From: Alicyclobacillus pomorum DSM 14955 | GTDB taxonomy: Bacteria > Bacillota > Bacilli > Alicyclobacillales > Alicyclobacillaceae | Assembly: GCF_000472905.1 (NCBI RefSeq) | Contig: NZ_AXAR01000022.1 | Coordinates: forward strand, 1-48,217 | DNA: 48,217 nucleotides | Direction of reading: 5' to 3' | Made by a program: the position numbers and the translations under genes | The notes under the pieces: model-generated | Database searches by the model: none | What the model was told of the DNA's origin: nothing | The model's input: the letters and a program-made list of their open reading frames with translations, nothing else | Shown: positions 1 to 48,217 of the stretch, in pieces | How the letters are laid out: each line of letters opens with the position of its first letter | Position numbering within the stretch: position 1 is the first letter of the stretch

Positions 1-2
1 CC

Positions 3-138
3 GAATCGGGTGGATACCTGCAATACCGTATTCGAGAAAATCGGAATGACGTTTACATCCATCGAAACAAGTCTTACAACCTCAGGAAATACTTCAACGT
101 TTCCTGCAAAAGTTTGAATACGAATAGAGACCCCTGAT
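3..138 (+). CDS. 3' end of an unidentified gene (partial)
   Basis: An open frame enters from the left edge and ends in TGA at 136-138, giving a 45-residue basic, Arg/Asn/Tyr-rich tail. No start is visible. It is followed directly by a terminator hairpin, which supports this being a real gene end. I do not recognise the family. Frame 1 is also open until 117, so the frame choice is only moderately secure. Confidence 0.35.
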
Positions 139-161
139 CATATCATCGTAGGGGTCTCTTC
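126..161 (+). terminator. Hairpin terminator after the left-edge gene
   Basis: A perfect 10-bp inverted repeat (AGAGACCCCT at 126-135, AGGGGTCTCT at 150-159) is followed by CTTC. The U-tract is poor, so it may act on both strands. Confidence 0.5.
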
Positions 162-225
162 ACGGGGTCACAGTTTCTAAAATGCGTTTACAGTCATACA
201 AATGTGGGCCTTTTCTTCTGCGTAG

Positions 226-402
226 TTAGTCCTGGCGAGTGGCTGTCACCAAACACTTGCCGACTGCCCGGACAATTGCTGCATGTCGACGCTTCCGTTC
301 CTCTTCGGTCATTGGTCCTGGTCCGTAAATCTCGATGGTGGTCTCTCCCACCTTGTAGGCCATATCAGGCTTACGTTCTTCCGGTAGACTGCGCTTCGCC
401 AT
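226..402 (-). CDS. Small hypothetical protein (58 aa)
   Basis: The start is set at 402 because AGGAGGT lies 6 bases upstream of that ATG; the longer open frame has no such site. The product begins MAKRSLPEERK and ends with a charged helix rich in Glu/Arg. It is the last gene of the minus-strand cluster that begins at 1810, and is separated from the preceding gene (562-810) by an attenuator-like structure at 452-509. No family recognised; typical of small plasmid or prophage genes. Confidence 0.65.
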   Translation of the reverse strand: MAKRSLPEERKPDMAYKVGETTIEIYGPGPMTEEERKRRHAAIVRAVGKCLVTATRQD

Positions 403-437
403 GACACACCTCCTGTGTGAGCCTATGTGGTTCATTA

Positions 438-641
438 TCATGTTATCTGCCCAAAACAAAATGCCCTCACAAACGTGGGGGCCTTGCTTAAATGTAAGGT
501 GACCCCCACTCTTTTCATCATGGAGGCCTTAGTGCACGGTATGCAAATGGATACGTCTAAATCACAGCGATAGCATATTCCTTTCTTGTCGATTCCGAAA
601 CATTTGCGCTGCCGCTTTTGCAGATTCTCCGAAATACTCAT
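438..641 (-). CDS. Possible overlapping CxxC zinc microprotein
   Basis: A frame overlapping the 3' end of the 562-810 gene contains two CxxC pairs (CYRC and CIPC) about 12 residues apart, like other zinc microproteins in this cluster. The N-terminal part overlaps a better-supported gene and the ATG at 641 lacks a clear ribosome binding site. The frame runs through the attenuator-like structure. It may be a real small gene starting further downstream, or chance. Confidence 0.22.
   Translation of the reverse strand: MSISENLQKRQRKCFGIDKKGICYRCDLDVSICIPCTKASMMKRVGVTLHLSKAPTFVRAFCFGQIT
452..509 (-). promoter_or_regulatory. Attenuator-like alternative hairpins
   Basis: On the minus strand, GTGGGGG (503-509) can pair with CCCCCAC (475-481), with a nested CCTT/AAGG stem inside. 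The same CCCCCAC can instead pair with GTGAGGG (464-470), forming a short stem followed by CATTTTGTTTT, which is terminator-like. The two pairings exclude each other, as in an antiterminator/terminator switch, and sit just upstream of the 226-402 gene. Function is inferred from base pairing only. Confidence 0.4.
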
Positions 642-810
642 CGACATATTCGGCAAGCATCTTTTGCACCAGTTTTTCCGCCAACTCTTTACGACCGCGA
701 CGATCCAATTCCTCTTCGGTCTCTAGGTAATACACTTCCTCGGCCAAATCCTCCAACTTGCGAAACGTCACCTTTGGTACGCTGATCACGACGTCTGACC
801 AAAACCCCAT
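562..810 (-). CDS. Hypothetical acidic helical protein (82 aa)
   Basis: The ATG at 810 is preceded by a GGGGGC ribosome binding site and overlaps the end of the upstream gene (786-1271) by 25 bp, indicating translational coupling. The product is rich in Glu, Lys and Ala with long predicted helices in the middle (EEVYYLETEEELDRRGRKE). No family recognised. Confidence 0.65.
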   Translation of the reverse strand: MGFWSDVVISVPKVTFRKLEDLAEEVYYLETEEELDRRGRKELAEKLVQKMLAEYVDEYFGESAKAAAQMFRNRQERNMLSL

Positions 811-1271
811 TGCGCACGCCCCCTTTGTACACTGTAAGGACTACGTGGTACATATTCAGGCGCGACCATCTGTGTCACGCGGGGATAGTCGTAGGCGAAC
901 CGCAACAGCGCAGCCGCTGCGTGAGCAACGGGTCTACCAAACGCAAATCCTAATGCGTCAATGGATGCCCAATCGTCTTGAGTGAACCGCATAAATAGAC
1001 GTTCTGTTACATGACCGCGAGGGTTGATCAATGTGTCTAGATTTTCATGATCACGATGCCCAATCCATGCGTGAGTCCCGTGCGCGTAGTCTCTCCACAT
1101 ATATGATGCGAGACGGTTTAATGTAGGGAAGTCGTTCAGCGCTGCAATAGCCAAACGTGCTCCTGTATCTCCCTCTGACGCCCGCAGGTAACGACTGACC
1201 TCGTGGACATGTTCTTTAATGAAACGTGGCACATACGGCGCAATTTTCCTCTTCTTGTCCGCCCTACTCAA
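786..1271 (-). CDS. Hypothetical protein (161 aa)
   Basis: The TTG start at 1271 has GGGGGG 11 bases upstream; no internal ATG gives a sensible alternative. The protein has a basic N-terminus (MSRADKKRKIAPY), then Ala-rich helices, and is soluble with no membrane segment. It lies in the minus-strand run 1810 to 226. I do not recognise a family. Confidence 0.6.
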   Translation of the reverse strand: MSRADKKRKIAPYVPRFIKEHVHEVSRYLRASEGDTGARLAIAALNDFPTLNRLASYMWRDYAHGTHAWIGHRDHENLDTLINPRGHVTERLFMRFTQDDWASIDALGFAFGRPVAHAAAALLRFAYDYPRVTQMVAPEYVPRSPYSVQRGRAQWGFGQTS

Positions 1272-1294
1272 CGTTCTGACAGCCCCCCTTTCCG

Positions 1295-1510
1295 CTAAAT
1301 AAGTCCGCCACTCCGTGGCAGAGTGCCACCTTCTACCGGTGGGGGAGACATTGGACTTGCAATCTCCAGGTCGGACAACGATACCCAGTACTCTTCTCCT
1401 TCGTCATTCCGAACACGAGCTTCAGCACCATCCACTTGCACCACTGCGACCCCGACCAATCCGGATTCCAACATAACTGTACCTTTTTGCATGATGATAT
1501 CCCCTTTCAT
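1295..1510 (-). CDS. Small hypothetical beta-rich protein (71 aa)
   Basis: The start at 1510 lies 2 bases after the stop of the upstream zinc microprotein and has GAGGT 8 bases upstream; an alternative ATG at 1492 has AAAGGGGAT. The sequence (VVQVDGAEARVRNDEGEEYWVSLSDLEI) looks like a small SH3/Tudor-like beta barrel followed by a Pro/Gly-rich tail. The fold suggestion is inference. Confidence 0.6.
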   Translation of the reverse strand: MKGDIIMQKGTVMLESGLVGVAVVQVDGAEARVRNDEGEEYWVSLSDLEIASPMSPPPVEGGTLPRSGGLI

Positions 1511-1512
1511 TT

Positions 1513-1638
1513 TTAAAGACCTCGTACTGCCATGCGTGAATACTTCAACCATGAATCATGGCATTCGATGCAAACCTTCTCGTCGTACATCAGATGTGCA
1601 CGTTTATGCCGGTTACATATGCGGCAACGTTCATGCAT
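1513..1638 (-). CDS. Zinc-finger microprotein (41 aa)
   Basis: This gene is short. The ATG at 1638 has AAGGTGG 8 bases upstream and overlaps the stop of the 1631-1810 gene by 8 bp. The product begins MHERCRICNRHKR and has a second CIEC pair about 20 residues later, giving a CxxC-x15-CxxC zinc-binding knuckle. Its stop is 2 bases before the next start, so it is embedded in a tightly coupled operon. Role unknown; such knuckles are common in phage-encoded DNA- or protein-binding factors. Confidence 0.65.
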   Translation of the reverse strand: MHERCRICNRHKRAHLMYDEKVCIECHDSWLKYSRMAVRGL

Positions 1639-1810
1639 TTGTGGAACCACCTTTTCGACCGCGAGTTGGAGTTGCGTCTAGTGCAGTGTCGACGATGCCG
1701 CGAAGTTCATTCAGATGTAAACGAATCTCCTTGGCGATTGGTTCAGGAATGCCCTGCACCTTCTCGTTAATACGGTCCAGCAGAAAACGTGCAAACTGTT
1801 GTTCCAACAT
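1631..1810 (-). CDS. Small helical hypothetical protein (59 aa)
   Basis: The start at 1810 is chosen for the AAGGAGG ribosome binding site 9 bases upstream. The product MLEQQFARFLLDRINEKVQ... is helical with an Arg/Lys-rich tail. It is the first gene of the minus-strand run and lies opposite the XRE regulator at 1941. Family unknown. Confidence 0.6.
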   Translation of the reverse strand: MLEQQFARFLLDRINEKVQGIPEPIAKEIRLHLNELRGIVDTALDATPTRGRKGGSTNA

Positions 1811-1940
1811 GCGACCATCCTCCTTGGTGTTTGGATGATAGAAGATACGCTGTCGAGGCTTGGTGATATTCGTCGAACAATAACTTTTTTTCGTGGAAGG
1901 ATATGAAACGTTAAGTGCGGAATAATTAAGTGGTGATGAT

Positions 1941-2162
1941 ATGAAGCAGAGAACGCGGCTAAAGAAAATTCTTGAAGAGAGCGGAATCAAACAATCGTGG
2001 TTAGCGGAAAAGGCTAATGTTACAACATCAGCTTTGAGTGTAATTGTGAATGGAAAGTCTCTACCTAACCTGAGAACGGCTCAGAAGATTGCACGGGCGT
2101 TAAATACAACGGTGGATTATTTGTGGCCATTGGAGGATGAGGATGTCGATGGAGCAACCTAA
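1941..2162 (+). CDS. XRE-family transcriptional regulator (73 aa)
   Basis: A compact helix-turn-helix protein of the Cro/CI (HTH_3) type: residues 5-60 carry the pattern SWLAEKANVTTSALSVIVNGK with the typical turn and recognition helix, then an acidic tail ending in DYLWPLEDED. GGTGATG precedes the ATG. It is divergent from the minus-strand small-gene run starting at 1810, the usual arrangement for a repressor controlling that run. A palindrome-like TTCGTCGAA lies in the shared intergenic region and could be an operator (inference). Confidence 0.85.
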   Translation: MKQRTRLKKILEESGIKQSWLAEKANVTTSALSVIVNGKSLPNLRTAQKIARALNTTVDYLWPLEDEDVDGAT

Positions 2163-2179
2163 GATCAATCCAGTTGCCA

Positions 2180-2305
2180 ATGCGAAAAATTGTAGAGATT
2201 CTTGTTAGAGCACAGCTGCGCAAGAGACGTCACAAGGAACTTGGGGAAAAGATACAAGAGGAAGACCCGCATCTCTGCGGGCCAAAAATGGATGACCTAA
2301 CTTGA
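2180..2305 (+). CDS. Possible small basic protein (41 aa)
   Basis: An open frame MRKIVEILVRAQLRKRRHKE... follows the XRE gene closely. It reads like a short amphipathic basic peptide, but no ribosome binding site precedes the ATG and a CCCGCA/TGCGGG hairpin lies inside its 3' part. Weakly supported. Confidence 0.28.
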   Translation: MRKIVEILVRAQLRKRRHKELGEKIQEEDPHLCGPKMDDLT

Positions 2306-2357
2306 TCATAAAGAGCACGTGATACCATATCGATAACGCACAGGAAAAAACGGACCA

Positions 2358-2711
2358 CTACTGCACCTGTTTAGGTATGCCGAGTACACCACGCACAAAA
2401 ACGCCAAACTGCTCGGCAGACTGTTCATCAGGTACAAGTGCGTCATCCACGTAGACATTTGCTTCTCCTTCTATAGGGTTCCGAAAGTATGGTCCGCCCC
2501 ACTCTTCCTTCCAATCAAGCGAAAACCCCTCTTCAATGGCGATGTTGTAACACGCTACGAAGTGGGGTACAATGCGTTCCGCTTCGTCCTTCGTTACGAA
2601 ATAGTCGAGGACGAATGGAACATCTCGCTCATCAGTCGGCGAAGCAATCAGTTCATAGTTTTCTCCGTTGTCAAAGACGACAATATTGAATTTTCCGTCT
2701 TTTGTGATCAA
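2358..2711 (-). CDS. Hypothetical protein (117 aa)
   Basis: A TTG start at 2711 is chosen because AAGGAGGTG lies 7 bases upstream; the longer open frame runs through this site. The protein is acidic, with beta-rich N-terminal half (ITKDGKFNIVVFDNGENYELI) and a helical middle; no signal peptide or membrane segment. Not recognised. The neighbours are phage-like small genes. Confidence 0.65.
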   Translation of the reverse strand: MITKDGKFNIVVFDNGENYELIASPTDERDVPFVLDYFVTKDEAERIVPHFVACYNIAIEEGFSLDWKEEWGGPYFRNPIEGEANVYVDDALVPDEQSAEQFGVFVRGVLGIPKQVQ

Positions 2712-2822
2712 GTAAACACACCTCCTTGTCTGCAATGTATCAGTTAGCACGTGAGGTGTCGATAGTGTTTGGAATAAATTTTCAATCTGATGACCGAAAG
2801 TTGGTGATGAGGAGGATGCCGA

Positions 2823-2972
2823 GTGGACGAACGGGAGAAAGCAAACATGGAGAATACAGAAACGATGTACTGCCCCATCTGCAACTTTCCGCTCAGTGGA
2901 GAGACGCGTGGGTGCACTCCGTTCTGCAGCAACTGCGGATACAAAGGCGTGTGTGGGGATCCCACGTCGTGA
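2823..2972 (+). CDS. Zinc-ribbon microprotein (49 aa)
   Basis: The GTG start at 2823 has GAGGAGG 7 bases upstream; an internal ATG at 2847 is less well placed. The product contains CPIC followed about 16 residues later by CSNCG, a classic zinc ribbon, plus two further Cys. Its TGA stop lies in the ribosome binding site of the next gene. The reading frame differs from a longer overlapping open frame, which is rejected because it lacks this motif structure. Role unknown. Confidence 0.65.
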   Translation: MDEREKANMENTETMYCPICNFPLSGETRGCTPFCSNCGYKGVCGDPTS

Positions 2973-2984
2973 GGAGGATGACAG

Positions 2985-3194
2985 ATAAAGTACTCATTCT
3001 TCCTGTACTATTCCGACGCGACAACGCGAACCTATCCGCAGCAGGAATCCATCGAGGCCGATAGTAGAGAGGAAGCCATTCGGATCTTCTGTACGAAATA
3101 CCAGCTCACTGTCGATTCAGACGAGGGGAACGCGCTGTGGCTTATCGGAAGAGATGGAGAGGGGTTGAGGTACGGGGTTGCCGTGAAGGAATAA
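2985..3194 (+). CDS. Hypothetical protein with ATA start or 1-bp frameshift (69 aa)
   Basis: The frame KYSFFLYYSDATTRTYPQQE...GLRYGVAVKE is coding-like throughout and ends at 3192-3194, but no ATG/GTG/TTG starts it. GGAGG at 2973-2977 stands 7 bases before an in-frame ATA at 2985. The nearby ATG at 2978 abuts the GGAGG and is in another frame; removing one A of AAA (2987-2989) would join it as MTDKYSFF. So either AUA initiation, a sequencing or indel error, or a real frameshift. It forms an operon with the zinc-ribbon gene before it. Family unknown. Confidence 0.5.
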   Translation: MKYSFFLYYSDATTRTYPQQESIEADSREEAIRIFCTKYQLTVDSDEGNALWLIGRDGEGLRYGVAVKE

Positions 3195-3281
3195 CGTGGA
3201 GCACAATCTCCACCAACCATAACCACAATTTCTCCATATTTTCTCTGCAAATTTTCCACATCTTGCTTTTACACTGTGTTT

Positions 3282-3395
3282 GTGGGGTAAGACGGCACAA
3301 GCGGTCGTCACAGTTACTGGTGAATAGGGGACCACCAGTGGCAGCCTACAACTTCTACTCCTGCGTGACGCTCACTGATGTGGGCGTCTCTTTAT
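3282..3395 (+). ncRNA. Structured small-RNA-like locus A
   Basis: A -10-like TACACT at 3270-3275 is followed by about 45 bases, a hairpin ACTGGTG/CACCAGT (about 3314-3340), and a terminator stem ACGCTCAC/GTGGGCGT (3368-3387) with a T-rich tail. Loci B (3502) and C (5606) have the same order of parts with different stem sequences. No convincing protein frame. A shared ACCATAACCACAA motif lies upstream of A and B. Function unknown. Confidence 0.4.
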
Positions 3396-3501
3396 TTCCA
3401 CCACTAACAAATAGTCCAGTGCCACTGTGTTTCAAACCATAACCACAAACTCTCCACACCTTGTACACATATTTCAAACATTTATCCTGTACACTCTTCC
3501 T

Positions 3502-3617
3502 TGGGCTGAGTGCCTCGCGTTTGTCTCAACAGTCGCTGGTGTAGTGTGTGGCCAGTGACAAATTCCCTCTCTCCTTTTCGACATATCACGCTCACTGAAG
3601 TGAGCGTATTTTTTTAA
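3502..3617 (+). ncRNA. Structured small-RNA-like locus B
   Basis: Paralogue of locus A: TACACATATTT then TACACT at 3490-3495, a hairpin GTCGCTGG/CCAGTGAC, and a strong terminator ACGCTCACT-GAA-GTGAGCGT (3588-3607) followed by ATTTTTTT. The terminator is the best supported part. Confidence 0.45.
3588..3617 (+). terminator. Rho-independent terminator of locus B
   Basis: A perfect 8-9 bp GC-containing stem with a tiny loop is followed by ATTTTTTT on the plus strand. Confidence 0.8.
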
Positions 3618-3808
3618 TCCCACTGATCGAACACCGCACACAATTCAGGATAACGGAATACCTTAAAAAGGGTTCCGGGCCTTGAATGGAGGGCGATATT
3701 CCAGGGGCTTAATTAACAACTCATTAACCTCACATAATTCAATATAGTTCTCGGTCGTACGTCTATGTACGAAGGTACACAGGATCGGTGGAGACTATTG
3801 TTAAGTTA

Positions 3809-3841
3809 GGGGATACGGGTTTATTCGGCATCCCCTTTTTC
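3809..3841 (+). terminator. Rho-independent terminator
   Basis: GGGGAT (3809-3814) pairs with ATCCCC (3830-3835), followed by TTTTT. It ends an otherwise gene-free stretch (3620-3808), so it may close another short transcript starting near a TATAGT at about 3744. No protein frame seen upstream. Confidence 0.6.
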
Positions 3842-3953
3842 ACTTGGGCACTCCTTGTGCACATTTGATGTATGCGATGGGGTCGCGTTCCAATCTCGCC
3901 ACCAGTTCACTAATCACATTGCGTTTTCCGCGATGTATAATTGCGAAATGCAA
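3840..3953 (-). CDS. Possible small protein downstream of gerAB (37 aa)
   Basis: Minus-strand frame with coding-like composition at its end (RNVISELVARLERDPIAYIK). The TTG at 3953 lacks a ribosome binding site. An AGGAGG at about 3991-3996 serves a different, 21-codon frame. It could be a frameshifted remnant. Unrecognised. Confidence 0.28.
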   Translation of the reverse strand: MHFAIIHRGKRNVISELVARLERDPIAYIKCAQGVPK

Positions 3954-4001
3954 CCGTAATCGCTTGTGAGCGTGGGTTGCAAGTCTTTTCTTCCTCCTGT
4001 A

Positions 4002-4030
4002 GAACCCCCGTCCAATTGGGATGGGGGTTC
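4002..4030 (-). terminator. Hairpin downstream of gerAB
   Basis: GAACCCCC (4002-4009) pairs with GGGGGTTC (4023-4030) just beyond the gerAB stop. There is no good T-run, so termination strength is uncertain. Confidence 0.45.
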
Positions 4031-4051
4031 AATATACATATGACGCATGGT

Positions 4052-5140
4052 CTAACGTTGTGCTCGCTTACGAAATGCCATCACCATGACAGTCAGAAGG
4101 GGAATCCCAACCAACGTCACAACAAAATAGGCGGGCGCTACAAAGATGGTGAAGTGGATCACCTCTTCCTGGCTGCCAAAGCATGCAACGCTGCCGGCCC
4201 ACACCAATAAGCCGCCGGAAAGCGCAACAATCCGGTGCGAGGACAGCTTGAACACGTCCTTCATCCCTTCGCACCAAGCATAATGAAACACGGCTAGTTT
4301 GATTAAAATGGTCGACATCACAGCCATCACGTACAGCGTGTCCAGGCGTTCCAGATTCCGACCGACGCGAATACTGCGGACGGCCTCAAGCACCGGATAG
4401 GCAAGATAATTGGCGGACTGCCCCACCACGCCTATCGTGATCACTGTGATGACGGTCGCGGCGACGGTCAGGATGCCGGCGGCAATGATCATATCTTTGG
4501 GAAGGGTTCGGCTGTTGCGCAAGGCCTGTACAAACTGCAGGCCAATCAAGAGCTCCAATGCGAAGGTGAGATCCGGTGTGACCGCACCACGCAACACCGG
4601 CTTCCAGCCGTCGGCGAGCACAGGCATCAGTTGATGAACATCCACGTGCTGCAGAGACAATCCGAAGAGAACGGGAGCCACAATGAACGCCAACGGCGTG
4701 ATAAACTCGCCGTTTCGCATGACGACCTCCGCACCCATGTACACGGCATATGAGACCGCAATCATACCAGCAAATCCGAGTAGATACTCCGGTGTTTGAG
4801 GCAAGATGGTGGTTCCCACAAACAATTCCACCCTCCGTAAGATGGTGGAGTTAATAAGATATAGCCAGACAAGGAACCAGAGACCAAACACGCGTCCGAG
4901 CCGTGGTCCCAACGCATGGATAAGACCGCTGGTCAGAGATCGGTTGGGTAACGCATGAACGAAAAGTGCTGCGACGCTAGCGGACAACAGACCGCCGACC
5001 GCAAACAGAAGGCTCACGATCCAGCCGTCGCGGACGGTAAACTGGGCAATGGCCGGAGGGAGCGTGATAATGGCCGTACCGAGGGTACTCCAAATGAGAG
5101 CGAGTACGATTTGGAATCGCGATATCTGTACCTTCGACAT
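4052..5140 (-). CDS. Spore germination permease, GerAB family
   Basis: This integral membrane protein (362 aa, about ten hydrophobic segments) matches the GerAB/Spore_permease branch of the amino-acid permease superfamily in length and pattern: short N-terminus, TM1 with the TLGTAIITLPPAIA break, repeated TM segments to the end. GerAB subunits sit in the spore inner membrane and form the nutrient-sensing channel together with GerAA and the lipoprotein GerAC. The ATG at 5140 is preferred (GGAGG 10 bases upstream) over a TTG at 5161. No gerAA or gerAC gene lies nearby, so the subunit is an orphan; it may serve receptors encoded elsewhere. Repeat R1 lies just upstream and carries a minus-strand terminator. 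Confidence 0.85.
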   Translation of the reverse strand: MSKVQISRFQIVLALIWSTLGTAIITLPPAIAQFTVRDGWIVSLLFAVGGLLSASVAALFVHALPNRSLTSGLIHALGPRLGRVFGLWFLVWLYLINSTILRRVELFVGTTILPQTPEYLLGFAGMIAVSYAVYMGAEVVMRNGEFITPLAFIVAPVLFGLSLQHVDVHQLMPVLADGWKPVLRGAVTPDLTFALELLIGLQFVQALRNSRTLPKDMIIAAGILTVAATVITVITIGVVGQSANYLAYPVLEAVRSIRVGRNLERLDTLYVMAVMSTILIKLAVFHYAWCEGMKDVFKLSSHRIVALSGGLLVWAGSVACFGSQEEVIHFTIFVAPAYFVVTLVGIPLLTVMVMAFRKRAQR

Positions 5141-5236
5141 AGGTGGTCGGCCTCCGGTCAAGCACCATTTTCCGGTATTTTGACCAGATCAATCCAAACC
5201 ATGCTTCTGGAGGTCGGGAATTTACGGAAGTGAATT

Positions 5237-5375
5237 GAGGCAATAAGATGACAAAACGCCCTCATCTGCCATTGGATGAGGGCTACTATATGGGAAACGA
5301 GGAGTGCCCGACCATTGTATTATTGGCTGAAAGACGTCGGCGTAAACAGCACGACCGAACGTGCAGAATAATGTC
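5237..5375 (+). repeat. Dispersed repeat, copy R1
   Basis: Begins AAGATGACAAAACGCCCTCAT, then the hairpin GCCCTCATC/GATGAGGGC (5258-5283), then about 90 bases similar to copies R3 and R5. On the minus strand the hairpin is followed by GTTTTGTCATC, a rho-independent terminator. Confidence 0.75.
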
Positions 5376-5495
5376 GTGGGTATTGTGGGTGTGTGTATGA
5401 CTCACGTTAAAGGCGGTATTAAAGCGAAACCGAAATGGCGGGACTATGCTATCGCCGTGAAGTAGAGGAAACAATGTGCATAACGTTTACAATGG

Positions 5496-5524
5496 CCCTC
5501 ACGATGACATGAGTGGGGTTTTTG
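5496..5524 (+). terminator. Probable imperfect terminator
   Basis: CCCTCA pairs imperfectly with TGAGTGGGG, followed by TTTTTG. The region 5376-5605 has no supported gene. Confidence 0.35.
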
Positions 5525-5605
5525 TAATCATTGTTCAATGAAAATCAAACAAACCCTATACGCAATCTACACATATTTTTCACATACAGATGCTATACTC
5601 CTCAG

Positions 5606-5682
5606 CGTCTCCGGTCGAAAATGGGACATCGACCCTGTATCACTACAGAGCGCTCACATATATGATGTGGGCGTCTTTTTTT
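5606..5682 (+). ncRNA. Structured small-RNA-like locus C
   Basis: Third member of the A/B family: TACACATATTT then TATACT at 5594-5599, a hairpin GGTCGA/TCGACC, then a terminator CGCTCACAT/ATGTGGGCG (5650-5673) with TCTTTTTTT. Shorter than A and B. Confidence 0.45.
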
Positions 5683-5821
5683 AATCCCACACCCGGTAGA
5701 TATACCACTTACCACCGCTAAACTCCGGGTCAAGCCGTACTCGGATTATATGTATGCGTACCTTGTGTCGTTGTGCGGAAGGAGATATACTGTACTTCAC
5801 CTCGAATACTTTTCTTGCTGC

Positions 5822-5863
5822 TTAGGGCCACCTTTCACGTTCCTACGTGGGAGGTGGCCCTAA
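5822..5863. repeat. Long near-perfect palindrome
   Basis: TTAGGGCCACCT (5822-5833) is the exact inverse of AGGTGGCCCTAA (5852-5863), with an inner CACGT/ACGTG stem. No T-run follows on either strand. The stretch 5683-5960 holds no other supported feature. It could be a cruciform, an RNA hairpin or a small palindromic repeat. Confidence 0.6.
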
Positions 5864-5960
5864 TCATTACAATCCGTTTTTCCTTTCCCTCAATGTCCTT
5901 CTTGTGTTTACTATTTCAGACAGCACTTCTTTTCCGTATTCGGCCTCAATTTTCATGTAT

Positions 5961-6012
5961 TGAGGAAGCAAGATGACAAAACGCCCCCATCCCATGAAGG
6001 ATGAAGGATATG
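5961..6012 (+). repeat. Dispersed repeat, copy R2 (short)
   Basis: Shares GAGGAAGCAAGATGACAAAACG and the CCCCCATCC...GGATGAAGG hairpin with the other copies, then diverges. 6013-6206 has no gene; it presumably holds the nos promoter. Confidence 0.65.
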
Positions 6013-6206
6013 GTATGAGTACCAGTTTCAGCACCATCTACGCGGGTGTAGATGAACTGCTGAGTAACATGCGACCTACATGGCAAGACACTCCCTCATA
6101 AAGTAAACTGAATTGCACCTGCTGAATTGAAATGTTTGCCGCCTAAATAACAGGCTGAATTGAGATTCACAGGGTAGTGTTAACGTATAGGAAAGGATAT
6201 TTCATC

Positions 6207-7292
6207 ATGATGTCTCACGGTCGACTGTACGATGAAGCAAAGGTGTTCATCACTACTTGCTATAAGGAACTCGGCAAGAGCGCCGATGAAACAGAGCATA
6301 GATTGGCGGAGATTAGAGAGCACATCAAACAGGACGGAACCTACGAGCATACATACGAGGAATTGGAACACGGGGCCAGAATGGCATGGAGGAACAGTAA
6401 TCGCTGTATAGGTCGATTGTTTTGGCAATCCCTGAAGGTATTTGATGCGAGAAATGTACAATCAACAGAGGGCATTGTGCATGCTCTTTATAACCATATC
6501 CGATATGCGACCAATTCAGGGAAAATCCGCCCGACCATTACGGTATTCAAGCCAGAGACACAAGGCCAGCAAATTCGCATTTGGAACCATCAACTCATTC
6601 GCTATGCCGGGTACGAAACTGAGCATGGAATCGTCGGTGATCCGCACTCACTTCGCTTTACCCGAGCCTGCGAGAACTTAGGCTGGAAGGGAAAAGGCAC
6701 ACAGTTTGACGTATTACCGTTGGTTATTCAGGTTGATGGCGGTACACCAAGGGTGTTTTCTATACCTGAAGAACTGATTCTGGAAGTCGATATTCGTCAC
6801 CCAGAGTTACGTAGTTTCGATGAGTTAAATCTGAAGTGGTACGCGGTTCCGATGATTTCAGATATGGTACTCGAAATAGGCGGCATTCGCTATCCGGCAG
6901 CACCGTTCAATGGCTGGTATATGGAGACAGAAATCGGTGCACGTAACTTGGCTGATGTGCAGCGGTATAATATGCTGCCCAAAGTCGCATCTCTGATGGG
7001 GTTAGATACCAAAACAGATTCGTCCCTGTGGAAAGACAAGGCACTCGTCGAGTTGAACATCGCGGTGTTGTACTCATTCAAAACAAACGGTGTGAGCATT
7101 GTGGATCATCATACTGCTGCGAAACAGTTTGCACGTTTTGAACAAATGGAAGCTGATTGTGGAAGAAAGCTCACGGGCGACTGGACATGGCTGATTCCGC
7201 CCGTTTCTCCTGCGACGACTCACATATTTCATACGCAGTATGATAATACGACGGTGAAACCAAACTACTTTCGGCAGGCAAGCCCTTTTTAA
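6207..7292 (+). CDS. nos: Bacterial nitric-oxide synthase, oxygenase domain
   Basis: A 361-residue protein, the usual length of reductase-free Bacillus-type NOS. It oxidises arginine to citrulline and NO using heme and a pterin, taking electrons from unrelated reductases. The proximal heme Cys is in [13 protein letters not shown] (Cys67); the signature [15 protein letters not shown] and the C-terminal [15 protein letters not shown] are present, and the C-terminus matches the family end. The ATG at 6207 has AAAGGAT 8 bases upstream; an upstream TTG is not favoured. It stands alone with no reductase gene, 10 bp ahead of an SRAP fragment. In Bacillus NOS gives oxidative-stress and antibiotic protection; that role here is inference. 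Confidence 0.95.
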
Positions 7293-7301
7293 ATGTGAAT
7301 C

Positions 7302-7508
7302 ATGTTTATGACCACGCTACATGACCGGATGCCCGTGATTCTAACGCGGGAAAATGAGGACATTTGGCTGGACCGCAGTATCACCGACACTGATGTACTT
7401 ATGTCAGTACTGCAGCCGTACTCAGAGGACATGTATGCATACCGGGCACCGGAGCTCGTGGGAAATGTGCGGAATGACGGACCGGAGTGTATCGAGGAAG
7501 TAAGATGA
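7302..7508 (+). pseudogene. C-terminal remnant of SRAP (YedK/HMCES-like) protein
   Basis: The 68-residue frame matches the C-terminal third of SOS-response-associated peptidases, which crosslink to abasic sites in DNA: LHDRMPVIL..., then WLDRSITDTD, then VGNVRNDGPECIEEV. The N-terminal MCGRF catalytic Cys part is absent; nos ends 10 bp upstream, so the 5' half has been deleted. Its stop overlaps the ATGACAAAACGC start of repeat R3 (ATGA overlap). Confidence 0.75.
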
Positions 7509-7640
7509 CAAAACGCCCCCATCCTAAGAAGGACGAGGGCCACTGTATGGGGAAGAGAAGCTCCGACCAATGTAGTATTGACCAGTCGGTGGTCACGTAA
7601 ACATCACCATGAAACGTGCTGGACGATGGAGCGGAGTGTA
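7461..7640 (+). repeat. Dispersed repeat, copy R3
   Basis: Includes the SRAP tail, the AAGATGACAAAACG core with hairpin (CCCCCATCC/GGACGAGGG), and about 100 further bases shared with R1 and R5. A degraded second SRAP-like tail (GGAGTGTATCGAGAAG) is seen at its right end. Confidence 0.7.
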
Positions 7641-7960
7641 TCGAGAAGACGAATTGAGAAAGAAATGTGTCCGTCAACTTTCGACAATATTCGACACCAA
7701 TAATGTGATAATCTGCATTGCTGTGATGAATGAAACACATAAAGGCTATGAGGTGGACACTGATGTTTGGATGGTCGCACATGTCACAGGAAGAGTACTT
7801 AGAAAGACGACTGGGCGAAGCGGGTGTTTCCAACGAAATCATCGCACAGTTAAAAACGGAACTCTTATGTAAGGCTGATCGGAAAGTAATATACTTTCCT
7901 ATGCATAATGGACACACCAGTGAATGTCGTGTCAACGTATCACAGGGTACAGTACAGTGA
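7609..7960 (+). pseudogene. Frameshifted gene of unknown family
   Basis: Frame 7609-7775 is coding-like (RWSGVYREDELRKK...FDTNNVIICIAV...DTDVWMV) and continues in another frame from about 7776 (SHMSQEEYLERRLGEAGVSNEIIAQLKTELL). A single frameshift near 7770 would join them into one protein of about 110 residues. Alternatively there are two short overlapping genes. Family not recognised. Confidence 0.45.
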
Positions 7961-8045
7961 TGTAGGGAATCTGCTACACGCCAAGCCCAACCATGTTCAT
8001 TTGTCGCGTTTCTACGGCTTTTTCTTTTTTAGGGGCTAGGTTGAT

Positions 8046-8084
8046 CATAAAAACACCCGCCGATCTTAGGATTCGGACGGGTTA
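8046..8084 (-). terminator. Rho-independent terminator of the 8066-8296 gene
   Basis: On the minus strand ACCCGTCCGAA pairs with a near-complement TCGGCGGGT and is followed by GTTTTTAT. The gene's stop codon (8066) lies in the loop. Confidence 0.7.
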
Positions 8085-8296
8085 CCGTGTGTCTTATGTA
8101 CGGGTAATTCGTAGTCAACAGAAGGACTGCATTGTTGGCAAATACCCATTGGAAAATCTGTGTTGTCTTTACGTATGAAACCTGTTTTGAATATAACCTT
8201 CATTTCAGACTCATCGACATAGTTTTTACACAAGATGCACTTTGCCTTCAAGCTATCGGCCCCATAATAGAAAATCTCGTTGTAACTTTGGGGCAA
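8066..8296 (-). CDS. Zinc-binding small protein (76 aa)
   Basis: The TTG at 8296 has GGGAGGGAGG 4-9 bases upstream; the longer open frame upstream is not coding-like. The protein has CILC in the middle and CQQC about 35 residues later, a probable zinc-binding fold, and ends in a polar tail. It overlaps its own terminator. AT-rich inverted repeats (about 8315-8341) upstream may hold the promoter. Role unknown. Confidence 0.6.
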   Translation of the reverse strand: MPQSYNEIFYYGADSLKAKCILCKNYVDESEMKVIFKTGFIRKDNTDFPMGICQQCSPSVDYELPVHKTHGNPSES

Positions 8297-8463
8297 TACC
8301 CTCCCTCCCGTAACATATGGGTAAATTAAACTAATTATTAATTTAACTGTATATTCACACTGCACTAGGCGTTGTGCTCCGCCAAAGTGAGCCGTTCTTT
8401 GCAAAGGAGTGACAGGAAAGCTCGGGGAAAACGTGACGCATGTTATGCCAGAGTTTTCGCTGA

Positions 8464-8545
8464 TGTAAGATGACAAAGCGCCCCCATCCTGCTCTGGGAT
8501 GAAGGCTAGGTATGAAGAGAGGAATGTTCACTGCCCGTTTTATTA
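8464..8545 (+). repeat. Dispersed repeat, copy R4 (degenerate)
   Basis: AAGATGACAAAGCGCCCCCATCC and a diverged hairpin. On the minus strand it forms a terminator directly downstream of the DUF1641 gene (stop at 8557). Confidence 0.6.
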
Positions 8546-8556
8546 TCGATATTAAG

Positions 8557-8964
8557 CTAATGGAGTTGCCTGTCTCGGCGTTCGGCTATAGTTGCGAGCA
8601 ATGCCTTCATGAATCGGAGGTTTTTTTGTATTGTAGGGTCTTTAAGCATTCTATACAAACCAATCATACCGACATTCGAAGTATCTGCCTCAGCTCGTTC
8701 TTGAGCCTCGTGCAACAAGGAAACGCCATCTTCAATCGTGTCTTGAATCGGTTCAGTTGTCCCATTCATGGCCTCACCGAAGATTTCTAACATCTCCGTG
8801 TCTTTTAATAATGCTTCAGTGAGATCGTACATTTCTGAAGTGATTTTCATGATGTTTGTGATCTTCGGTATCATCTGGACCGCGGTTACGAGGAATTCCT
8901 TGATCTCCGGTTGCACGACTAAGTCCAACACGTCAGACTGGGACTCGATCGGAGATTCTGTCAT
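8557..8964 (-). CDS. DUF1641 family protein (YrhD-like)
   Basis: A 135-residue helical protein whose end (MIGLYRMLKDPTIQKNLRFM) matches the DUF1641 signature of LRDPxVQxxLGFL, found in YrhD-like proteins that usually sit beside formate dehydrogenase-like or NAD(P)H oxidoreductase genes. No such gene is next to it here. The ATG at 8964 is chosen (GGGGG 11 bases upstream); an upstream ATG at 8973 lies too close to the site. R4 provides the terminator. Function of the family is poorly known. Confidence 0.75.
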   Translation of the reverse strand: MTESPIESQSDVLDLVVQPEIKEFLVTAVQMIPKITNIMKITSEMYDLTEALLKDTEMLEIFGEAMNGTTEPIQDTIEDGVSLLHEAQERAEADTSNVGMIGLYRMLKDPTIQKNLRFMKALLATIAERRDRQLH

Positions 8965-9106
8965 GTCAAGCATCCCCCTTGACGAAGAGATTCTGAGGGA
9001 CAGCATGCGCTAAAGTACCGTTGGTTATTCACTCAAATTTCGGTAACCAGTTTTGCCTTGACTGTCGTGGGTTAATGCTCAATAAACACTTGAACTATTT
9101 GTTCGA

Positions 9107-9276
9107 TCAAGAAGCGGCAAGATGACAAAACGCCCCCATCCAATGAAGGATGAGGGCTACTATATGGGGAAGAGAGAAGCTCCACCATTGCATTATTGAC
9201 TGGGCGACGTTGACGTAAACATTACCACGGAACGTGAGGAATGATAGACCAGAATGTATGGAGGAGGTAAATTAGT
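9107..9276 (+). repeat. Dispersed repeat, copy R5
   Basis: AAGATGACAAAACGCCCCCATCC, hairpin with GGATGAGGGC, then the shared block through GTAAACATTACCACGGAACG, ending in a decayed SRAP-like tail (NVRNDRPECMEEV in one frame). 9008-9106 has no gene. Confidence 0.75.
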
Positions 9277-9353
9277 GGTACGGGCGAGTTCTCTCTATCT
9301 GTTGGGACAAAGGGGCAATCGTGTAAAAGAGATATATGTATTTCTGTGACGAA

Positions 9354-9773
9354 TCAGGCAAAAGCGGATCCAATTTTTTGACGAAGAACAGCCGATCTTT
9401 GTACTAGCGGGTTGGGCATTACACCATCAACAACGACATGCACTGCCGTGAAACATACTCTTTCCAATACTGGTGTAACTTCGCGTAGAACTCTAATGAA
9501 CAAATCATTCTTGCGATTGGAAGTTCTTCTATAACAAGCGCCCCCCCATACATTGGCACAAATCTTATTCAGTCCTTCTGCAACAGGTTCATTTTTGTAC
9601 ACGGCGGTAAGGCATTTGCCTAAACTCCTGCATCCCTTACACACTCTCTCCGTCATTTTGCCGGTGGGTTCCCATCCATCTTCTGATGTCTGGTCTGTAC
9701 AGTCTCCGATAGTTTTTCCTTCGTATCGGCAAACGTATTTGCACTTACAGCAGGTTACACTGTACCGGACCAT
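9354..9773 (-). CDS. Cysteine-rich hypothetical protein (139 aa)
   Basis: The ATG at 9773 has GGAGGC 6 bases upstream; the longer open frame crosses a terminator and is rejected. The N-terminal 60 residues hold CCKCKYVC, then CKGCRSLGKC, suggesting zinc or metal binding; the C-terminal half is a mixed alpha/beta region with no recognised motif. It lies directly behind the terminator that follows the YmaF-like gene, so it may be transcribed by readthrough or from its own start. Confidence 0.55.
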   Translation of the reverse strand: MVRYSVTCCKCKYVCRYEGKTIGDCTDQTSEDGWEPTGKMTERVCKGCRSLGKCLTAVYKNEPVAEGLNKICANVWGGACYRRTSNRKNDLFIRVLREVTPVLERVCFTAVHVVVDGVMPNPLVQRSAVLRQKIGSAFA

Positions 9774-9785
9774 GGGTTGCCTCCA

Positions 9786-9808
9786 AAGAAAAAACCCGCC
9801 GAAGCGGG
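9786..9808 (-). terminator. Terminator CCCGCTTCGGCGGG type, copy 1
   Basis: On the minus strand CCCGC-TTCG-GCGGG is followed by TTTTTTCTTT, a very stable tetraloop terminator. It ends the YmaF-like gene. Confidence 0.85.
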
Positions 9809-9948
9809 ATCGCTGAATCGATATTTGCCCGTACAGGGATTCCGAGCACATATATGATGAGGAACGATACTGCCCATCGTGACCAGATATCCCCTGGCCG
9901 CCATACGCCCCGATGTAGGGACCATCTCCACTTCCCGGATGCTCTGAT

Positions 9949-10362
9949 TTAAACTGGGATTTCGTTTCCCGTTCTTCCGCTGTAGGTGTGGGTATGCGGG
10001 ATTCTCCCATTTACCGTGGTAACACCCTCAAAGAAGTGGTAATGACCACCGCCTGGAAGTGGAATTGCAGGCCCTGTCCGTCCGCTGATGAAGTGCCGAT
10101 GTCCGTCATTGAATGTTGTTTCAGTGGAGTAGGCATGGGTGTGCGGGACACCACTTGGAGCTGGTCCAGTGACTCCTGCGTAATGGTGTCGATGACCAAC
10201 ATCGAAGGAGGTAATACCTGAAAAACCATGGGTATGAAGTACCCTTCCGTCCCACGTAATCAGGAAAATCTTATGAGAATGAGTACCCGCATCGGATTCC
10301 TCACTCTCATAAATAACTCCATAAACATGTTGTTCGTCTTGAGCACGTTCTTCGTCTTTCAC
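9949..10362 (-). CDS. YmaF-like protein with His-rich beta repeats
   Basis: A 137-residue protein built of repeats of the form H-x-H-x-(Y/F)-x-G-x-T, e.g. HTHGFSGITS, HRHHYAGVTG, HTHAYSTETT, HRHFISGRTG, HTHTYSGRTG. This is the pattern of Bacillus YmaF. The His pairs could bind metal. The GTG at 10362 follows GGGGGGTG by 6 bases; an ATG at 10377 lacks a site. Function of YmaF is not established; no signal peptide is seen. Confidence 0.75.
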   Translation of the reverse strand: MKDEERAQDEQHVYGVIYESEESDAGTHSHKIFLITWDGRVLHTHGFSGITSFDVGHRHHYAGVTGPAPSGVPHTHAYSTETTFNDGHRHFISGRTGPAIPLPGGGHYHFFEGVTTVNGRIPHTHTYSGRTGNEIPV

Positions 10363-10462
10363 CCGTACACCCCCCATCGCAAACTTATGGGTAGTGTTAG
10401 GATACGCATGCTTGACCGTATAAGATTAAGCCATTTACCGTGCGTCACACGCGGATATCAAA

Positions 10463-10484
10463 TAAAAAACCCGCCGAAGCGGGG
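10463..10484 (-). terminator. Terminator CCCGCTTCGGCGGG type, copy 2
   Basis: On the minus strand CCCCGCTTCGGCGGGTTTTTTATTT. It would end the 10628-10789 small gene and lies upstream of the YmaF-like gene. Confidence 0.8.
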
Positions 10485-10627
10485 TATTCTCGTTCATCTT
10501 CAAGTGGTTGTGTGAATGAAAATCCACCGAAGTGAGTATTGTTACACAAGTGTATTTTATTAGTCATGCTGCGAAGACCAGGGCCATATATTGTTGAGGG
10601 ATGACAGGAAAGCCTACCCTCTCCTCG

Positions 10628-10789
10628 TTACGTACGGATGCGAGTACGGTGGGTTACCCTCATCCATAGGCCATGCCCGGTTTTACGCAACACATGAGCG
10701 ATACCTCGTTTGTGAATTAGGCGCATTGATAGGTCAATAATCTGCAGGCTGACCAGAACAATTTGTAGCATCACCACTACCTGTTCCAT
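10628..10789 (-). CDS. Small single-span membrane protein (53 aa)
   Basis: This gene is very short. The ATG at 10789 has GGGAGG 9 bases upstream. The N-terminus MEQVVVMLQIVLVSLQIIDL forms one hydrophobic helix, followed by an Arg/His-rich tail of about 30 residues. Family not recognised; it resembles small phage membrane proteins. Copy 2 of the terminator follows. The rest of 10510-11080 shows no other gene. Confidence 0.5.
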   Translation of the reverse strand: MEQVVVMLQIVLVSLQIIDLSMRLIHKRGIAHVLRKTGHGLWMRVTHRTRIRT

Positions 10790-11006
10790 CGCCTCGCGCC
10801 TCCCTGCTTGTTCGGAGCAAGGGTGCTTTTTCCTGCCATCTACTGCACACTATTCCATAATGCCCGTAAATATTCCCTTTGTGTTCACTTAACACTCATA
10901 ACACCTCGAGACGGGCAGGCGACAAATTTTAACAAATTTTCGTAGCACCTTACAAGCTTCTTACCCTCTTTATCATGTTGTTCACTTCAGTATGTATCTG
11001 GGCAAA

Positions 11007-11027
11007 AGAAAAACCCGCCGAAGCGGA
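11007..11027 (-). terminator. Terminator CCCGCTTCGGCGGG type, copy 3 (relic)
   Basis: CTCCGCTTCGGCGGGTTTTTCTTTT on the minus strand. No minus-strand gene lies upstream of it, so it appears to have been duplicated or left behind. Confidence 0.6.
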
Positions 11028-11088
11028 GTACGCAAAAAATAAAATTTTCTGCAGTTACAGAATTACAACAAAAAGGAGGTGAATAGGT

Positions 11089-11451
11089 TTGGAAAAGACC
11101 TTTTACGACCGACACGGCAGGCCCATTGCCTACACAGAGGACAGACTTCACATTTACTTGTTTGATGGAACTCCCGTAGGTTATTTCGATGAAGAGTCCA
11201 TTTACTCCTATAGAGGCATCCACCTCGGGCGTTATGAAGATGGATGGGTTAGAGATAACAGCGGTCGGTGCGTCTTCTTTACCGAGAATGTAACTGGCTC
11301 AGGACCAGTGCAACCGGTCAAACATGTGAAACCAGTCAAGCACGTAAACCATGTACTACCGGTAAAATACCTCCGTCATGTAAAGCCAGTTCGTCCCGTC
11401 AATATGTTGGCCTGGTCTGACTTATCTGGAGACCAATTCTTCTATCAATGA
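11089..11451 (+). CDS. 4-fold beta flower-type protein with VKxV-repeat tail
   Basis: The TTG at 11089 has AAGGAGG 9 bases upstream. Residues 1-68 have the repeating YDRxGRPIAY / LFDGTPVGYFDEESIYSYRGxHLGRYEDGWVRD pattern of the 4-fold beta flower domain: four short beta repeats often found at the end of longer proteins. Residues 70-106 are a low-complexity chain of PVKHV/PVKYL units at about 6-residue spacing, then a short tail. Stand-alone gene with a terminator at 11757. Function unknown; binding of cell envelope polymers is only a guess. Confidence 0.7.
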   Translation: MEKTFYDRHGRPIAYTEDRLHIYLFDGTPVGYFDEESIYSYRGIHLGRYEDGWVRDNSGRCVFFTENVTGSGPVQPVKHVKPVKHVNHVLPVKYLRHVKPVRPVNMLAWSDLSGDQFFYQ

Positions 11452-11756
11452 GAACACACAATGAGAACACAACTCGTCCGTGGACAAACTGTTCGTTTGC
11501 GGGCGAGTTTAACCTTCCTGCTTGCACCCTTCACAGATCCTGGAATAACCGATATCAATCACACATATGGTTATGTGTGCTCGCAGACAACTACCCCTTT
11601 CTTCGGGCCAAGGCCCTATGTCGGACCACCCCCCGAGCCTTCTCTTTTCCTCATCGAACTCTAATCACTCAGTCAGGGCTTTCTAACATCGAGCTGTTAG
11701 TATGCATTAGTAGCTTGCACATTCCTTCCCCGCAAAACTTGGTGTAACCCTCGTAG

Positions 11757-11790
11757 CAGACCGGATAATAAAGTCCGGTCTGTCGCTTTT
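11757..11790 (+). terminator. Rho-independent terminator
   Basis: CAGACCGGA (11757-11765) pairs with TCCGGTCTG (11774-11782), followed by TCGCTTTT. It closes the stretch 11452-11756, which contains a 67-codon frame from 11461 without a ribosome binding site that I do not accept. Confidence 0.7.
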
Positions 11791-11794
11791 GTGG

Positions 11795-12067
11795 TCAAAT
11801 CCCAAGCGTCAACTGCTCATACGGTCGCAATCCGTAGTGTCGCACGTACTCGTCCAGTTCTTCACGCGTTGAAAAAGGGGCTCCGCCACCGCCATTGCCG
11901 TCTACGTCTGCGTAGTCCAGGGCACCACTCGACGCCAACCGGTGTTCCCTCTGTGGCGGATGATGTACCAGCGTCCGTGTACTGGCAGATTTGTCGCACC
12001 GTTCTGCATTAGGTTGTAGAGGTTTCCCCATCCCCAAATCACTAAAGACAGTTTTCACGGCTGACAT
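11795..12067 (-). CDS. Hypothetical protein (90 aa)
   Basis: The ATG at 12067 has GGAAGGG 8 bases upstream. The product is polar with a GNGGGGA glycine run and an acidic/aromatic tail (REELDEYVRHYGLRPYEQL). No family recognised; divergent from the glycosyltransferase gene. Confidence 0.45.
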   Translation of the reverse strand: MSAVKTVFSDLGMGKPLQPNAERCDKSASTRTLVHHPPQREHRLASSGALDYADVDGNGGGGAPFSTREELDEYVRHYGLRPYEQLTLGI

Positions 12068-12111
12068 CTCTGTTACCCTTCCCCCCCCCTCCGTATCCCC
12101 ATTTGGGTTCC

Positions 12112-12140
12112 TTGACTTGCACATGGTGTGAGACTGTATA
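12112..12140 (+). promoter_or_regulatory. Candidate sigma-A promoter for the glycosyltransferase
   Basis: TTGACT (12112-12117) and TGTATA (12135-12140) separated by 17 bases, 139 bases before the start codon at 12279. Confidence 0.4.
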
Positions 12141-12278
12141 TCGGTTACACCACGTATGTCATAACACATTCAAGGAAAAATTAAGCACCGACCAGACTTT
12201 CCAATAGATTTTGGGATGTGCGTGAGGCGTTTATTAAGCTTTATCAACAACACGTATGATAAGAGGTCGGTGGACAGA

Positions 12279-13436
12279 ATGAGAATCGCCATGTTCTCTG
12301 AGACATTTCTACCCGGAACGGATGGTGTTGTCACATGTTTATGCGGTACGTTAAAACACTTAGGGGATGCTGGACATGATGTGCTCTTGTTTGCACCCAA
12401 TGGAGCTCCGCCAACGTTTGCGGCCGCCACGATTGTCGGAATTCCTTCCTTCCGTTTTGCTCTTTACCCGGAAAAGAAATTCGCATTACCCTTACCAAGG
12501 GTCGGAAGAGTTCTGAAAGAATTTAAGCCTGACCTCATTCACGCCGTAAATCCAGGTTTCCTCGGCTTTGCCGCAATTTACTATGCACGGCGAAATCGTG
12601 TACCTCTGATTGCTCCGTACCATACGCACATTCCAACGTACGCGCGATATTACCGCCTCCCTTGGCTGGAACCATACTTATGGTGGTGTTTTCGCTCGAT
12701 ACATAATCAAGCCGAAGTTAACTTGTGTCCGTCTAAGGCAACAATGGCGGAGTTAGAGTCTCGAGGATTTCGTAACCTTGGTTTATGGGAACACGGCGTC
12801 GATTTACAGATATTTTCGCCTGCAAAGCGGTCCGAACAGATGCGTGCACGACTGTTGAATGACAAGGATAGGAATCAGAAGTTATTGTTGTACGTCGGGC
12901 GCCTGGCCAAGGAGAAGGGAATTGAGAAACTGCGCGCGTGTTTGGTACACCGGCCTGATGTACATCTGGCCATTGTGGGGGATGGTCCGTACCGCGCAAC
13001 ACTCGAAACCATTTTTGCAGATACCAATACAGTATTTACTGGGTACTTGTTCGGAGAGGACTTGGCACATGCGTATGCTTCCGCCGATGGCTTTGTCTTT
13101 ACATCGACCATTGAAACCCTCGGACTGGTCTTATATGAAGCGATAGCAAGCGGGTTGCCAGTCATGGCTGCAGATAGCCCCGTAACACGAGAGGTATTAG
13201 AAAATGGACAAGCTGGATTCATATATGATCCTGCCAACATCGAGTCCATGTTAAAAGCGCTGGATAAATTACTGTATGACGAAGAGCAGCGGCGTAGGGT
13301 ACAAACTCGTGCTCAGGAGATGGTACTTACCTTAGATTGGAATGGGCCAACCAAACAATTACTACATCACTATCACCGCCTGCTTGCCATGAATACTGCA
13401 GTTCAGCCCGCCCCCAGTGAAGACTGGATTCCTTAA
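12279..13436 (+). CDS. GT4 family glycosyltransferase (SQD2/glycolipid type)
   Basis: A 385-residue GT-B fold enzyme. The N-terminus MRIAMFSETFLPGTDGVV and YHTHIPTYARYY are typical of the SQD2/MgtA-like GT4 subgroup that adds a sugar from a nucleotide-sugar donor to diacylglycerol or another lipid. The C-terminal donor domain has LLYVGRLAKEKGIE, VGDGP and the EX7E motif ETLGLVLYE. The ATG at 12279 has GAGGT/GGTGG upstream. It is the first gene of a plus-strand pair with the lipid kinase (32 bp apart) inside a lipid-metabolism block. The exact sugar and acceptor cannot be read from sequence. Confidence 0.85.
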   Translation: MRIAMFSETFLPGTDGVVTCLCGTLKHLGDAGHDVLLFAPNGAPPTFAAATIVGIPSFRFALYPEKKFALPLPRVGRVLKEFKPDLIHAVNPGFLGFAAIYYARRNRVPLIAPYHTHIPTYARYYRLPWLEPYLWWCFRSIHNQAEVNLCPSKATMAELESRGFRNLGLWEHGVDLQIFSPAKRSEQMRARLLNDKDRNQKLLLYVGRLAKEKGIEKLRACLVHRPDVHLAIVGDGPYRATLETIFADTNTVFTGYLFGEDLAHAYASADGFVFTSTIETLGLVLYEAIASGLPVMAADSPVTREVLENGQAGFIYDPANIESMLKALDKLLYDEEQRRRVQTRAQEMVLTLDWNGPTKQLLHHYHRLLAMNTAVQPAPSEDWIP

Positions 13437-13467
13437 CCGAACATCTTTGTTGCAAAGGGCGTTTGTC

Positions 13468-14352
13468 GTGAAAACCTTATTTGTTGTCAATCCCAGCGCT
13501 GGAAGAGGAAAAACCAAATCACGATGGGACAGCTTTGAACGGCTACTCAAGAAGCGTGCCAATTTCCCTTTTGAGGTACACTTTACGACCCGTTCAAGAG
13601 AAGCTGAAGCCGTTTGTTTGCAGGCAATTCGGTCCCATTTTGAACGAGTGATTGCCGTCGGTGGAGATGGAACCGTCAATGAAATCATCAACGGAGTGCT
13701 TGGAAATGATGTAGTCATTGGAATACTGCCGTTTGGTACAGGTAATGACTTGGCGCGGTCTATAGGGGCTAAGAACTCGTTCAAGGACCTCCTGAACATG
13801 CTCTGTTACCCTCGGGAAACTTATTTAAACGTAGCGAACGTGAACGGACGGTACTTTATTAACGCTGCTGGTATCGGATTTGACGGTATGGTGGCAAATC
13901 ATATCAATCGTCATATGTTTATCAAAAATCTTGGTGCACTCGGATACGCTTTCAGTGCCATAACTGTCTTAAAATCATTTGTTCCGTTTGAAGTGTCTCT
14001 CAACATTGACGGACGTTGTGCATCGTTTTCACATGTGTGGATGATCGCTATCGGAAATTGTCCTTTTTATGGAGGAGGTATGAAAATCTGCCCGTCCGCC
14101 AAGTATGATGATGGTCTGCTTGACGTCTGCATTGTGTCTAACCTAGGGAAAATCACTTTCCTAAAGCTGCTGCCCTCTGTATACTCGGGAAGGCATGTCG
14201 AGAAGGAGCTAATGATTACTACGCAGCAAGGCAAGTACATCGAGATAACGTGTCCCGATTCCATGATCGCCCACGCCGATGGTGAGCTCATCGCCTCGTC
14301 GTCTCTCCGAGTTAGCATGAGTGAACAACTGATTCGCTTCCTTAAAGGATAA
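13468..14352 (+). CDS. Diacylglycerol/lipid kinase, YegS-DgkB family
   Basis: A 294-residue soluble lipid kinase: FVVNPSAGRGK at the N-terminus, GGDGTVNEIINGV (residues 65-77, nucleotide-binding GGDGT) and LPFGTGNDLAR (88-97). It transfers phosphate from ATP to diacylglycerol or a related lipid at the membrane surface, recycling DAG to phosphatidate. The GTG at 13468 has AAAGGG 9 bases upstream; a longer GTG start at 13417 overlapping the preceding gene is less likely. It is co-directional with the glycosyltransferase, whose product family uses the same DAG pool. Confidence 0.88.
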   Translation: MKTLFVVNPSAGRGKTKSRWDSFERLLKKRANFPFEVHFTTRSREAEAVCLQAIRSHFERVIAVGGDGTVNEIINGVLGNDVVIGILPFGTGNDLARSIGAKNSFKDLLNMLCYPRETYLNVANVNGRYFINAAGIGFDGMVANHINRHMFIKNLGALGYAFSAITVLKSFVPFEVSLNIDGRCASFSHVWMIAIGNCPFYGGGMKICPSAKYDDGLLDVCIVSNLGKITFLKLLPSVYSGRHVEKELMITTQQGKYIEITCPDSMIAHADGELIASSSLRVSMSEQLIRFLKG

Positions 14353-14394
14353 CCGAAACCACCGCATGGGTTATCGATACCAACAACCCTAACA

Positions 14395-15009
14395 TTACTC
14401 GATACTTTCTTGACCGATGACGTACCTTGTGGAAGTGAATTCGGAATTCTTCAAGCCATTGATGGCCTTCATCACATGTTCAGTGAGCAATCGGTAATCT
14501 GAATCAAGTGGTGTGATAGGATCCCCGACGACGACGTGGATTGGTCGGAAGAATCCACGTTGCTGAGCACAAATCGCAACTGGAACGATGACTGCACGGT
14601 TGGATCTTGTTGCGATGAATCCCACTCCCGGTTTATAAGGAATTTGACGTTCATCCCGGTTCCTTGTTCCCTCAGGAAAAATTCCGACCGTTTGACCCAT
14701 ATTTAGCAGCCGAATCGCGTGGCGAATCGCACCAATTCCTATACCGTTACGATGCACAGGAAATGCATCAAGTCGTTTTACAATGGAACGAACGACAGGA
14801 ACTCGAAACAGTTCTTCCTTTGCCATAAACTTGATGTTATGGTTCAGGAATGCAGCCAACAGTATCGGATCGTGAGTGGAAATGTGATTTGAAGCCACGA
14901 TGTAGGGATCACAAAAAGGCAGTTTTTCAAGACCGCGAACGGAAACTCTGTGGAATACTTTGTAGTACAGTTGAACGATACATTTTAGAAGCAAACGCAC
15001 GGATATCAT
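14395..15009 (-). CDS. 1-acyl-glycerol-3-phosphate acyltransferase (PlsC-like)
   Basis: A 204-residue membrane-associated acyltransferase with the NHISTHD motif (HX4D, residues 41-47) and FPEGTR (111-116), both needed for catalysis and glycerophosphate binding. It makes phosphatidate from lysophosphatidate and acyl-ACP/CoA. An N-terminal hydrophobic stretch (LLLKCIVQLYY) anchors it. The ATG at 15009 has only a weak GGGGAA upstream. Convergent with the lipid kinase gene (42 bp between stops), divergent from the SDR gene. Likely a second PlsC paralogue rather than the housekeeping one, given its setting (inference). Confidence 0.88.
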   Translation of the reverse strand: MISVRLLLKCIVQLYYKVFHRVSVRGLEKLPFCDPYIVASNHISTHDPILLAAFLNHNIKFMAKEELFRVPVVRSIVKRLDAFPVHRNGIGIGAIRHAIRLLNMGQTVGIFPEGTRNRDERQIPYKPGVGFIATRSNRAVIVPVAICAQQRGFFRPIHVVVGDPITPLDSDYRLLTEHVMKAINGLKNSEFTSTRYVIGQESIE

Positions 15010-15061
15010 GCAAATGTGGTTCCCCTTCGAAGAAAATCAAACGAGGATTCTTGCCAGCAAA

Positions 15062-15154
15062 TATCTTCTCCAATACCGTTTTTGGTCATTCACTGTTTCG
15101 GATCCGCAGAACCGACGAAATTTCATAAATTCGACGTGTGAGTATCTTCTCCAA
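15062..15154. repeat. 12-bp direct repeat in the plsC-SDR intergenic region
   Basis: TATCTTCTCCAA occurs at 15062-15073 and again at 15143-15154, 81 bp apart, in the divergent promoter region. It may be an operator; unproven. Confidence 0.35.
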
Positions 15155-15225
15155 AACGATTGTGTATGGATTAATTTGGGTATATTGAAGAGAAATTGAG
15201 TGTTGCTAACAGGTGGCGAATTTAT

Positions 15226-16119
15226 GTGAGCGGATTCACGAATCAAGTAGCAGTCATTGTTGGTGGCTCAAGTGGTATTGGCAGAGAGTGTGCGCTGTTG
15301 TTTGCCGAACACGGCGCAGAGACGCTATTGATAGCCCGAGGAAGAGAACGCTTGCGAGAAGTTGTCGATGAGATCCATTCGAATGGAGGTAATGCCCAAG
15401 AATTTCCCGCTGATATTACATCCCCGGATCAAGTGAAACAGCTGGCGGATAAGATTTTTAGTCAATTCGGACGGGTAGATATACTCATATATGGAGCAGC
15501 CTCATTTTACCTGTCGCCGGTTGAAATGATGGATATTGATATTGCCAAGCACGCCATGGAAGTAAATTATTGGGGAGCGGTACACGTCATACAGGCATTT
15601 TTACCGTTAATCAGAAATAGTCAAAGAAAGACGATTGTTCTCATGTCATCTCTCTCTGTGCCGTGCACGCCTCCTTTCTTCGCAGCATACGCCGCAACCA
15701 AGCACGCGCTTCACGGACTCGCTCTGTCGTTACGGCAAGAATTGAGACCAGAAGGAATTCGTGTACAAATGATAGCACCAGGTCCTGTGGAAACTCCGTT
15801 AATCGAGGAGTATATTCATCGGGAAATGTACCGATTACCACCTGGAATTCCAGTGTTGGAACCAAAAAAGACGGCACATCAAATATTTAAGGCCGTCAGC
15901 CGGGGTAAACAAGACGTTGTTATTCCAAATCGAATGGGTTGGGCGGCTCGCCTTGCCTACGCGTTTCCTTCGCTAGTTGAATCGTACTATCGTTTGTCGG
16001 TCCCTGACTGGAACAATGCGATTCAAAACGAAATTGAGAAACAGAGACGTAACCATCATCAGACGAGCCGTACACTCCAACCCAATCGCATGACTACGCC
16101 ATCGGAACTTGAGGAATAA
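15226..16119 (+). CDS. Short-chain dehydrogenase/reductase
   Basis: A 297-residue SDR: cofactor loop VGGSSGIGREC (glycines 13, 17, 19), VNYWG, catalytic Ser in SSLS (about 141-143), and YAATK (Tyr155/Lys159). A C-terminal extension of about 60 residues holds a hydrophobic AARLAYAFPSLVESYY segment, as in membrane-lipid acting DltE/SDR7C-like enzymes. NAD(P)H-dependent; substrate unknown, likely a lipid or fatty acyl compound given the neighbours. The GTG at 15226 has AGGTGG 9 bases upstream, preferred over a TTG at 15196. Ends overlap the convergent 16094-17179 gene by 26 bp. Confidence 0.85.
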   Translation: MSGFTNQVAVIVGGSSGIGRECALLFAEHGAETLLIARGRERLREVVDEIHSNGGNAQEFPADITSPDQVKQLADKIFSQFGRVDILIYGAASFYLSPVEMMDIDIAKHAMEVNYWGAVHVIQAFLPLIRNSQRKTIVLMSSLSVPCTPPFFAAYAATKHALHGLALSLRQELRPEGIRVQMIAPGPVETPLIEEYIHREMYRLPPGIPVLEPKKTAHQIFKAVSRGKQDVVIPNRMGWAARLAYAFPSLVESYYRLSVPDWNNAIQNEIEKQRRNHHQTSRTLQPNRMTTPSELEE

Positions 16120-17179
16120 TTCTGCCGTCAATCCGTTCAAAAATATCGTCGAGGTCGCGACCGGTAATGGTCAAACCATGGTTTTTCAGCCCGATGATGG
16201 CTCGGTCAGGGTTGTCTGCCTGCCGAACTTGCTCTGCTACTGCGCGGGCGAGTTCCACTGTGCCACAGGGGTAGTTGATTTGCGTTGAGGGAATCCCATC
16301 CATCCAGGCATGAATGTGAACGATTGCGCCCACTGTCGGGTGCTCAGTATAGATCATCCAATGTTCGATTGCGTCAACGGACACTCTTCGAGGTGTAACG
16401 GTTGGTGGTACGCTTAGTCGCATGGCTTTACGATCCGCATCAAACCGCTTCACGAGAAGCATGTCTTCCCCTATACGACGCAAATTCCCCTTGTTGACTC
16501 CACTCGCGCTCATCCAAAAGCGCTGTTCATCTTTCCGTGCGCTTAAATTACCGTAGCTTAGCCCACCGATCCCGTACAGTCGCTTAACATGTCGAAAATC
16601 TTCCGGCGGCAAGATTTCCTGTATCGGGAATGGTGCCGGAAACAAGTTCATTTCGTCGATTTTCCTAGCAGCATGCCGAACTTGTTCCGTGATTTCATCC
16701 CCTTCCCACAACTCCTCAGGAAGGTCAGGTTCAAATTCGTTATCAATGATCAAATTTGAAGAAGCCAAGGGTTCCATGCGCTGGTAAATATACTCGAAGT
16801 ACTTATCATCCTGGCCGCTTTCATAAGGAACGGAATAATATCCTTGTTCCAGTGTCACGAAGTATGTATTCAGGCGTTCGTCCGTGTTTACGATGAAAAC
16901 GAGCAAGTTAGAAAGCGTGCGAATCAAACTTGGATAGGCGGTCCGAAGGACGTTTTGAGGCTGCTCGTTCGTCTCTACAACTGAAATGACATACGTCGCC
17001 TGTGCTTTACGACGAAACGGACGTGGGACGTTGGGATCAACGAAATTAAAAACAAGTCGAATATCCTTTTCGGTTGGATTCACGAAGAGATGTCCATGTT
17101 TCTGAAGGACTTGATGGACCCCATCCATGAACCACCTCTGAACGTGAGAGGTCACTTGGCCAGATACGGTGTAGAGCAT
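16094..17179 (-). CDS. Class II aldolase/adducin-domain protein with extra N-terminal domain
   Basis: 361 residues. Residues 1-165 form a domain of unknown function (DIRLVFNFVDPNVPRPFRRK...). Residues 180-361 resemble the class II aldolase/adducin fold: LYGIGGLSYGNLSAR, ASGVNKGNL, an AIVHIH metal-binding pair, and IGLKNHGLTITGRDLDD. Such enzymes use a divalent metal to cleave or epimerise phospho-sugars. The start at 17179 has AGGAGGG 8 bases upstream. A truncated paralogue of the N-terminal domain lies at 20326-20649. Substrate unknown. Confidence 0.75.
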   Translation of the reverse strand: MLYTVSGQVTSHVQRWFMDGVHQVLQKHGHLFVNPTEKDIRLVFNFVDPNVPRPFRRKAQATYVISVVETNEQPQNVLRTAYPSLIRTLSNLLVFIVNTDERLNTYFVTLEQGYYSVPYESGQDDKYFEYIYQRMEPLASSNLIIDNEFEPDLPEELWEGDEITEQVRHAARKIDEMNLFPAPFPIQEILPPEDFRHVKRLYGIGGLSYGNLSARKDEQRFWMSASGVNKGNLRRIGEDMLLVKRFDADRKAMRLSVPPTVTPRRVSVDAIEHWMIYTEHPTVGAIVHIHAWMDGIPSTQINYPCGTVELARAVAEQVRQADNPDRAIIGLKNHGLTITGRDLDDIFERIDGRIIPQVPMA

Positions 17180-17278
17180 AGCATACCCTCCTGCACACTA
17201 AATTTATGGATATTTTGTAACCGAACTCCGTATGTCTATTCTTTCAAATTCACCGAATTTGAAGCGGACAGTGAACGG

Positions 17279-17995
17279 TTAGCAAGGTGACACTTCAGCA
17301 TCTGTTTGCATTTCTGCAACACGGTTTCCTCCGTATTCTTGGATGAGGCGATGCTTTGAAATAGCAACAAGTTTAGGGCTAAAGATATTTCGGTGTGACT
17401 TAGACAAAACGTATGCGTTCGGATTCGCCATACGCAAAATGTTGCGTAAGTACCAGGCTAGAAAACGATGTGTAGTCGGATTTTGAATGGGATGGGTACT
17501 AAAGCCAAAACGTTTTACACCTCGGTGGATGAACGTTGTACCGTACAGGATTTTTACCTTTTGATACTTATGAGAAACTACACAATTGGCAAGAGCGGGC
17601 AAAGAGCGTCTTGTCTCTTCTAGGAGTCGCGCTGCTAGGCTAACCACGGAGTCCTGTTCACGCATGACTTGAGCCAAGAATTTATTGTTCATGTGAATTT
17701 CGATGACAGGATCAAATCGGCGCACACAGACTCCGTCCACCGCAAACGGCCGTCCTAGATGTCGGCGCTTGGCAATACAAAAAAGATGCGACTCTCCCTG
17801 TTCTAGATGTTTGATTCTCGCCACCACCCGAAACAGTGAATCCCATGACCTCCAAACCAAACTGTGGATCTGATTCTTATAGCTGCCTTTCCGGTTCGGG
17901 GTATGGGTCTCAACGAATAACTCATCGCCAATGAAAAAAGCCAGCAAAACATAGACATAGTCCACGAATTGACTCCGGGTTAACCGGATCATCAT
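17279..17995 (-). CDS. YkoP-like protein (238 aa)
   Basis: The middle to C-terminal part (IEIHMNNKFL..., LEETRRSLPALANCV, FIHRGVKRFGFSTHPI) matches the pattern of Bacillus YkoP. That protein is encoded beside an MGDG-synthase-like glycosyltransferase (YkoN), as here (20815-21903). Function is unknown; a link to lipid- or glycan-linked glycosylation is inferred from context. ATG at 17995 with GGGGGT 6 bases upstream; the longer upstream frame is not coding-like. No signal peptide; one moderately hydrophobic N-terminal stretch (VYVLLAFFIG). 17180-17278 is a short promoter gap. Confidence 0.65.
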   Translation of the reverse strand: MMIRLTRSQFVDYVYVLLAFFIGDELFVETHTPNRKGSYKNQIHSLVWRSWDSLFRVVARIKHLEQGESHLFCIAKRRHLGRPFAVDGVCVRRFDPVIEIHMNNKFLAQVMREQDSVVSLAARLLEETRRSLPALANCVVSHKYQKVKILYGTTFIHRGVKRFGFSTHPIQNPTTHRFLAWYLRNILRMANPNAYVLSKSHRNIFSPKLVAISKHRLIQEYGGNRVAEMQTDAEVSPC

Positions 17996-18375
17996 TGGAT
18001 ACCCCCTGTTCTCAAACTCGTTCCAGAGTGTATTATCTACAGAGGCGTGGAAAATAAACTCAATCAAAGGTGGATTAAGAAATTGTCGAGTGTGGAAATG
18101 ACACGCACAATTATCGTATTTGTTGTATAAATGAATTTGGGTACATATCTTACGCAAGATGGCACATGATGGAGGCTTCCCGTACACCCGTGGTTACCAC
18201 AGGACTTTGTGCCTGAGGATGTTTGAGTACAAAATAACAAAGCACTAATTGAGGTGTTTCTCGGGGTTTTAATAAACAACTGTGTTATACGGCATTTAAT
18301 CCGTTACTCGTGATGGAATTTGATGCTTTACATTCGGTATAAACAACAGCTCAAGACGTTGTATTGCCTGTTTCC

Positions 18376-19935
18376 TTACGGAGATCTTACAATGGAGATA
18401 AAGTATTTCTTTAAATCCACGAACCGGGATGGTTCCTTCAGAACGTGATTTGTACCGTTAATAATTATTGGTGCAAAGACATCATCGTCAATCAAAGAAG
18501 CCTGTTGTGCACCCCCATTATGCTTCGGGGCATTCTCATCCCCAAATTGGTACCCCTTTTTTGCAGTTACGATCATGTATCGGCCTTTCTGACAATGTGC
18601 TGCACTCCAGAGTTGATGCAGAGCGTCCGGGTATTTACCGTATGTTATGGTCCGGTCCGGTCCCATACTCATATCGAGCAACGACTGGTCACCCTGGATG
18701 TTCCATTTTTGTCCGTACGGGTCAGTAAAGGGGCCGTCTTTGTGAAAGACCAAGGGAGATGCAGTATTCTCTGGTCTCGTCACGAAGACGTTGCTTCCAT
18801 CGGTCCATGCGATGACGTCAATCCGCTTTTCCTGCTTTAACTGTTTAACTACATCATCAGGTCGAATGCGACCACTTAAAAGGTAAACGTATGCCATTCT
18901 TGAATTAACGGCGAACGCTACATCATCATTTGACTTCATTTTCTTACCCCAACGATGGGGTACATAATTCGAAAATACATTTTTTAGAAAAATGGTGGGT
19001 TGTCTTCCTTTCGGAAAGACCTGTGTAACACCTCCATCCCCCATCACGATGAGAGTCATGCTCTGTAATGTCTTGTCCCAACTACCGTATGTAGAAAGGA
19101 TTTTCTGGAGGTTCTTATCAACATCAGCTATCCCCTGCATTGCGTTGACTCCGTGTTTGTGGACGACAGTATCGTTATTGGGTAAATACACCATTGTGAA
19201 ATCAGGAAGCTTACCTTGCTTAATGAGCTGAACCAGTTCATCGGTGGCATAGTCATCATTTAACCCGAATTTATTAAACATTCCGTCCTTACTCCTCCCC
19301 ACTCCCTGTGAGGTGAGTTGACCAAGTACGAACGTGTCGGGTCCACGGACAGTATAGGTACCTGTACCTGCAAAGGGTCGCGTATATAGTGGTAACGTGA
19401 GCTGATGAGGTGTTCTTCCACGATAAACGAGCATGTTAATTGCCCCGGTGCTGTACCCGGCACCCTGTAGATCTTCGAAAATCGTATGCACACCTTTTGA
19501 GAGATGGGTCTGATTTAGATCATAAAGGGCACTTTGTGATACAGACCGGGTTCCGAGTGTGATGGTTTGCCAGAGATTATTTCCATAGTTCACAATGGTC
19601 CCTCGGCTTGTATCGAACCACACTAGCCCCGGGATATGATGCTCCTCAGGGTAGGACCCGGTTACAACGGTGCTTAAGTCAGACACCGACATCGATGGAA
19701 ATGACGCAACAACATCACTCAAGTAGTGCCCATGCGACATTAAATAACGTATTGCAGCGAATTGTTTGTCATTCATCGCCGCTCGAATGGACCGATCCAT
19801 TAGCGAATCGACAACAATGACAACCACTTTGTGCCGGTTCATATCAGAAACCGCACTGGATTGTTTAGGCATCGTCTGAATGCTGCAACCAGTTAACATT
19901 GCCACAGTGATAATCACAATAAACAAGATTCTCAT
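18376..19935 (-). CDS. Lipoprotein phosphodiesterase/alkaline phosphatase-superfamily enzyme
   Basis: 519 residues with a lipoprotein signal (FIVIITVAMLTGCS; lipobox LTGC). The mature part carries the type I phosphodiesterase/nucleotide pyrophosphatase pattern: VVVIVVDSLMD (first metal Asp), a Ser/Thr-rich nucleophile region SFPSMSVSDLSTVVTGSYP, YLPNNDTVVHKHG (Asp/His pair) and a late HNGGAQQ segment. It would act outside the cell, anchored to the membrane, hydrolysing phosphodiesters or phosphate esters. The ATG at 19935 has AAGGGGA 9 bases upstream. Within a lipid block this suggests phosphate recovery or glycerophosphodiester turnover (inference). Confidence 0.8.
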   Translation of the reverse strand: MRILFIVIITVAMLTGCSIQTMPKQSSAVSDMNRHKVVVIVVDSLMDRSIRAAMNDKQFAAIRYLMSHGHYLSDVVASFPSMSVSDLSTVVTGSYPEEHHIPGLVWFDTSRGTIVNYGNNLWQTITLGTRSVSQSALYDLNQTHLSKGVHTIFEDLQGAGYSTGAINMLVYRGRTPHQLTLPLYTRPFAGTGTYTVRGPDTFVLGQLTSQGVGRSKDGMFNKFGLNDDYATDELVQLIKQGKLPDFTMVYLPNNDTVVHKHGVNAMQGIADVDKNLQKILSTYGSWDKTLQSMTLIVMGDGGVTQVFPKGRQPTIFLKNVFSNYVPHRWGKKMKSNDDVAFAVNSRMAYVYLLSGRIRPDDVVKQLKQEKRIDVIAWTDGSNVFVTRPENTASPLVFHKDGPFTDPYGQKWNIQGDQSLLDMSMGPDRTITYGKYPDALHQLWSAAHCQKGRYMIVTAKKGYQFGDENAPKHNGGAQQASLIDDDVFAPIIINGTNHVLKEPSRFVDLKKYFISIVRSP

Positions 19936-20325
19936 GAAACAATTTCCCCTTGCTCGCATTGACCTCAGATATAAAATGTGTCATTCGCAAGGATTTCATG
20001 TTTGCCATATCGACGAAGTCACCAGTCGTTGGCTGTCCTATCCAACGCTATTATGAGTGATGGAATATCCTAAGGGGCGAATGGGAACACATGGTATCTC
20101 AGCTTAAGAAAATCACAGAAGGTGACAGGTTTAGAAGTACCAGCGCTATAGGATGTAAACATATACCCCGAGGTCACGCCTTAATATGACCGTATGTTTA
20201 TGCTTGTGGATACCACTGAATAAAAGCCATGTGTGTGAGAGAACAATCTATCATGTCAAAGGACATATGGGAGACAAGAGCCATGAAAAACAAGCTGCCC
20301 AAAAATCAACCCAGCGAAATCGAAA
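19936..20325. other. Gene-free stretch
   Basis: No supported gene. A 24-codon plus-strand frame starts at 20283 (GGGAG upstream) and runs into the junction with the truncated paralogue; it may be the beginning of a gene cut by the same deletion. Confidence 0.4.
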
Positions 20326-20649
20326 TCAACGTGCCACACCCGTGCTATGTTGATTAACAATAAAGATCAGCAAGTTTGACAATGACCGAATTAGAATTGG
20401 GTATGCGGTGCGAAGAACATCCTTTGGGGGCTCATTTGTTTCTACAACACTCACCACATACGTAGCTTGTGCCTTTCGACGAAACGGACGTGGGTTTTTG
20501 GGATCTACAAAGTTAAATACTAATCGAATGTTGTCTTGTTGTGGCTCGACCAATTGATAACCTGTGTGATTAAACTTTTTATGCAGGCCATCCGCAAATC
20601 TTTTCTTGAGTTCACTGTCTAAAGCCCCATAAACAGCGTAGTGTGCCAT
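20326..20649 (-). pseudogene. Truncated paralogue of the 16094-17179 gene
   Basis: 107 codons closely matching the N-terminal domain of the gene at 16094-17179: IRLVFNFVDPKNPRPFRRK, ATYVVSVVETNEPPKDVLR and LSNLLIFIVN are nearly identical, then the match stops at about 20355 and the frame ends after ten unrelated codons. The class II aldolase domain is missing. The start at 20649 keeps a good GGAGGTG site, so a short domain-only protein could still be made. Confidence 0.8.
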
Positions 20650-20814
20650 GAGAACACCTCCGGATTGGAAACAAACCATATTTTTAGTGTTTTACCGGAA
20701 ATTTATTCACTTAGCACATAGATTGCAGACTATAGTAGTCATAGTCACGGAGTTGAATGGAAATAAACTATCAACAACCCCTTACAAGTCCTTCTGGACT
20801 TCTGCAGTTGCTGT

Positions 20815-21903
20815 TTAATTCATGTAGCCTACATTACGTAAGACATGCTGCACAACGCGTTCGGCAGCATCAGAACGCGCAATGCGCTCACACGTCTGTG
20901 ACATTACCCGTTGCCTCTGTGAACAGCGTAACTGGGTAACAGTTTCCTTAAATTCTTTCAGATTTCGAACGACCTTTCCCGCCCCCTCGTGTTCTAAAAA
21001 AGCCGCATTATCCGCTTCTTGTCCAGGTTGTGGTCGATAAAGCACCATGGGACATCGAGTAGCTAAACACTCACTCACCGTAATTCCGCCTGCTTTAATT
21101 ACTGCAAACTCAGCTCCACGAAACCAAGCATCCACATCTTCAACATAGGGTAGGGCCTGTACACGTGGAATGCGGAGAGCAATCTCCTTTATTTCCTGAT
21201 ACATGGAGATACTTCGACCACACATGACGTACACATCATAGTCCGGTAGCATGTCACAAGCGGCTTCCACCGTATACGTGATATGAGGGAACACCCCGCG
21301 CCCTCCCGTCGCAAACACAATGTACGGATGTTGTCTTTGTGTGACCAAATGCTCAGTTCGTGTATAAAATTGTGGTCGAATTGGGATTCCTGTGACTACC
21401 AGTTCTGAATGGCGTGGTACAAAAGGCTGCGCACGTGCAACGAATCTTTCATGTGGAAGGAAGTATGTGTTGACATTTTCGTGAAACCAATGTCCATGAA
21501 TGCTATAGTCTGTTAAAACAACACCGATGTACGGTTTGTGCAATCTTTGGGGCAGAGACGCTATCGCGTGATCCGGGAACACTTGCAGGACTATGTCGGG
21601 GCGATGTTCTTCAATTGCAGCGATAGCGGCGGATTTAGATACCCTTGAAGCGAATTTCCACAGTTTGCTTTTTGAACCAAAGTGAGCGGTTCGATTGTAC
21701 ATCATGCCATAGATGTGTGAGCCATGGCGTGTAAGCCAATCGTATGTCGATTCCAACAATCCGGCAATGTAGGGACTTGTGGAACGAAAGCAGTCTACCT
21801 CAATAGTTTCTACTCCCCGTTTCACAAATGCGTATCGGAGTGCGCAGGCGACTTGCCGATGTCCGTCACCGAAGGCCGAGGTGAATAATAGCGCTTTAAC
21901 CAT
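20815..21903 (-). CDS. MGDG synthase-like glycosyltransferase (YkoN/UgtP type)
   Basis: A 362-residue GT28/GT-B enzyme. The N-terminus MVKALLFTSAFGDGHRQVACAL is the monogalactosyldiacylglycerol-synthase signature (SxxGxGH); the C-terminal donor site has IVFATGGRGVFPH, AEFAVIKAGGITVSECLATRCP and YRPQPGQEADNAAFL. Members transfer glucose or galactose from UDP-sugar to diacylglycerol, making glycolipids that can replace phospholipids and act as lipoteichoic-acid anchors. The ATG at 21903 has GGGGA 3-4 bases upstream (weak). With YkoP-like and lipid kinase genes it forms a glycolipid set. Confidence 0.88.
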   Translation of the reverse strand: MVKALLFTSAFGDGHRQVACALRYAFVKRGVETIEVDCFRSTSPYIAGLLESTYDWLTRHGSHIYGMMYNRTAHFGSKSKLWKFASRVSKSAAIAAIEEHRPDIVLQVFPDHAIASLPQRLHKPYIGVVLTDYSIHGHWFHENVNTYFLPHERFVARAQPFVPRHSELVVTGIPIRPQFYTRTEHLVTQRQHPYIVFATGGRGVFPHITYTVEAACDMLPDYDVYVMCGRSISMYQEIKEIALRIPRVQALPYVEDVDAWFRGAEFAVIKAGGITVSECLATRCPMVLYRPQPGQEADNAAFLEHEGAGKVVRNLKEFKETVTQLRCSQRQRVMSQTCERIARSDAAERVVQHVLRNVGYMN

Positions 21904-22479
21904 GTTGTCCCCGTGTCCACATTCCATTGGACGTTCCGGCTTGCTTAATGACATATTTCCTAATCAAATCTTCCTTCACCCTTCCTAGGTTTTCGAATCG
22001 TTAAACAACACCTCTTCGCCAATCAGTAATGCCAATATTGCATACATCCACTAAAATGAACGCATCCGAGTTCAGAAAGCGCATAATTTCCACCCCCAAT
22101 CGAAGTTAGTTGAAAGTATTATCCCCATGTCACGCGAAATAACACATTTTGTGATGTCCTAAAATTTGGCGTGTAACATCAACTATTCGTCGTGCCTAAC
22201 ACGACATGACTTGGGTCTTTCTAATTCTTTGGACGATGGGTCGTTTAGGTATCGACCCAGCACGGCATGAAATGGGCTGCTTCTGGAAAGTATTACTGTC
22301 AACTCGGCATGTTAGACGCTTACATTGGAGGCGAGTGGGATGCGTAAGGTTAGTGGTTCTGTCACGCAACATGTGTAGCAAGCGTCCATGTTGCACAGGT
22401 CCGTCATGTGTCTTTCAAATTCTAAGCGTTCGCGTCGCAGCACCGTTTGCATCCTTTCATCAACGTGGGAGGACTTAGT
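21904..22479. other. Gene-free stretch between MGDG-like gene and cardiolipin synthase
   Basis: Over 500 bases with no supported gene on either strand. A 90-codon plus-strand frame (22206-22478) lacks a start site and coding character. It must hold the promoters of the two divergent genes; no clear consensus seen. Confidence 0.4.
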
Positions 22480-24006
22480 TTGGTGTGGATTGTTGGGCTG
22501 TACTTGTTGAACACGTTCTTCATGTTAGTCGTATTAATTCGCGAGGTACGCCGGCCGGTCAGGGCTTTGACTTGGCTAACCGTCGGCCATGTTTTGCCTG
22601 TCATTGGTTTTGGACTCTATCTCATCGCATCGAGTCCCGTGCGCATAAAACAAGCAATACCGACTTCTCCGAACAACGGGTCGGACACGTTGCCGGATTC
22701 GTTCAGCCGGTCAGCCTCGGTCATCGCACAAGCTTTACGAAAGTTGACCGTGAATGGACTTCGGAGTGCCCGAGTTCAGGTACTTACAAACGGTGTTGAA
22801 ACATATGAAAAGCTCATCAAATCTGTACAGAACGCGGAAAAAACGATTGATCTGGAATATTACATATATCGAGATGACCAAATTGGCAGACGCATCACGG
22901 ACCTACTGATTGAACGGGCCGCCGCCGGTGTAAAGGTTCGCTTTCTGAGAGACGGTTGGGGGAGCCGACAATTCCCGCGGCGAGAGATCATACGGATGAT
23001 GGACGCAGGGATTGAATGCCGGACGCTGTTTCCAGTTCGCTTCCCGTGGCTCAGATCCACCCTGAATTACCGGGATCATTGTAAAATTGTCGTGATTGAC
23101 GGAAAGGAAGCTTTTACAGGTGGTATCAACATCGGAGATGAGTACACCGGATTTCAGCCAAATGTAGGATTCTGGCGCGATACCCATGTGCGAATGGTCG
23201 GTGAAATTGCAGTCGATTTACAGGCAATCTTTAATGCCCACTGGAACATCTCTTCGCCCGAACGGATGAAGAAGAGGACACGCTGGAACACGAAGACGAA
23301 GAATACCCGAAAGCCTTTTCAGGGTCCAAGGTATAAATCGAACATTTCATCAACCTGCGCGGCTTCTCTTTCCACGTGGTCGGTAGAACTCGGCGCTGAG
23401 TTGAGCTCCATGAATAGCATCGGTGTTAACGCCGCTCCGAGCACAAAGGCGTTACAGAAAGCGTACGTACAGACGTTACAAGGTAATCCTGGAATTCCGA
23501 TTCAAATCATCCGGCAGGCCTACTTTATATGCCTAACACAAGCGACAAAGACCATTGACATCACCACGCCCTATTTCGTGCCCGATGCAGACATCATCAT
23601 GGCAATAAAGACATCCGTCACCCGCGGTGTGCGCGTAAGATTGCTGGTTCCTCGCCACGTAGATCATAAAATCGTGGGCGCTGCAAGCCGTACTTACTAC
23701 GGTGAACTGCTAGAAGCCGGGGTCCATATCTACTTGTACGACAAAGGTGTGTTGCACGCTAAGCTGATGACCATTGATGGGGATATTGCCGTCGTAGGGG
23801 CCGCAAACTATGATATGAGAAGTTTTCGCCTGGACTTTGAGGTGTCCGAAGTCTTGTACAGTGCCGACGTTGCGCGGGAAATCACCGAACAATTCGAGCG
23901 CGATCTTACTGATTCCGTATCACTGCGCATCGAAGATCTGCTGCATCGAACCCTTTCACAGCGCATTCTGGAGCAGGGAGCGCGCTTATTTTCGTCGTTG
24001 TTATAG
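22480..24006 (+). CDS. cls: Cardiolipin synthase / phospholipase D family
   Basis: 508 residues: two N-terminal hydrophobic segments (WIVGLYLLNTFFMLVVLI and LTVGHVLPVIGFGLYLIA), then two phospholipase-D HKD motifs, HCKIVVIDGKEAFTGG and HAKLMTIDGDIAVVG. It condenses two phosphatidylglycerol molecules to cardiolipin in the membrane. The TTG at 22480 has GGAGG 7 bases upstream; an upstream TTG at 22447 has none. The linker around 23265-23410 is unusually basic and lacks the usual spacer motif; a compensated frameshift is possible because another frame is acidic there. Otherwise intact. Confidence 0.88.
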   Translation: MVWIVGLYLLNTFFMLVVLIREVRRPVRALTWLTVGHVLPVIGFGLYLIASSPVRIKQAIPTSPNNGSDTLPDSFSRSASVIAQALRKLTVNGLRSARVQVLTNGVETYEKLIKSVQNAEKTIDLEYYIYRDDQIGRRITDLLIERAAAGVKVRFLRDGWGSRQFPRREIIRMMDAGIECRTLFPVRFPWLRSTLNYRDHCKIVVIDGKEAFTGGINIGDEYTGFQPNVGFWRDTHVRMVGEIAVDLQAIFNAHWNISSPERMKKRTRWNTKTKNTRKPFQGPRYKSNISSTCAASLSTWSVELGAELSSMNSIGVNAAPSTKALQKAYVQTLQGNPGIPIQIIRQAYFICLTQATKTIDITTPYFVPDADIIMAIKTSVTRGVRVRLLVPRHVDHKIVGAASRTYYGELLEAGVHIYLYDKGVLHAKLMTIDGDIAVVGAANYDMRSFRLDFEVSEVLYSADVAREITEQFERDLTDSVSLRIEDLLHRTLSQRILEQGARLFSSLL

Positions 24007-24074
24007 CCTACACTGCTCCGTTACTTCACCATACTCTGGAACACTCATCGTTTCATACACAATGATGCATTATC

Positions 24075-24920
24075 CTAAAGATGGCATTTCAACCACTCGA
24101 TAATACTTTCGTAGACAGTCTCTTTACTATCCTCTTGCAAAAGCTCATGATTTGCTTCAAACAAAACAAATTTTTTGTCTTTTACCTGTAACGAATCGTA
24201 AAATTCTTGTACAGCGACTGGATCCACTAATGGATCATTTGTTCCACCGAGACAGAGTGTAGCCATTTGAAAATTTCGTGCTTTCCTCAATGCCTGTTGG
24301 CCGTTGGCAAGGAGTTGATTCACCCATCGGACGGAAAAATTACAAGTAAACAAAGGATCATTTTCCACAAATGTATATGTATCAGTGAGCCGACAAACCC
24401 TTGTTACAAGGTTACACCACTGATTCAGATCCATGGACATCCTTGGGGTAAGGAACGAAAGGAAGTGACACACGAGATATAAAGATTTTGGAATATGAAA
24501 TCGAAGTCTCAAGGCAGGTGATGAAAAAATCGCTCCCTGCACTTGACTTACATACTCTTGCCCATACCGTGCGACGATCGTCCCACCCAAGCTGTGTCCT
24601 AACAAGAAGATGGGTTCACCAGGATGCACCTCCCTCACAAACCCAATAAATTTGTGCATGTCATCCAGATACTCATAAAACGAATGTACGTGGCCACGTT
24701 TCCCCGTCGATTGTCCAAACCCCCGCAGATCAAATGCGTAGAAAGCAATATTATGTTGCAAACAATACCTTCCCAAATCGACGAACTGTCCGGAATGCTG
24801 ACCTGCCCCGTGAATAAATACCAAAACCAAGGAAGGTTTGCTGGGAATAAATCTGCGATAAAAAAGTTCAGTTCGCTGATTCACGTTAAACTTCCCGACT
24901 GCATTGTGTACCATTCCCAT
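24075..24920 (-). CDS. Alpha/beta hydrolase, monoacylglycerol lipase-like
   Basis: 281 residues with FIHGAGQHSG (oxyanion HG), FDLRGFGQSTGKRGH, nucleophile elbow GHSLGG (Ser110), GGTNDPLVD (acid) and FEANHELLQE (His). This is the pattern of the monoglyceride lipase/lysophospholipase group. Soluble, cytoplasmic. The ATG at 24920 has GGGGGA 6 bases upstream; the longer open frame upstream is not coding-like. Convergent with cls; fits lipid turnover. Confidence 0.85.
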   Translation of the reverse strand: MGMVHNAVGKFNVNQRTELFYRRFIPSKPSLVLVFIHGAGQHSGQFVDLGRYCLQHNIAFYAFDLRGFGQSTGKRGHVHSFYEYLDDMHKFIGFVREVHPGEPIFLLGHSLGGTIVARYGQEYVSQVQGAIFSSPALRLRFHIPKSLYLVCHFLSFLTPRMSMDLNQWCNLVTRVCRLTDTYTFVENDPLFTCNFSVRWVNQLLANGQQALRKARNFQMATLCLGGTNDPLVDPVAVQEFYDSLQVKDKKFVLFEANHELLQEDSKETVYESIIEWLKCHL

Positions 24921-25224
24921 GTCGGCTCCCCCGCATTTTTTCGAAAATTCATTCTGAGTATGAGCAGTTACGGAAGCTCTTATCAAGGGAAAAAATGTAT
25001 GTCTAAAAGGGGTTATCAGAACGGAATTTTGGGTTAATGAATCCATAAAAGCACAATTCATTAGGGATGTTTAATAATACCGAAATTGACTCGTGCCATG
25101 GACCAATATTCCTCATATTACCTTTCCCTCTCACAATGCTGAGGGGCAGTTCACGACATAATCACCAAAAATTTGATATTACGTCGGTTTTAACCGAAAC
25201 CGCTCCTCATTTGATCCTTAACGG

Positions 25225-25653
25225 TTACTCTTTTAAAAAGGGACTGATTTGTGCGATCAGGCTTTTAAGATGGGTCGCTGCCTCGCCATAGGTCTCCTTG
25301 GCTTGTCGATTCTCAGTTTGCAGAGCGAACATCTCGAGATCTGCTTGGATTTTTTGCAAGGATGCTGCCAGTAAAGGTTTTTCCTTAATTGGCGGCTCCT
25401 TTTGCACATCCTTATAGAGGTCAACGTACACATTTCCATTTGAGTCCACTTGTGCAATAAATACGTCTCTGAAATCTGATGCACCCTGCTTCATGATTTC
25501 TCCCAGCAACCATTCCCTTGTATAACCGAAATGTTGTAAGGACTTTTCCATGACGTGCCCGTCAATGATGAGCAGTCTGGATTCATTCTCTGAAATGACT
25601 TGTATCCCGGCATCTTTGGGAGTCAGCGGTTGTAACTCGGTCTTCTTCGCCAA
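25225..25653 (-). pseudogene. Isolated C-terminal domain of YetF/DUF421 protein
   Basis: The 142-residue frame matches the cytoplasmic DUF421 domain of YetF-like proteins: LLIIDGHVMEKSLQHFGYTREWLLGEI...DFRDVFIAQVDSNGNVYVDLYKD. The family normally has three N-terminal membrane segments, absent here. The TTG at 25653 has no ribosome binding site, and the DNA upstream does not encode membrane helices in any frame. YetF domains occur in proteins affecting spore or membrane functions. Best read as a 5'-truncated remnant. Confidence 0.6.
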
Positions 25654-26145
25654 GATAATGGATAGAGTTAGGTTCCGTGCATTCGTCGTGAAGAGCTAAT
25701 TCTGACTAACGGTATGTAACTTTCATTTCCCATGACCAATTCTAGCAGATAATTACCTGGTACCAAAGAGTCGTACTTTATTGCATATAATTTGTATTTT
25801 GTTACAGAAATAGGACAAATATTATTCCGCTCATCGAGAGTGAGGCGATATGCCGAATTCCCGTGGTTCTTGAAGCCGGTCACTCCTTACGAGGGATGTC
25901 AAATACGTTGCATGGGTTAAATAATCTGGAGGCCTATCTTAGTTTAGATGAAGATGGATGACTGTAAAACAATAACAATTCAGGGAGAAACAACAATTTA
26001 AATAAACCGAAAAAATGGTATCTGTAGTCGGTTTTTGGGGAACACGCGAGAAGCTACGGTACTGTCGTGAGCGAGGATCCACTTGAGCCGTCCAAAGCTA
26101 GGCCAGCCAACGAAGAAACCCGTCTAGGTCCCGGGCGGGCTACTT
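25654..26145. other. Mostly gene-free boundary region
   Basis: A 71-codon minus-strand frame (25668-25883) with only a GTG touching AAGGA is not convincing. Otherwise no gene; a terminator lies at 26004-26037. Confidence 0.35.
26004..26037 (+). terminator. Rho-independent terminator
   Basis: AAACCGA (26004-26010) pairs with TCGGTTT (26028-26034), followed by TT. No plus-strand gene precedes it. Confidence 0.5.
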
Positions 26146-26313
26146 TCAGGAAGCGATGTTTTTCAGAACGTCTTCTTTCGGTCTCCGAACGATAGTCGTC
26201 TTTGCAGGAATCATAATCGGCTCACCGGTTTGAGGATTGTGACCCCTGCGTGCGCTCCGTTCCGTAATCTTCAGCGTACCGATGGCACCTCCGTTGATTT
26301 TTACCCTTTTCAC
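26146..26313 (-). pseudogene. Truncated HU/IHF-family DNA-binding protein
   Basis: 55 codons matching the beta-arm and C-terminus of HU: VKINGGAIGTLKITERSARRGHNPQTGEPI, then IPAKTTIVRRP. The N-terminal helices (about 40 residues) are absent: an in-frame TAG directly precedes the GTG at 26313. Lies at the left margin of the conjugation module, suggesting a breakpoint here. Confidence 0.75.
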
Positions 26314-26350
26314 CTATGTGGCATTGTACGACAAAATTGGTCTCTAACAT

Positions 26351-26410
26351 GTATCTCTGTAGGTATCTCTGTGGGTATCCATCTGAGTGTCTCTGTGACT
26401 ATCCTTACAT
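26351..26410 (+). repeat. Degenerate 12-bp tandem repeat, five units
   Basis: Units GTATCTCTGTAG, GTATCTCTGTGG, GTATCCATCTGA, GTGTCTCTGTGA, CTATCCTTACAT follow each other at exactly 12-bp spacing. It sits between the HU fragment and the terminator of the conjugation operon. Could be an iteron array, a recombinase arm site or coding relic. Confidence 0.65.
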
Positions 26411-26411
26411 A

Positions 26412-26438
26412 TAAAAAATCCCTTACGGCTGTAAGGGA
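26412..26438 (-). terminator. Terminator of the conjugation operon
   Basis: On the minus strand TCCCTTAC-AGCC-GTAAGGGA then TTTTTTAT, 40 bases after the stop of the last gene (26481). Confidence 0.88.
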
Positions 26439-26480
26439 AATTAAAAAGACTTTATGCCTTCCGCTATACGTAAGCCATTT

Positions 26481-27275
26481 TTATAATGCCTGTTCGCTGG
26501 CCTCTCTCACTGTCTGTTTTCCGCCTCCTAACCAGTCCTGTTCCTCTCCTTCCGTGAAGAATAAATGTTGCATGTCATCAGGTAGAGCGATCTGTTTTCG
26601 TAATGCTATATACACTCTCTGGAGGAAGTTCTTACGGGCCTCGGTGGGAGTTACCCATACCACGGGTTTCATGTGCTTACCCAGTTCTTTGTGCAAGTTG
26701 GCATAGGCGCGGAACTTACCTTCCAGCTTTGCGGTCGATTCCGTGGCGTTGTCATATTCAATCCACGCGGAACGACCTCCATTAACACCAACTGCCGCGT
26801 CTGGACGTACGACTCGACTTTTTTCCGATTCTCCGTTTCCATACAGGCGACGAGACAGAGCTATTTCTTCCGTAATCTCACGCGAGGATAGCCACGTTAC
26901 ATTCTGTCGGCCGTAGCGTTGCACAGTTCGCACCGCAATATTGTTGATTCCCATGTAGTGCGCTAACTGACCTTCCGGGGCCACTCGCACACGATGCTCG
27001 ATTCCAAGCATGTCGTAAACGTATCTAACGCCAGTCACGGTTAGGGAATAAACCATGAATCTAAAGCGAGGACCCGGCAAGAATCGATGCCGAATCATCG
27101 GTTCTTCCTCGGTACCTGCCTTTTTGTATATCCGTCTAAAGCAATACGCGACTTTCGTATCGGTCCATCCCGTCAATATCTTTATTTGTTCGCGGGTAAG
27201 CATCCCGCCATCAAACAACATCCCCAATACCTGTTCCTCGGGCTTGAACGGTAACTCGGGCCACTTTAGAATCAT
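26481..27275 (-). CDS. Replication-relaxation family protein
   Basis: 264 residues. An N-terminal winged helix (EEQVLGMLFDGGMLTREQIKILTG) is followed by an alpha/beta domain with RPDAAVGV and AWIEYDNATES, the PDDEXK-nuclease-like pattern of the replication-relaxation family (Pfam PF13814), reported for Gram-positive plasmids where it is needed for plasmid replication and DNA relaxation. ATG at 27275 with GAGGTGAT upstream. Directly follows the coupling ATPase (9 bp), last gene of the operon. It is the only candidate here for the DNA-processing (relaxase) role. Confidence 0.8.
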   Translation of the reverse strand: MILKWPELPFKPEEQVLGMLFDGGMLTREQIKILTGWTDTKVAYCFRRIYKKAGTEEEPMIRHRFLPGPRFRFMVYSLTVTGVRYVYDMLGIEHRVRVAPEGQLAHYMGINNIAVRTVQRYGRQNVTWLSSREITEEIALSRRLYGNGESEKSRVVRPDAAVGVNGGRSAWIEYDNATESTAKLEGKFRAYANLHKELGKHMKPVVWVTPTEARKNFLQRVYIALRKQIALPDDMQHLFFTEGEEQDWLGGGKQTVREASEQAL

Positions 27276-27284
27276 GCAATCACC

Positions 27285-29723
27285 TCACAGGGAAAATAGA
27301 ACGTCATCTTCGGATTCCGGCTCTTCTTCTCGCTTTTCCTGTTGCAACGGTGTTTTCGTCATCAGATAGTCGTCCAGTTCCGCGTCGATATCCTTTATGG
27401 ATCGACCGTCGCGGGCTTGTAACTCCCGGGCCTTCTCCAGTGCCAGCCTTGTAGCCTGTTCGATCTCCCGGGGATTGTCTTTGTTCACGGGTTTTCCTCC
27501 CGGTAAGTACATATACGGTGGGGGTACAGTCACCTCTAGGCTTCTCGGTTGACCATTGATTTTGGTGTAAACCGCAACCGTGCGCTCGGGCAGACCCTGC
27601 AAATAGGAGCGCTCAAAGTACCCATTTGTCATAGCCGCAACACTGGCCGCAGCGTCTGTCCCTTGGGCGCACGAGAAGATGTTCTGCACGTTGTTTTTGA
27701 CAGCGAGTTTTAGCCAGTCAGCGAATTGTTCAACGAACTGGGTACTCAGGCCGAGGGACAATCCGAATTTCCGGTCCTCCGCAATGATTTTTTCCTCTAC
27801 CGGGATCTGTACCTTGTGAGCCTCGTCAACTATAAGGAAGTGCGTCATGGAGCCAACTTGCCTTGTCTGCGCGGCCCTATGGTACTGCGTAATCAGAAAT
27901 CCGGCAGCGAGCTTCATTTGCTCTTTGCCAACTCCGAGGACATCCCAAAAGAAAATGTGGCCTTCGTCCATGTAGCGTTTGAGGTCTAGGCTAAACTCGC
28001 GCTGTCCAAACATACGGCGCATGGCCTTATTTGAGATAAACGGATTCAGACGGTTCAACAGCGGTCCCATCGCCTTCTCGATATTGCCCTCAATCGCCGG
28101 GAATTCTCGTTCCCAAAACATGCGGAGAACTGAGTCATGTACATGCGCGAGTACACGTTCGCGGAATCTCTCGTCAGTAAACAGCGGGATTAGGCCGACA
28201 ATGGTATGGGCCTGTGATTCGTCCTCCAGCAACGTCCGCAGCCCGTTTCTCAGCAGTCGGTCCATCTGCGGCGTGTCGCCACCGTAGGCGAATTTGAGCA
28301 ATTCCATCGCTTCTTCCGCCAAGTCGTCGGCAGATGTTCCCGGAGCCCTATAAAGCAGGTTCAGGCCGATAGGATGCTCCGAGTTTTTGAGCGATACATA
28401 GTGAACCTTACTCCACTGTTCGTCTGTCAGGCCCGCGTTCAACATACGGGTAAGCAATATCACGATGGTTTCCTGCGCCGGGTCTATCAAGCTAAACCCC
28501 GGGGAACACGGAGACGATTTCCACTGCTGGATTAACGAATCGCACATAGCCACTAATTCCGAGGATTTACCCGAGCCAGTCATGCCCGTAAGCAGGAAGT
28601 GCTTCTGGAACTCTTTGAACGGAATCGCCACTTGCCTTTCCTTCTGAACGGGGTGCTTCATCACTCCGATATACACGCCCTGGTTCAGCTCGCCATCCTT
28701 CAACGTCTGCGCGTGTTCACGTACAGATGGGATGTACTGAAAGACCGGATTGCGCGAGTCGGGAATATGCCACAGGCAAGCCAATTCCGGGGCCGTGAGT
28801 ATCATTTCATGAAATCTTGGAGGTCGGCCTGACCGTATGCTTTCCGCAGCCTTTTTCCCACGAAAATAGCGGTTTTCCGTGAGGTAGTTGTACGATTGCC
28901 AGTCCATAAAGCCGTTGACCATCGACCGCAAGCGGGAGTTCGCAACTGCTTTCACATACTTCTCCTGTCCTTTATCTGGAGTGGCGCATACTCCAAGTCG
29001 AATCCACGTTTGAAAACCGAACTCCTGACCCGTATATCGGCGGCGAACTGACTGGACGCGGTTCTGGTCTTGCGGGTCTAGATCCGACATCTTTGTTTGT
29101 TTCGTGGTCTTCTTAGGAGGGGTCCCGTGGCCGTCGCTTACAAGGTCTCGGGCGACCTCGTGTCCTAAGTGTGCCAAACGATCCAATGGGTCAATCCGCT
29201 GGTCTCCTTGCTTGCTCACGGCGCGTTCGGTACGCTTCACAACGTTGTACAGCGTTCTGTGAGACGCAGGGGAAATGACGACATCGAGAACAGTTTCTTC
29301 GTTGCTTTCCGCGCCAACCCCCATACCGTACAGAATCGACGGGAGCGGGTCTCCATCCTTTAGCGTTCCAAGGGGAAGGCCCTTGCGGTCTCCTTTTTGC
29401 CCGAGTTTCAGGAACGTGCCCATGTATACGCGCTGTAAAAAGTCCATATACTCGGGCTGTACTTCTGCACGTTCCAGTTGAGGAAAGGACGAAAGAAACG
29501 CGGCAGAAAAGCCTTGCATCCTGTCTTCGGCAATCCCCATGTACCACTCGACCTCTCCCGCTGTCGTCTTGCGGAAAATGGAGCGAAACATGGTTTGCCC
29601 TTTGCGAAGTGCTTGCACCATAGGCCGCTGGAATCCCCACAACTTGTTCAGGAACTGCGTTACTTGGCCCGAGTGAAGTTGATGATTGTCTTTCGGTAGA
29701 ATCCGAAGGTAACGCCAATCCAT
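27285..29723 (-). CDS. VirD4/HerA-like conjugation ATPase
   Basis: 812 residues. A P-loop GMTGSGKSSELV lies mid-protein, with Walker B THFLIVDEAHK near residue 630, and a long N-terminal region of about 350 residues without clear membrane helices. This matches the coupling/HerA-type ATPases of Gram-positive conjugation systems that deliver DNA to the transfer channel. The ATG at 29723 has GGAGG 8 bases upstream. Acidic C-terminal tail (REEEPESEDD). Sits between the transglycosylase and the replication-relaxation gene. Confidence 0.82.
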   Translation of the reverse strand: MDWRYLRILPKDNHQLHSGQVTQFLNKLWGFQRPMVQALRKGQTMFRSIFRKTTAGEVEWYMGIAEDRMQGFSAAFLSSFPQLERAEVQPEYMDFLQRVYMGTFLKLGQKGDRKGLPLGTLKDGDPLPSILYGMGVGAESNEETVLDVVISPASHRTLYNVVKRTERAVSKQGDQRIDPLDRLAHLGHEVARDLVSDGHGTPPKKTTKQTKMSDLDPQDQNRVQSVRRRYTGQEFGFQTWIRLGVCATPDKGQEKYVKAVANSRLRSMVNGFMDWQSYNYLTENRYFRGKKAAESIRSGRPPRFHEMILTAPELACLWHIPDSRNPVFQYIPSVREHAQTLKDGELNQGVYIGVMKHPVQKERQVAIPFKEFQKHFLLTGMTGSGKSSELVAMCDSLIQQWKSSPCSPGFSLIDPAQETIVILLTRMLNAGLTDEQWSKVHYVSLKNSEHPIGLNLLYRAPGTSADDLAEEAMELLKFAYGGDTPQMDRLLRNGLRTLLEDESQAHTIVGLIPLFTDERFRERVLAHVHDSVLRMFWEREFPAIEGNIEKAMGPLLNRLNPFISNKAMRRMFGQREFSLDLKRYMDEGHIFFWDVLGVGKEQMKLAAGFLITQYHRAAQTRQVGSMTHFLIVDEAHKVQIPVEEKIIAEDRKFGLSLGLSTQFVEQFADWLKLAVKNNVQNIFSCAQGTDAAASVAAMTNGYFERSYLQGLPERTVAVYTKINGQPRSLEVTVPPPYMYLPGGKPVNKDNPREIEQATRLALEKARELQARDGRSIKDIDAELDDYLMTKTPLQQEKREEEPESEDDVLFSL

Positions 29724-29736
29724 ATACACAACCTCC

Positions 29737-30741
29737 TTATTGCGCCCATTTCGGCGTTGAAATTCCTAGCATCTGCAACGGGTTTTGTGGACCTGTCACG
29801 TTGATGTTTCCGGTTGTGAAGCCTATCACCGAGCCAGCCTTTACGTCGCTCCCGTTATTGGTCCACGCCACAACGCCTCCCGAGAATTTGAGCGTCCCGG
29901 CCCCGGTGTCTAGTGAGATGGAATCACCCGAGCTTCCGTACTGGATGGAAAGCGTACCGTCGACAGGCGCGATTATCGGGTCCCACGCTGGCGCCGATAA
30001 TGTGATGTTGTTCCCGTTGTTTTGACTCAACTTTGAATTCGTGCCGCCAAGGAACCAGTAACCGTTTCCGGCCTTTTGCGGCGGCGTCGTGGCTATAAAC
30101 CCTTCTGTGTAGCCGAAAACCGTGTTCACGTACGCCTGTGTCTCCGACCCGTACCAAAAACACGCGAGACTCCAACGATGTCCATACTGGTTGTAAAGCT
30201 GTCTCAGGTACGTGGCCGCTGCCATCGCCGCATCGGCAGGGTCAAACGGGCTTGCTGAGCCATCCCCGTTTGCGTCTACGCCGTATCCTCCGTACTGCTT
30301 GATGCGTGATGGGTTTGTGTCGAATGTGGAGTTGTTCGAGTACGGGTTTGCCCATCCAGACCATGAAGCGGGTTCAAACTGAAACATCCCTGCGGCGTGC
30401 GTTCCAGGCGCGTAGTTCGTGGCGTCCGGCCTAAATCCAGACTCGGTTTCCGCTTCCCCGGCAAGTAGCTGTAATGGCACACGTTCTGCCATAGCGGCGT
30501 GCTGTAAGTCGGGTAGATACTTGGCCGGAATAACGCCGGGCTTTACCGCGACAGGCCCGTTCCAGTCTCCCGGAAGCGGCATGTTTGCAACAGCGTCAAA
30601 TGCTTGTGGGTCAAGAATCGTTAAGAATGTGACCAATGACATGAAAGGCAGGAGGATGAAAGGAGAAATCGCGAGACCCGCAATGAGAACGGTTTTACCC
30701 GGATTCGCCTTTACCCACCGCAATACCACGGCTTCCAGCAA
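29737..30741 (-). CDS. VirB1-like lytic transglycosylase
   Basis: 334 residues: one N-terminal membrane helix (VLIAGLAISPFILLPFMSLV), then an SLT-type transglycosylase domain with the catalytic Glu in AGEAETESGF (about residue 98), GMFQFEPASWSGW and YLRQLYNQYG. It opens peptidoglycan for the conjugation channel. The last 100 residues look like a degenerate lysostaphin-type beta domain (IIAPVDGTLSIQYG... GSVIGFTTG) without the His residues of active M23 peptidases. TTG at 30741 chosen for AGGAGG 7 bases upstream. A terminator (30778-30800) precedes it. Confidence 0.85.
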   Translation of the reverse strand: MLEAVVLRWVKANPGKTVLIAGLAISPFILLPFMSLVTFLTILDPQAFDAVANMPLPGDWNGPVAVKPGVIPAKYLPDLQHAAMAERVPLQLLAGEAETESGFRPDATNYAPGTHAAGMFQFEPASWSGWANPYSNNSTFDTNPSRIKQYGGYGVDANGDGSASPFDPADAAMAAATYLRQLYNQYGHRWSLACFWYGSETQAYVNTVFGYTEGFIATTPPQKAGNGYWFLGGTNSKLSQNNGNNITLSAPAWDPIIAPVDGTLSIQYGSSGDSISLDTGAGTLKFSGGVVAWTNNGSDVKAGSVIGFTTGNINVTGPQNPLQMLGISTPKWAQ

Positions 30742-30777
30742 AGGAATCACCTCCTACTAAGCGGCTTTGAACGGCAA

Positions 30778-30800
30778 TAAAAAAGACCCCGAGCGGGGTC
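30778..30800 (-). terminator. Intra-operon terminator before the transglycosylase gene
   Basis: Minus strand GACCCC-GCTC-GGGGTC then TTTTTTATT. The stem overlaps the stop codon of the VirB6-like gene (30799-30801). Confidence 0.85.
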
Positions 30801-32592
30801 ATCTTATCGGCCTAAATCGACGAACGGGCCGATTGTTTTGCGGTTGTTGTGTCGTAGATACCTGAACCTTTCTCGCCACCATCTTTGGCGCTGGCTTTTC
30901 GGTTTTCGGCGGATTCTGCGACATCGTTGCGACCTTTTCCTTCAAAGCCGATTGACCGGATTTCACGCGATATACCTTTGGTGGTTCTGAACTATCCCTT
31001 TGAACCGGGGGAGCGATATCGCGCACTCTCTTTCGTATCGGCTTCTCATTCTTGGTTTGGCTCTGCTCTGTGAAACTTTTATTTTCACTGACGAAGTGAG
31101 CCATAACACCTTTCGTCACAGGCTTTACTGGACGTTTCGGTTTTGCGTCATCCACAACACGCTCCGTATTTGTGGGACGCAAGCGACCTGCCAACGCGCC
31201 TTTTGTAGCGGTCTTGGTATCGCTTTGTGCCTGTACGCCAGTGGGTTCAGTTGCCGCTTTCCTGTTGTGTATCTGCGCGATTTTCCGAGCCATGTTGCGA
31301 ACTGGCGCGGTTCCGCGTTGAGCCTCAATCTTGGCCTTTTGAATTTGCTCTTTCCAAGACCACTGATATTCTTTCGGAAGTCGGCTCGATATCGCTTTGA
31401 TGAACCAACCACGGTAGATAATCGCCATCACGCAGATTACGCTATTGATCATCAATCCGACCATCATCGTTCCGTAGTTCGCCGAGAATAAGGCGTTTGA
31501 CACGAGCTCCAAGACCAACAGCGTAATCCCGAGATACATGGCATGCAGAACCTTGGAGATAAGCACCCCGGCTGTGTTTTTAAGCGTCTTGAAAAAGTAA
31601 TTCCATCCGTAGTCCGGGATAATCCCGAGCGGAAACGTCACCGCGAGCTTCAACACCAAGAAGATAAACCCGAACGTAAACGCTAGGAGAAGGCAACCCA
31701 TGAGCCCCACAAAGATGATGGGTGGCAGAATCGCCAACGGGAAGAACACATAGAACGCAGCCTCTGCCAATCGTGCAGATGGGTCAGGATTCGCGTTTGC
31801 GTACGCTCCCGCCCGCTGAGTGCTCGTGTCGTAAAGGATTCCGGCCAGATTGCTTCGTGCGTCTCCGCCTTCCTCGTGACTGAGCATCAGATTGACCCAG
31901 TTATCAGTTGGCTTGATGGTTTGCTGTTTCCCGTTGTCATCCTTCCATGTCTTCCCGACTTCCTGCTTGCTCACGTTGTAGTCTGACAGGTTCGGGCTTG
32001 CCTTACCGAATTCGCCTTGCTCCCACGGGGTTAACACGTACTGGTCCCAAATCACTGAAAGCGTGTTGTTGATATTCGGATTCACGCCGACTGTTCCCGT
32101 GGCCGCTTGGCCTATCTCTGACGCCGTATTGAGCATCCAGCCGGACATTGCATCGTCAAACGTCGTCAGTTGCTTCATGACGGGCGCGAAGTTCGTGTAG
32201 AAGTACATCGCCATGCCCGTTATCACAACAAACATCGTGATAATTTGCATTACCGATGCGTGATGCGCCCGGACGAAGCGATACAGCAGGAACAACGCGA
32301 CGATTGAGACCATGGCAGGGAACAGCGGCAAGAACACCGAACTGTAACCCTTATGGAGCAAGTTCCCGATTTCCTGTTCCACCGGGTTCAGCAACGAGCT
32401 TGGGTCGATAGAGAATTGCAGGAACGAAAGCAAGGTGTTGAAACTCATCGTCCCAAGCGTAAAAACGAAGTTGGCGACATCGTTTAACGCGCCCGGGACT
32501 ACACCGCTCAACGGATTAAGTGTCTTCCACGCGCTAGGCGGGATGTAGTCCCACTGGTACGCTGTAGGCGGGTACTGATTCCACGGAATCAA
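30799..32592 (-). CDS. VirB6/TrbL-like polytopic membrane protein
   Basis: 597 residues. About seven or eight membrane segments in residues 40-405 (e.g. VFLPLFPAMVSIVALFLLYRF, ILPPIIFVGLMGCLLLAF, YLGITLLVLELVSNALF) and a long basic cytoplasmic tail rich in Lys/Pro/Arg (about 410-597). This is the size and layout of the inner-membrane channel protein of Gram-positive type IV secretion systems. The TTG start at 32592 overlaps the VirB4 stop by 4 bases (TTGA), with GGTGGCGGTGAG upstream. Confidence 0.8.
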   Translation of the reverse strand: MIPWNQYPPTAYQWDYIPPSAWKTLNPLSGVVPGALNDVANFVFTLGTMSFNTLLSFLQFSIDPSSLLNPVEQEIGNLLHKGYSSVFLPLFPAMVSIVALFLLYRFVRAHHASVMQIITMFVVITGMAMYFYTNFAPVMKQLTTFDDAMSGWMLNTASEIGQAATGTVGVNPNINNTLSVIWDQYVLTPWEQGEFGKASPNLSDYNVSKQEVGKTWKDDNGKQQTIKPTDNWVNLMLSHEEGGDARSNLAGILYDTSTQRAGAYANANPDPSARLAEAAFYVFFPLAILPPIIFVGLMGCLLLAFTFGFIFLVLKLAVTFPLGIIPDYGWNYFFKTLKNTAGVLISKVLHAMYLGITLLVLELVSNALFSANYGTMMVGLMINSVICVMAIIYRGWFIKAISSRLPKEYQWSWKEQIQKAKIEAQRGTAPVRNMARKIAQIHNRKAATEPTGVQAQSDTKTATKGALAGRLRPTNTERVVDDAKPKRPVKPVTKGVMAHFVSENKSFTEQSQTKNEKPIRKRVRDIAPPVQRDSSEPPKVYRVKSGQSALKEKVATMSQNPPKTEKPAPKMVARKVQVSTTQQPQNNRPVRRFRPIR

Positions 32593-35093
32593 CTCACCGC
32601 CACCTGCCTTCTGCGGGCCTGACCGGGTGTCGTACTGAACACTTCTTTCAGGCTTTCCGGCAGAATGTCAATCTGGATTTCACCGACTCTCCCGAGCGGG
32701 TCACGTACTATGCCGCGTCCTTTCTCGTAGGCGGAGAATGTTTTCTGCCAATCCTCGTCTGTCGGCAAGTTGAGGATTTCTACGGCGTGTTTCACTTGGA
32801 TGCGACTCTCCAGCTTGAAGAAGAACATCCAACCAAGGTTCGCCGTGATGTCGTCGTTCTCGTCCTTCGGCAGTAGCACGTCCGGGTTTTGTACGCCAAG
32901 GATGAGGATTAGATTCATGGCGCGTCCCATCAGCAGAACCTTGTTGATTAGCGCACGGCCTTCGGGTATTGCCCGCAGCATCCACGCCTCGTCAATCAAG
33001 AAGAATTTGATGGTGTTTATGTCCGACTCCATCAGCTTTTTAAGGCCGATCTGCGTGGATAGGTACAGCATCGACACCGCGAAACGCTGGCTGTCACGCC
33101 ATTTGTCCGGGTTCGTTTGCGAAGCGTCAGGGAAATCAAGACCCAACAGGCTTTGCACAACCAATCGTGCGGACGCAACCGAGCGGGATATACCGTCCTT
33201 ACCGAACACGCAAGACTTCACCGGGTCCGTACGATACTGCTCCAAGAGCCGGATAAACAGCTTCCCGACCCTTTGCTCTTCCGGGTCATCGGATTCGTTG
33301 ACTTGTTCCTCTAGGCACTGGATGAACGTATCCATGTCCCATGTGTCGCCTTGGTACATCCGATGAAGCGCCGCGTCTATTACGATGGACCCGTATTTGT
33401 CCTCTCGGCTGCTAGATATGTTGAACAGAATCGACAGCCAGCTTTGCGCGATAGCCCGACAGTCGTGCGCGGTTTTCGCCAATCGGAACGGGCTGAACGC
33501 CGCGTCTGAATCCGACCCATACCGCAACCAGTACGCTTCATCCTGCCACTTGTCGTAAAGGCTCCAGTATTCGTCCTGCTTAGGGTCTAGGACGAATCCC
33601 ACGCCTCCCATAGCGAGGATGTGGTCACCGATGTACTTCGCTGTCATGGACTTACCAGACCCGAGCGTACCAACCAAGGCAATAGATCCCGTGTGGTTCA
33701 GTACCGTCATCGGTCTTTCCGGCGCCATGAATACCGGTTTGCCGCTACCGAGCAAGTGACCGAGCAACATCCCTTCCGGGTCCCCTAGTGCGCTCGTTCC
33801 CAAAGGCGCGGCACAGGACAGCACTCTCGGTTCGGCTGGCACGTTCCAATGGACGCCACCGACCGTACAGGGGAAGAATGCTCGCCACAGCGCAATTGCA
33901 TCGCCCGGAGGATGTACGGGCTTTGCGTACCCGTCGTAGGCGTTAATCAGGATTTCCTCTCGCTCGATTAGCGTGTCCTCGTTATCCGCACCAATCGCGA
34001 GGAATGCCTGGAATTCGACAAGCGGCATGCGCTTCAGCTTTTGCTCTAGAACTGGTGCATCTGCAAGACCGTCCTCGAGGTCGAGCGATAACTCGCCATC
34101 CTTCTCGAATTCTTCCCACTGGTCTAAGGCCGCGCCTTTCTTGCGTCGAACCTTACCACGCGCCAAATGCCCGGGCGTTACCTCGAAATGCACACAGGCG
34201 TCAATCGGGAAGTCCAGCCGTTCCAGCGGATAGTAAAGCCACTCGTCACCGAAGTCCTCGATGGAGTCTGTGAAGTTCGCCAACGCCATGATGGACTGAT
34301 AACTGACTCGCTTGTTGATATGCACTATCCTCAGCCGAAACAGGTCCTCTTTAACGTAGGCGGACGCTATATCAATCATCGTGGAACGGTAAGGCCGTTT
34401 GGATTTCCGCCCGCGTCTCATGGAGGTTGCTGTCGCCAGTTCCTTCGGCATCCTGCTTGGCGGTTCTTCGAGACCCCTGAAATATGGTTTTCGGTGTAGC
34501 CATTCGATGTCGGCAGGACTCGCACGCTGTACCGAGCCGCCCATCGCGGCGTTTAGTTTCGCCAACAACTGTCTGTCTGCAATCTCGGCCGTTTCAATGA
34601 GATGCACCGGGATCTCTCGTCCTACGCCAAACACTCTGTCCTTTAGGTAAGCAAGACCTCCAAGAACCTGTTGCGCCACTTGTGACATGGACCGTTTGAT
34701 ATGCTCAGAGTCCGAAAGGGCCGTGTCGATACGAAACCCTGCCACCGATGTACGCAGCGGAAGGACGAGATACACTTCCCGGTCGTACGCCTGACGGAAC
34801 GCCAACTCTTCAATCGCGGCGTCAACATGCGCTTGCCATTCTTCGCTATCGGATCGGGAGCGCATGTGTTCTTCCAACTGCCTGAGTGACTTTTGCCTTG
34901 CAACACTCAGCAACATGCCTTGCCCGCTATACATGTGCAGGAACCGTTCAAACCTCTCGGAAACCGACCACTGCTCATTCTGTCCCCGATGTTCATACGG
35001 GAACTGGGGTAACCGATACACGCCCCAAACGCGGCCCCGCGAGTCGAATATCCGGTTTTCGTGCCAGTGTATAGCCGGGAAAAGTTGAGCCAC
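32589..35093 (-). CDS. virB4: VirB4-family conjugation ATPase
   Basis: 834 residues. P-loop GTLGSGKSMTAKYI near residue 475, Walker B TIKFFLIDEAWML near 710, and the long N-terminal VirB4 region. It powers assembly of the conjugation channel at the membrane. The GTG at 35093 has GGGAGGTG 6-8 bases upstream; the longer frame is rejected because it runs through the hairpin that holds that site. Translationally coupled to the next gene. Confidence 0.92.
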   Translation of the reverse strand: MAQLFPAIHWHENRIFDSRGRVWGVYRLPQFPYEHRGQNEQWSVSERFERFLHMYSGQGMLLSVARQKSLRQLEEHMRSRSDSEEWQAHVDAAIEELAFRQAYDREVYLVLPLRTSVAGFRIDTALSDSEHIKRSMSQVAQQVLGGLAYLKDRVFGVGREIPVHLIETAEIADRQLLAKLNAAMGGSVQRASPADIEWLHRKPYFRGLEEPPSRMPKELATATSMRRGRKSKRPYRSTMIDIASAYVKEDLFRLRIVHINKRVSYQSIMALANFTDSIEDFGDEWLYYPLERLDFPIDACVHFEVTPGHLARGKVRRKKGAALDQWEEFEKDGELSLDLEDGLADAPVLEQKLKRMPLVEFQAFLAIGADNEDTLIEREEILINAYDGYAKPVHPPGDAIALWRAFFPCTVGGVHWNVPAEPRVLSCAAPLGTSALGDPEGMLLGHLLGSGKPVFMAPERPMTVLNHTGSIALVGTLGSGKSMTAKYIGDHILAMGGVGFVLDPKQDEYWSLYDKWQDEAYWLRYGSDSDAAFSPFRLAKTAHDCRAIAQSWLSILFNISSSREDKYGSIVIDAALHRMYQGDTWDMDTFIQCLEEQVNESDDPEEQRVGKLFIRLLEQYRTDPVKSCVFGKDGISRSVASARLVVQSLLGLDFPDASQTNPDKWRDSQRFAVSMLYLSTQIGLKKLMESDINTIKFFLIDEAWMLRAIPEGRALINKVLLMGRAMNLILILGVQNPDVLLPKDENDDITANLGWMFFFKLESRIQVKHAVEILNLPTDEDWQKTFSAYEKGRGIVRDPLGRVGEIQIDILPESLKEVFSTTPGQARRRQVAVS

Positions 35094-35094
35094 T

Positions 35095-35125
35095 AAAAAC
35101 ACCTCCCTCAATCTTGGGGAGGTGT
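35095..35125 (-). promoter_or_regulatory. Hairpin that masks the virB4 ribosome binding site
   Basis: Minus strand ACACCTCCC-loop-GGGAGGTGT followed by TTTTTAG. The 3' arm is the virB4 ribosome binding site, and the loop contains the TGA stop of the TcpE-like gene (35108-35110). It also looks like a terminator. Ribosomes finishing tcpE would open it. Confidence 0.75.
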
Positions 35126-35524
35126 ACGACGAATGATGCACTTTGCGTTAAGGGTTACATTCATGGGCTTTTTTCGTATTCGGACTGGTGTCCATCCGTT
35201 TGTTCCGTGCGGCCTAAAGAGGTACGCAACGAAGTTTAGTACATAGAGGGGAAGGGGCTTTCCGTCAGGGTCGATCTTGGTCGAAGCCCACGCCCCAAGT
35301 GCGGCTAACCCGAAGATCACAAGAGGCTTTGACAATGGCCTACCCGTAACGATAGCGGATAGGCCTGAAATCATCGGTTGCAAGAAACGCGCTGGAATAA
35401 GGCAAATGAGGAACGCAAGCATCCCGTCTAGGGTGATACGAAAGCCAAACGGAAACTTGAAATTCCCCAAACTGGTGAGCGCGGGCCGCTGTTGCCACAG
35501 CTTTCTATATGTCCTGTTCGCCAT
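35108..35524 (-). CDS. TcpE-like conjugation membrane protein
   Basis: 138 residues; FPFGFRITLDGMLAFLICLIPARFL and a second hydrophobic pair precede the TKIDPDGKPLPLYVLNFVAYLFRP segment, as in the TcpE family (YddD-type) of Gram-positive conjugation systems, where two membrane helices are followed by a conserved DGK-YL motif. ATG at 35524 with AAGGTGAT upstream. Encoded 9 bp after the pilin-like gene. Confidence 0.75.
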   Translation of the reverse strand: MANRTYRKLWQQRPALTSLGNFKFPFGFRITLDGMLAFLICLIPARFLQPMISGLSAIVTGRPLSKPLVIFGLAALGAWASTKIDPDGKPLPLYVLNFVAYLFRPHGTNGWTPVRIRKKPMNVTLNAKCIIRRTPPQD

Positions 35525-35533
35525 TACATCACC

Positions 35534-35875
35534 TTATAGCTGCTGGAACAGGCCGGCGAACCAGCTAATGAGAGGACCGAGCGCCTTCGGGTCGAGTACC
35601 ATCACGCCCACGATTACAGCAACAACGACCAACGAAATGAGCTTTGTATGTTTGTGCGTAATGAAGTACCACGTAGCCAGAATCGCCAAGAACAACAGGA
35701 ACACGAACGCCACCTGCGGCATGACGTAGATATACACCCCGCTCCCCGGGCCGCTACCGCCAACTCCTACAGACGGTACACTTGCTAATGGATTGCTAGC
35801 AGCAAATGCAACCGATACACTGCATACTGCGGTTAAAAACATTGCAGCTATGCTTCTCATAACCGCTTTTTTCAT
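35534..35875 (-). CDS. VirB2/TrbC-like pilin or TcpD-like subunit
   Basis: 113 residues with a cleavable signal peptide (AMFLTAVCSVSVAFAA), a Gly/Ser-rich linker, and two hydrophobic helices (YVMPQVAFVFLLFLAILATWYF and LISLVVVAVIVGVMVL). This layout is that of VirB2-type pilins, which form the transfer pilus or channel lining. ATG at 35875 with GGGAGG 8 bases upstream; position just before tcpE and virB4 agrees. Confidence 0.7.
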   Translation of the reverse strand: MKKAVMRSIAAMFLTAVCSVSVAFAASNPLASVPSVGVGGSGPGSGVYIYVMPQVAFVFLLFLAILATWYFITHKHTKLISLVVVAVIVGVMVLDPKALGPLISWFAGLFQQL

Positions 35876-35877
35876 CG

Positions 35878-36468
35878 TTAGTACCTCCCGAAAGTAATGG
35901 TTTTAATGACGTGCCAAGCGAAGGAATCCAGAACCGGCACGTGAAAACGCAAATTCACCAACGCCCAAGAAATCCCGATAACAACGACAGCCAACTTGAA
36001 AATCAAGCAAACAATCTCTTCGCGTAGCGAATTCACTGGAATAGCCAGCGGTTCAGGTAACACCCTCACCCAGTACGGCAAGGGCCAAAACAACTGAACG
36101 CCTTCCGGGTTGAATAGGTCGATAAACGGGTGACTTGCGTATCCAATCACCATAGACCACGCGAGGCTATCCCACGGCATCCCCCCAGGCAAATCAAAGT
36201 ACAAGAAACGGACCAACAAGGCCCATACTGCAACGACTGCAAGTAAGCTGTGTGTGACAGTCCTGTGTTTCAAGAAGCGGGCGATTATGCCGACAAGCGG
36301 CACTCTGTGCGACACCGCGCTCTCGGGGTGGTCGATATCTGGAACCGTGGCCGATAGTCCTGACGCGATAATCAAAACTGGAGACCACCAATGTACTGGA
36401 GCATGTGTCTCGACCAGTATCAGTTCCATTGCCAACGCTCCCGTCATCGAGTGCGTGCGGTAGTTCAA
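35878..36468 (-). CDS. Membrane-bound metal-dependent hydrolase, YdjM/DUF457-like
   Basis: 196 residues, about four membrane segments. Conserved metal-binding pattern: NYRTHSMTGAL, VPDIDHPES (DxDH), LKHRTVTHSL (HRxxTHS) and YASHPFIDLFNP. This is the YdjM/YfhO-like family of inner-membrane hydrolases. The TTG at 36468 has GGAGG 7 bases upstream and follows an intra-operon terminator. Role in the element unknown; stop is 2 bp from the pilin start. Confidence 0.85.
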   Translation of the reverse strand: MNYRTHSMTGALAMELILVETHAPVHWWSPVLIIASGLSATVPDIDHPESAVSHRVPLVGIIARFLKHRTVTHSLLAVVAVWALLVRFLYFDLPGGMPWDSLAWSMVIGYASHPFIDLFNPEGVQLFWPLPYWVRVLPEPLAIPVNSLREEIVCLIFKLAVVVIGISWALVNLRFHVPVLDSFAWHVIKTITFGRY

Positions 36469-36488
36469 CGTTGTCCCTCCTTTCCCAC

Positions 36489-36519
36489 TAAAAAACGCCT
36501 CTCGCATCAGCGGAGGCGT
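36489..36519 (-). terminator. Intra-operon terminator before the hydrolase gene
   Basis: Minus strand ACGCCTC-loop-GAGGCGT then TTTTTTAG, 20 bases before the hydrolase start. Confidence 0.82.
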
Positions 36520-36549
36520 ATGTCAAATGCAAGCAATCAAAACATGGTA

Positions 36550-36815
36550 CTAGCCTGTACTCGTCACTTTGCCCCAGTTGATTGTGGCTTCGCAGTACGG
36601 CATCTGGTCGTACACTAAAGACGTTTGTCTTGCCTTCCATGTGGTCTAGACAAACCCGAAGATTACGTTCATATTGCATGTCGCTTGTGTATAGATCTCC
36701 ACCTTCAGCAACGCTTCGGCTCTGTGATTTTGCAAACTGGCGCGGGCGCTGCATGAACGACTTTATGGACTGGTGCTGGATCAACTTCTACGTGATGAAC
36801 TGTTGCGTGAATCAT
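36550..36815 (-). pseudogene. Degenerate small gene(s)
   Basis: An ATG at 36815 (AGGAGTTG 6 bases upstream) opens a 36-codon frame (MIHATVHHVEVDPAPVHK...) ending at 36705. A coding-like continuation lies in another frame, VEIYTQATCNMNVIFGFV, stop TAG, then TTWKARQTSLVYDQMPYCEA..., ending at 36550 just before the terminator. A frameshift plus a nonsense codon in one small gene would explain this. A third, 98-codon frame across the region lacks a start site. Confidence 0.35.
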
Positions 36816-36820
36816 GTAAA

Positions 36821-37201
36821 TCAACTCCTGTTTGCCTCAAATGTTTGTGATGGGGTGTATGGCGCGTGAAATGTTCCAGTGATTTCATTGCCTTTCAGCA
36901 TTCCGGTCCAAACCGCCGTGCCTACTCCCGAGGCGGTAAACGTGATTTGTCCGCCATTCGTGATGCGGCCCGTAACGGGCATGGAATCAGTCGATGATGT
37001 ATCAGCAACCTCCCCAGCCAGTGACCCGTCGGTCTGCTCTGTCAAGGTGAGCTTATCTACCTCCGTGTTCCGGCTGTACTTCACCGTCCACGTTCCGCTT
37101 ACGTTTGGGGTCCGAGAGAAAATACCGCACCCAGCTAGAGAGGCAACGACAACAGCGCCAACAACACCGGCAACGAGCTCATTGCGAAGTAGCCACGTCA
37201 A
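36821..37201 (-). CDS. Small lipoprotein (126 aa)
   Basis: TTG at 37201 with GGAGGG 9 bases upstream, inside the end of the preceding gene. A hydrophobic signal with lipobox (VVVASLAGCG) is followed by a beta-rich domain (GTWTVKYSR..., TLTEQTDGSLAGEV, GTFHAPY) resembling lipocalin-like or extracellular adaptor folds. Likely surface-anchored, perhaps an exclusion or mating-surface protein; function not established. Confidence 0.7.
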   Translation of the reverse strand: MTWLLRNELVAGVVGAVVVASLAGCGIFSRTPNVSGTWTVKYSRNTEVDKLTLTEQTDGSLAGEVADTSSTDSMPVTGRITNGGQITFTASGVGTAVWTGMLKGNEITGTFHAPYTPSQTFEANRS

Positions 37202-37358
37202 ACTTGTATCCCTCCAGATTCAATGTCGTTTGGATCAGTCGCACCTTACGCATTGGAGCATTGCACACGCGACATACGGGGCTGCTTACCACGGTTCCCC
37301 GGCTCTCGACGGTGCGCCAATACCCGCACTTCCTGCAGATAAAATGCTCTATGTTCAT
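37179..37358 (-). CDS. Rubredoxin-like zinc-ribbon microprotein (59 aa)
   Basis: ATG at 37358 with GAGGCG 8 bases upstream. CRKCGY near the N-terminus and CRVCNAPM about 20 residues later form a four-Cys zinc ribbon. It overlaps the lipoprotein gene by 23 bp and follows the sigma-like regulator by 21 bp. Confidence 0.65.
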   Translation of the reverse strand: MNIEHFICRKCGYWRTVESRGTVVSSPVCRVCNAPMRKVRLIQTTLNLEGYKFDVATSQ

Positions 37359-37379
37359 GTCCATCGCCTCATAAAAGCG

Positions 37380-37895
37380 TCAATGTACGGCAACTTTGGA
37401 CTTCCACAGGCCCGAGATATAGACACCTTCGGTATCCTTCGTATCGTCAAACAGGGCCATCTGAACGCCGCTGTTTTGCAGCCTTCGGAGCTTGGCTTTG
37501 GCGCGTTCCGCGTACTTTTGAACTGTGCTTTTTGTAACGCCCATGTCCTGGGCTACTTCCTGAAAGCTCATTCCGCCCATGAGCAAACGGAGAACACGCG
37601 ATTCCTGACATGACAGGCAGCGCATATCGAGTGCCACCGGGGCGTCCGTTTCGTGGTTTTCATGCTCAAACATCTCGTAGGTGTCGTGGCTTACGGCGAT
37701 GCTGCTTAAAACATCGGGGTCAACTAGCACAGTCCGGGTGTCTTCGTAATCCTCCCCGGTCATTTCTCGGAGGGCATAACTGAGGCTTTCAATCATGCTG
37801 ACGTAGATTTTCTTTTGCTCGAAGTCCTTGCAGAGGTTCTTTTTCTTGCGGAGAAGGACAATTTGCTCTTGGTACTCCCGAATGAAGTCTTGCAT
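37380..37895 (-). CDS. Sigma-region-4-like regulator
   Basis: 171 residues. The C-terminal part (SCQESRVLRLLMGGMSFQEVAQDMGVTKSTVQKYAERAKAKL) is a sigma-70 region 4 / LuxR-type helix-turn-helix; the N-terminal half is helical, as in ArpU/phage late regulators. ATG at 37895 with AGGAGTG upstream. It is placed just before the transfer operon and could activate it; this is inference. Confidence 0.75.
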   Translation of the reverse strand: MQDFIREYQEQIVLLRKKKNLCKDFEQKKIYVSMIESLSYALREMTGEDYEDTRTVLVDPDVLSSIAVSHDTYEMFEHENHETDAPVALDMRCLSCQESRVLRLLMGGMSFQEVAQDMGVTKSTVQKYAERAKAKLRRLQNSGVQMALFDDTKDTEGVYISGLWKSKVAVH

Positions 37896-37904
37896 GTTCT
37901 TCAC

Positions 37905-38118
37905 TCCTGTTTTTGTGAGATCGGAACACGTGTGCCACGCCCACCGCTGCATCGAGGCCGCCCTGTTCCGGCGTGACATACCGCTCGCATTTCGCATTTT
38001 CCGGCGGTCGCGCAGACGTCGAGGTCGAAGCAAAACTCTTCGTTTAGGCGATTAGACAGGTCCTGGGGTGTTTCCCATTCGCCGCTTGACGACGGAACAG
38101 TCTCCCGCGTTCAGCGTC
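37905..38118 (-). pseudogene. Fragment of phage DNA N-6-adenine methyltransferase
   Basis: EWETPQDLSNRLNEEFCFDLDVCAT (from 38080 leftward) matches the N-terminal signature of phage Dam (PF05869) enzymes; the match continues in another frame as PPENAKCERYVTPEQGGLD, showing a frameshift within about 10 bases of codon 25. The catalytic DPPY-like part is missing; the sigma-like gene begins instead. Confidence 0.65.
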
Positions 38119-38129
38119 ATCACGAGGCC

Positions 38130-38363
38130 TCAGTTTCCCTCAAGCTCGATTCGGATCGACCTGTTCTCCCACGAGAGCCGGATGCCTTTGACCGCTCTGA
38201 ACTCTGGCTATTTGTCGAGTTGGGAGACGAGACTTCGGAGCGTGACCTTGATGTTGCTCACATTCGACTTGTCGGGAATCTTGACCCAACAAACATCCAG
38301 CACACATCCGTCTGTTTCGGCTCCAGTTCCGTCACATTCGCCTTACGCTTCATCCCCAATCAC
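38130..38363 (-). pseudogene. ORF with in-frame TAA and TAG
   Basis: A single frame from GTG 38363 to TGA 38130 reads MIGDEA-stop(TAA)-GECDGTGAETDGCVLDVCWVK...RSLVSQLDK-stop(TAG)-PEFRAVKGIRLSWENRS... Both sides of each stop are coding-like. Probably a decayed single-strand-binding or recombination protein gene of unknown family; stop-codon readthrough is less likely. Confidence 0.35.
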
Positions 38364-38372
38364 TTCACCACG

Positions 38373-39203
38373 CTAGAGAAGCGCCTTATGACGCCAACTG
38401 TCACCAACCATCCTGATTCCCTGGCACATCTCGAGAATGCGATCCACGATGGCGTTGCCCACGTTCACGTACTTCGCTCGAATTTCAGCAAGGCTCATGT
38501 TCGTCGTGATGATAAGGGAGCGGTTGCGCTCGTAACGCGTGTTGATGATTTCGTAAACCGTCTGCTCGACCCAATCGCTGACTCTCTCCTTGCCCAGGTC
38601 GTCGATAATCAGCAGGTTGCAACGCGTGAACCGTCGCATCATGTCCATCTCTGACACCCTGTCGTCACCATAGGCACTGCGAACCTGAGCAAGCAGGCTC
38701 GTGACCGTGCCGAACACCACCGTGTGCTCGCGGCCGATAAGTTCCATGGCGATAGCTGCCGCCAGATGGGTTTTGCCGGTCCCGACGGTTCCTGTCAGCA
38801 GCAGCCCTTTGCCCGCTTCCGGATCGAATCCTTCCGCATACGCCTTGGCTGTCGCAAAGGCCCCGGTATTTGCGGGCGTGACCTCAAACCGTTCGAATGT
38901 CCGGGTCCGCCAGCGTTCGGGAAGCGCGCTTCGGCGGAACAGCGCCTCGATGTGCGCTTCCCGTTGCCGATCCTGTTCGAGACGCTCTTGTTCTTCGCGC
39001 TGGCGCCGTTCTTCCTCGCGCTTGCGGACGAATTCCGGACAGTCACAGACGAGCGGGCCGAACGGGTATTCCGTGTCGCCGAGCTTGACGGTCGTGATGT
39101 GCCGCATGGGGCTACCGCAATATCGGCACTCAGCCGCCGAAGAATTTTGCTTCGATGCGAGCCCACTCATCATCCGGCTGAGTGATTGACCGATGCTTTC
39201 CAC
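38373..39203 (-). CDS. DnaC/DnaI-like helicase loader
   Basis: 276 residues: N-terminal zinc finger (CRYCG... CDCPEF), a charged coiled-coil linker (KREEERRQREEQERLEQDRQ), and an AAA+ domain with P-loop GTVGTGKTHLAAA, Walker B NLLIIDDLGKE and sensor ITTNMS. It loads the replicative helicase onto DNA. The GTG at 39203 has GGAGG 8 bases upstream, inside the end of the DnaD-like gene (74-bp overlap). With that gene it forms a replication initiation module. Confidence 0.9.
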   Translation of the reverse strand: MESIGQSLSRMMSGLASKQNSSAAECRYCGSPMRHITTVKLGDTEYPFGPLVCDCPEFVRKREEERRQREEQERLEQDRQREAHIEALFRRSALPERWRTRTFERFEVTPANTGAFATAKAYAEGFDPEAGKGLLLTGTVGTGKTHLAAAIAMELIGREHTVVFGTVTSLLAQVRSAYGDDRVSEMDMMRRFTRCNLLIIDDLGKERVSDWVEQTVYEIINTRYERNRSLIITTNMSLAEIRAKYVNVGNAIVDRILEMCQGIRMVGDSWRHKALL

Positions 39204-39954
39204 CTTGTGCCCCTCCTTTCGCATCCTTCAACTCCGACCCCTTCGATGATTTGGCATGAATCTGCGCAAGCTTCGCCTTGCGGTTTTTTCCTCCACGGCC
39301 TTCCGTCCGCCAGTTGGCGAGCGTGCTGCGGATGTATGAGAGCTTGCGGACGTTTTGCACCGCGGCCTGCTTGATCGCATCGAGAATCCAGTCCGCGGAG
39401 TATTCATCCAACAATGCGACAAGTTCCTCGGCCACCATGCTCGTAACAGCGCCGATCTCGGATTCATAGGCTTGCGAGACCAACGCAAGCGCCTTAGACG
39501 ATGATGATGATTTCCTGTCTTGTTTAGTTTCGTTTTGTTTATGTTTAACTAATGTGCTACCAGAACGCTGCTGCTGTGACTCCTCAAACGCTCCTGCTAT
39601 GCCTACCACTGCGTCAACCGGTCTGTCCACTGCTGTGGCTCCTCCCGTGACTACTTGTGTGCCTACCTTGTGACTTTCAAAGCTGACCATCCGATACTTC
39701 CCGACGCGATTCGAACAACCTTTCTGGTATTCGATCAAGCCTTTCTGTACGAGTTGATTACGTGCTTTATCTAGGCCTTGCCGCGAAAGACCGGTCATGA
39801 GTTGCAGCGTTTGATTGGTCGCAGTAAACCAGTCAACCCAACCGGTAACGTTGTTTATGCTCATGAGCGAGTACCATAAAGCAACTTGACCTGTTGACGG
39901 ACCGTTTAGCATTGACCAATCCCGGAACGCGTTCAACTCTCGAAAGAAGTTCAT
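39130..39954 (-). CDS. DnaD-like replication initiation protein
   Basis: 274 residues. N-terminal winged helix region (FTATNQTLQLMTGLSRQGLDKARNQLVQKG) and a C-terminal DnaD-type domain (VAEELVALLDEYSADWILDAIKQAAVQN...RSTLANWRTEG), joined by a Ser-rich linker. Phage and plasmid DnaD proteins recruit the helicase loader at the element's origin. ATG at 39954 with GGGGAAGTG upstream. Confidence 0.88.
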   Translation of the reverse strand: MNFFRELNAFRDWSMLNGPSTGQVALWYSLMSINNVTGWVDWFTATNQTLQLMTGLSRQGLDKARNQLVQKGLIEYQKGCSNRVGKYRMVSFESHKVGTQVVTGGATAVDRPVDAVVGIAGAFEESQQQRSGSTLVKHKQNETKQDRKSSSSSKALALVSQAYESEIGAVTSMVAEELVALLDEYSADWILDAIKQAAVQNVRKLSYIRSTLANWRTEGRGGKNRKAKLAQIHAKSSKGSELKDAKGGAQGGKHRSITQPDDEWARIEAKFFGG

Positions 39955-39980
39955 CGTGTCACTTCCCCGCTACGGTACTA

Positions 39981-40073
39981 TTAGAACTTGCCCTGGCTTA
40001 TGTCTGAACTACCTAACCCGTAAATCCGCTCTATTTCGTCCACCACATCCCATGTGTCATGCCTTGTATCCAC
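39981..40073 (-). CDS. Possible small protein (30 aa)
   Basis: GTG at 40073; the frame DTWDVVDEIERIYGLGSSDIS is coding-like but the only nearby site is GGTGA touching the start. Lies directly upstream of dnaD. Confidence 0.28.
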   Translation of the reverse strand: MDTRHDTWDVVDEIERIYGLGSSDISQGKF

Positions 40074-40081
40074 TCACCGTG

Positions 40082-40285
40082 CTATAGTCTATGACTCTCC
40101 TGGTGCCACCACGTGAGTATCCGTGTTCGATGTATGTAGGTCGTGGCCGTCGAAACACTCATCTCGGCATCAGTTGCACCTCTGTGGACTTCGATGTAAT
40201 CAATTGCGGACCAAGGAATGAATCTGGAATATCTGTGAAATGCGCATCCGAATTGGTCTGAGATACCATCCCCATTTACCTCGTA
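40082..40285 (-). pseudogene. Coding-like frame without start; candidate origin region
   Basis: An open frame with a HTH-like sequence (WSAIDYIEVHRGATDAEMSVS) and no ATG/GTG/TTG before it. Upstream (to 40415) other frames are briefly coding-like behind an AAAGGAGG at about 40370, suggesting one decayed gene with frameshifts. As the only larger gap beside dnaD/dnaC it might also contain the replication origin; no iterons were seen. Confidence 0.3.
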
Positions 40286-40415
40286 TCACGGAGTCACCCG
40301 ATGACATTGGAAGGGCTACGTTCTCTCGTGCAATCATTGCTCCAGCCAATGCGCTCGCGTTCCAAACCTCCTTTATGCTAAATTGTCACTGTGTGTTTTC
40401 ACAAAGCCTTCTCGC

Positions 40416-41066
40416 CTACCGGCCCGGGACTGCGAGGAGGTCTTTTTGTAATGACCTCAAAACTTGGAAATTTTCTAGCAGACAACCGATCACCGATTCA
40501 CACATCGTTGCTGCTTTCCACTCACCTTGAGCGTCAAACTCCTTTTTTCTGTCCCGGAGTACGTCGATGGCGGCTTGCAGTTTGATGATGCTAGTCTCGA
40601 GTTTTGCAAGACCGCTCGTTGTGATGATTGGAGTGCCAACCACACTAAACCGCTCTGTTGCAGCCACTTCAACGCCGTAGGTCCTCATCCAGTCCACTGT
40701 GCTCATCCGTGACATCTCGTTCACTCCTTCCGCAAGTTTCACGATTTGCTGTATTTCTGCACGTTTTGTGTGAAGTTCCCGTGCTAAGGTGCTAAGTGCG
40801 TAGCCAGCATGATTCCCGTTAAATAGGTCGTAGAATGTTTCTAGACCTTGCATACCTGCGATCACAAAGGAGGTCAGCGACTTACCACCACATGCCGTTA
40901 TCCAATCGAGCATGAGTTCGGGACCTAGCGGCGCGTTTGCGCTCTCAATCCTGCTGATGAGGCTCCGGTCTACGTTCAGCTTGTGAGCCAGCGCTTCTGT
41001 CGAAAGTCCTGCCCCCTGACGCAATAACCTCAGCATCTTCCGCACCATTGCGTCCTTTCTCCTCAC
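40416..41066 (-). CDS. XRE-type regulator with C-terminal domain (216 aa)
   Basis: Residues 1-65 are a helix-turn-helix of the HTH_3 kind (TEALAHKLNVDRSLISRIESAN); the rest is helical (TLARELHTKRAEIQQIVKLAEG, KLQAAIDVLRDRKKEF) with no recognised enzyme motif. GTG at 41066 has AGGAGGTG 5-8 bases upstream; an ATG at 41048 is an alternative. First gene of the minus-strand replication region. Confidence 0.75.
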   Translation of the reverse strand: MRRKDAMVRKMLRLLRQGAGLSTEALAHKLNVDRSLISRIESANAPLGPELMLDWITACGGKSLTSFVIAGMQGLETFYDLFNGNHAGYALSTLARELHTKRAEIQQIVKLAEGVNEMSRMSTVDWMRTYGVEVAATERFSVVGTPIITTSGLAKLETSIIKLQAAIDVLRDRKKEFDAQGEWKAATMCESVIGCLLENFQVLRSLQKDLLAVPGR

Positions 41067-41101
41067 GTCCTCACCTCCTCTCGCTTGTCCAAAATTCCCC
41101 C

Positions 41102-41121
41102 GGAGCGGTTCACGCCGCTCC
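41102..41121. repeat. Hairpin in divergent promoter region
   Basis: GGAGCGG (41102-41108) and CCGCTCC (41115-41121) form a 7-bp stem between divergent genes at 41066 and 41151. Confidence 0.45.
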
Positions 41122-41150
41122 CCTAACCCCTCACTTAAGGAGAGATTTCC

Positions 41151-41312
41151 GTGAACATCCGTCAACATATTGACCACTTACCAGGAAATGAACCGAGTCT
41201 CCGTGTTCAGACCATCCTACAACTGGTGCAGGAGATGCTTGCCGACCTTGCCGTCGAGCTCCGCAAACGGTACAGCGAGGTCGATATTAAGCTGTCGATT
41301 TCGGCTGAGTAG
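41151..41312 (+). CDS. Small hypothetical protein (53 aa)
   Basis: GTG at 41151 with AAGGAGAG 6 bases upstream. Helical product (MNIRQHIDHLPGNE..., LVQEMLADLAVELRKRY) ending in a beta-like DIKLSISAE. Its 3' end overlaps the convergent 41287-41406 gene by 26 bp. Not recognised. Confidence 0.6.
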   Translation: MNIRQHIDHLPGNEPSLRVQTILQLVQEMLADLAVELRKRYSEVDIKLSISAE

Positions 41313-41406
41313 CTTTTCCTTGTTCTCGCTCTTTCCGCATGGCAGCCTCAACAAGAATCCTGGCGATGATGCGCTGCGCTTCGCGGCTGATTTTGGACTC
41401 AACCAC
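41287..41406 (-). CDS. Small hypothetical protein (39 aa)
   Basis: GTG at 41406 with AGGAGGTG 5-7 bases upstream, a strong site. Product is an amphipathic basic helix (REAQRIIARILVEAAMRKERE). Family unknown. Confidence 0.55.
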   Translation of the reverse strand: MVESKISREAQRIIARILVEAAMRKEREQGKATQPKSTA

Positions 41407-41421
41407 TACGCCACCTCCTCG

Positions 41422-41514
41422 TTAAGGCTTATGCCGCCTCCGCTTGGTCACTTGCGGATGGATCAACCAACGCCACGTTTCTGTGCGGTCCAAATCGTTG
41501 TTCTTGAATCTCAC
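41422..41514 (-). CDS. Possible small basic protein (30 aa)
   Basis: GTG at 41514; MRFKNNDLDRTETWRWLIHP with a basic tail. Weak ribosome binding site; follows the HNH remnant by 2 bases and precedes the 41287-41406 gene by 15. Confidence 0.35.
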   Translation of the reverse strand: MRFKNNDLDRTETWRWLIHPQVTKRRRHKP

Positions 41515-41516
41515 GA

Positions 41517-41830
41517 CTACCGCAGGAATTCATCAGAGTGGATCTTGTTGTGGTACGACTTCATACGTACGTGAGATTCCGCTCGTCGTTTACGCCGCTG
41601 ATCGTGTACCACTCTGGATGTACCTTGTAGCACCCTCATGGGATTACGTGGTATACGTGATGACCAGCTCCACCACAAACCCGGCAATACTCGCCCAGCT
41701 CCGTGATGTGCTCGCGCAACTCCTTGGTGTACGTCGTCCGCTTGAGTTTCTTCCTCTTTGGGTACGCTCTTTTCAAGGAACTGGTCCGCCAAAGCGGTGT
41801 CTTGCGTTTGAGTGGAGAGCGTTTCTTCAT
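41517..41830 (-). pseudogene. HNH endonuclease gene with nonsense codon and frameshift
   Basis: ATG at 41830 overlaps the stop of the XRE gene (ATGA). The basic N-terminus (MKKRSPLKRKTPLWRTS) leads to CRVCGGAGHHVYHVIP, then an in-frame TGA where CGA (Arg) is expected, then GVNDERNLTYV, then a frameshift to CHNKIHSDEFLR-like sequence. Together these are a C...H-H...N...H HNH domain. Broken in two places. Confidence 0.7.
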
Positions 41831-42057
41831 GCCGTTTCGTCAGATGTTCTCGAATCATGAACATCTATCCCATGAAAAAGAACATTAATCGGTTTTCCAA
41901 GAAGTTCAGAGATCTTCAATGCAATTCTCAGGGGCGGTTGGTTTGTTCCGCGCTCGATCATGCAATAACCGCTTTTTGACTTGTATCCAAGGAACTCAGC
42001 CATTTGTTCTTGGGTATATCCCTTTTCCAAACGAGCGGTCTTGAGCGCTTCATTCAC
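41827..42057 (-). CDS. XRE-family regulator (76 aa)
   Basis: Helix-turn-helix protein (TARLEKGYTQEQMAEFLGYKSKSGYCMIERGTNQPP) of the ph-XRE/ICE type. GTG at 42057 with GGAGG 8 bases upstream. Divergent from another XRE gene (42219) across a region with operator palindromes; the pair resembles a phage CI/Cro switch. Confidence 0.85.
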   Translation of the reverse strand: MNEALKTARLEKGYTQEQMAEFLGYKSKSGYCMIERGTNQPPLRIALKISELLGKPINVLFHGIDVHDSRTSDETA

Positions 42058-42070
42058 TGCTTTCACCTCC

Positions 42071-42151
42071 GTTCATGTTTCATGAACTTTACACCTCGAT
42101 TATATGTTCATGATTTATGAACGTCAATACACAAATACATTTTTCATGAAC
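42071..42151. promoter_or_regulatory. Operator palindromes between two XRE regulators
   Basis: GTTCATGTTTCATGAAC at 42071-42087 and GTTCATGATTTATGAAC at 42106-42122 are inverted repeats GTTCAT-N5-ATGAAC; a third partial site TTCATGAAC lies at 42143-42151. They sit 35 and 37 bp apart, centred in the divergent promoter region. Confidence 0.75.
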
Positions 42152-42218
42152 TTTTTTGGTAAAGAAATTTTGATTGTTCATTGTCCGTGTACAATCTGGT
42201 TATGAGGTGGTGAACGGC

Positions 42219-42605
42219 ATGATTGGCGAGCGGTTAAGACAACTCCGCAAGGCAAAGAAAATGACACAGCAAGACGTTGCTGATCGACTGAAACTTGCGA
42301 AGTCAACAATATCCCAGTACGAAAATGGCGTAAATGAACCGGATGCCGACACTTTGGCTAAGCTCGCTGAGTTATTAGATACGACCACCGACTACCTCAT
42401 CACGGGGGATACAGTATCGAAAGGTGTAGATGCATCTATCTCCCCCGAAGAACGCGAGTTTCTTGAATGGGTAAAAGAACACGTGACCGGGCAGTTTTTT
42501 TACGACTTCCACCAGTCGAAAGACAAGGAAGCATATATGCGGAGTTTGAAGCTGATATACGACCTGGAGAAAGGTCGGAAGCCGGGGCAAAAGCAAGGGG
42601 AATGA
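42219..42605 (+). CDS. XRE-family repressor (128 aa)
   Basis: N-terminal helix-turn-helix (LRQLRKAKKMTQQDVADRL..STISQYENGVNEP) and a C-terminal acidic/helical tail (EEREFLEWVKEH). ATG at 42219 with GGTGG 8 bases upstream. Resembles SinR/ImmR-type repressors of integrative elements, which are inactivated by ImmA proteases; an ImmA gene lies at 45577. Confidence 0.85.
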   Translation: MIGERLRQLRKAKKMTQQDVADRLKLAKSTISQYENGVNEPDADTLAKLAELLDTTTDYLITGDTVSKGVDASISPEEREFLEWVKEHVTGQFFYDFHQSKDKEAYMRSLKLIYDLEKGRKPGQKQGE

Positions 42606-42608
42606 TCA

Positions 42609-42860
42609 ATGATAGTTGCTTTCGATGTTCTGGTATTCGTCTGCATCTTAGTTATGGTGGGCCTGCAGTTCCGTGAACGAATGACTCGTGCTCGAAAGGC
42701 ACTACTACTTGGAACGTTCGTGGTGAGTGCTTCTGCGTTGTTCAATGCTGCCTACATTAGTGTTGGCGGCAAGGTGTGGAGCCTAAGCCAAGTCGCCTGT
42801 GGGGCTATAGGTTTCGTCGTCATTCTGTACTCGATGTGGGCCAGTGTGAGGGATATGTAA
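42609..42860 (+). CDS. Small membrane protein (83 aa)
   Basis: Three hydrophobic segments (FDVLVFVCILVMVGL, ALLLGTFVVSASALFNAAYI, VACGAIGFVVILYSMW). AAGGGGAAT upstream of the ATG; 3 bp after the repressor stop, so in one operon. Family unknown. Confidence 0.65.
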   Translation: MIVAFDVLVFVCILVMVGLQFRERMTRARKALLLGTFVVSASALFNAAYISVGGKVWSLSQVACGAIGFVVILYSMWASVRDM

Positions 42861-42931
42861 CAGAACAGGGCGGAAGTAAAGGGAGTACAAACAAAGGTGC
42901 TAGTCACGCCTTATCTTTTACGCAGCCCAAT

Positions 42932-42957
42932 AACCCGCAAACTATGCGGTTTATTGG
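42932..42957 (+). terminator. Short terminator-like hairpin
   Basis: CCGCA-AACTA-TGCGG then TTTATT, after the membrane protein gene. Confidence 0.5.
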
Positions 42958-42993
42958 AATATTTAATTTCAACTATAGATAGGAGGAATGGAT

Positions 42994-43410
42994 TTGCGAA
43001 GCAAAGTATGGGCAAGGATCACTGGACTGATCAGCGCGGCCGTCATCGCTGCAACATCTATGTTTGCAACTGGACCTGCCACAACGGCTTCGGCTGCCAC
43101 AGCGGTACACTCGTCATCATCGGTTAAAGCCACCACGACTAGCATCAAAGTTGTATCGTCGAAACTGAATGTTCGTCACGGTGCCAACGCCTATGTGACC
43201 ATTAAAACGTCGCCAGGAGCTTGGTGCTCCATCGCGGTGTACTACAAGTCCGGCAGAAGTAAAGCGGCGGGGCTAACTCCCAAGAGAGCCACTTCAGCGG
43301 GGATTGTCACATGGACTTGGATGGTTGGCACACGGACCACACCGGGCAATTGGCCTGTGTACATAACCGCCAACGGTAAGACCATTCGATTGACGTTGCA
43401 TGTGTCGTAA
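42994..43410 (+). CDS. Secreted beta-rich protein (138 aa)
   Basis: TTG at 42994 with GGAGG 7 bases upstream. Signal peptide (ITGLISAAVIAATSMFATGP...ASAAT), a Ser/Thr-rich linker, then about 90 residues of beta strands (IKVVSSKLNVRHGANAYVTIK..., GIVTWTWMVG, RLTLHVS) like an Ig-like surface domain. Secreted to the cell surface; function unknown. Followed by a terminator at 43445. Confidence 0.7.
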   Translation: MRSKVWARITGLISAAVIAATSMFATGPATTASAATAVHSSSSVKATTTSIKVVSSKLNVRHGANAYVTIKTSPGAWCSIAVYYKSGRSKAAGLTPKRATSAGIVTWTWMVGTRTTPGNWPVYITANGKTIRLTLHVS

Positions 43411-43444
43411 TGAGGTGAAAACTCAATAACAAGCAGTTTGGGAG

Positions 43445-43476
43445 AGAACGTTGTTCACTGAGCAACGTTCTTCTGT
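43445..43476 (+). terminator. Rho-independent terminator
   Basis: GAACGTTG (43446-43453) pairs with CAACGTTC (43463-43470), followed by TTCTG. Confidence 0.65.
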
Positions 43477-43546
43477 CCATCATTGTTGGAACATTCAGTG
43501 ATTTCTAAGGTGCGCAATTCAATAACTCATAGAGGAGGTCGTTTTA

Positions 43547-44650
43547 ATGAACGACAATCTGCCGACAATCTGGACACTAGAACCACATACTCTTGCTAAA
43601 CACATTATTCTTCGCAACTATCTGCGCGCATGGTTCCCGATCATGGGAAAATGGAACCAACGTATTCTTTTCATCGACGGTTATGCAGGACCGGGTGTGT
43701 ATGACCAAGGCGAAGATGGTTCACCGGTCATTGTGTTAAAAGAAGCAATGAATTACCTTGACGCGTGTACGAAAAACAATTGGCCTAAGCCAGAGATTGT
43801 TTGTTTGTTCATTGAACAAGACGGCGACCGTTTCGCCTCACTGACGCAAACGATCGCTCAGATGAAAATCCCGCAGCAAATATCTGTTAAGACAATGAAC
43901 TCGACTTTCGAGGTAGCCACGTCAAATATCCTCGATTTCCTGGAAAGCAAGGGATCCAACCTAGCACCGGCGTTCGTGTTTATAGACCCTTTCGGCTACA
44001 CACTTCCATTCAGTTTAATCCAACGCTTAATGAAGCACCCCAAATGTGAAGTGTTTATCAATTTCATGTATGAATTCGTTAACCGTTTCATCACTCGCGC
44101 GGGTCAAGAACAGGTAATGACAATGTTATTTGGATGTGATGATTGGCGTACCTTAAATCTTAAGAGTTTGGACCCATCAGCACGTCGACAAGCAATTCAT
44201 GACTTGTATCAAAAACAGTTAGAACAACATGCAGCTCGTTATGTTCGTTCGTTTGAAATGAAAGGTTTTAAGAATACCACCAAGTACTTTCTCTTCTACG
44301 GTACTAACCACAAGAAAGGATTGGAAAAAATGAAGGATGCTATGTGGAGAGTCGACACTGGCGGTGCCTATACATTTTCAGATGCTACCGACCCATCGCA
44401 GGCAGTCTTATTCAGCAATGAACCGGATTACGCGTACCTTAAACAACTAATCGTAAACAAATTCAGTGGTCAAACGGTGACAATAGAGGAGATAGAAGAC
44501 TTTGTACTGTGCGAAACTCCGTTTTTATCAACGCACTTCAAGCGCCAGATTCTTAACCCAATGGAAAAAGGCAATGAACTTAAGGTAGTCAATTCATCCC
44601 GAAAGAAAACTGGGAGTTTCCCACCTGGTACCATAATGGCTTTCTCATAA
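43547..44650 (+). CDS. tcmP: Three-Cys-motif partner protein TcmP
   Basis: 367 residues matching the TcmP family: FIDGYAGPG near residue 46, SPVIVLKEA, CLFIEQDGDRF, VFIDPFGYTLPFSLI and FLFYGTNHKKGLEKMKDAMW. The FIDGYAGPG/FIDPFG motifs resemble a Rossmann methyltransferase-like core (inference). Members are typically encoded beside a Gp37/Gp68 family protein carrying a three-Cys motif, which is exactly the neighbour here (44676-45404), in tail-to-tail orientation. ATG at 43547 with GAGGAGGT upstream. Activity not established. Confidence 0.88.
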   Translation: MNDNLPTIWTLEPHTLAKHIILRNYLRAWFPIMGKWNQRILFIDGYAGPGVYDQGEDGSPVIVLKEAMNYLDACTKNNWPKPEIVCLFIEQDGDRFASLTQTIAQMKIPQQISVKTMNSTFEVATSNILDFLESKGSNLAPAFVFIDPFGYTLPFSLIQRLMKHPKCEVFINFMYEFVNRFITRAGQEQVMTMLFGCDDWRTLNLKSLDPSARRQAIHDLYQKQLEQHAARYVRSFEMKGFKNTTKYFLFYGTNHKKGLEKMKDAMWRVDTGGAYTFSDATDPSQAVLFSNEPDYAYLKQLIVNKFSGQTVTIEEIEDFVLCETPFLSTHFKRQILNPMEKGNELKVVNSSRKKTGSFPPGTIMAFS

Positions 44651-44656
44651 AGAACG

Positions 44657-44672
44657 GGAGCCAATTGGCTCC
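44657..44672. terminator. Shared hairpin between tcmP and gp37/68
   Basis: Perfect palindrome GGAGCCAATTGGCTCC between the convergent stops; on the minus strand followed by CGTTCTTT. Probable bidirectional terminator. Confidence 0.65.
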
Positions 44673-44675
44673 TGT

Positions 44676-45404
44676 TCATGCATACGTCGATAGCGTTGAC
44701 GGAATCTCATCCCATGTTCGATCATCCAGAAGTCTGCCGGTACGATGCTTCTGGACGCCGCCCCACTGTTTAAAGAAGTAGGCTATTCCTCTTTCAAGGC
44801 ATTTATCCCTGAGTTCACGAGCCCATTTCGCATCCATCGGACGAGCTCCCGGTCCTGACTCTCCCCCAACAATCACCCAATGAATTCCCTCGAGATTTAG
44901 GTCAGCAAGTGACCCGAGCAGGGGTTCGCACGAAAGGAATCGGACCACAGCTGGTACTCTGCGAAGGTGCTCAACGCGACCGGCCACTCGCATGTCTTCA
45001 ACGCTTGTTCCCATCCAGATGTTGTCCGTCCAGTTCAAAAGATGTGCGATCTCTGCAACACGTTCCGGTCTCTTTGTTAAAACCTGAAACGTGTGCTGAC
45101 TTGCCGCATTCATCGTAGCGAATACCCTCACAATAAAATCCGTCGGCACATCCTTATGGAATAGGTCCGACATGCTGTTCACAAACACTTTGCGCGGCTT
45201 CTTCCACTTGAGCGGCAAATCAACGAGGTCTTCGTGGAGTGTCAATTTGAATCCATTTTGATATCTGGGTTGCCCCATCGCCTTGAGTCGTTTCGCCATC
45301 GTCTCAGCATAACAGTGGCGGCACCCTTCACTCACTTTCGTACATCCCGTTGTGGGATTCCAGGTAGCCTCAGTCCACTCGATATGCGAATTCATGACTG
45401 CCAC
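44676..45404 (-). CDS. Phage Gp37/Gp68 family protein (DUF5131), three-Cys motif
   Basis: 242 residues. Starts [14 protein letters not shown] and carries [14 protein letters not shown] (Cys21, Cys28, Cys31), a CX6CX2C cluster like a radical-SAM iron-sulfur site, then [37 protein letters not shown] split over the middle, [11 protein letters not shown] and [16 protein letters not shown], all signatures of Gp37/Gp68. GTG at 45404 with GGAG 9 bases upstream; ATG at 45395 is an alternative. Pairs with TcmP. Reaction unknown; radical chemistry is inference. Confidence 0.9.
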
Positions 45405-45576
45405 AGCAATCATCTCCGTTCATGTTCACCTGCATCTTACCATATGGGTGGATCATCCCACAAAAATAATTCTTCTCAAATACCACCAAACGATGATACA
45501 ATTTTAGCACATTTTGTCGAACGTGTGTTCGTATCACTCGCAACGAACACCCACATTTTCACAGGAGGAAGCCTCG

Positions 45577-46209
45577 TTGTTGCAACTACAGTACTATCGC
45601 CCCACGCCGTTGGAAGCTGCAATCGTCGATTTTTACCGCAAAAATCATGTCAAGTCACCTCAAGACATCGACTTGGAGATGTTCGCATGGGATGCGGGGG
45701 TCTGGATTCATTACTCATCAATGCCCACTACGCATATTGAAACCGATCACAATATGTACTCCATAATCGTCGATAACCGTCTGCCCTGGGAGTTGCAGAA
45801 GGTCCAGCTGGCACACGAGCTCGGTCATGTTCTACTTCACGCCGGACGACAGGAGTTTCTAAGGGAGGATTTCCGCGCACTCCAAGAGTGGCAGGCCGAT
45901 AAGTTTGCGGCATACGCCTTGGTGCCCACATTCATGATTGCGAACTGTTGGGTAGAAGCCTCGTCGCGTGAGCAGCAAGTCAGTCAGTTGGCATACCACT
46001 TTGACGTGCCCGAGACGTTTATGGATGGACGTTTAGGACTCCTTGAACGACGGATGCAGGCACTCGCGGCCGAAGCACAACTGGCCGCTGCCATCGCTGA
46101 GGAGCGCGCTACATACGACTACAGTTACCGAAATCACTTCAATCCCTCGATTGAGTACCTTGTGAAAGACGGTCGCGTCATTGGTCGCCGCCGGCGCGCC
46201 GCGTTGTAA
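45577..46209 (+). CDS. ImmA/IrrE metallopeptidase
   Basis: 210 residues with the zinc motif LAHELGHVLLH (His80-Glu81-His84) and a downstream EWQADKFAAYALVP acid. ImmA-type peptidases cleave XRE repressors of integrative elements in response to DNA damage or peptide signals, triggering excision. TTG at 45577 with AGGAGGAA 6-8 bases upstream. Operon with the LexA-fold gene 11 bp downstream. Confidence 0.88.
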   Translation: MLQLQYYRPTPLEAAIVDFYRKNHVKSPQDIDLEMFAWDAGVWIHYSSMPTTHIETDHNMYSIIVDNRLPWELQKVQLAHELGHVLLHAGRQEFLREDFRALQEWQADKFAAYALVPTFMIANCWVEASSREQQVSQLAYHFDVPETFMDGRLGLLERRMQALAAEAQLAAAIAEERATYDYSYRNHFNPSIEYLVKDGRVIGRRRRAAL

Positions 46210-46220
46210 GGAGGTTACGC

Positions 46221-46658
46221 ATGAGTGAGATGTTCGCGGTTCAAATCATGGGCGCCGTACCTTCGCTGCAATACACCATCATGGATCCGGTCTATGACGC
46301 CCCGAACCTCCTTGTGCGCTCGTATACGCCATACAAACGTTTCGCCATCCAAGTGGTTGATGATGGACTGGATTCAGCCGGGCTCATGCCCGGTGACTAC
46401 GCCATCTTCCGTGAACAACGGTGGCCGAATGACGAGTGCCAGGTGTGCGTGGTCGCGTTCGGAGATGACGTATCACTCCGCATCATTGAAGACATCTGGA
46501 ACACAGAACCGATTCTACGTGTATGCGGCGACAGAATCCCATCCGAGCGGCGCAACCGGAATGATTTCATTGTGTTAGGCGTATTAGATGGCATTGTGAA
46601 AGCAGGACTGGAACAGGTTGAACAGGTCGATTCAGAGGAATTTATTTGGGGATGTTAA
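46221..46658 (+). CDS. LexA/S24-fold protein lacking catalytic Ser and Lys
   Basis: 145 residues. The segment AIQVVDDGLDSAGLMPGDYAIF aligns with the S24 pattern VxGDSMxxAGIxxGDxxxV, but Gly49 replaces the nucleophile Ser; VSLRIIED has Arg87 where the general-base Lys is expected. RVCGDRIPS and VLGVLDGIV complete the fold. It lacks a DNA-binding domain. Probably a regulatory or decoy partner of ImmA. ATG at 46221 with AAGGAGG upstream. Confidence 0.7.
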   Translation: MSEMFAVQIMGAVPSLQYTIMDPVYDAPNLLVRSYTPYKRFAIQVVDDGLDSAGLMPGDYAIFREQRWPNDECQVCVVAFGDDVSLRIIEDIWNTEPILRVCGDRIPSERRNRNDFIVLGVLDGIVKAGLEQVEQVDSEEFIWGC

Positions 46659-46699
46659 CTGATTGATGGTTGGTTAGTATGGTTCCGAGGTGATTATAG

Positions 46700-48097
46700 G
46701 TGACCATAGCGCTTTACTGCCGCGTTTCAACCGATGAACAGGCGCAACATGGTTTTTCCATTGACCATCAAAAGGAAAGACTCGCGGCATTCTGTGAGTC
46801 ACAGGGATGGAAGGACTACGAGCATTATGTGGATGATGGGTACACAGGAACCAATTTGAACCGTCCACAACTCACACGTTTAATTCGGCATATCAGGAGC
46901 GGCCGCGTGAACATGGTGGTTGTGTATAAGATCGACCGCCTGAGTCGTAAACTACGCGATGCATTGTATTTGCTCGAAGATGTATTCGAAGCAAATGGTG
47001 CTGCGTTTCGTTCTGCAACCGAACCGTTTGATACATCCACTCCCATTGGTAAGGCGATGCTTGGGATTCTAGCTGTGTTCGCACAATTAGAGAGAGACAC
47101 GATTGTTGAACGCTCACGAACAGGTAAGCGTCAACGTACCAGGCGTGGTTTGTGGTATGGTGGCCCCATTCCATACGGTTACGAGTGGTCAACAGAACAA
47201 CAACGACTTATTGTTGTGCCACAACAAGCGGACCTAGTTCGAGAGATGTTTAGTCGTGTGCTGAAAGGTCAGTCTTATACATCAATCGGTCGTTGGCTTG
47301 ATAAGCGGGAAAAAGGGCGCTTCTTCTCACACCATAAAACGTTTCTGTACATGGTGACGAACCCCATTTATATGGGGAAACTCAATTATGACGGAAACCT
47401 TGTTGATGGCCTTCATGACCCGATTGTCGATGAAGAGACTTGGTATGCAGTTCAAGAAGAAATCCGTAAACGCAAGAAAGGACGTTCCCCGTACGGTCGA
47501 TACTTACTGAGTAATTTGCTCATTTGCGGCGAGTGTGGGTCCACGATGAAACACATTCATTACAAACGGGATAACGGTCGAAGCGAACATAATTATTATT
47601 TATGTAGCTCAAAGCATGCAGGTCATTCATCATGTTCTAATCGATATTTCAAACGAGATGAGTTGGAAGCGTCCGTCATCCGTGCCTTACAGGATGAGGC
47701 AACCATTGATCCCGAATTGTTGCGTGAAGAATTACGCGAGAGAAATACAGACAACGACATCGACCAGGCAATTGCATCAATTTCAGCAGAAATACAATCC
47801 ATCGACGACAAGCTTGAACGATGGTACACAGCCTTCGAGAATGGCTCTATAGACGAAGCAAAGGTCGTAGCAAGGGTAAATGCCTTAGAGGAAGAAAAAA
47901 AGGCTCTCCTGACCCGTTTAGACGAGTTAGAGATGATGCAACCAGACGACACTTTTGAGGAGATTCGAACATCACTGTATCAGATACGTAACCAATGGGA
48001 GAATTTGAACGAAACAGAACGATCGATGATCCTCAGGACTGCAATTCACAAAGTCACTGTTTATAAAGACGGAAGGCTCGAATTCGATTGGAATTGA
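46700..48097 (+). CDS. Large serine recombinase (site-specific integrase)
   Basis: 465 residues. Catalytic domain: YCRVSTDEQ with nucleophile Ser10, VVVYKIDRLSR, ILAVFAQLERDTIVERSRTGK. Recombinase domain with GGPIPYGY, then a zinc ribbon (CGECGSTMK ... YLCSSKHAGHSSC) and a coiled coil (SAEIQSIDDKLERW..., ALEEEKKALLTRLDELE). Such integrases insert and, with a directionality factor, excise elements. GTG at 46700 with GAGGTGAT 5-8 bases upstream. Ends 17 bp before the spoVFB junction, so it is the enzyme that interrupted spoVFB. Confidence 0.95.
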   Translation: MTIALYCRVSTDEQAQHGFSIDHQKERLAAFCESQGWKDYEHYVDDGYTGTNLNRPQLTRLIRHIRSGRVNMVVVYKIDRLSRKLRDALYLLEDVFEANGAAFRSATEPFDTSTPIGKAMLGILAVFAQLERDTIVERSRTGKRQRTRRGLWYGGPIPYGYEWSTEQQRLIVVPQQADLVREMFSRVLKGQSYTSIGRWLDKREKGRFFSHHKTFLYMVTNPIYMGKLNYDGNLVDGLHDPIVDEETWYAVQEEIRKRKKGRSPYGRYLLSNLLICGECGSTMKHIHYKRDNGRSEHNYYLCSSKHAGHSSCSNRYFKRDELEASVIRALQDEATIDPELLREELRERNTDNDIDQAIASISAEIQSIDDKLERWYTAFENGSIDEAKVVARVNALEEEKKALLTRLDELEMMQPDDTFEEIRTSLYQIRNQWENLNETERSMILRTAIHKVTVYKDGRLEFDWN

Positions 48098-48120
48098 TTT
48101 ATTCTCACTTTTGAGGGAAA
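48098..48120. other. Right attachment junction (attR)
   Basis: Between the recombinase stop and 48115 the sequence stops being spoVFB. The conserved SpoVFB reading breaks right after Phe-Pro (48115-48120), so the crossover is at about 48110-48117 (near TTGAGGGAAA). Confidence 0.65.
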
Positions 48121-48186
48121 CGCTTCTGCATACGTACAATGCGATCCCGTCACTGCGAATCCAATGGTCTTCCCCTTGAGTTCCAA
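48115..48186 (-). CDS. spoVFB: Dipicolinate synthase subunit B, 5' part only (interrupted)
   Basis: Minus strand, TTG at 48186 with AAAGGAGG 8 bases upstream. The 24 residues MELKGKTIGF, then AVTGSHCTYAEAFP, match the N-terminus of SpoVFB (Bacillus LKGKxIGFGLTGSHCTYExVFPQ). After FP the frame runs on with unrelated residues from the element. SpoVFB is a flavoprotein partner of SpoVFA making dipicolinic acid in the mother cell, needed for spore heat resistance. The remainder is not in this window. Confidence 0.85.
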
Positions 48187-48217
48187 CAGGACAACCTCCT
48201 TTATGATACCGGCCTAG

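Follow-up and report, generated by a model that had tools for sequence, protein, structure and literature searches.

A terminator-like hairpin fused to the virB4 ribosome-binding site in an Alicyclobacillus conjugation operon, and its counterparts in related conjugative elements

Conjugative elements have to remain silent in their host and yet switch on long operons when needed, which they are known to achieve through repressors, terminators, and antitermination, among other means. In a conjugation operon of Alicyclobacillus pomorum DSM 14955, hairpins followed by T-runs are located between the genes, and one of them includes the ribosome-binding site (RBS) of virB4. Are these hairpins of one kind, are they found in other elements, and what may they do? 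I analyzed the window, that is, the whole stretch of 48,217 nucleotides (G000:C15 within the compared genomes; its family includes Alicyclobacillus species), together with the corresponding loci of relatives. No Rfam family matched within the window.

Hairpins between the transfer genes

The transfer operon lies on the minus strand in the order of a sigma-like regulator, a 126-aa protein, a ydjM-like protein, a 113-aa protein, tcpE, virB4, virB6-like, SLT, an 812-aa protein, and Replic_Relax. A serine recombinase gene is found at the right end of the window. The genes that matter here are as follows.

37380..38033, minus strand: sigma-70 region 4-like regulator, upstream of the transfer genes (Pfam PF08281)
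35878..36468, minus strand: ydjM-like membrane protein gene (Pfam PF04307)
35534..35875, minus strand: gene of the 113-aa protein (no Pfam family matched; its homologue adjoins tcpE in G040)
35108..35524, minus strand: tcpE (Pfam PF12648)
32589..35093, minus strand: virB4 ATPase gene (Pfam AAA_10; homologues in relatives)
30799..32592, minus strand: VirB6-like membrane protein gene (name from the preliminary description; no Pfam match; homologous genes follow virB4 in relatives)
29737..30741, minus strand: SLT (lytic transglycosylase domain) protein gene (Pfam PF01464)
26481..27275, minus strand: Replic_Relax gene, close to the operon end (Pfam PF13814)

The three hairpins, named HP1 to HP3, and their parts are as follows.

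36495..36519, minus strand: HP1, terminator-like hairpin before the ydjM-like gene; ACGCCTCCGCTGATGCGAGAGGCGT followed by TTTTTA, -17.1 kcal/mol
35099..35125, minus strand: HP2, terminator-like composite hairpin; ACACCTCCCCAAGATTGAGGGAGGTGT followed by TTTTA, 9-bp stem, -16.9 kcal/mol
35099-35095, minus strand: T-run of HP2, followed by the virB4 GTG at 35093
35100..35107, minus strand: Shine-Dalgarno (SD) sequence of virB4 as judged by sequence, GGGAGGTG, within the 3′ arm of HP2
35108..35110, minus strand: stop codon TGA of tcpE, the final three bases of the 9-nt loop of HP2
30785..30800, minus strand: HP3, terminator-like hairpin with a T-run; GACCCCGCTCGGGGTC followed by TTTTTTA, -10.4 kcal/mol

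As had been described preliminarily, all three T-run hairpins are present on the minus strand between operon genes, and by their sequences HP1-HP3 look like intrinsic terminators inside the conjugation operon. It was also confirmed that the 3′ arm of HP2 is the virB4 RBS (35107-35100), that its loop holds the tcpE stop codon (35110-35108), and that HP3 overlaps the TGA of the VirB6-like gene (30801-30799). The HP2 stem ends with GGGAGGTGT, which is the SD of virB4 and is followed by TTTTA and GTG; in a fold of 35160-35040, all SD bases are paired. HP2 is a composite in which an SD in the 3′ arm, a T-run, a start codon, and a preceding short sequence (the box, described below) come together. 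In HP1, the box match is weak and the SD, AGGAGG, lies separately downstream of the hairpin, and HP3 has no box match (four mismatches at best). The three hairpins do not form one class. HP2 fits a composite terminator/RBS family by its sequence, HP1 may be another member of the same family, and HP3 looks like an ordinary terminator.

Would such hairpins be expected by chance? With a loose rule, six hairpins were found on the transfer strand of about 24000-39954, and 20 shuffles gave 2 to 16, indicating no excess. A strict rule, requiring 6 or more pairs, 5 or more G-C pairs, a loop no longer than 9, and 5 or more T in 6, leaves only HP2 and HP3 on the transfer strand of 26401-37400; the shuffled mean is 0.1, and two were reached in 1 of 300 shuffles. 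HP1 escapes this rule because of a bulge. Conservation is stronger evidence than these counts. Elsewhere in the window, five dispersed similar hairpins, GCCCTCATCC..GGATGGGGGC-GTTTTGTCAT, lie on the minus strand of 4900-9200 (at about 9157, 8506, 7540, 6007, and 5283), and hairpins of another repeat lie on the plus strand near 3367, 3588, and 5650.

The composite hairpin at virB4 and at other genes

I examined 32 VirB4 starts of the order (G033, G051, and G042:C63 being outside this sample). A C-rich arm, a G-rich arm holding the SD, and a T-run precede the VirB4 start codon in 19 of the 32 homologues, including that of the window, while the predicted stem is weak or ambiguous in three of the 19 (L037, L049, and L085). 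The dual terminator/ribosome-site design that had been proposed is right for HP2 and recurs at virB4. Two further VirB4 homologues from another family (G091) carry the arrangement, one of them being only a 170-codon frame. The other 13 of the 32, namely two of G040 and 11 others, do not have it. G040 contains the nearest relatives (about 61% identical), and the absence of the virB4 hairpin there counts against the lock explanation given below. The gene preceding virB4 is tcpE in the window and a sigma-like regulator in at least G002, G003, G013, and G053; the hairpin stays constant at virB4 across species while the upstream gene varies.

On a VirB4 tree of 31 rows (L048, L049, and L184 were left out as broken or short genes), the trait needs 3 label changes versus 10.2 for shuffled labels, although long branches make the deep forks unsure. 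In the MAFFT alignment A2, which leaves out L032 and L035 because their virB4 sites are identical to others over the aligned stretch, column covariation was not above shuffles; this test is hard to read because some stems are misregistered. In the alignment fitted to the structure (A4), column covariation was above shuffles. The recurrence of HP2 in relatives suggests selection, as far as can be judged from sequences. A search of genome contigs with a single VirB4 protein gave eight matching stretches and no confirmed relatives. In G016:C78 (L049), the VirB4 gene has several stops, and the start-site hairpin is still recognizable.

Is the composite hairpin limited to virB4? A covariance model (R1) was built from 17 virB4 sites alone. 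On eight conjugative elements (379,924 bases), R1 gave 73 matches at E ≤ 0.5, 71 of which are on the transfer strand, whereas 20 chromosomal stretches of 20 kb (400 kb) gave none. In 48 of the 73 matches, a start codon with an open frame of 40 or more codons is found no farther than 4 nt from the start predicted by the model, versus 951 of 4,000 random positions on the transfer strand. Under a wider start rule, the numbers are 58 of 73 and 1,941 of 4,000, which weakens the start-codon argument. Without the model, a composite scan of the same elements counted 63 cases on the transfer strand versus 5 on the opposite strand; 800 kb-strand of chromosome contained 12, and nine shuffled runs together gave 1. 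When arms were swapped within an element, a copy's own arms paired better than the swapped mean in 51 of 61 copies (p = 6e-9; matches below 20 bits left out), with the split point taken from each copy's own fold and thus somewhat favouring own arms. In only 15 of the 61 copies did the own arm pair best of all, which was counted against the lock explanation.

In the window's own genome, virB4 is the sole strong R1 match (33 bits; the next has 21.4). Twelve weaker matches were considered as composites: one (L108) is a composite by the scan and 11 are not, several being plain terminators by eye and two resembling what I take to be T-box terminators. In the A. acidocaldarius plasmid pAACI02, each of the three matches checked, out of four listed, ends within 3 nt of an annotated CDS start. 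One match to the composite model on this plasmid precedes a sigma-like HTH gene (NC_013207.1, 40134-42607, together with a sigma-70 family gene), and this HTH gene is a possible candidate for a self-regulated reader of the box. Class-wide, a second model (R2) matched at E ≤ 0.02 in at least 164 of 398 genomes. Among 30 loci from the R2 search, the composite scan recognized 13, comprising 10 of the 13 inside the order and 3 of the 17 outside it (L156, L164, and L167); L156 and L164 have a common box. In an element of G043, a composite hairpin precedes a T2SSE-type ATPase gene that contains, in frame, an intein-like Hint/LAGLIDADG stretch (L118, 16174-18768).

The box preceding the hairpins

Within elements, a short sequence is repeated at the foot of the hairpins, and its type is specific to the element or the element group. 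Across the element families, beyond the window, it is asymmetric, mostly oriented with transcription, and located just before genes. The types and their counts on the transfer strand, with one mismatch allowed, are as follows.

TTTTGYCNTRCA, in G002, G003, and G024: 19, 17, and 14 sites in G003, G002, and G024, respectively; at most 5 in other elements; 11 in the control
TTTTGTCATGCA, in G040: a special case of TTTTGYCNTRCA
AWTTGTCCYACA, in G043: 13 sites in G043; 0 or 1 in other elements; 3 in 400 kb of chromosome
AAATTTCCCACG, in G046: 2 and 6 sites in two G046 elements; at most 1 elsewhere
AAATACTTACCC, in G058: 5 sites in G058; at most 1 elsewhere
TTTTTCTCTCG, in G091: 9 sites in G091; at most 2 elsewhere

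The TTTTGYCNTRCA box occurs at 141 sites on both strands in 610 kb of Alicyclobacillaceae elements, 91 of which are followed by a start codon 34-59 nt on, while 400 kb of chromosome has 23 sites, 8 with a start codon. The 91 sites correspond to 81 unique ones, comprising 15 composites and 66 plain sites without a hairpin and T-run by the rule used (a long-loop composite of G003 is scored as plain under this rule). Since 66 of the 81 sites are plain, the box has to do with more than terminators. In 38 of the 81 sites, a block of purines (TRRRR, usually TGARR) is located precisely 25 nt from the start of the box (the next commonest spacing occurs in 7), and C residues occur at +15 and +17. The purine block is not merely the SD, because it is also present where the SD sits farther on. 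This rigid, roughly helical spacing suggests a DNA-bound protein; an RNA reader is also possible, given the tie of the box to the SD.

Two other roles of the box were considered. Burial of the SD as the purpose of the plain copies was unsupported, being not above shuffled spacers (37 sites, p = 0.20). As for a guide RNA, scans of the opposite strand for the box complement yielded, at loose thresholds, between 0 and 14 sites per element; no hairpin with a T-run accompanied any of these sites, and no clear candidate emerged. At L115 (771-830) and comparable sites in L194 and L195, all in G024 elements, the SD lies about 20 nt farther and an ATG at +24 opens a short or in-frame frame; these frames may encode leader peptides.

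Box matches in the window are as follows.

35123..35134, minus strand: HP2 box, ATTCGTCGTACA, two mismatches to TTTTGYCNTRCA; its final three bases enter the stem
36517..36528, minus strand: possible HP1 box, ATTTGACATACG, weak, three mismatches to the consensus
30768..30779, minus strand: weak box, TATTGCCGTTCA, two mismatches, at the end of the HP3 T-run and before the SD and start of the SLT gene
26325-26336, minus strand: perfect box copy, TTTTGTCGTACA, past the operon end

The score of the HP2 box is equalled or bettered at 58 of 96,412 positions. For HP1, 408 of the 96,412 positions score as well, so that its membership in the box family is only suggested. The perfect copy has TGAAA 24 nt from its start and is followed by an ORF (26146-26313) whose product resembles the C-terminal part of an HU protein and may be one.

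Possible functions and comparison with known systems

The most likely reading of these sequences is that the hairpins serve as terminator/RBS locks against read-in transcription and are released by antitermination or by an element factor that reads the box. More specifically, HP2 would lock virB4 twice, being an intrinsic terminator with the virB4 RBS as its 3′ arm, and would be one copy of a module repeated in related conjugative elements; the chances of this specific form seem about even. The proposed module consists, in order, of the box, a C-rich arm, a loop, a G-rich SD arm, a T-run, and the start codon. RNA polymerase reading in without permission would stop at the T-run just ahead of the virB4 start codon, and any RNA that escaped termination would carry a buried virB4 SD and probably be translated less. 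The lock may be released by an element-encoded factor reading the box and/or by processive antitermination set up at the operon promoter. An antiterminator controlling the transfer genes had been suggested for this operon, and the idea fits the Gram-positive systems conAn and canT (PMC8955417, PMC11658703); the comparison of the window with Rfam gave 0 matches.

In the window, the stem could in addition be disturbed locally by the ribosome that completes tcpE. Can translational coupling explain the whole arrangement? The ribosome ending tcpE would melt HP2, prevent termination, and expose the virB4 SD. With the TGA in the loop, the terminating ribosome must occupy the stem, and the SD is otherwise fully paired in the fold. 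The earlier suggestion that upstream translation opens downstream expression is thus possible at this copy; as a family rule, it failed. The position of the stop codon that closes the longest upstream reading frame was compared in 62 copies, counting that of the window and omitting matches below 20 bits. It is within the hairpin in 3 copies; it precedes the hairpin by 1-15 nt in 15, by 16-40 nt in 19, and by more in 23; for 2 copies, no such stop was found. Because only 3 of the 62 stops are inside the hairpin, coupling is not the common principle, and the hairpin is retained where the upstream gene differs. Even for HP2, when the 5′ side was hidden to 35118, 35112, or 35108, the SD was still 73-80% paired via other structures, and a ribosome footprint reaching 15 nt past the stop would itself cover the SD. 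Coupling is an unlikely explanation.

The box may instead be recognized as double-stranded DNA by a repressor of the element, which would halt RNA polymerase during elongation at many genes in the manner of stoperators; the hairpins would then be added terminators. The box is asymmetric, repeated, mostly oriented along transcription, and immediately before genes, and its type differs from element to element. The box, C+15/C+17, and TGARR at +25 are rigidly spaced, perhaps by roughly one helical turn each, as for a DNA-bound protein, and such sites are described for cluster A phages in the available text of one report (PMC9283540). However, the box is tied to the SD and the start codon more closely than stoperators require, and I regard this explanation as somewhat unlikely. 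Quite unlikely is a promoter for an element sigma factor (TTGYCN-17-TGARRR), in which RNAs from the own promoter would lack the 5′ arm and hence have a free SD, while read-in RNAs would be locked, as in phage T4 gene e and IS10. The 17-bp spacing, the rigid second block, and the sigma-like genes present on the elements agree with a promoter. Still, the second block is purine-rich, unlike a -10 box, and in many sites, about 9 nt ahead of the start codon, it coincides in part with the SD and should therefore be transcribed; reading it as a -10 box is disfavoured. Could these simply be ordinary operon terminators so near the next gene that the stem happens to act as the SD? The low chromosomal rate of composites (12 in 800 kb-strand), the single composite among the 12 weaker R1 matches in the own genome, and HP3 are all consistent with this. 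The about elevenfold enrichment, the strand bias, and the boxes in the elements speak against it, as does the conservation at virB4 across families, and it seems very unlikely as a general account. An ordinary terminator is unlikely for HP2 and is the default for HP3.

Beyond the lock at virB4, I tentatively consider an element-wide control code in conjugative elements of Bacilli: an element-specific tag would stand at a fixed distance before the RBS of many genes and, at key genes including virB4, would be joined to a terminator/RBS lock. A single putative reader encoded by the element would silence or release the tagged genes all together, resulting in a private, immunity-like control of each element over its own expression. 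In the module described here, stop signal and ribosome site coincide in a single hairpin, which recurs through the element after a tag that varies among elements. If true, this would be a compact way of making many transfer genes deaf to read-in transcription, with an own key for each element, and the tag reader would be a well-defined thing to look for.

How does this module compare with known systems? The SD-sequestering hairpins of IS10/IS200 and phage T4 gene e bury the SD in read-in transcripts in a similar way; each of them concerns a single gene, in contrast to the repeated boxed module. In the pLS20-type conjugation operons, which are subject to processive antitermination by conAn, internal intrinsic terminators limit spurious transcription (PMC8955417). 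The likeness lies in a Gram-positive conjugation operon with internal intrinsic terminators; RBS-fused terminators or a repeated box do not appear in the excerpts of that description. In Tn916, the canT antiterminator bypasses the terminators T1-T3, found upstream of orf24, after orf18, and inside orf15 (PMC11658703). These terminators also lie between and within transfer genes, whereas the start-fused boxed design is not part of the Tn916 description as excerpted.

According to the available portions of the reports, the nearest analogues come from phages, namely SAS/ESAS and stoperators. In cluster K mycobacteriophages, SAS/ESAS is a motif (GGGATAGGAGCCC) repeated on a mobile genome near start codons, including the SD and mostly in one orientation, with an unclear role; ESAS consists of inverted repeats with a putative promoter (PMC3203893, PMC11373665, PMC12699233). 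The module described here differs in consensus, host, and element, and the reported motif, as far as those portions go, has no terminator hairpin with the SD in its 3′ arm. Stoperators of cluster A mycobacteriophages are asymmetric, oriented, repeated sites in short intergenic gaps (PMC9283540); an asymmetric site repeated along transcription is shared with the element families here, while no terminator or SD is fused to stoperators as described in the same portions. Among the literature matches listed, from a coverage outside which most subscription journals fall, there was no description of a repeated box-terminator-RBS module. Internal terminators in Gram-positive conjugation operons, such as those of pLS20 and Tn916, are known; their boxed, start-fused, and repeated form appears to be new.
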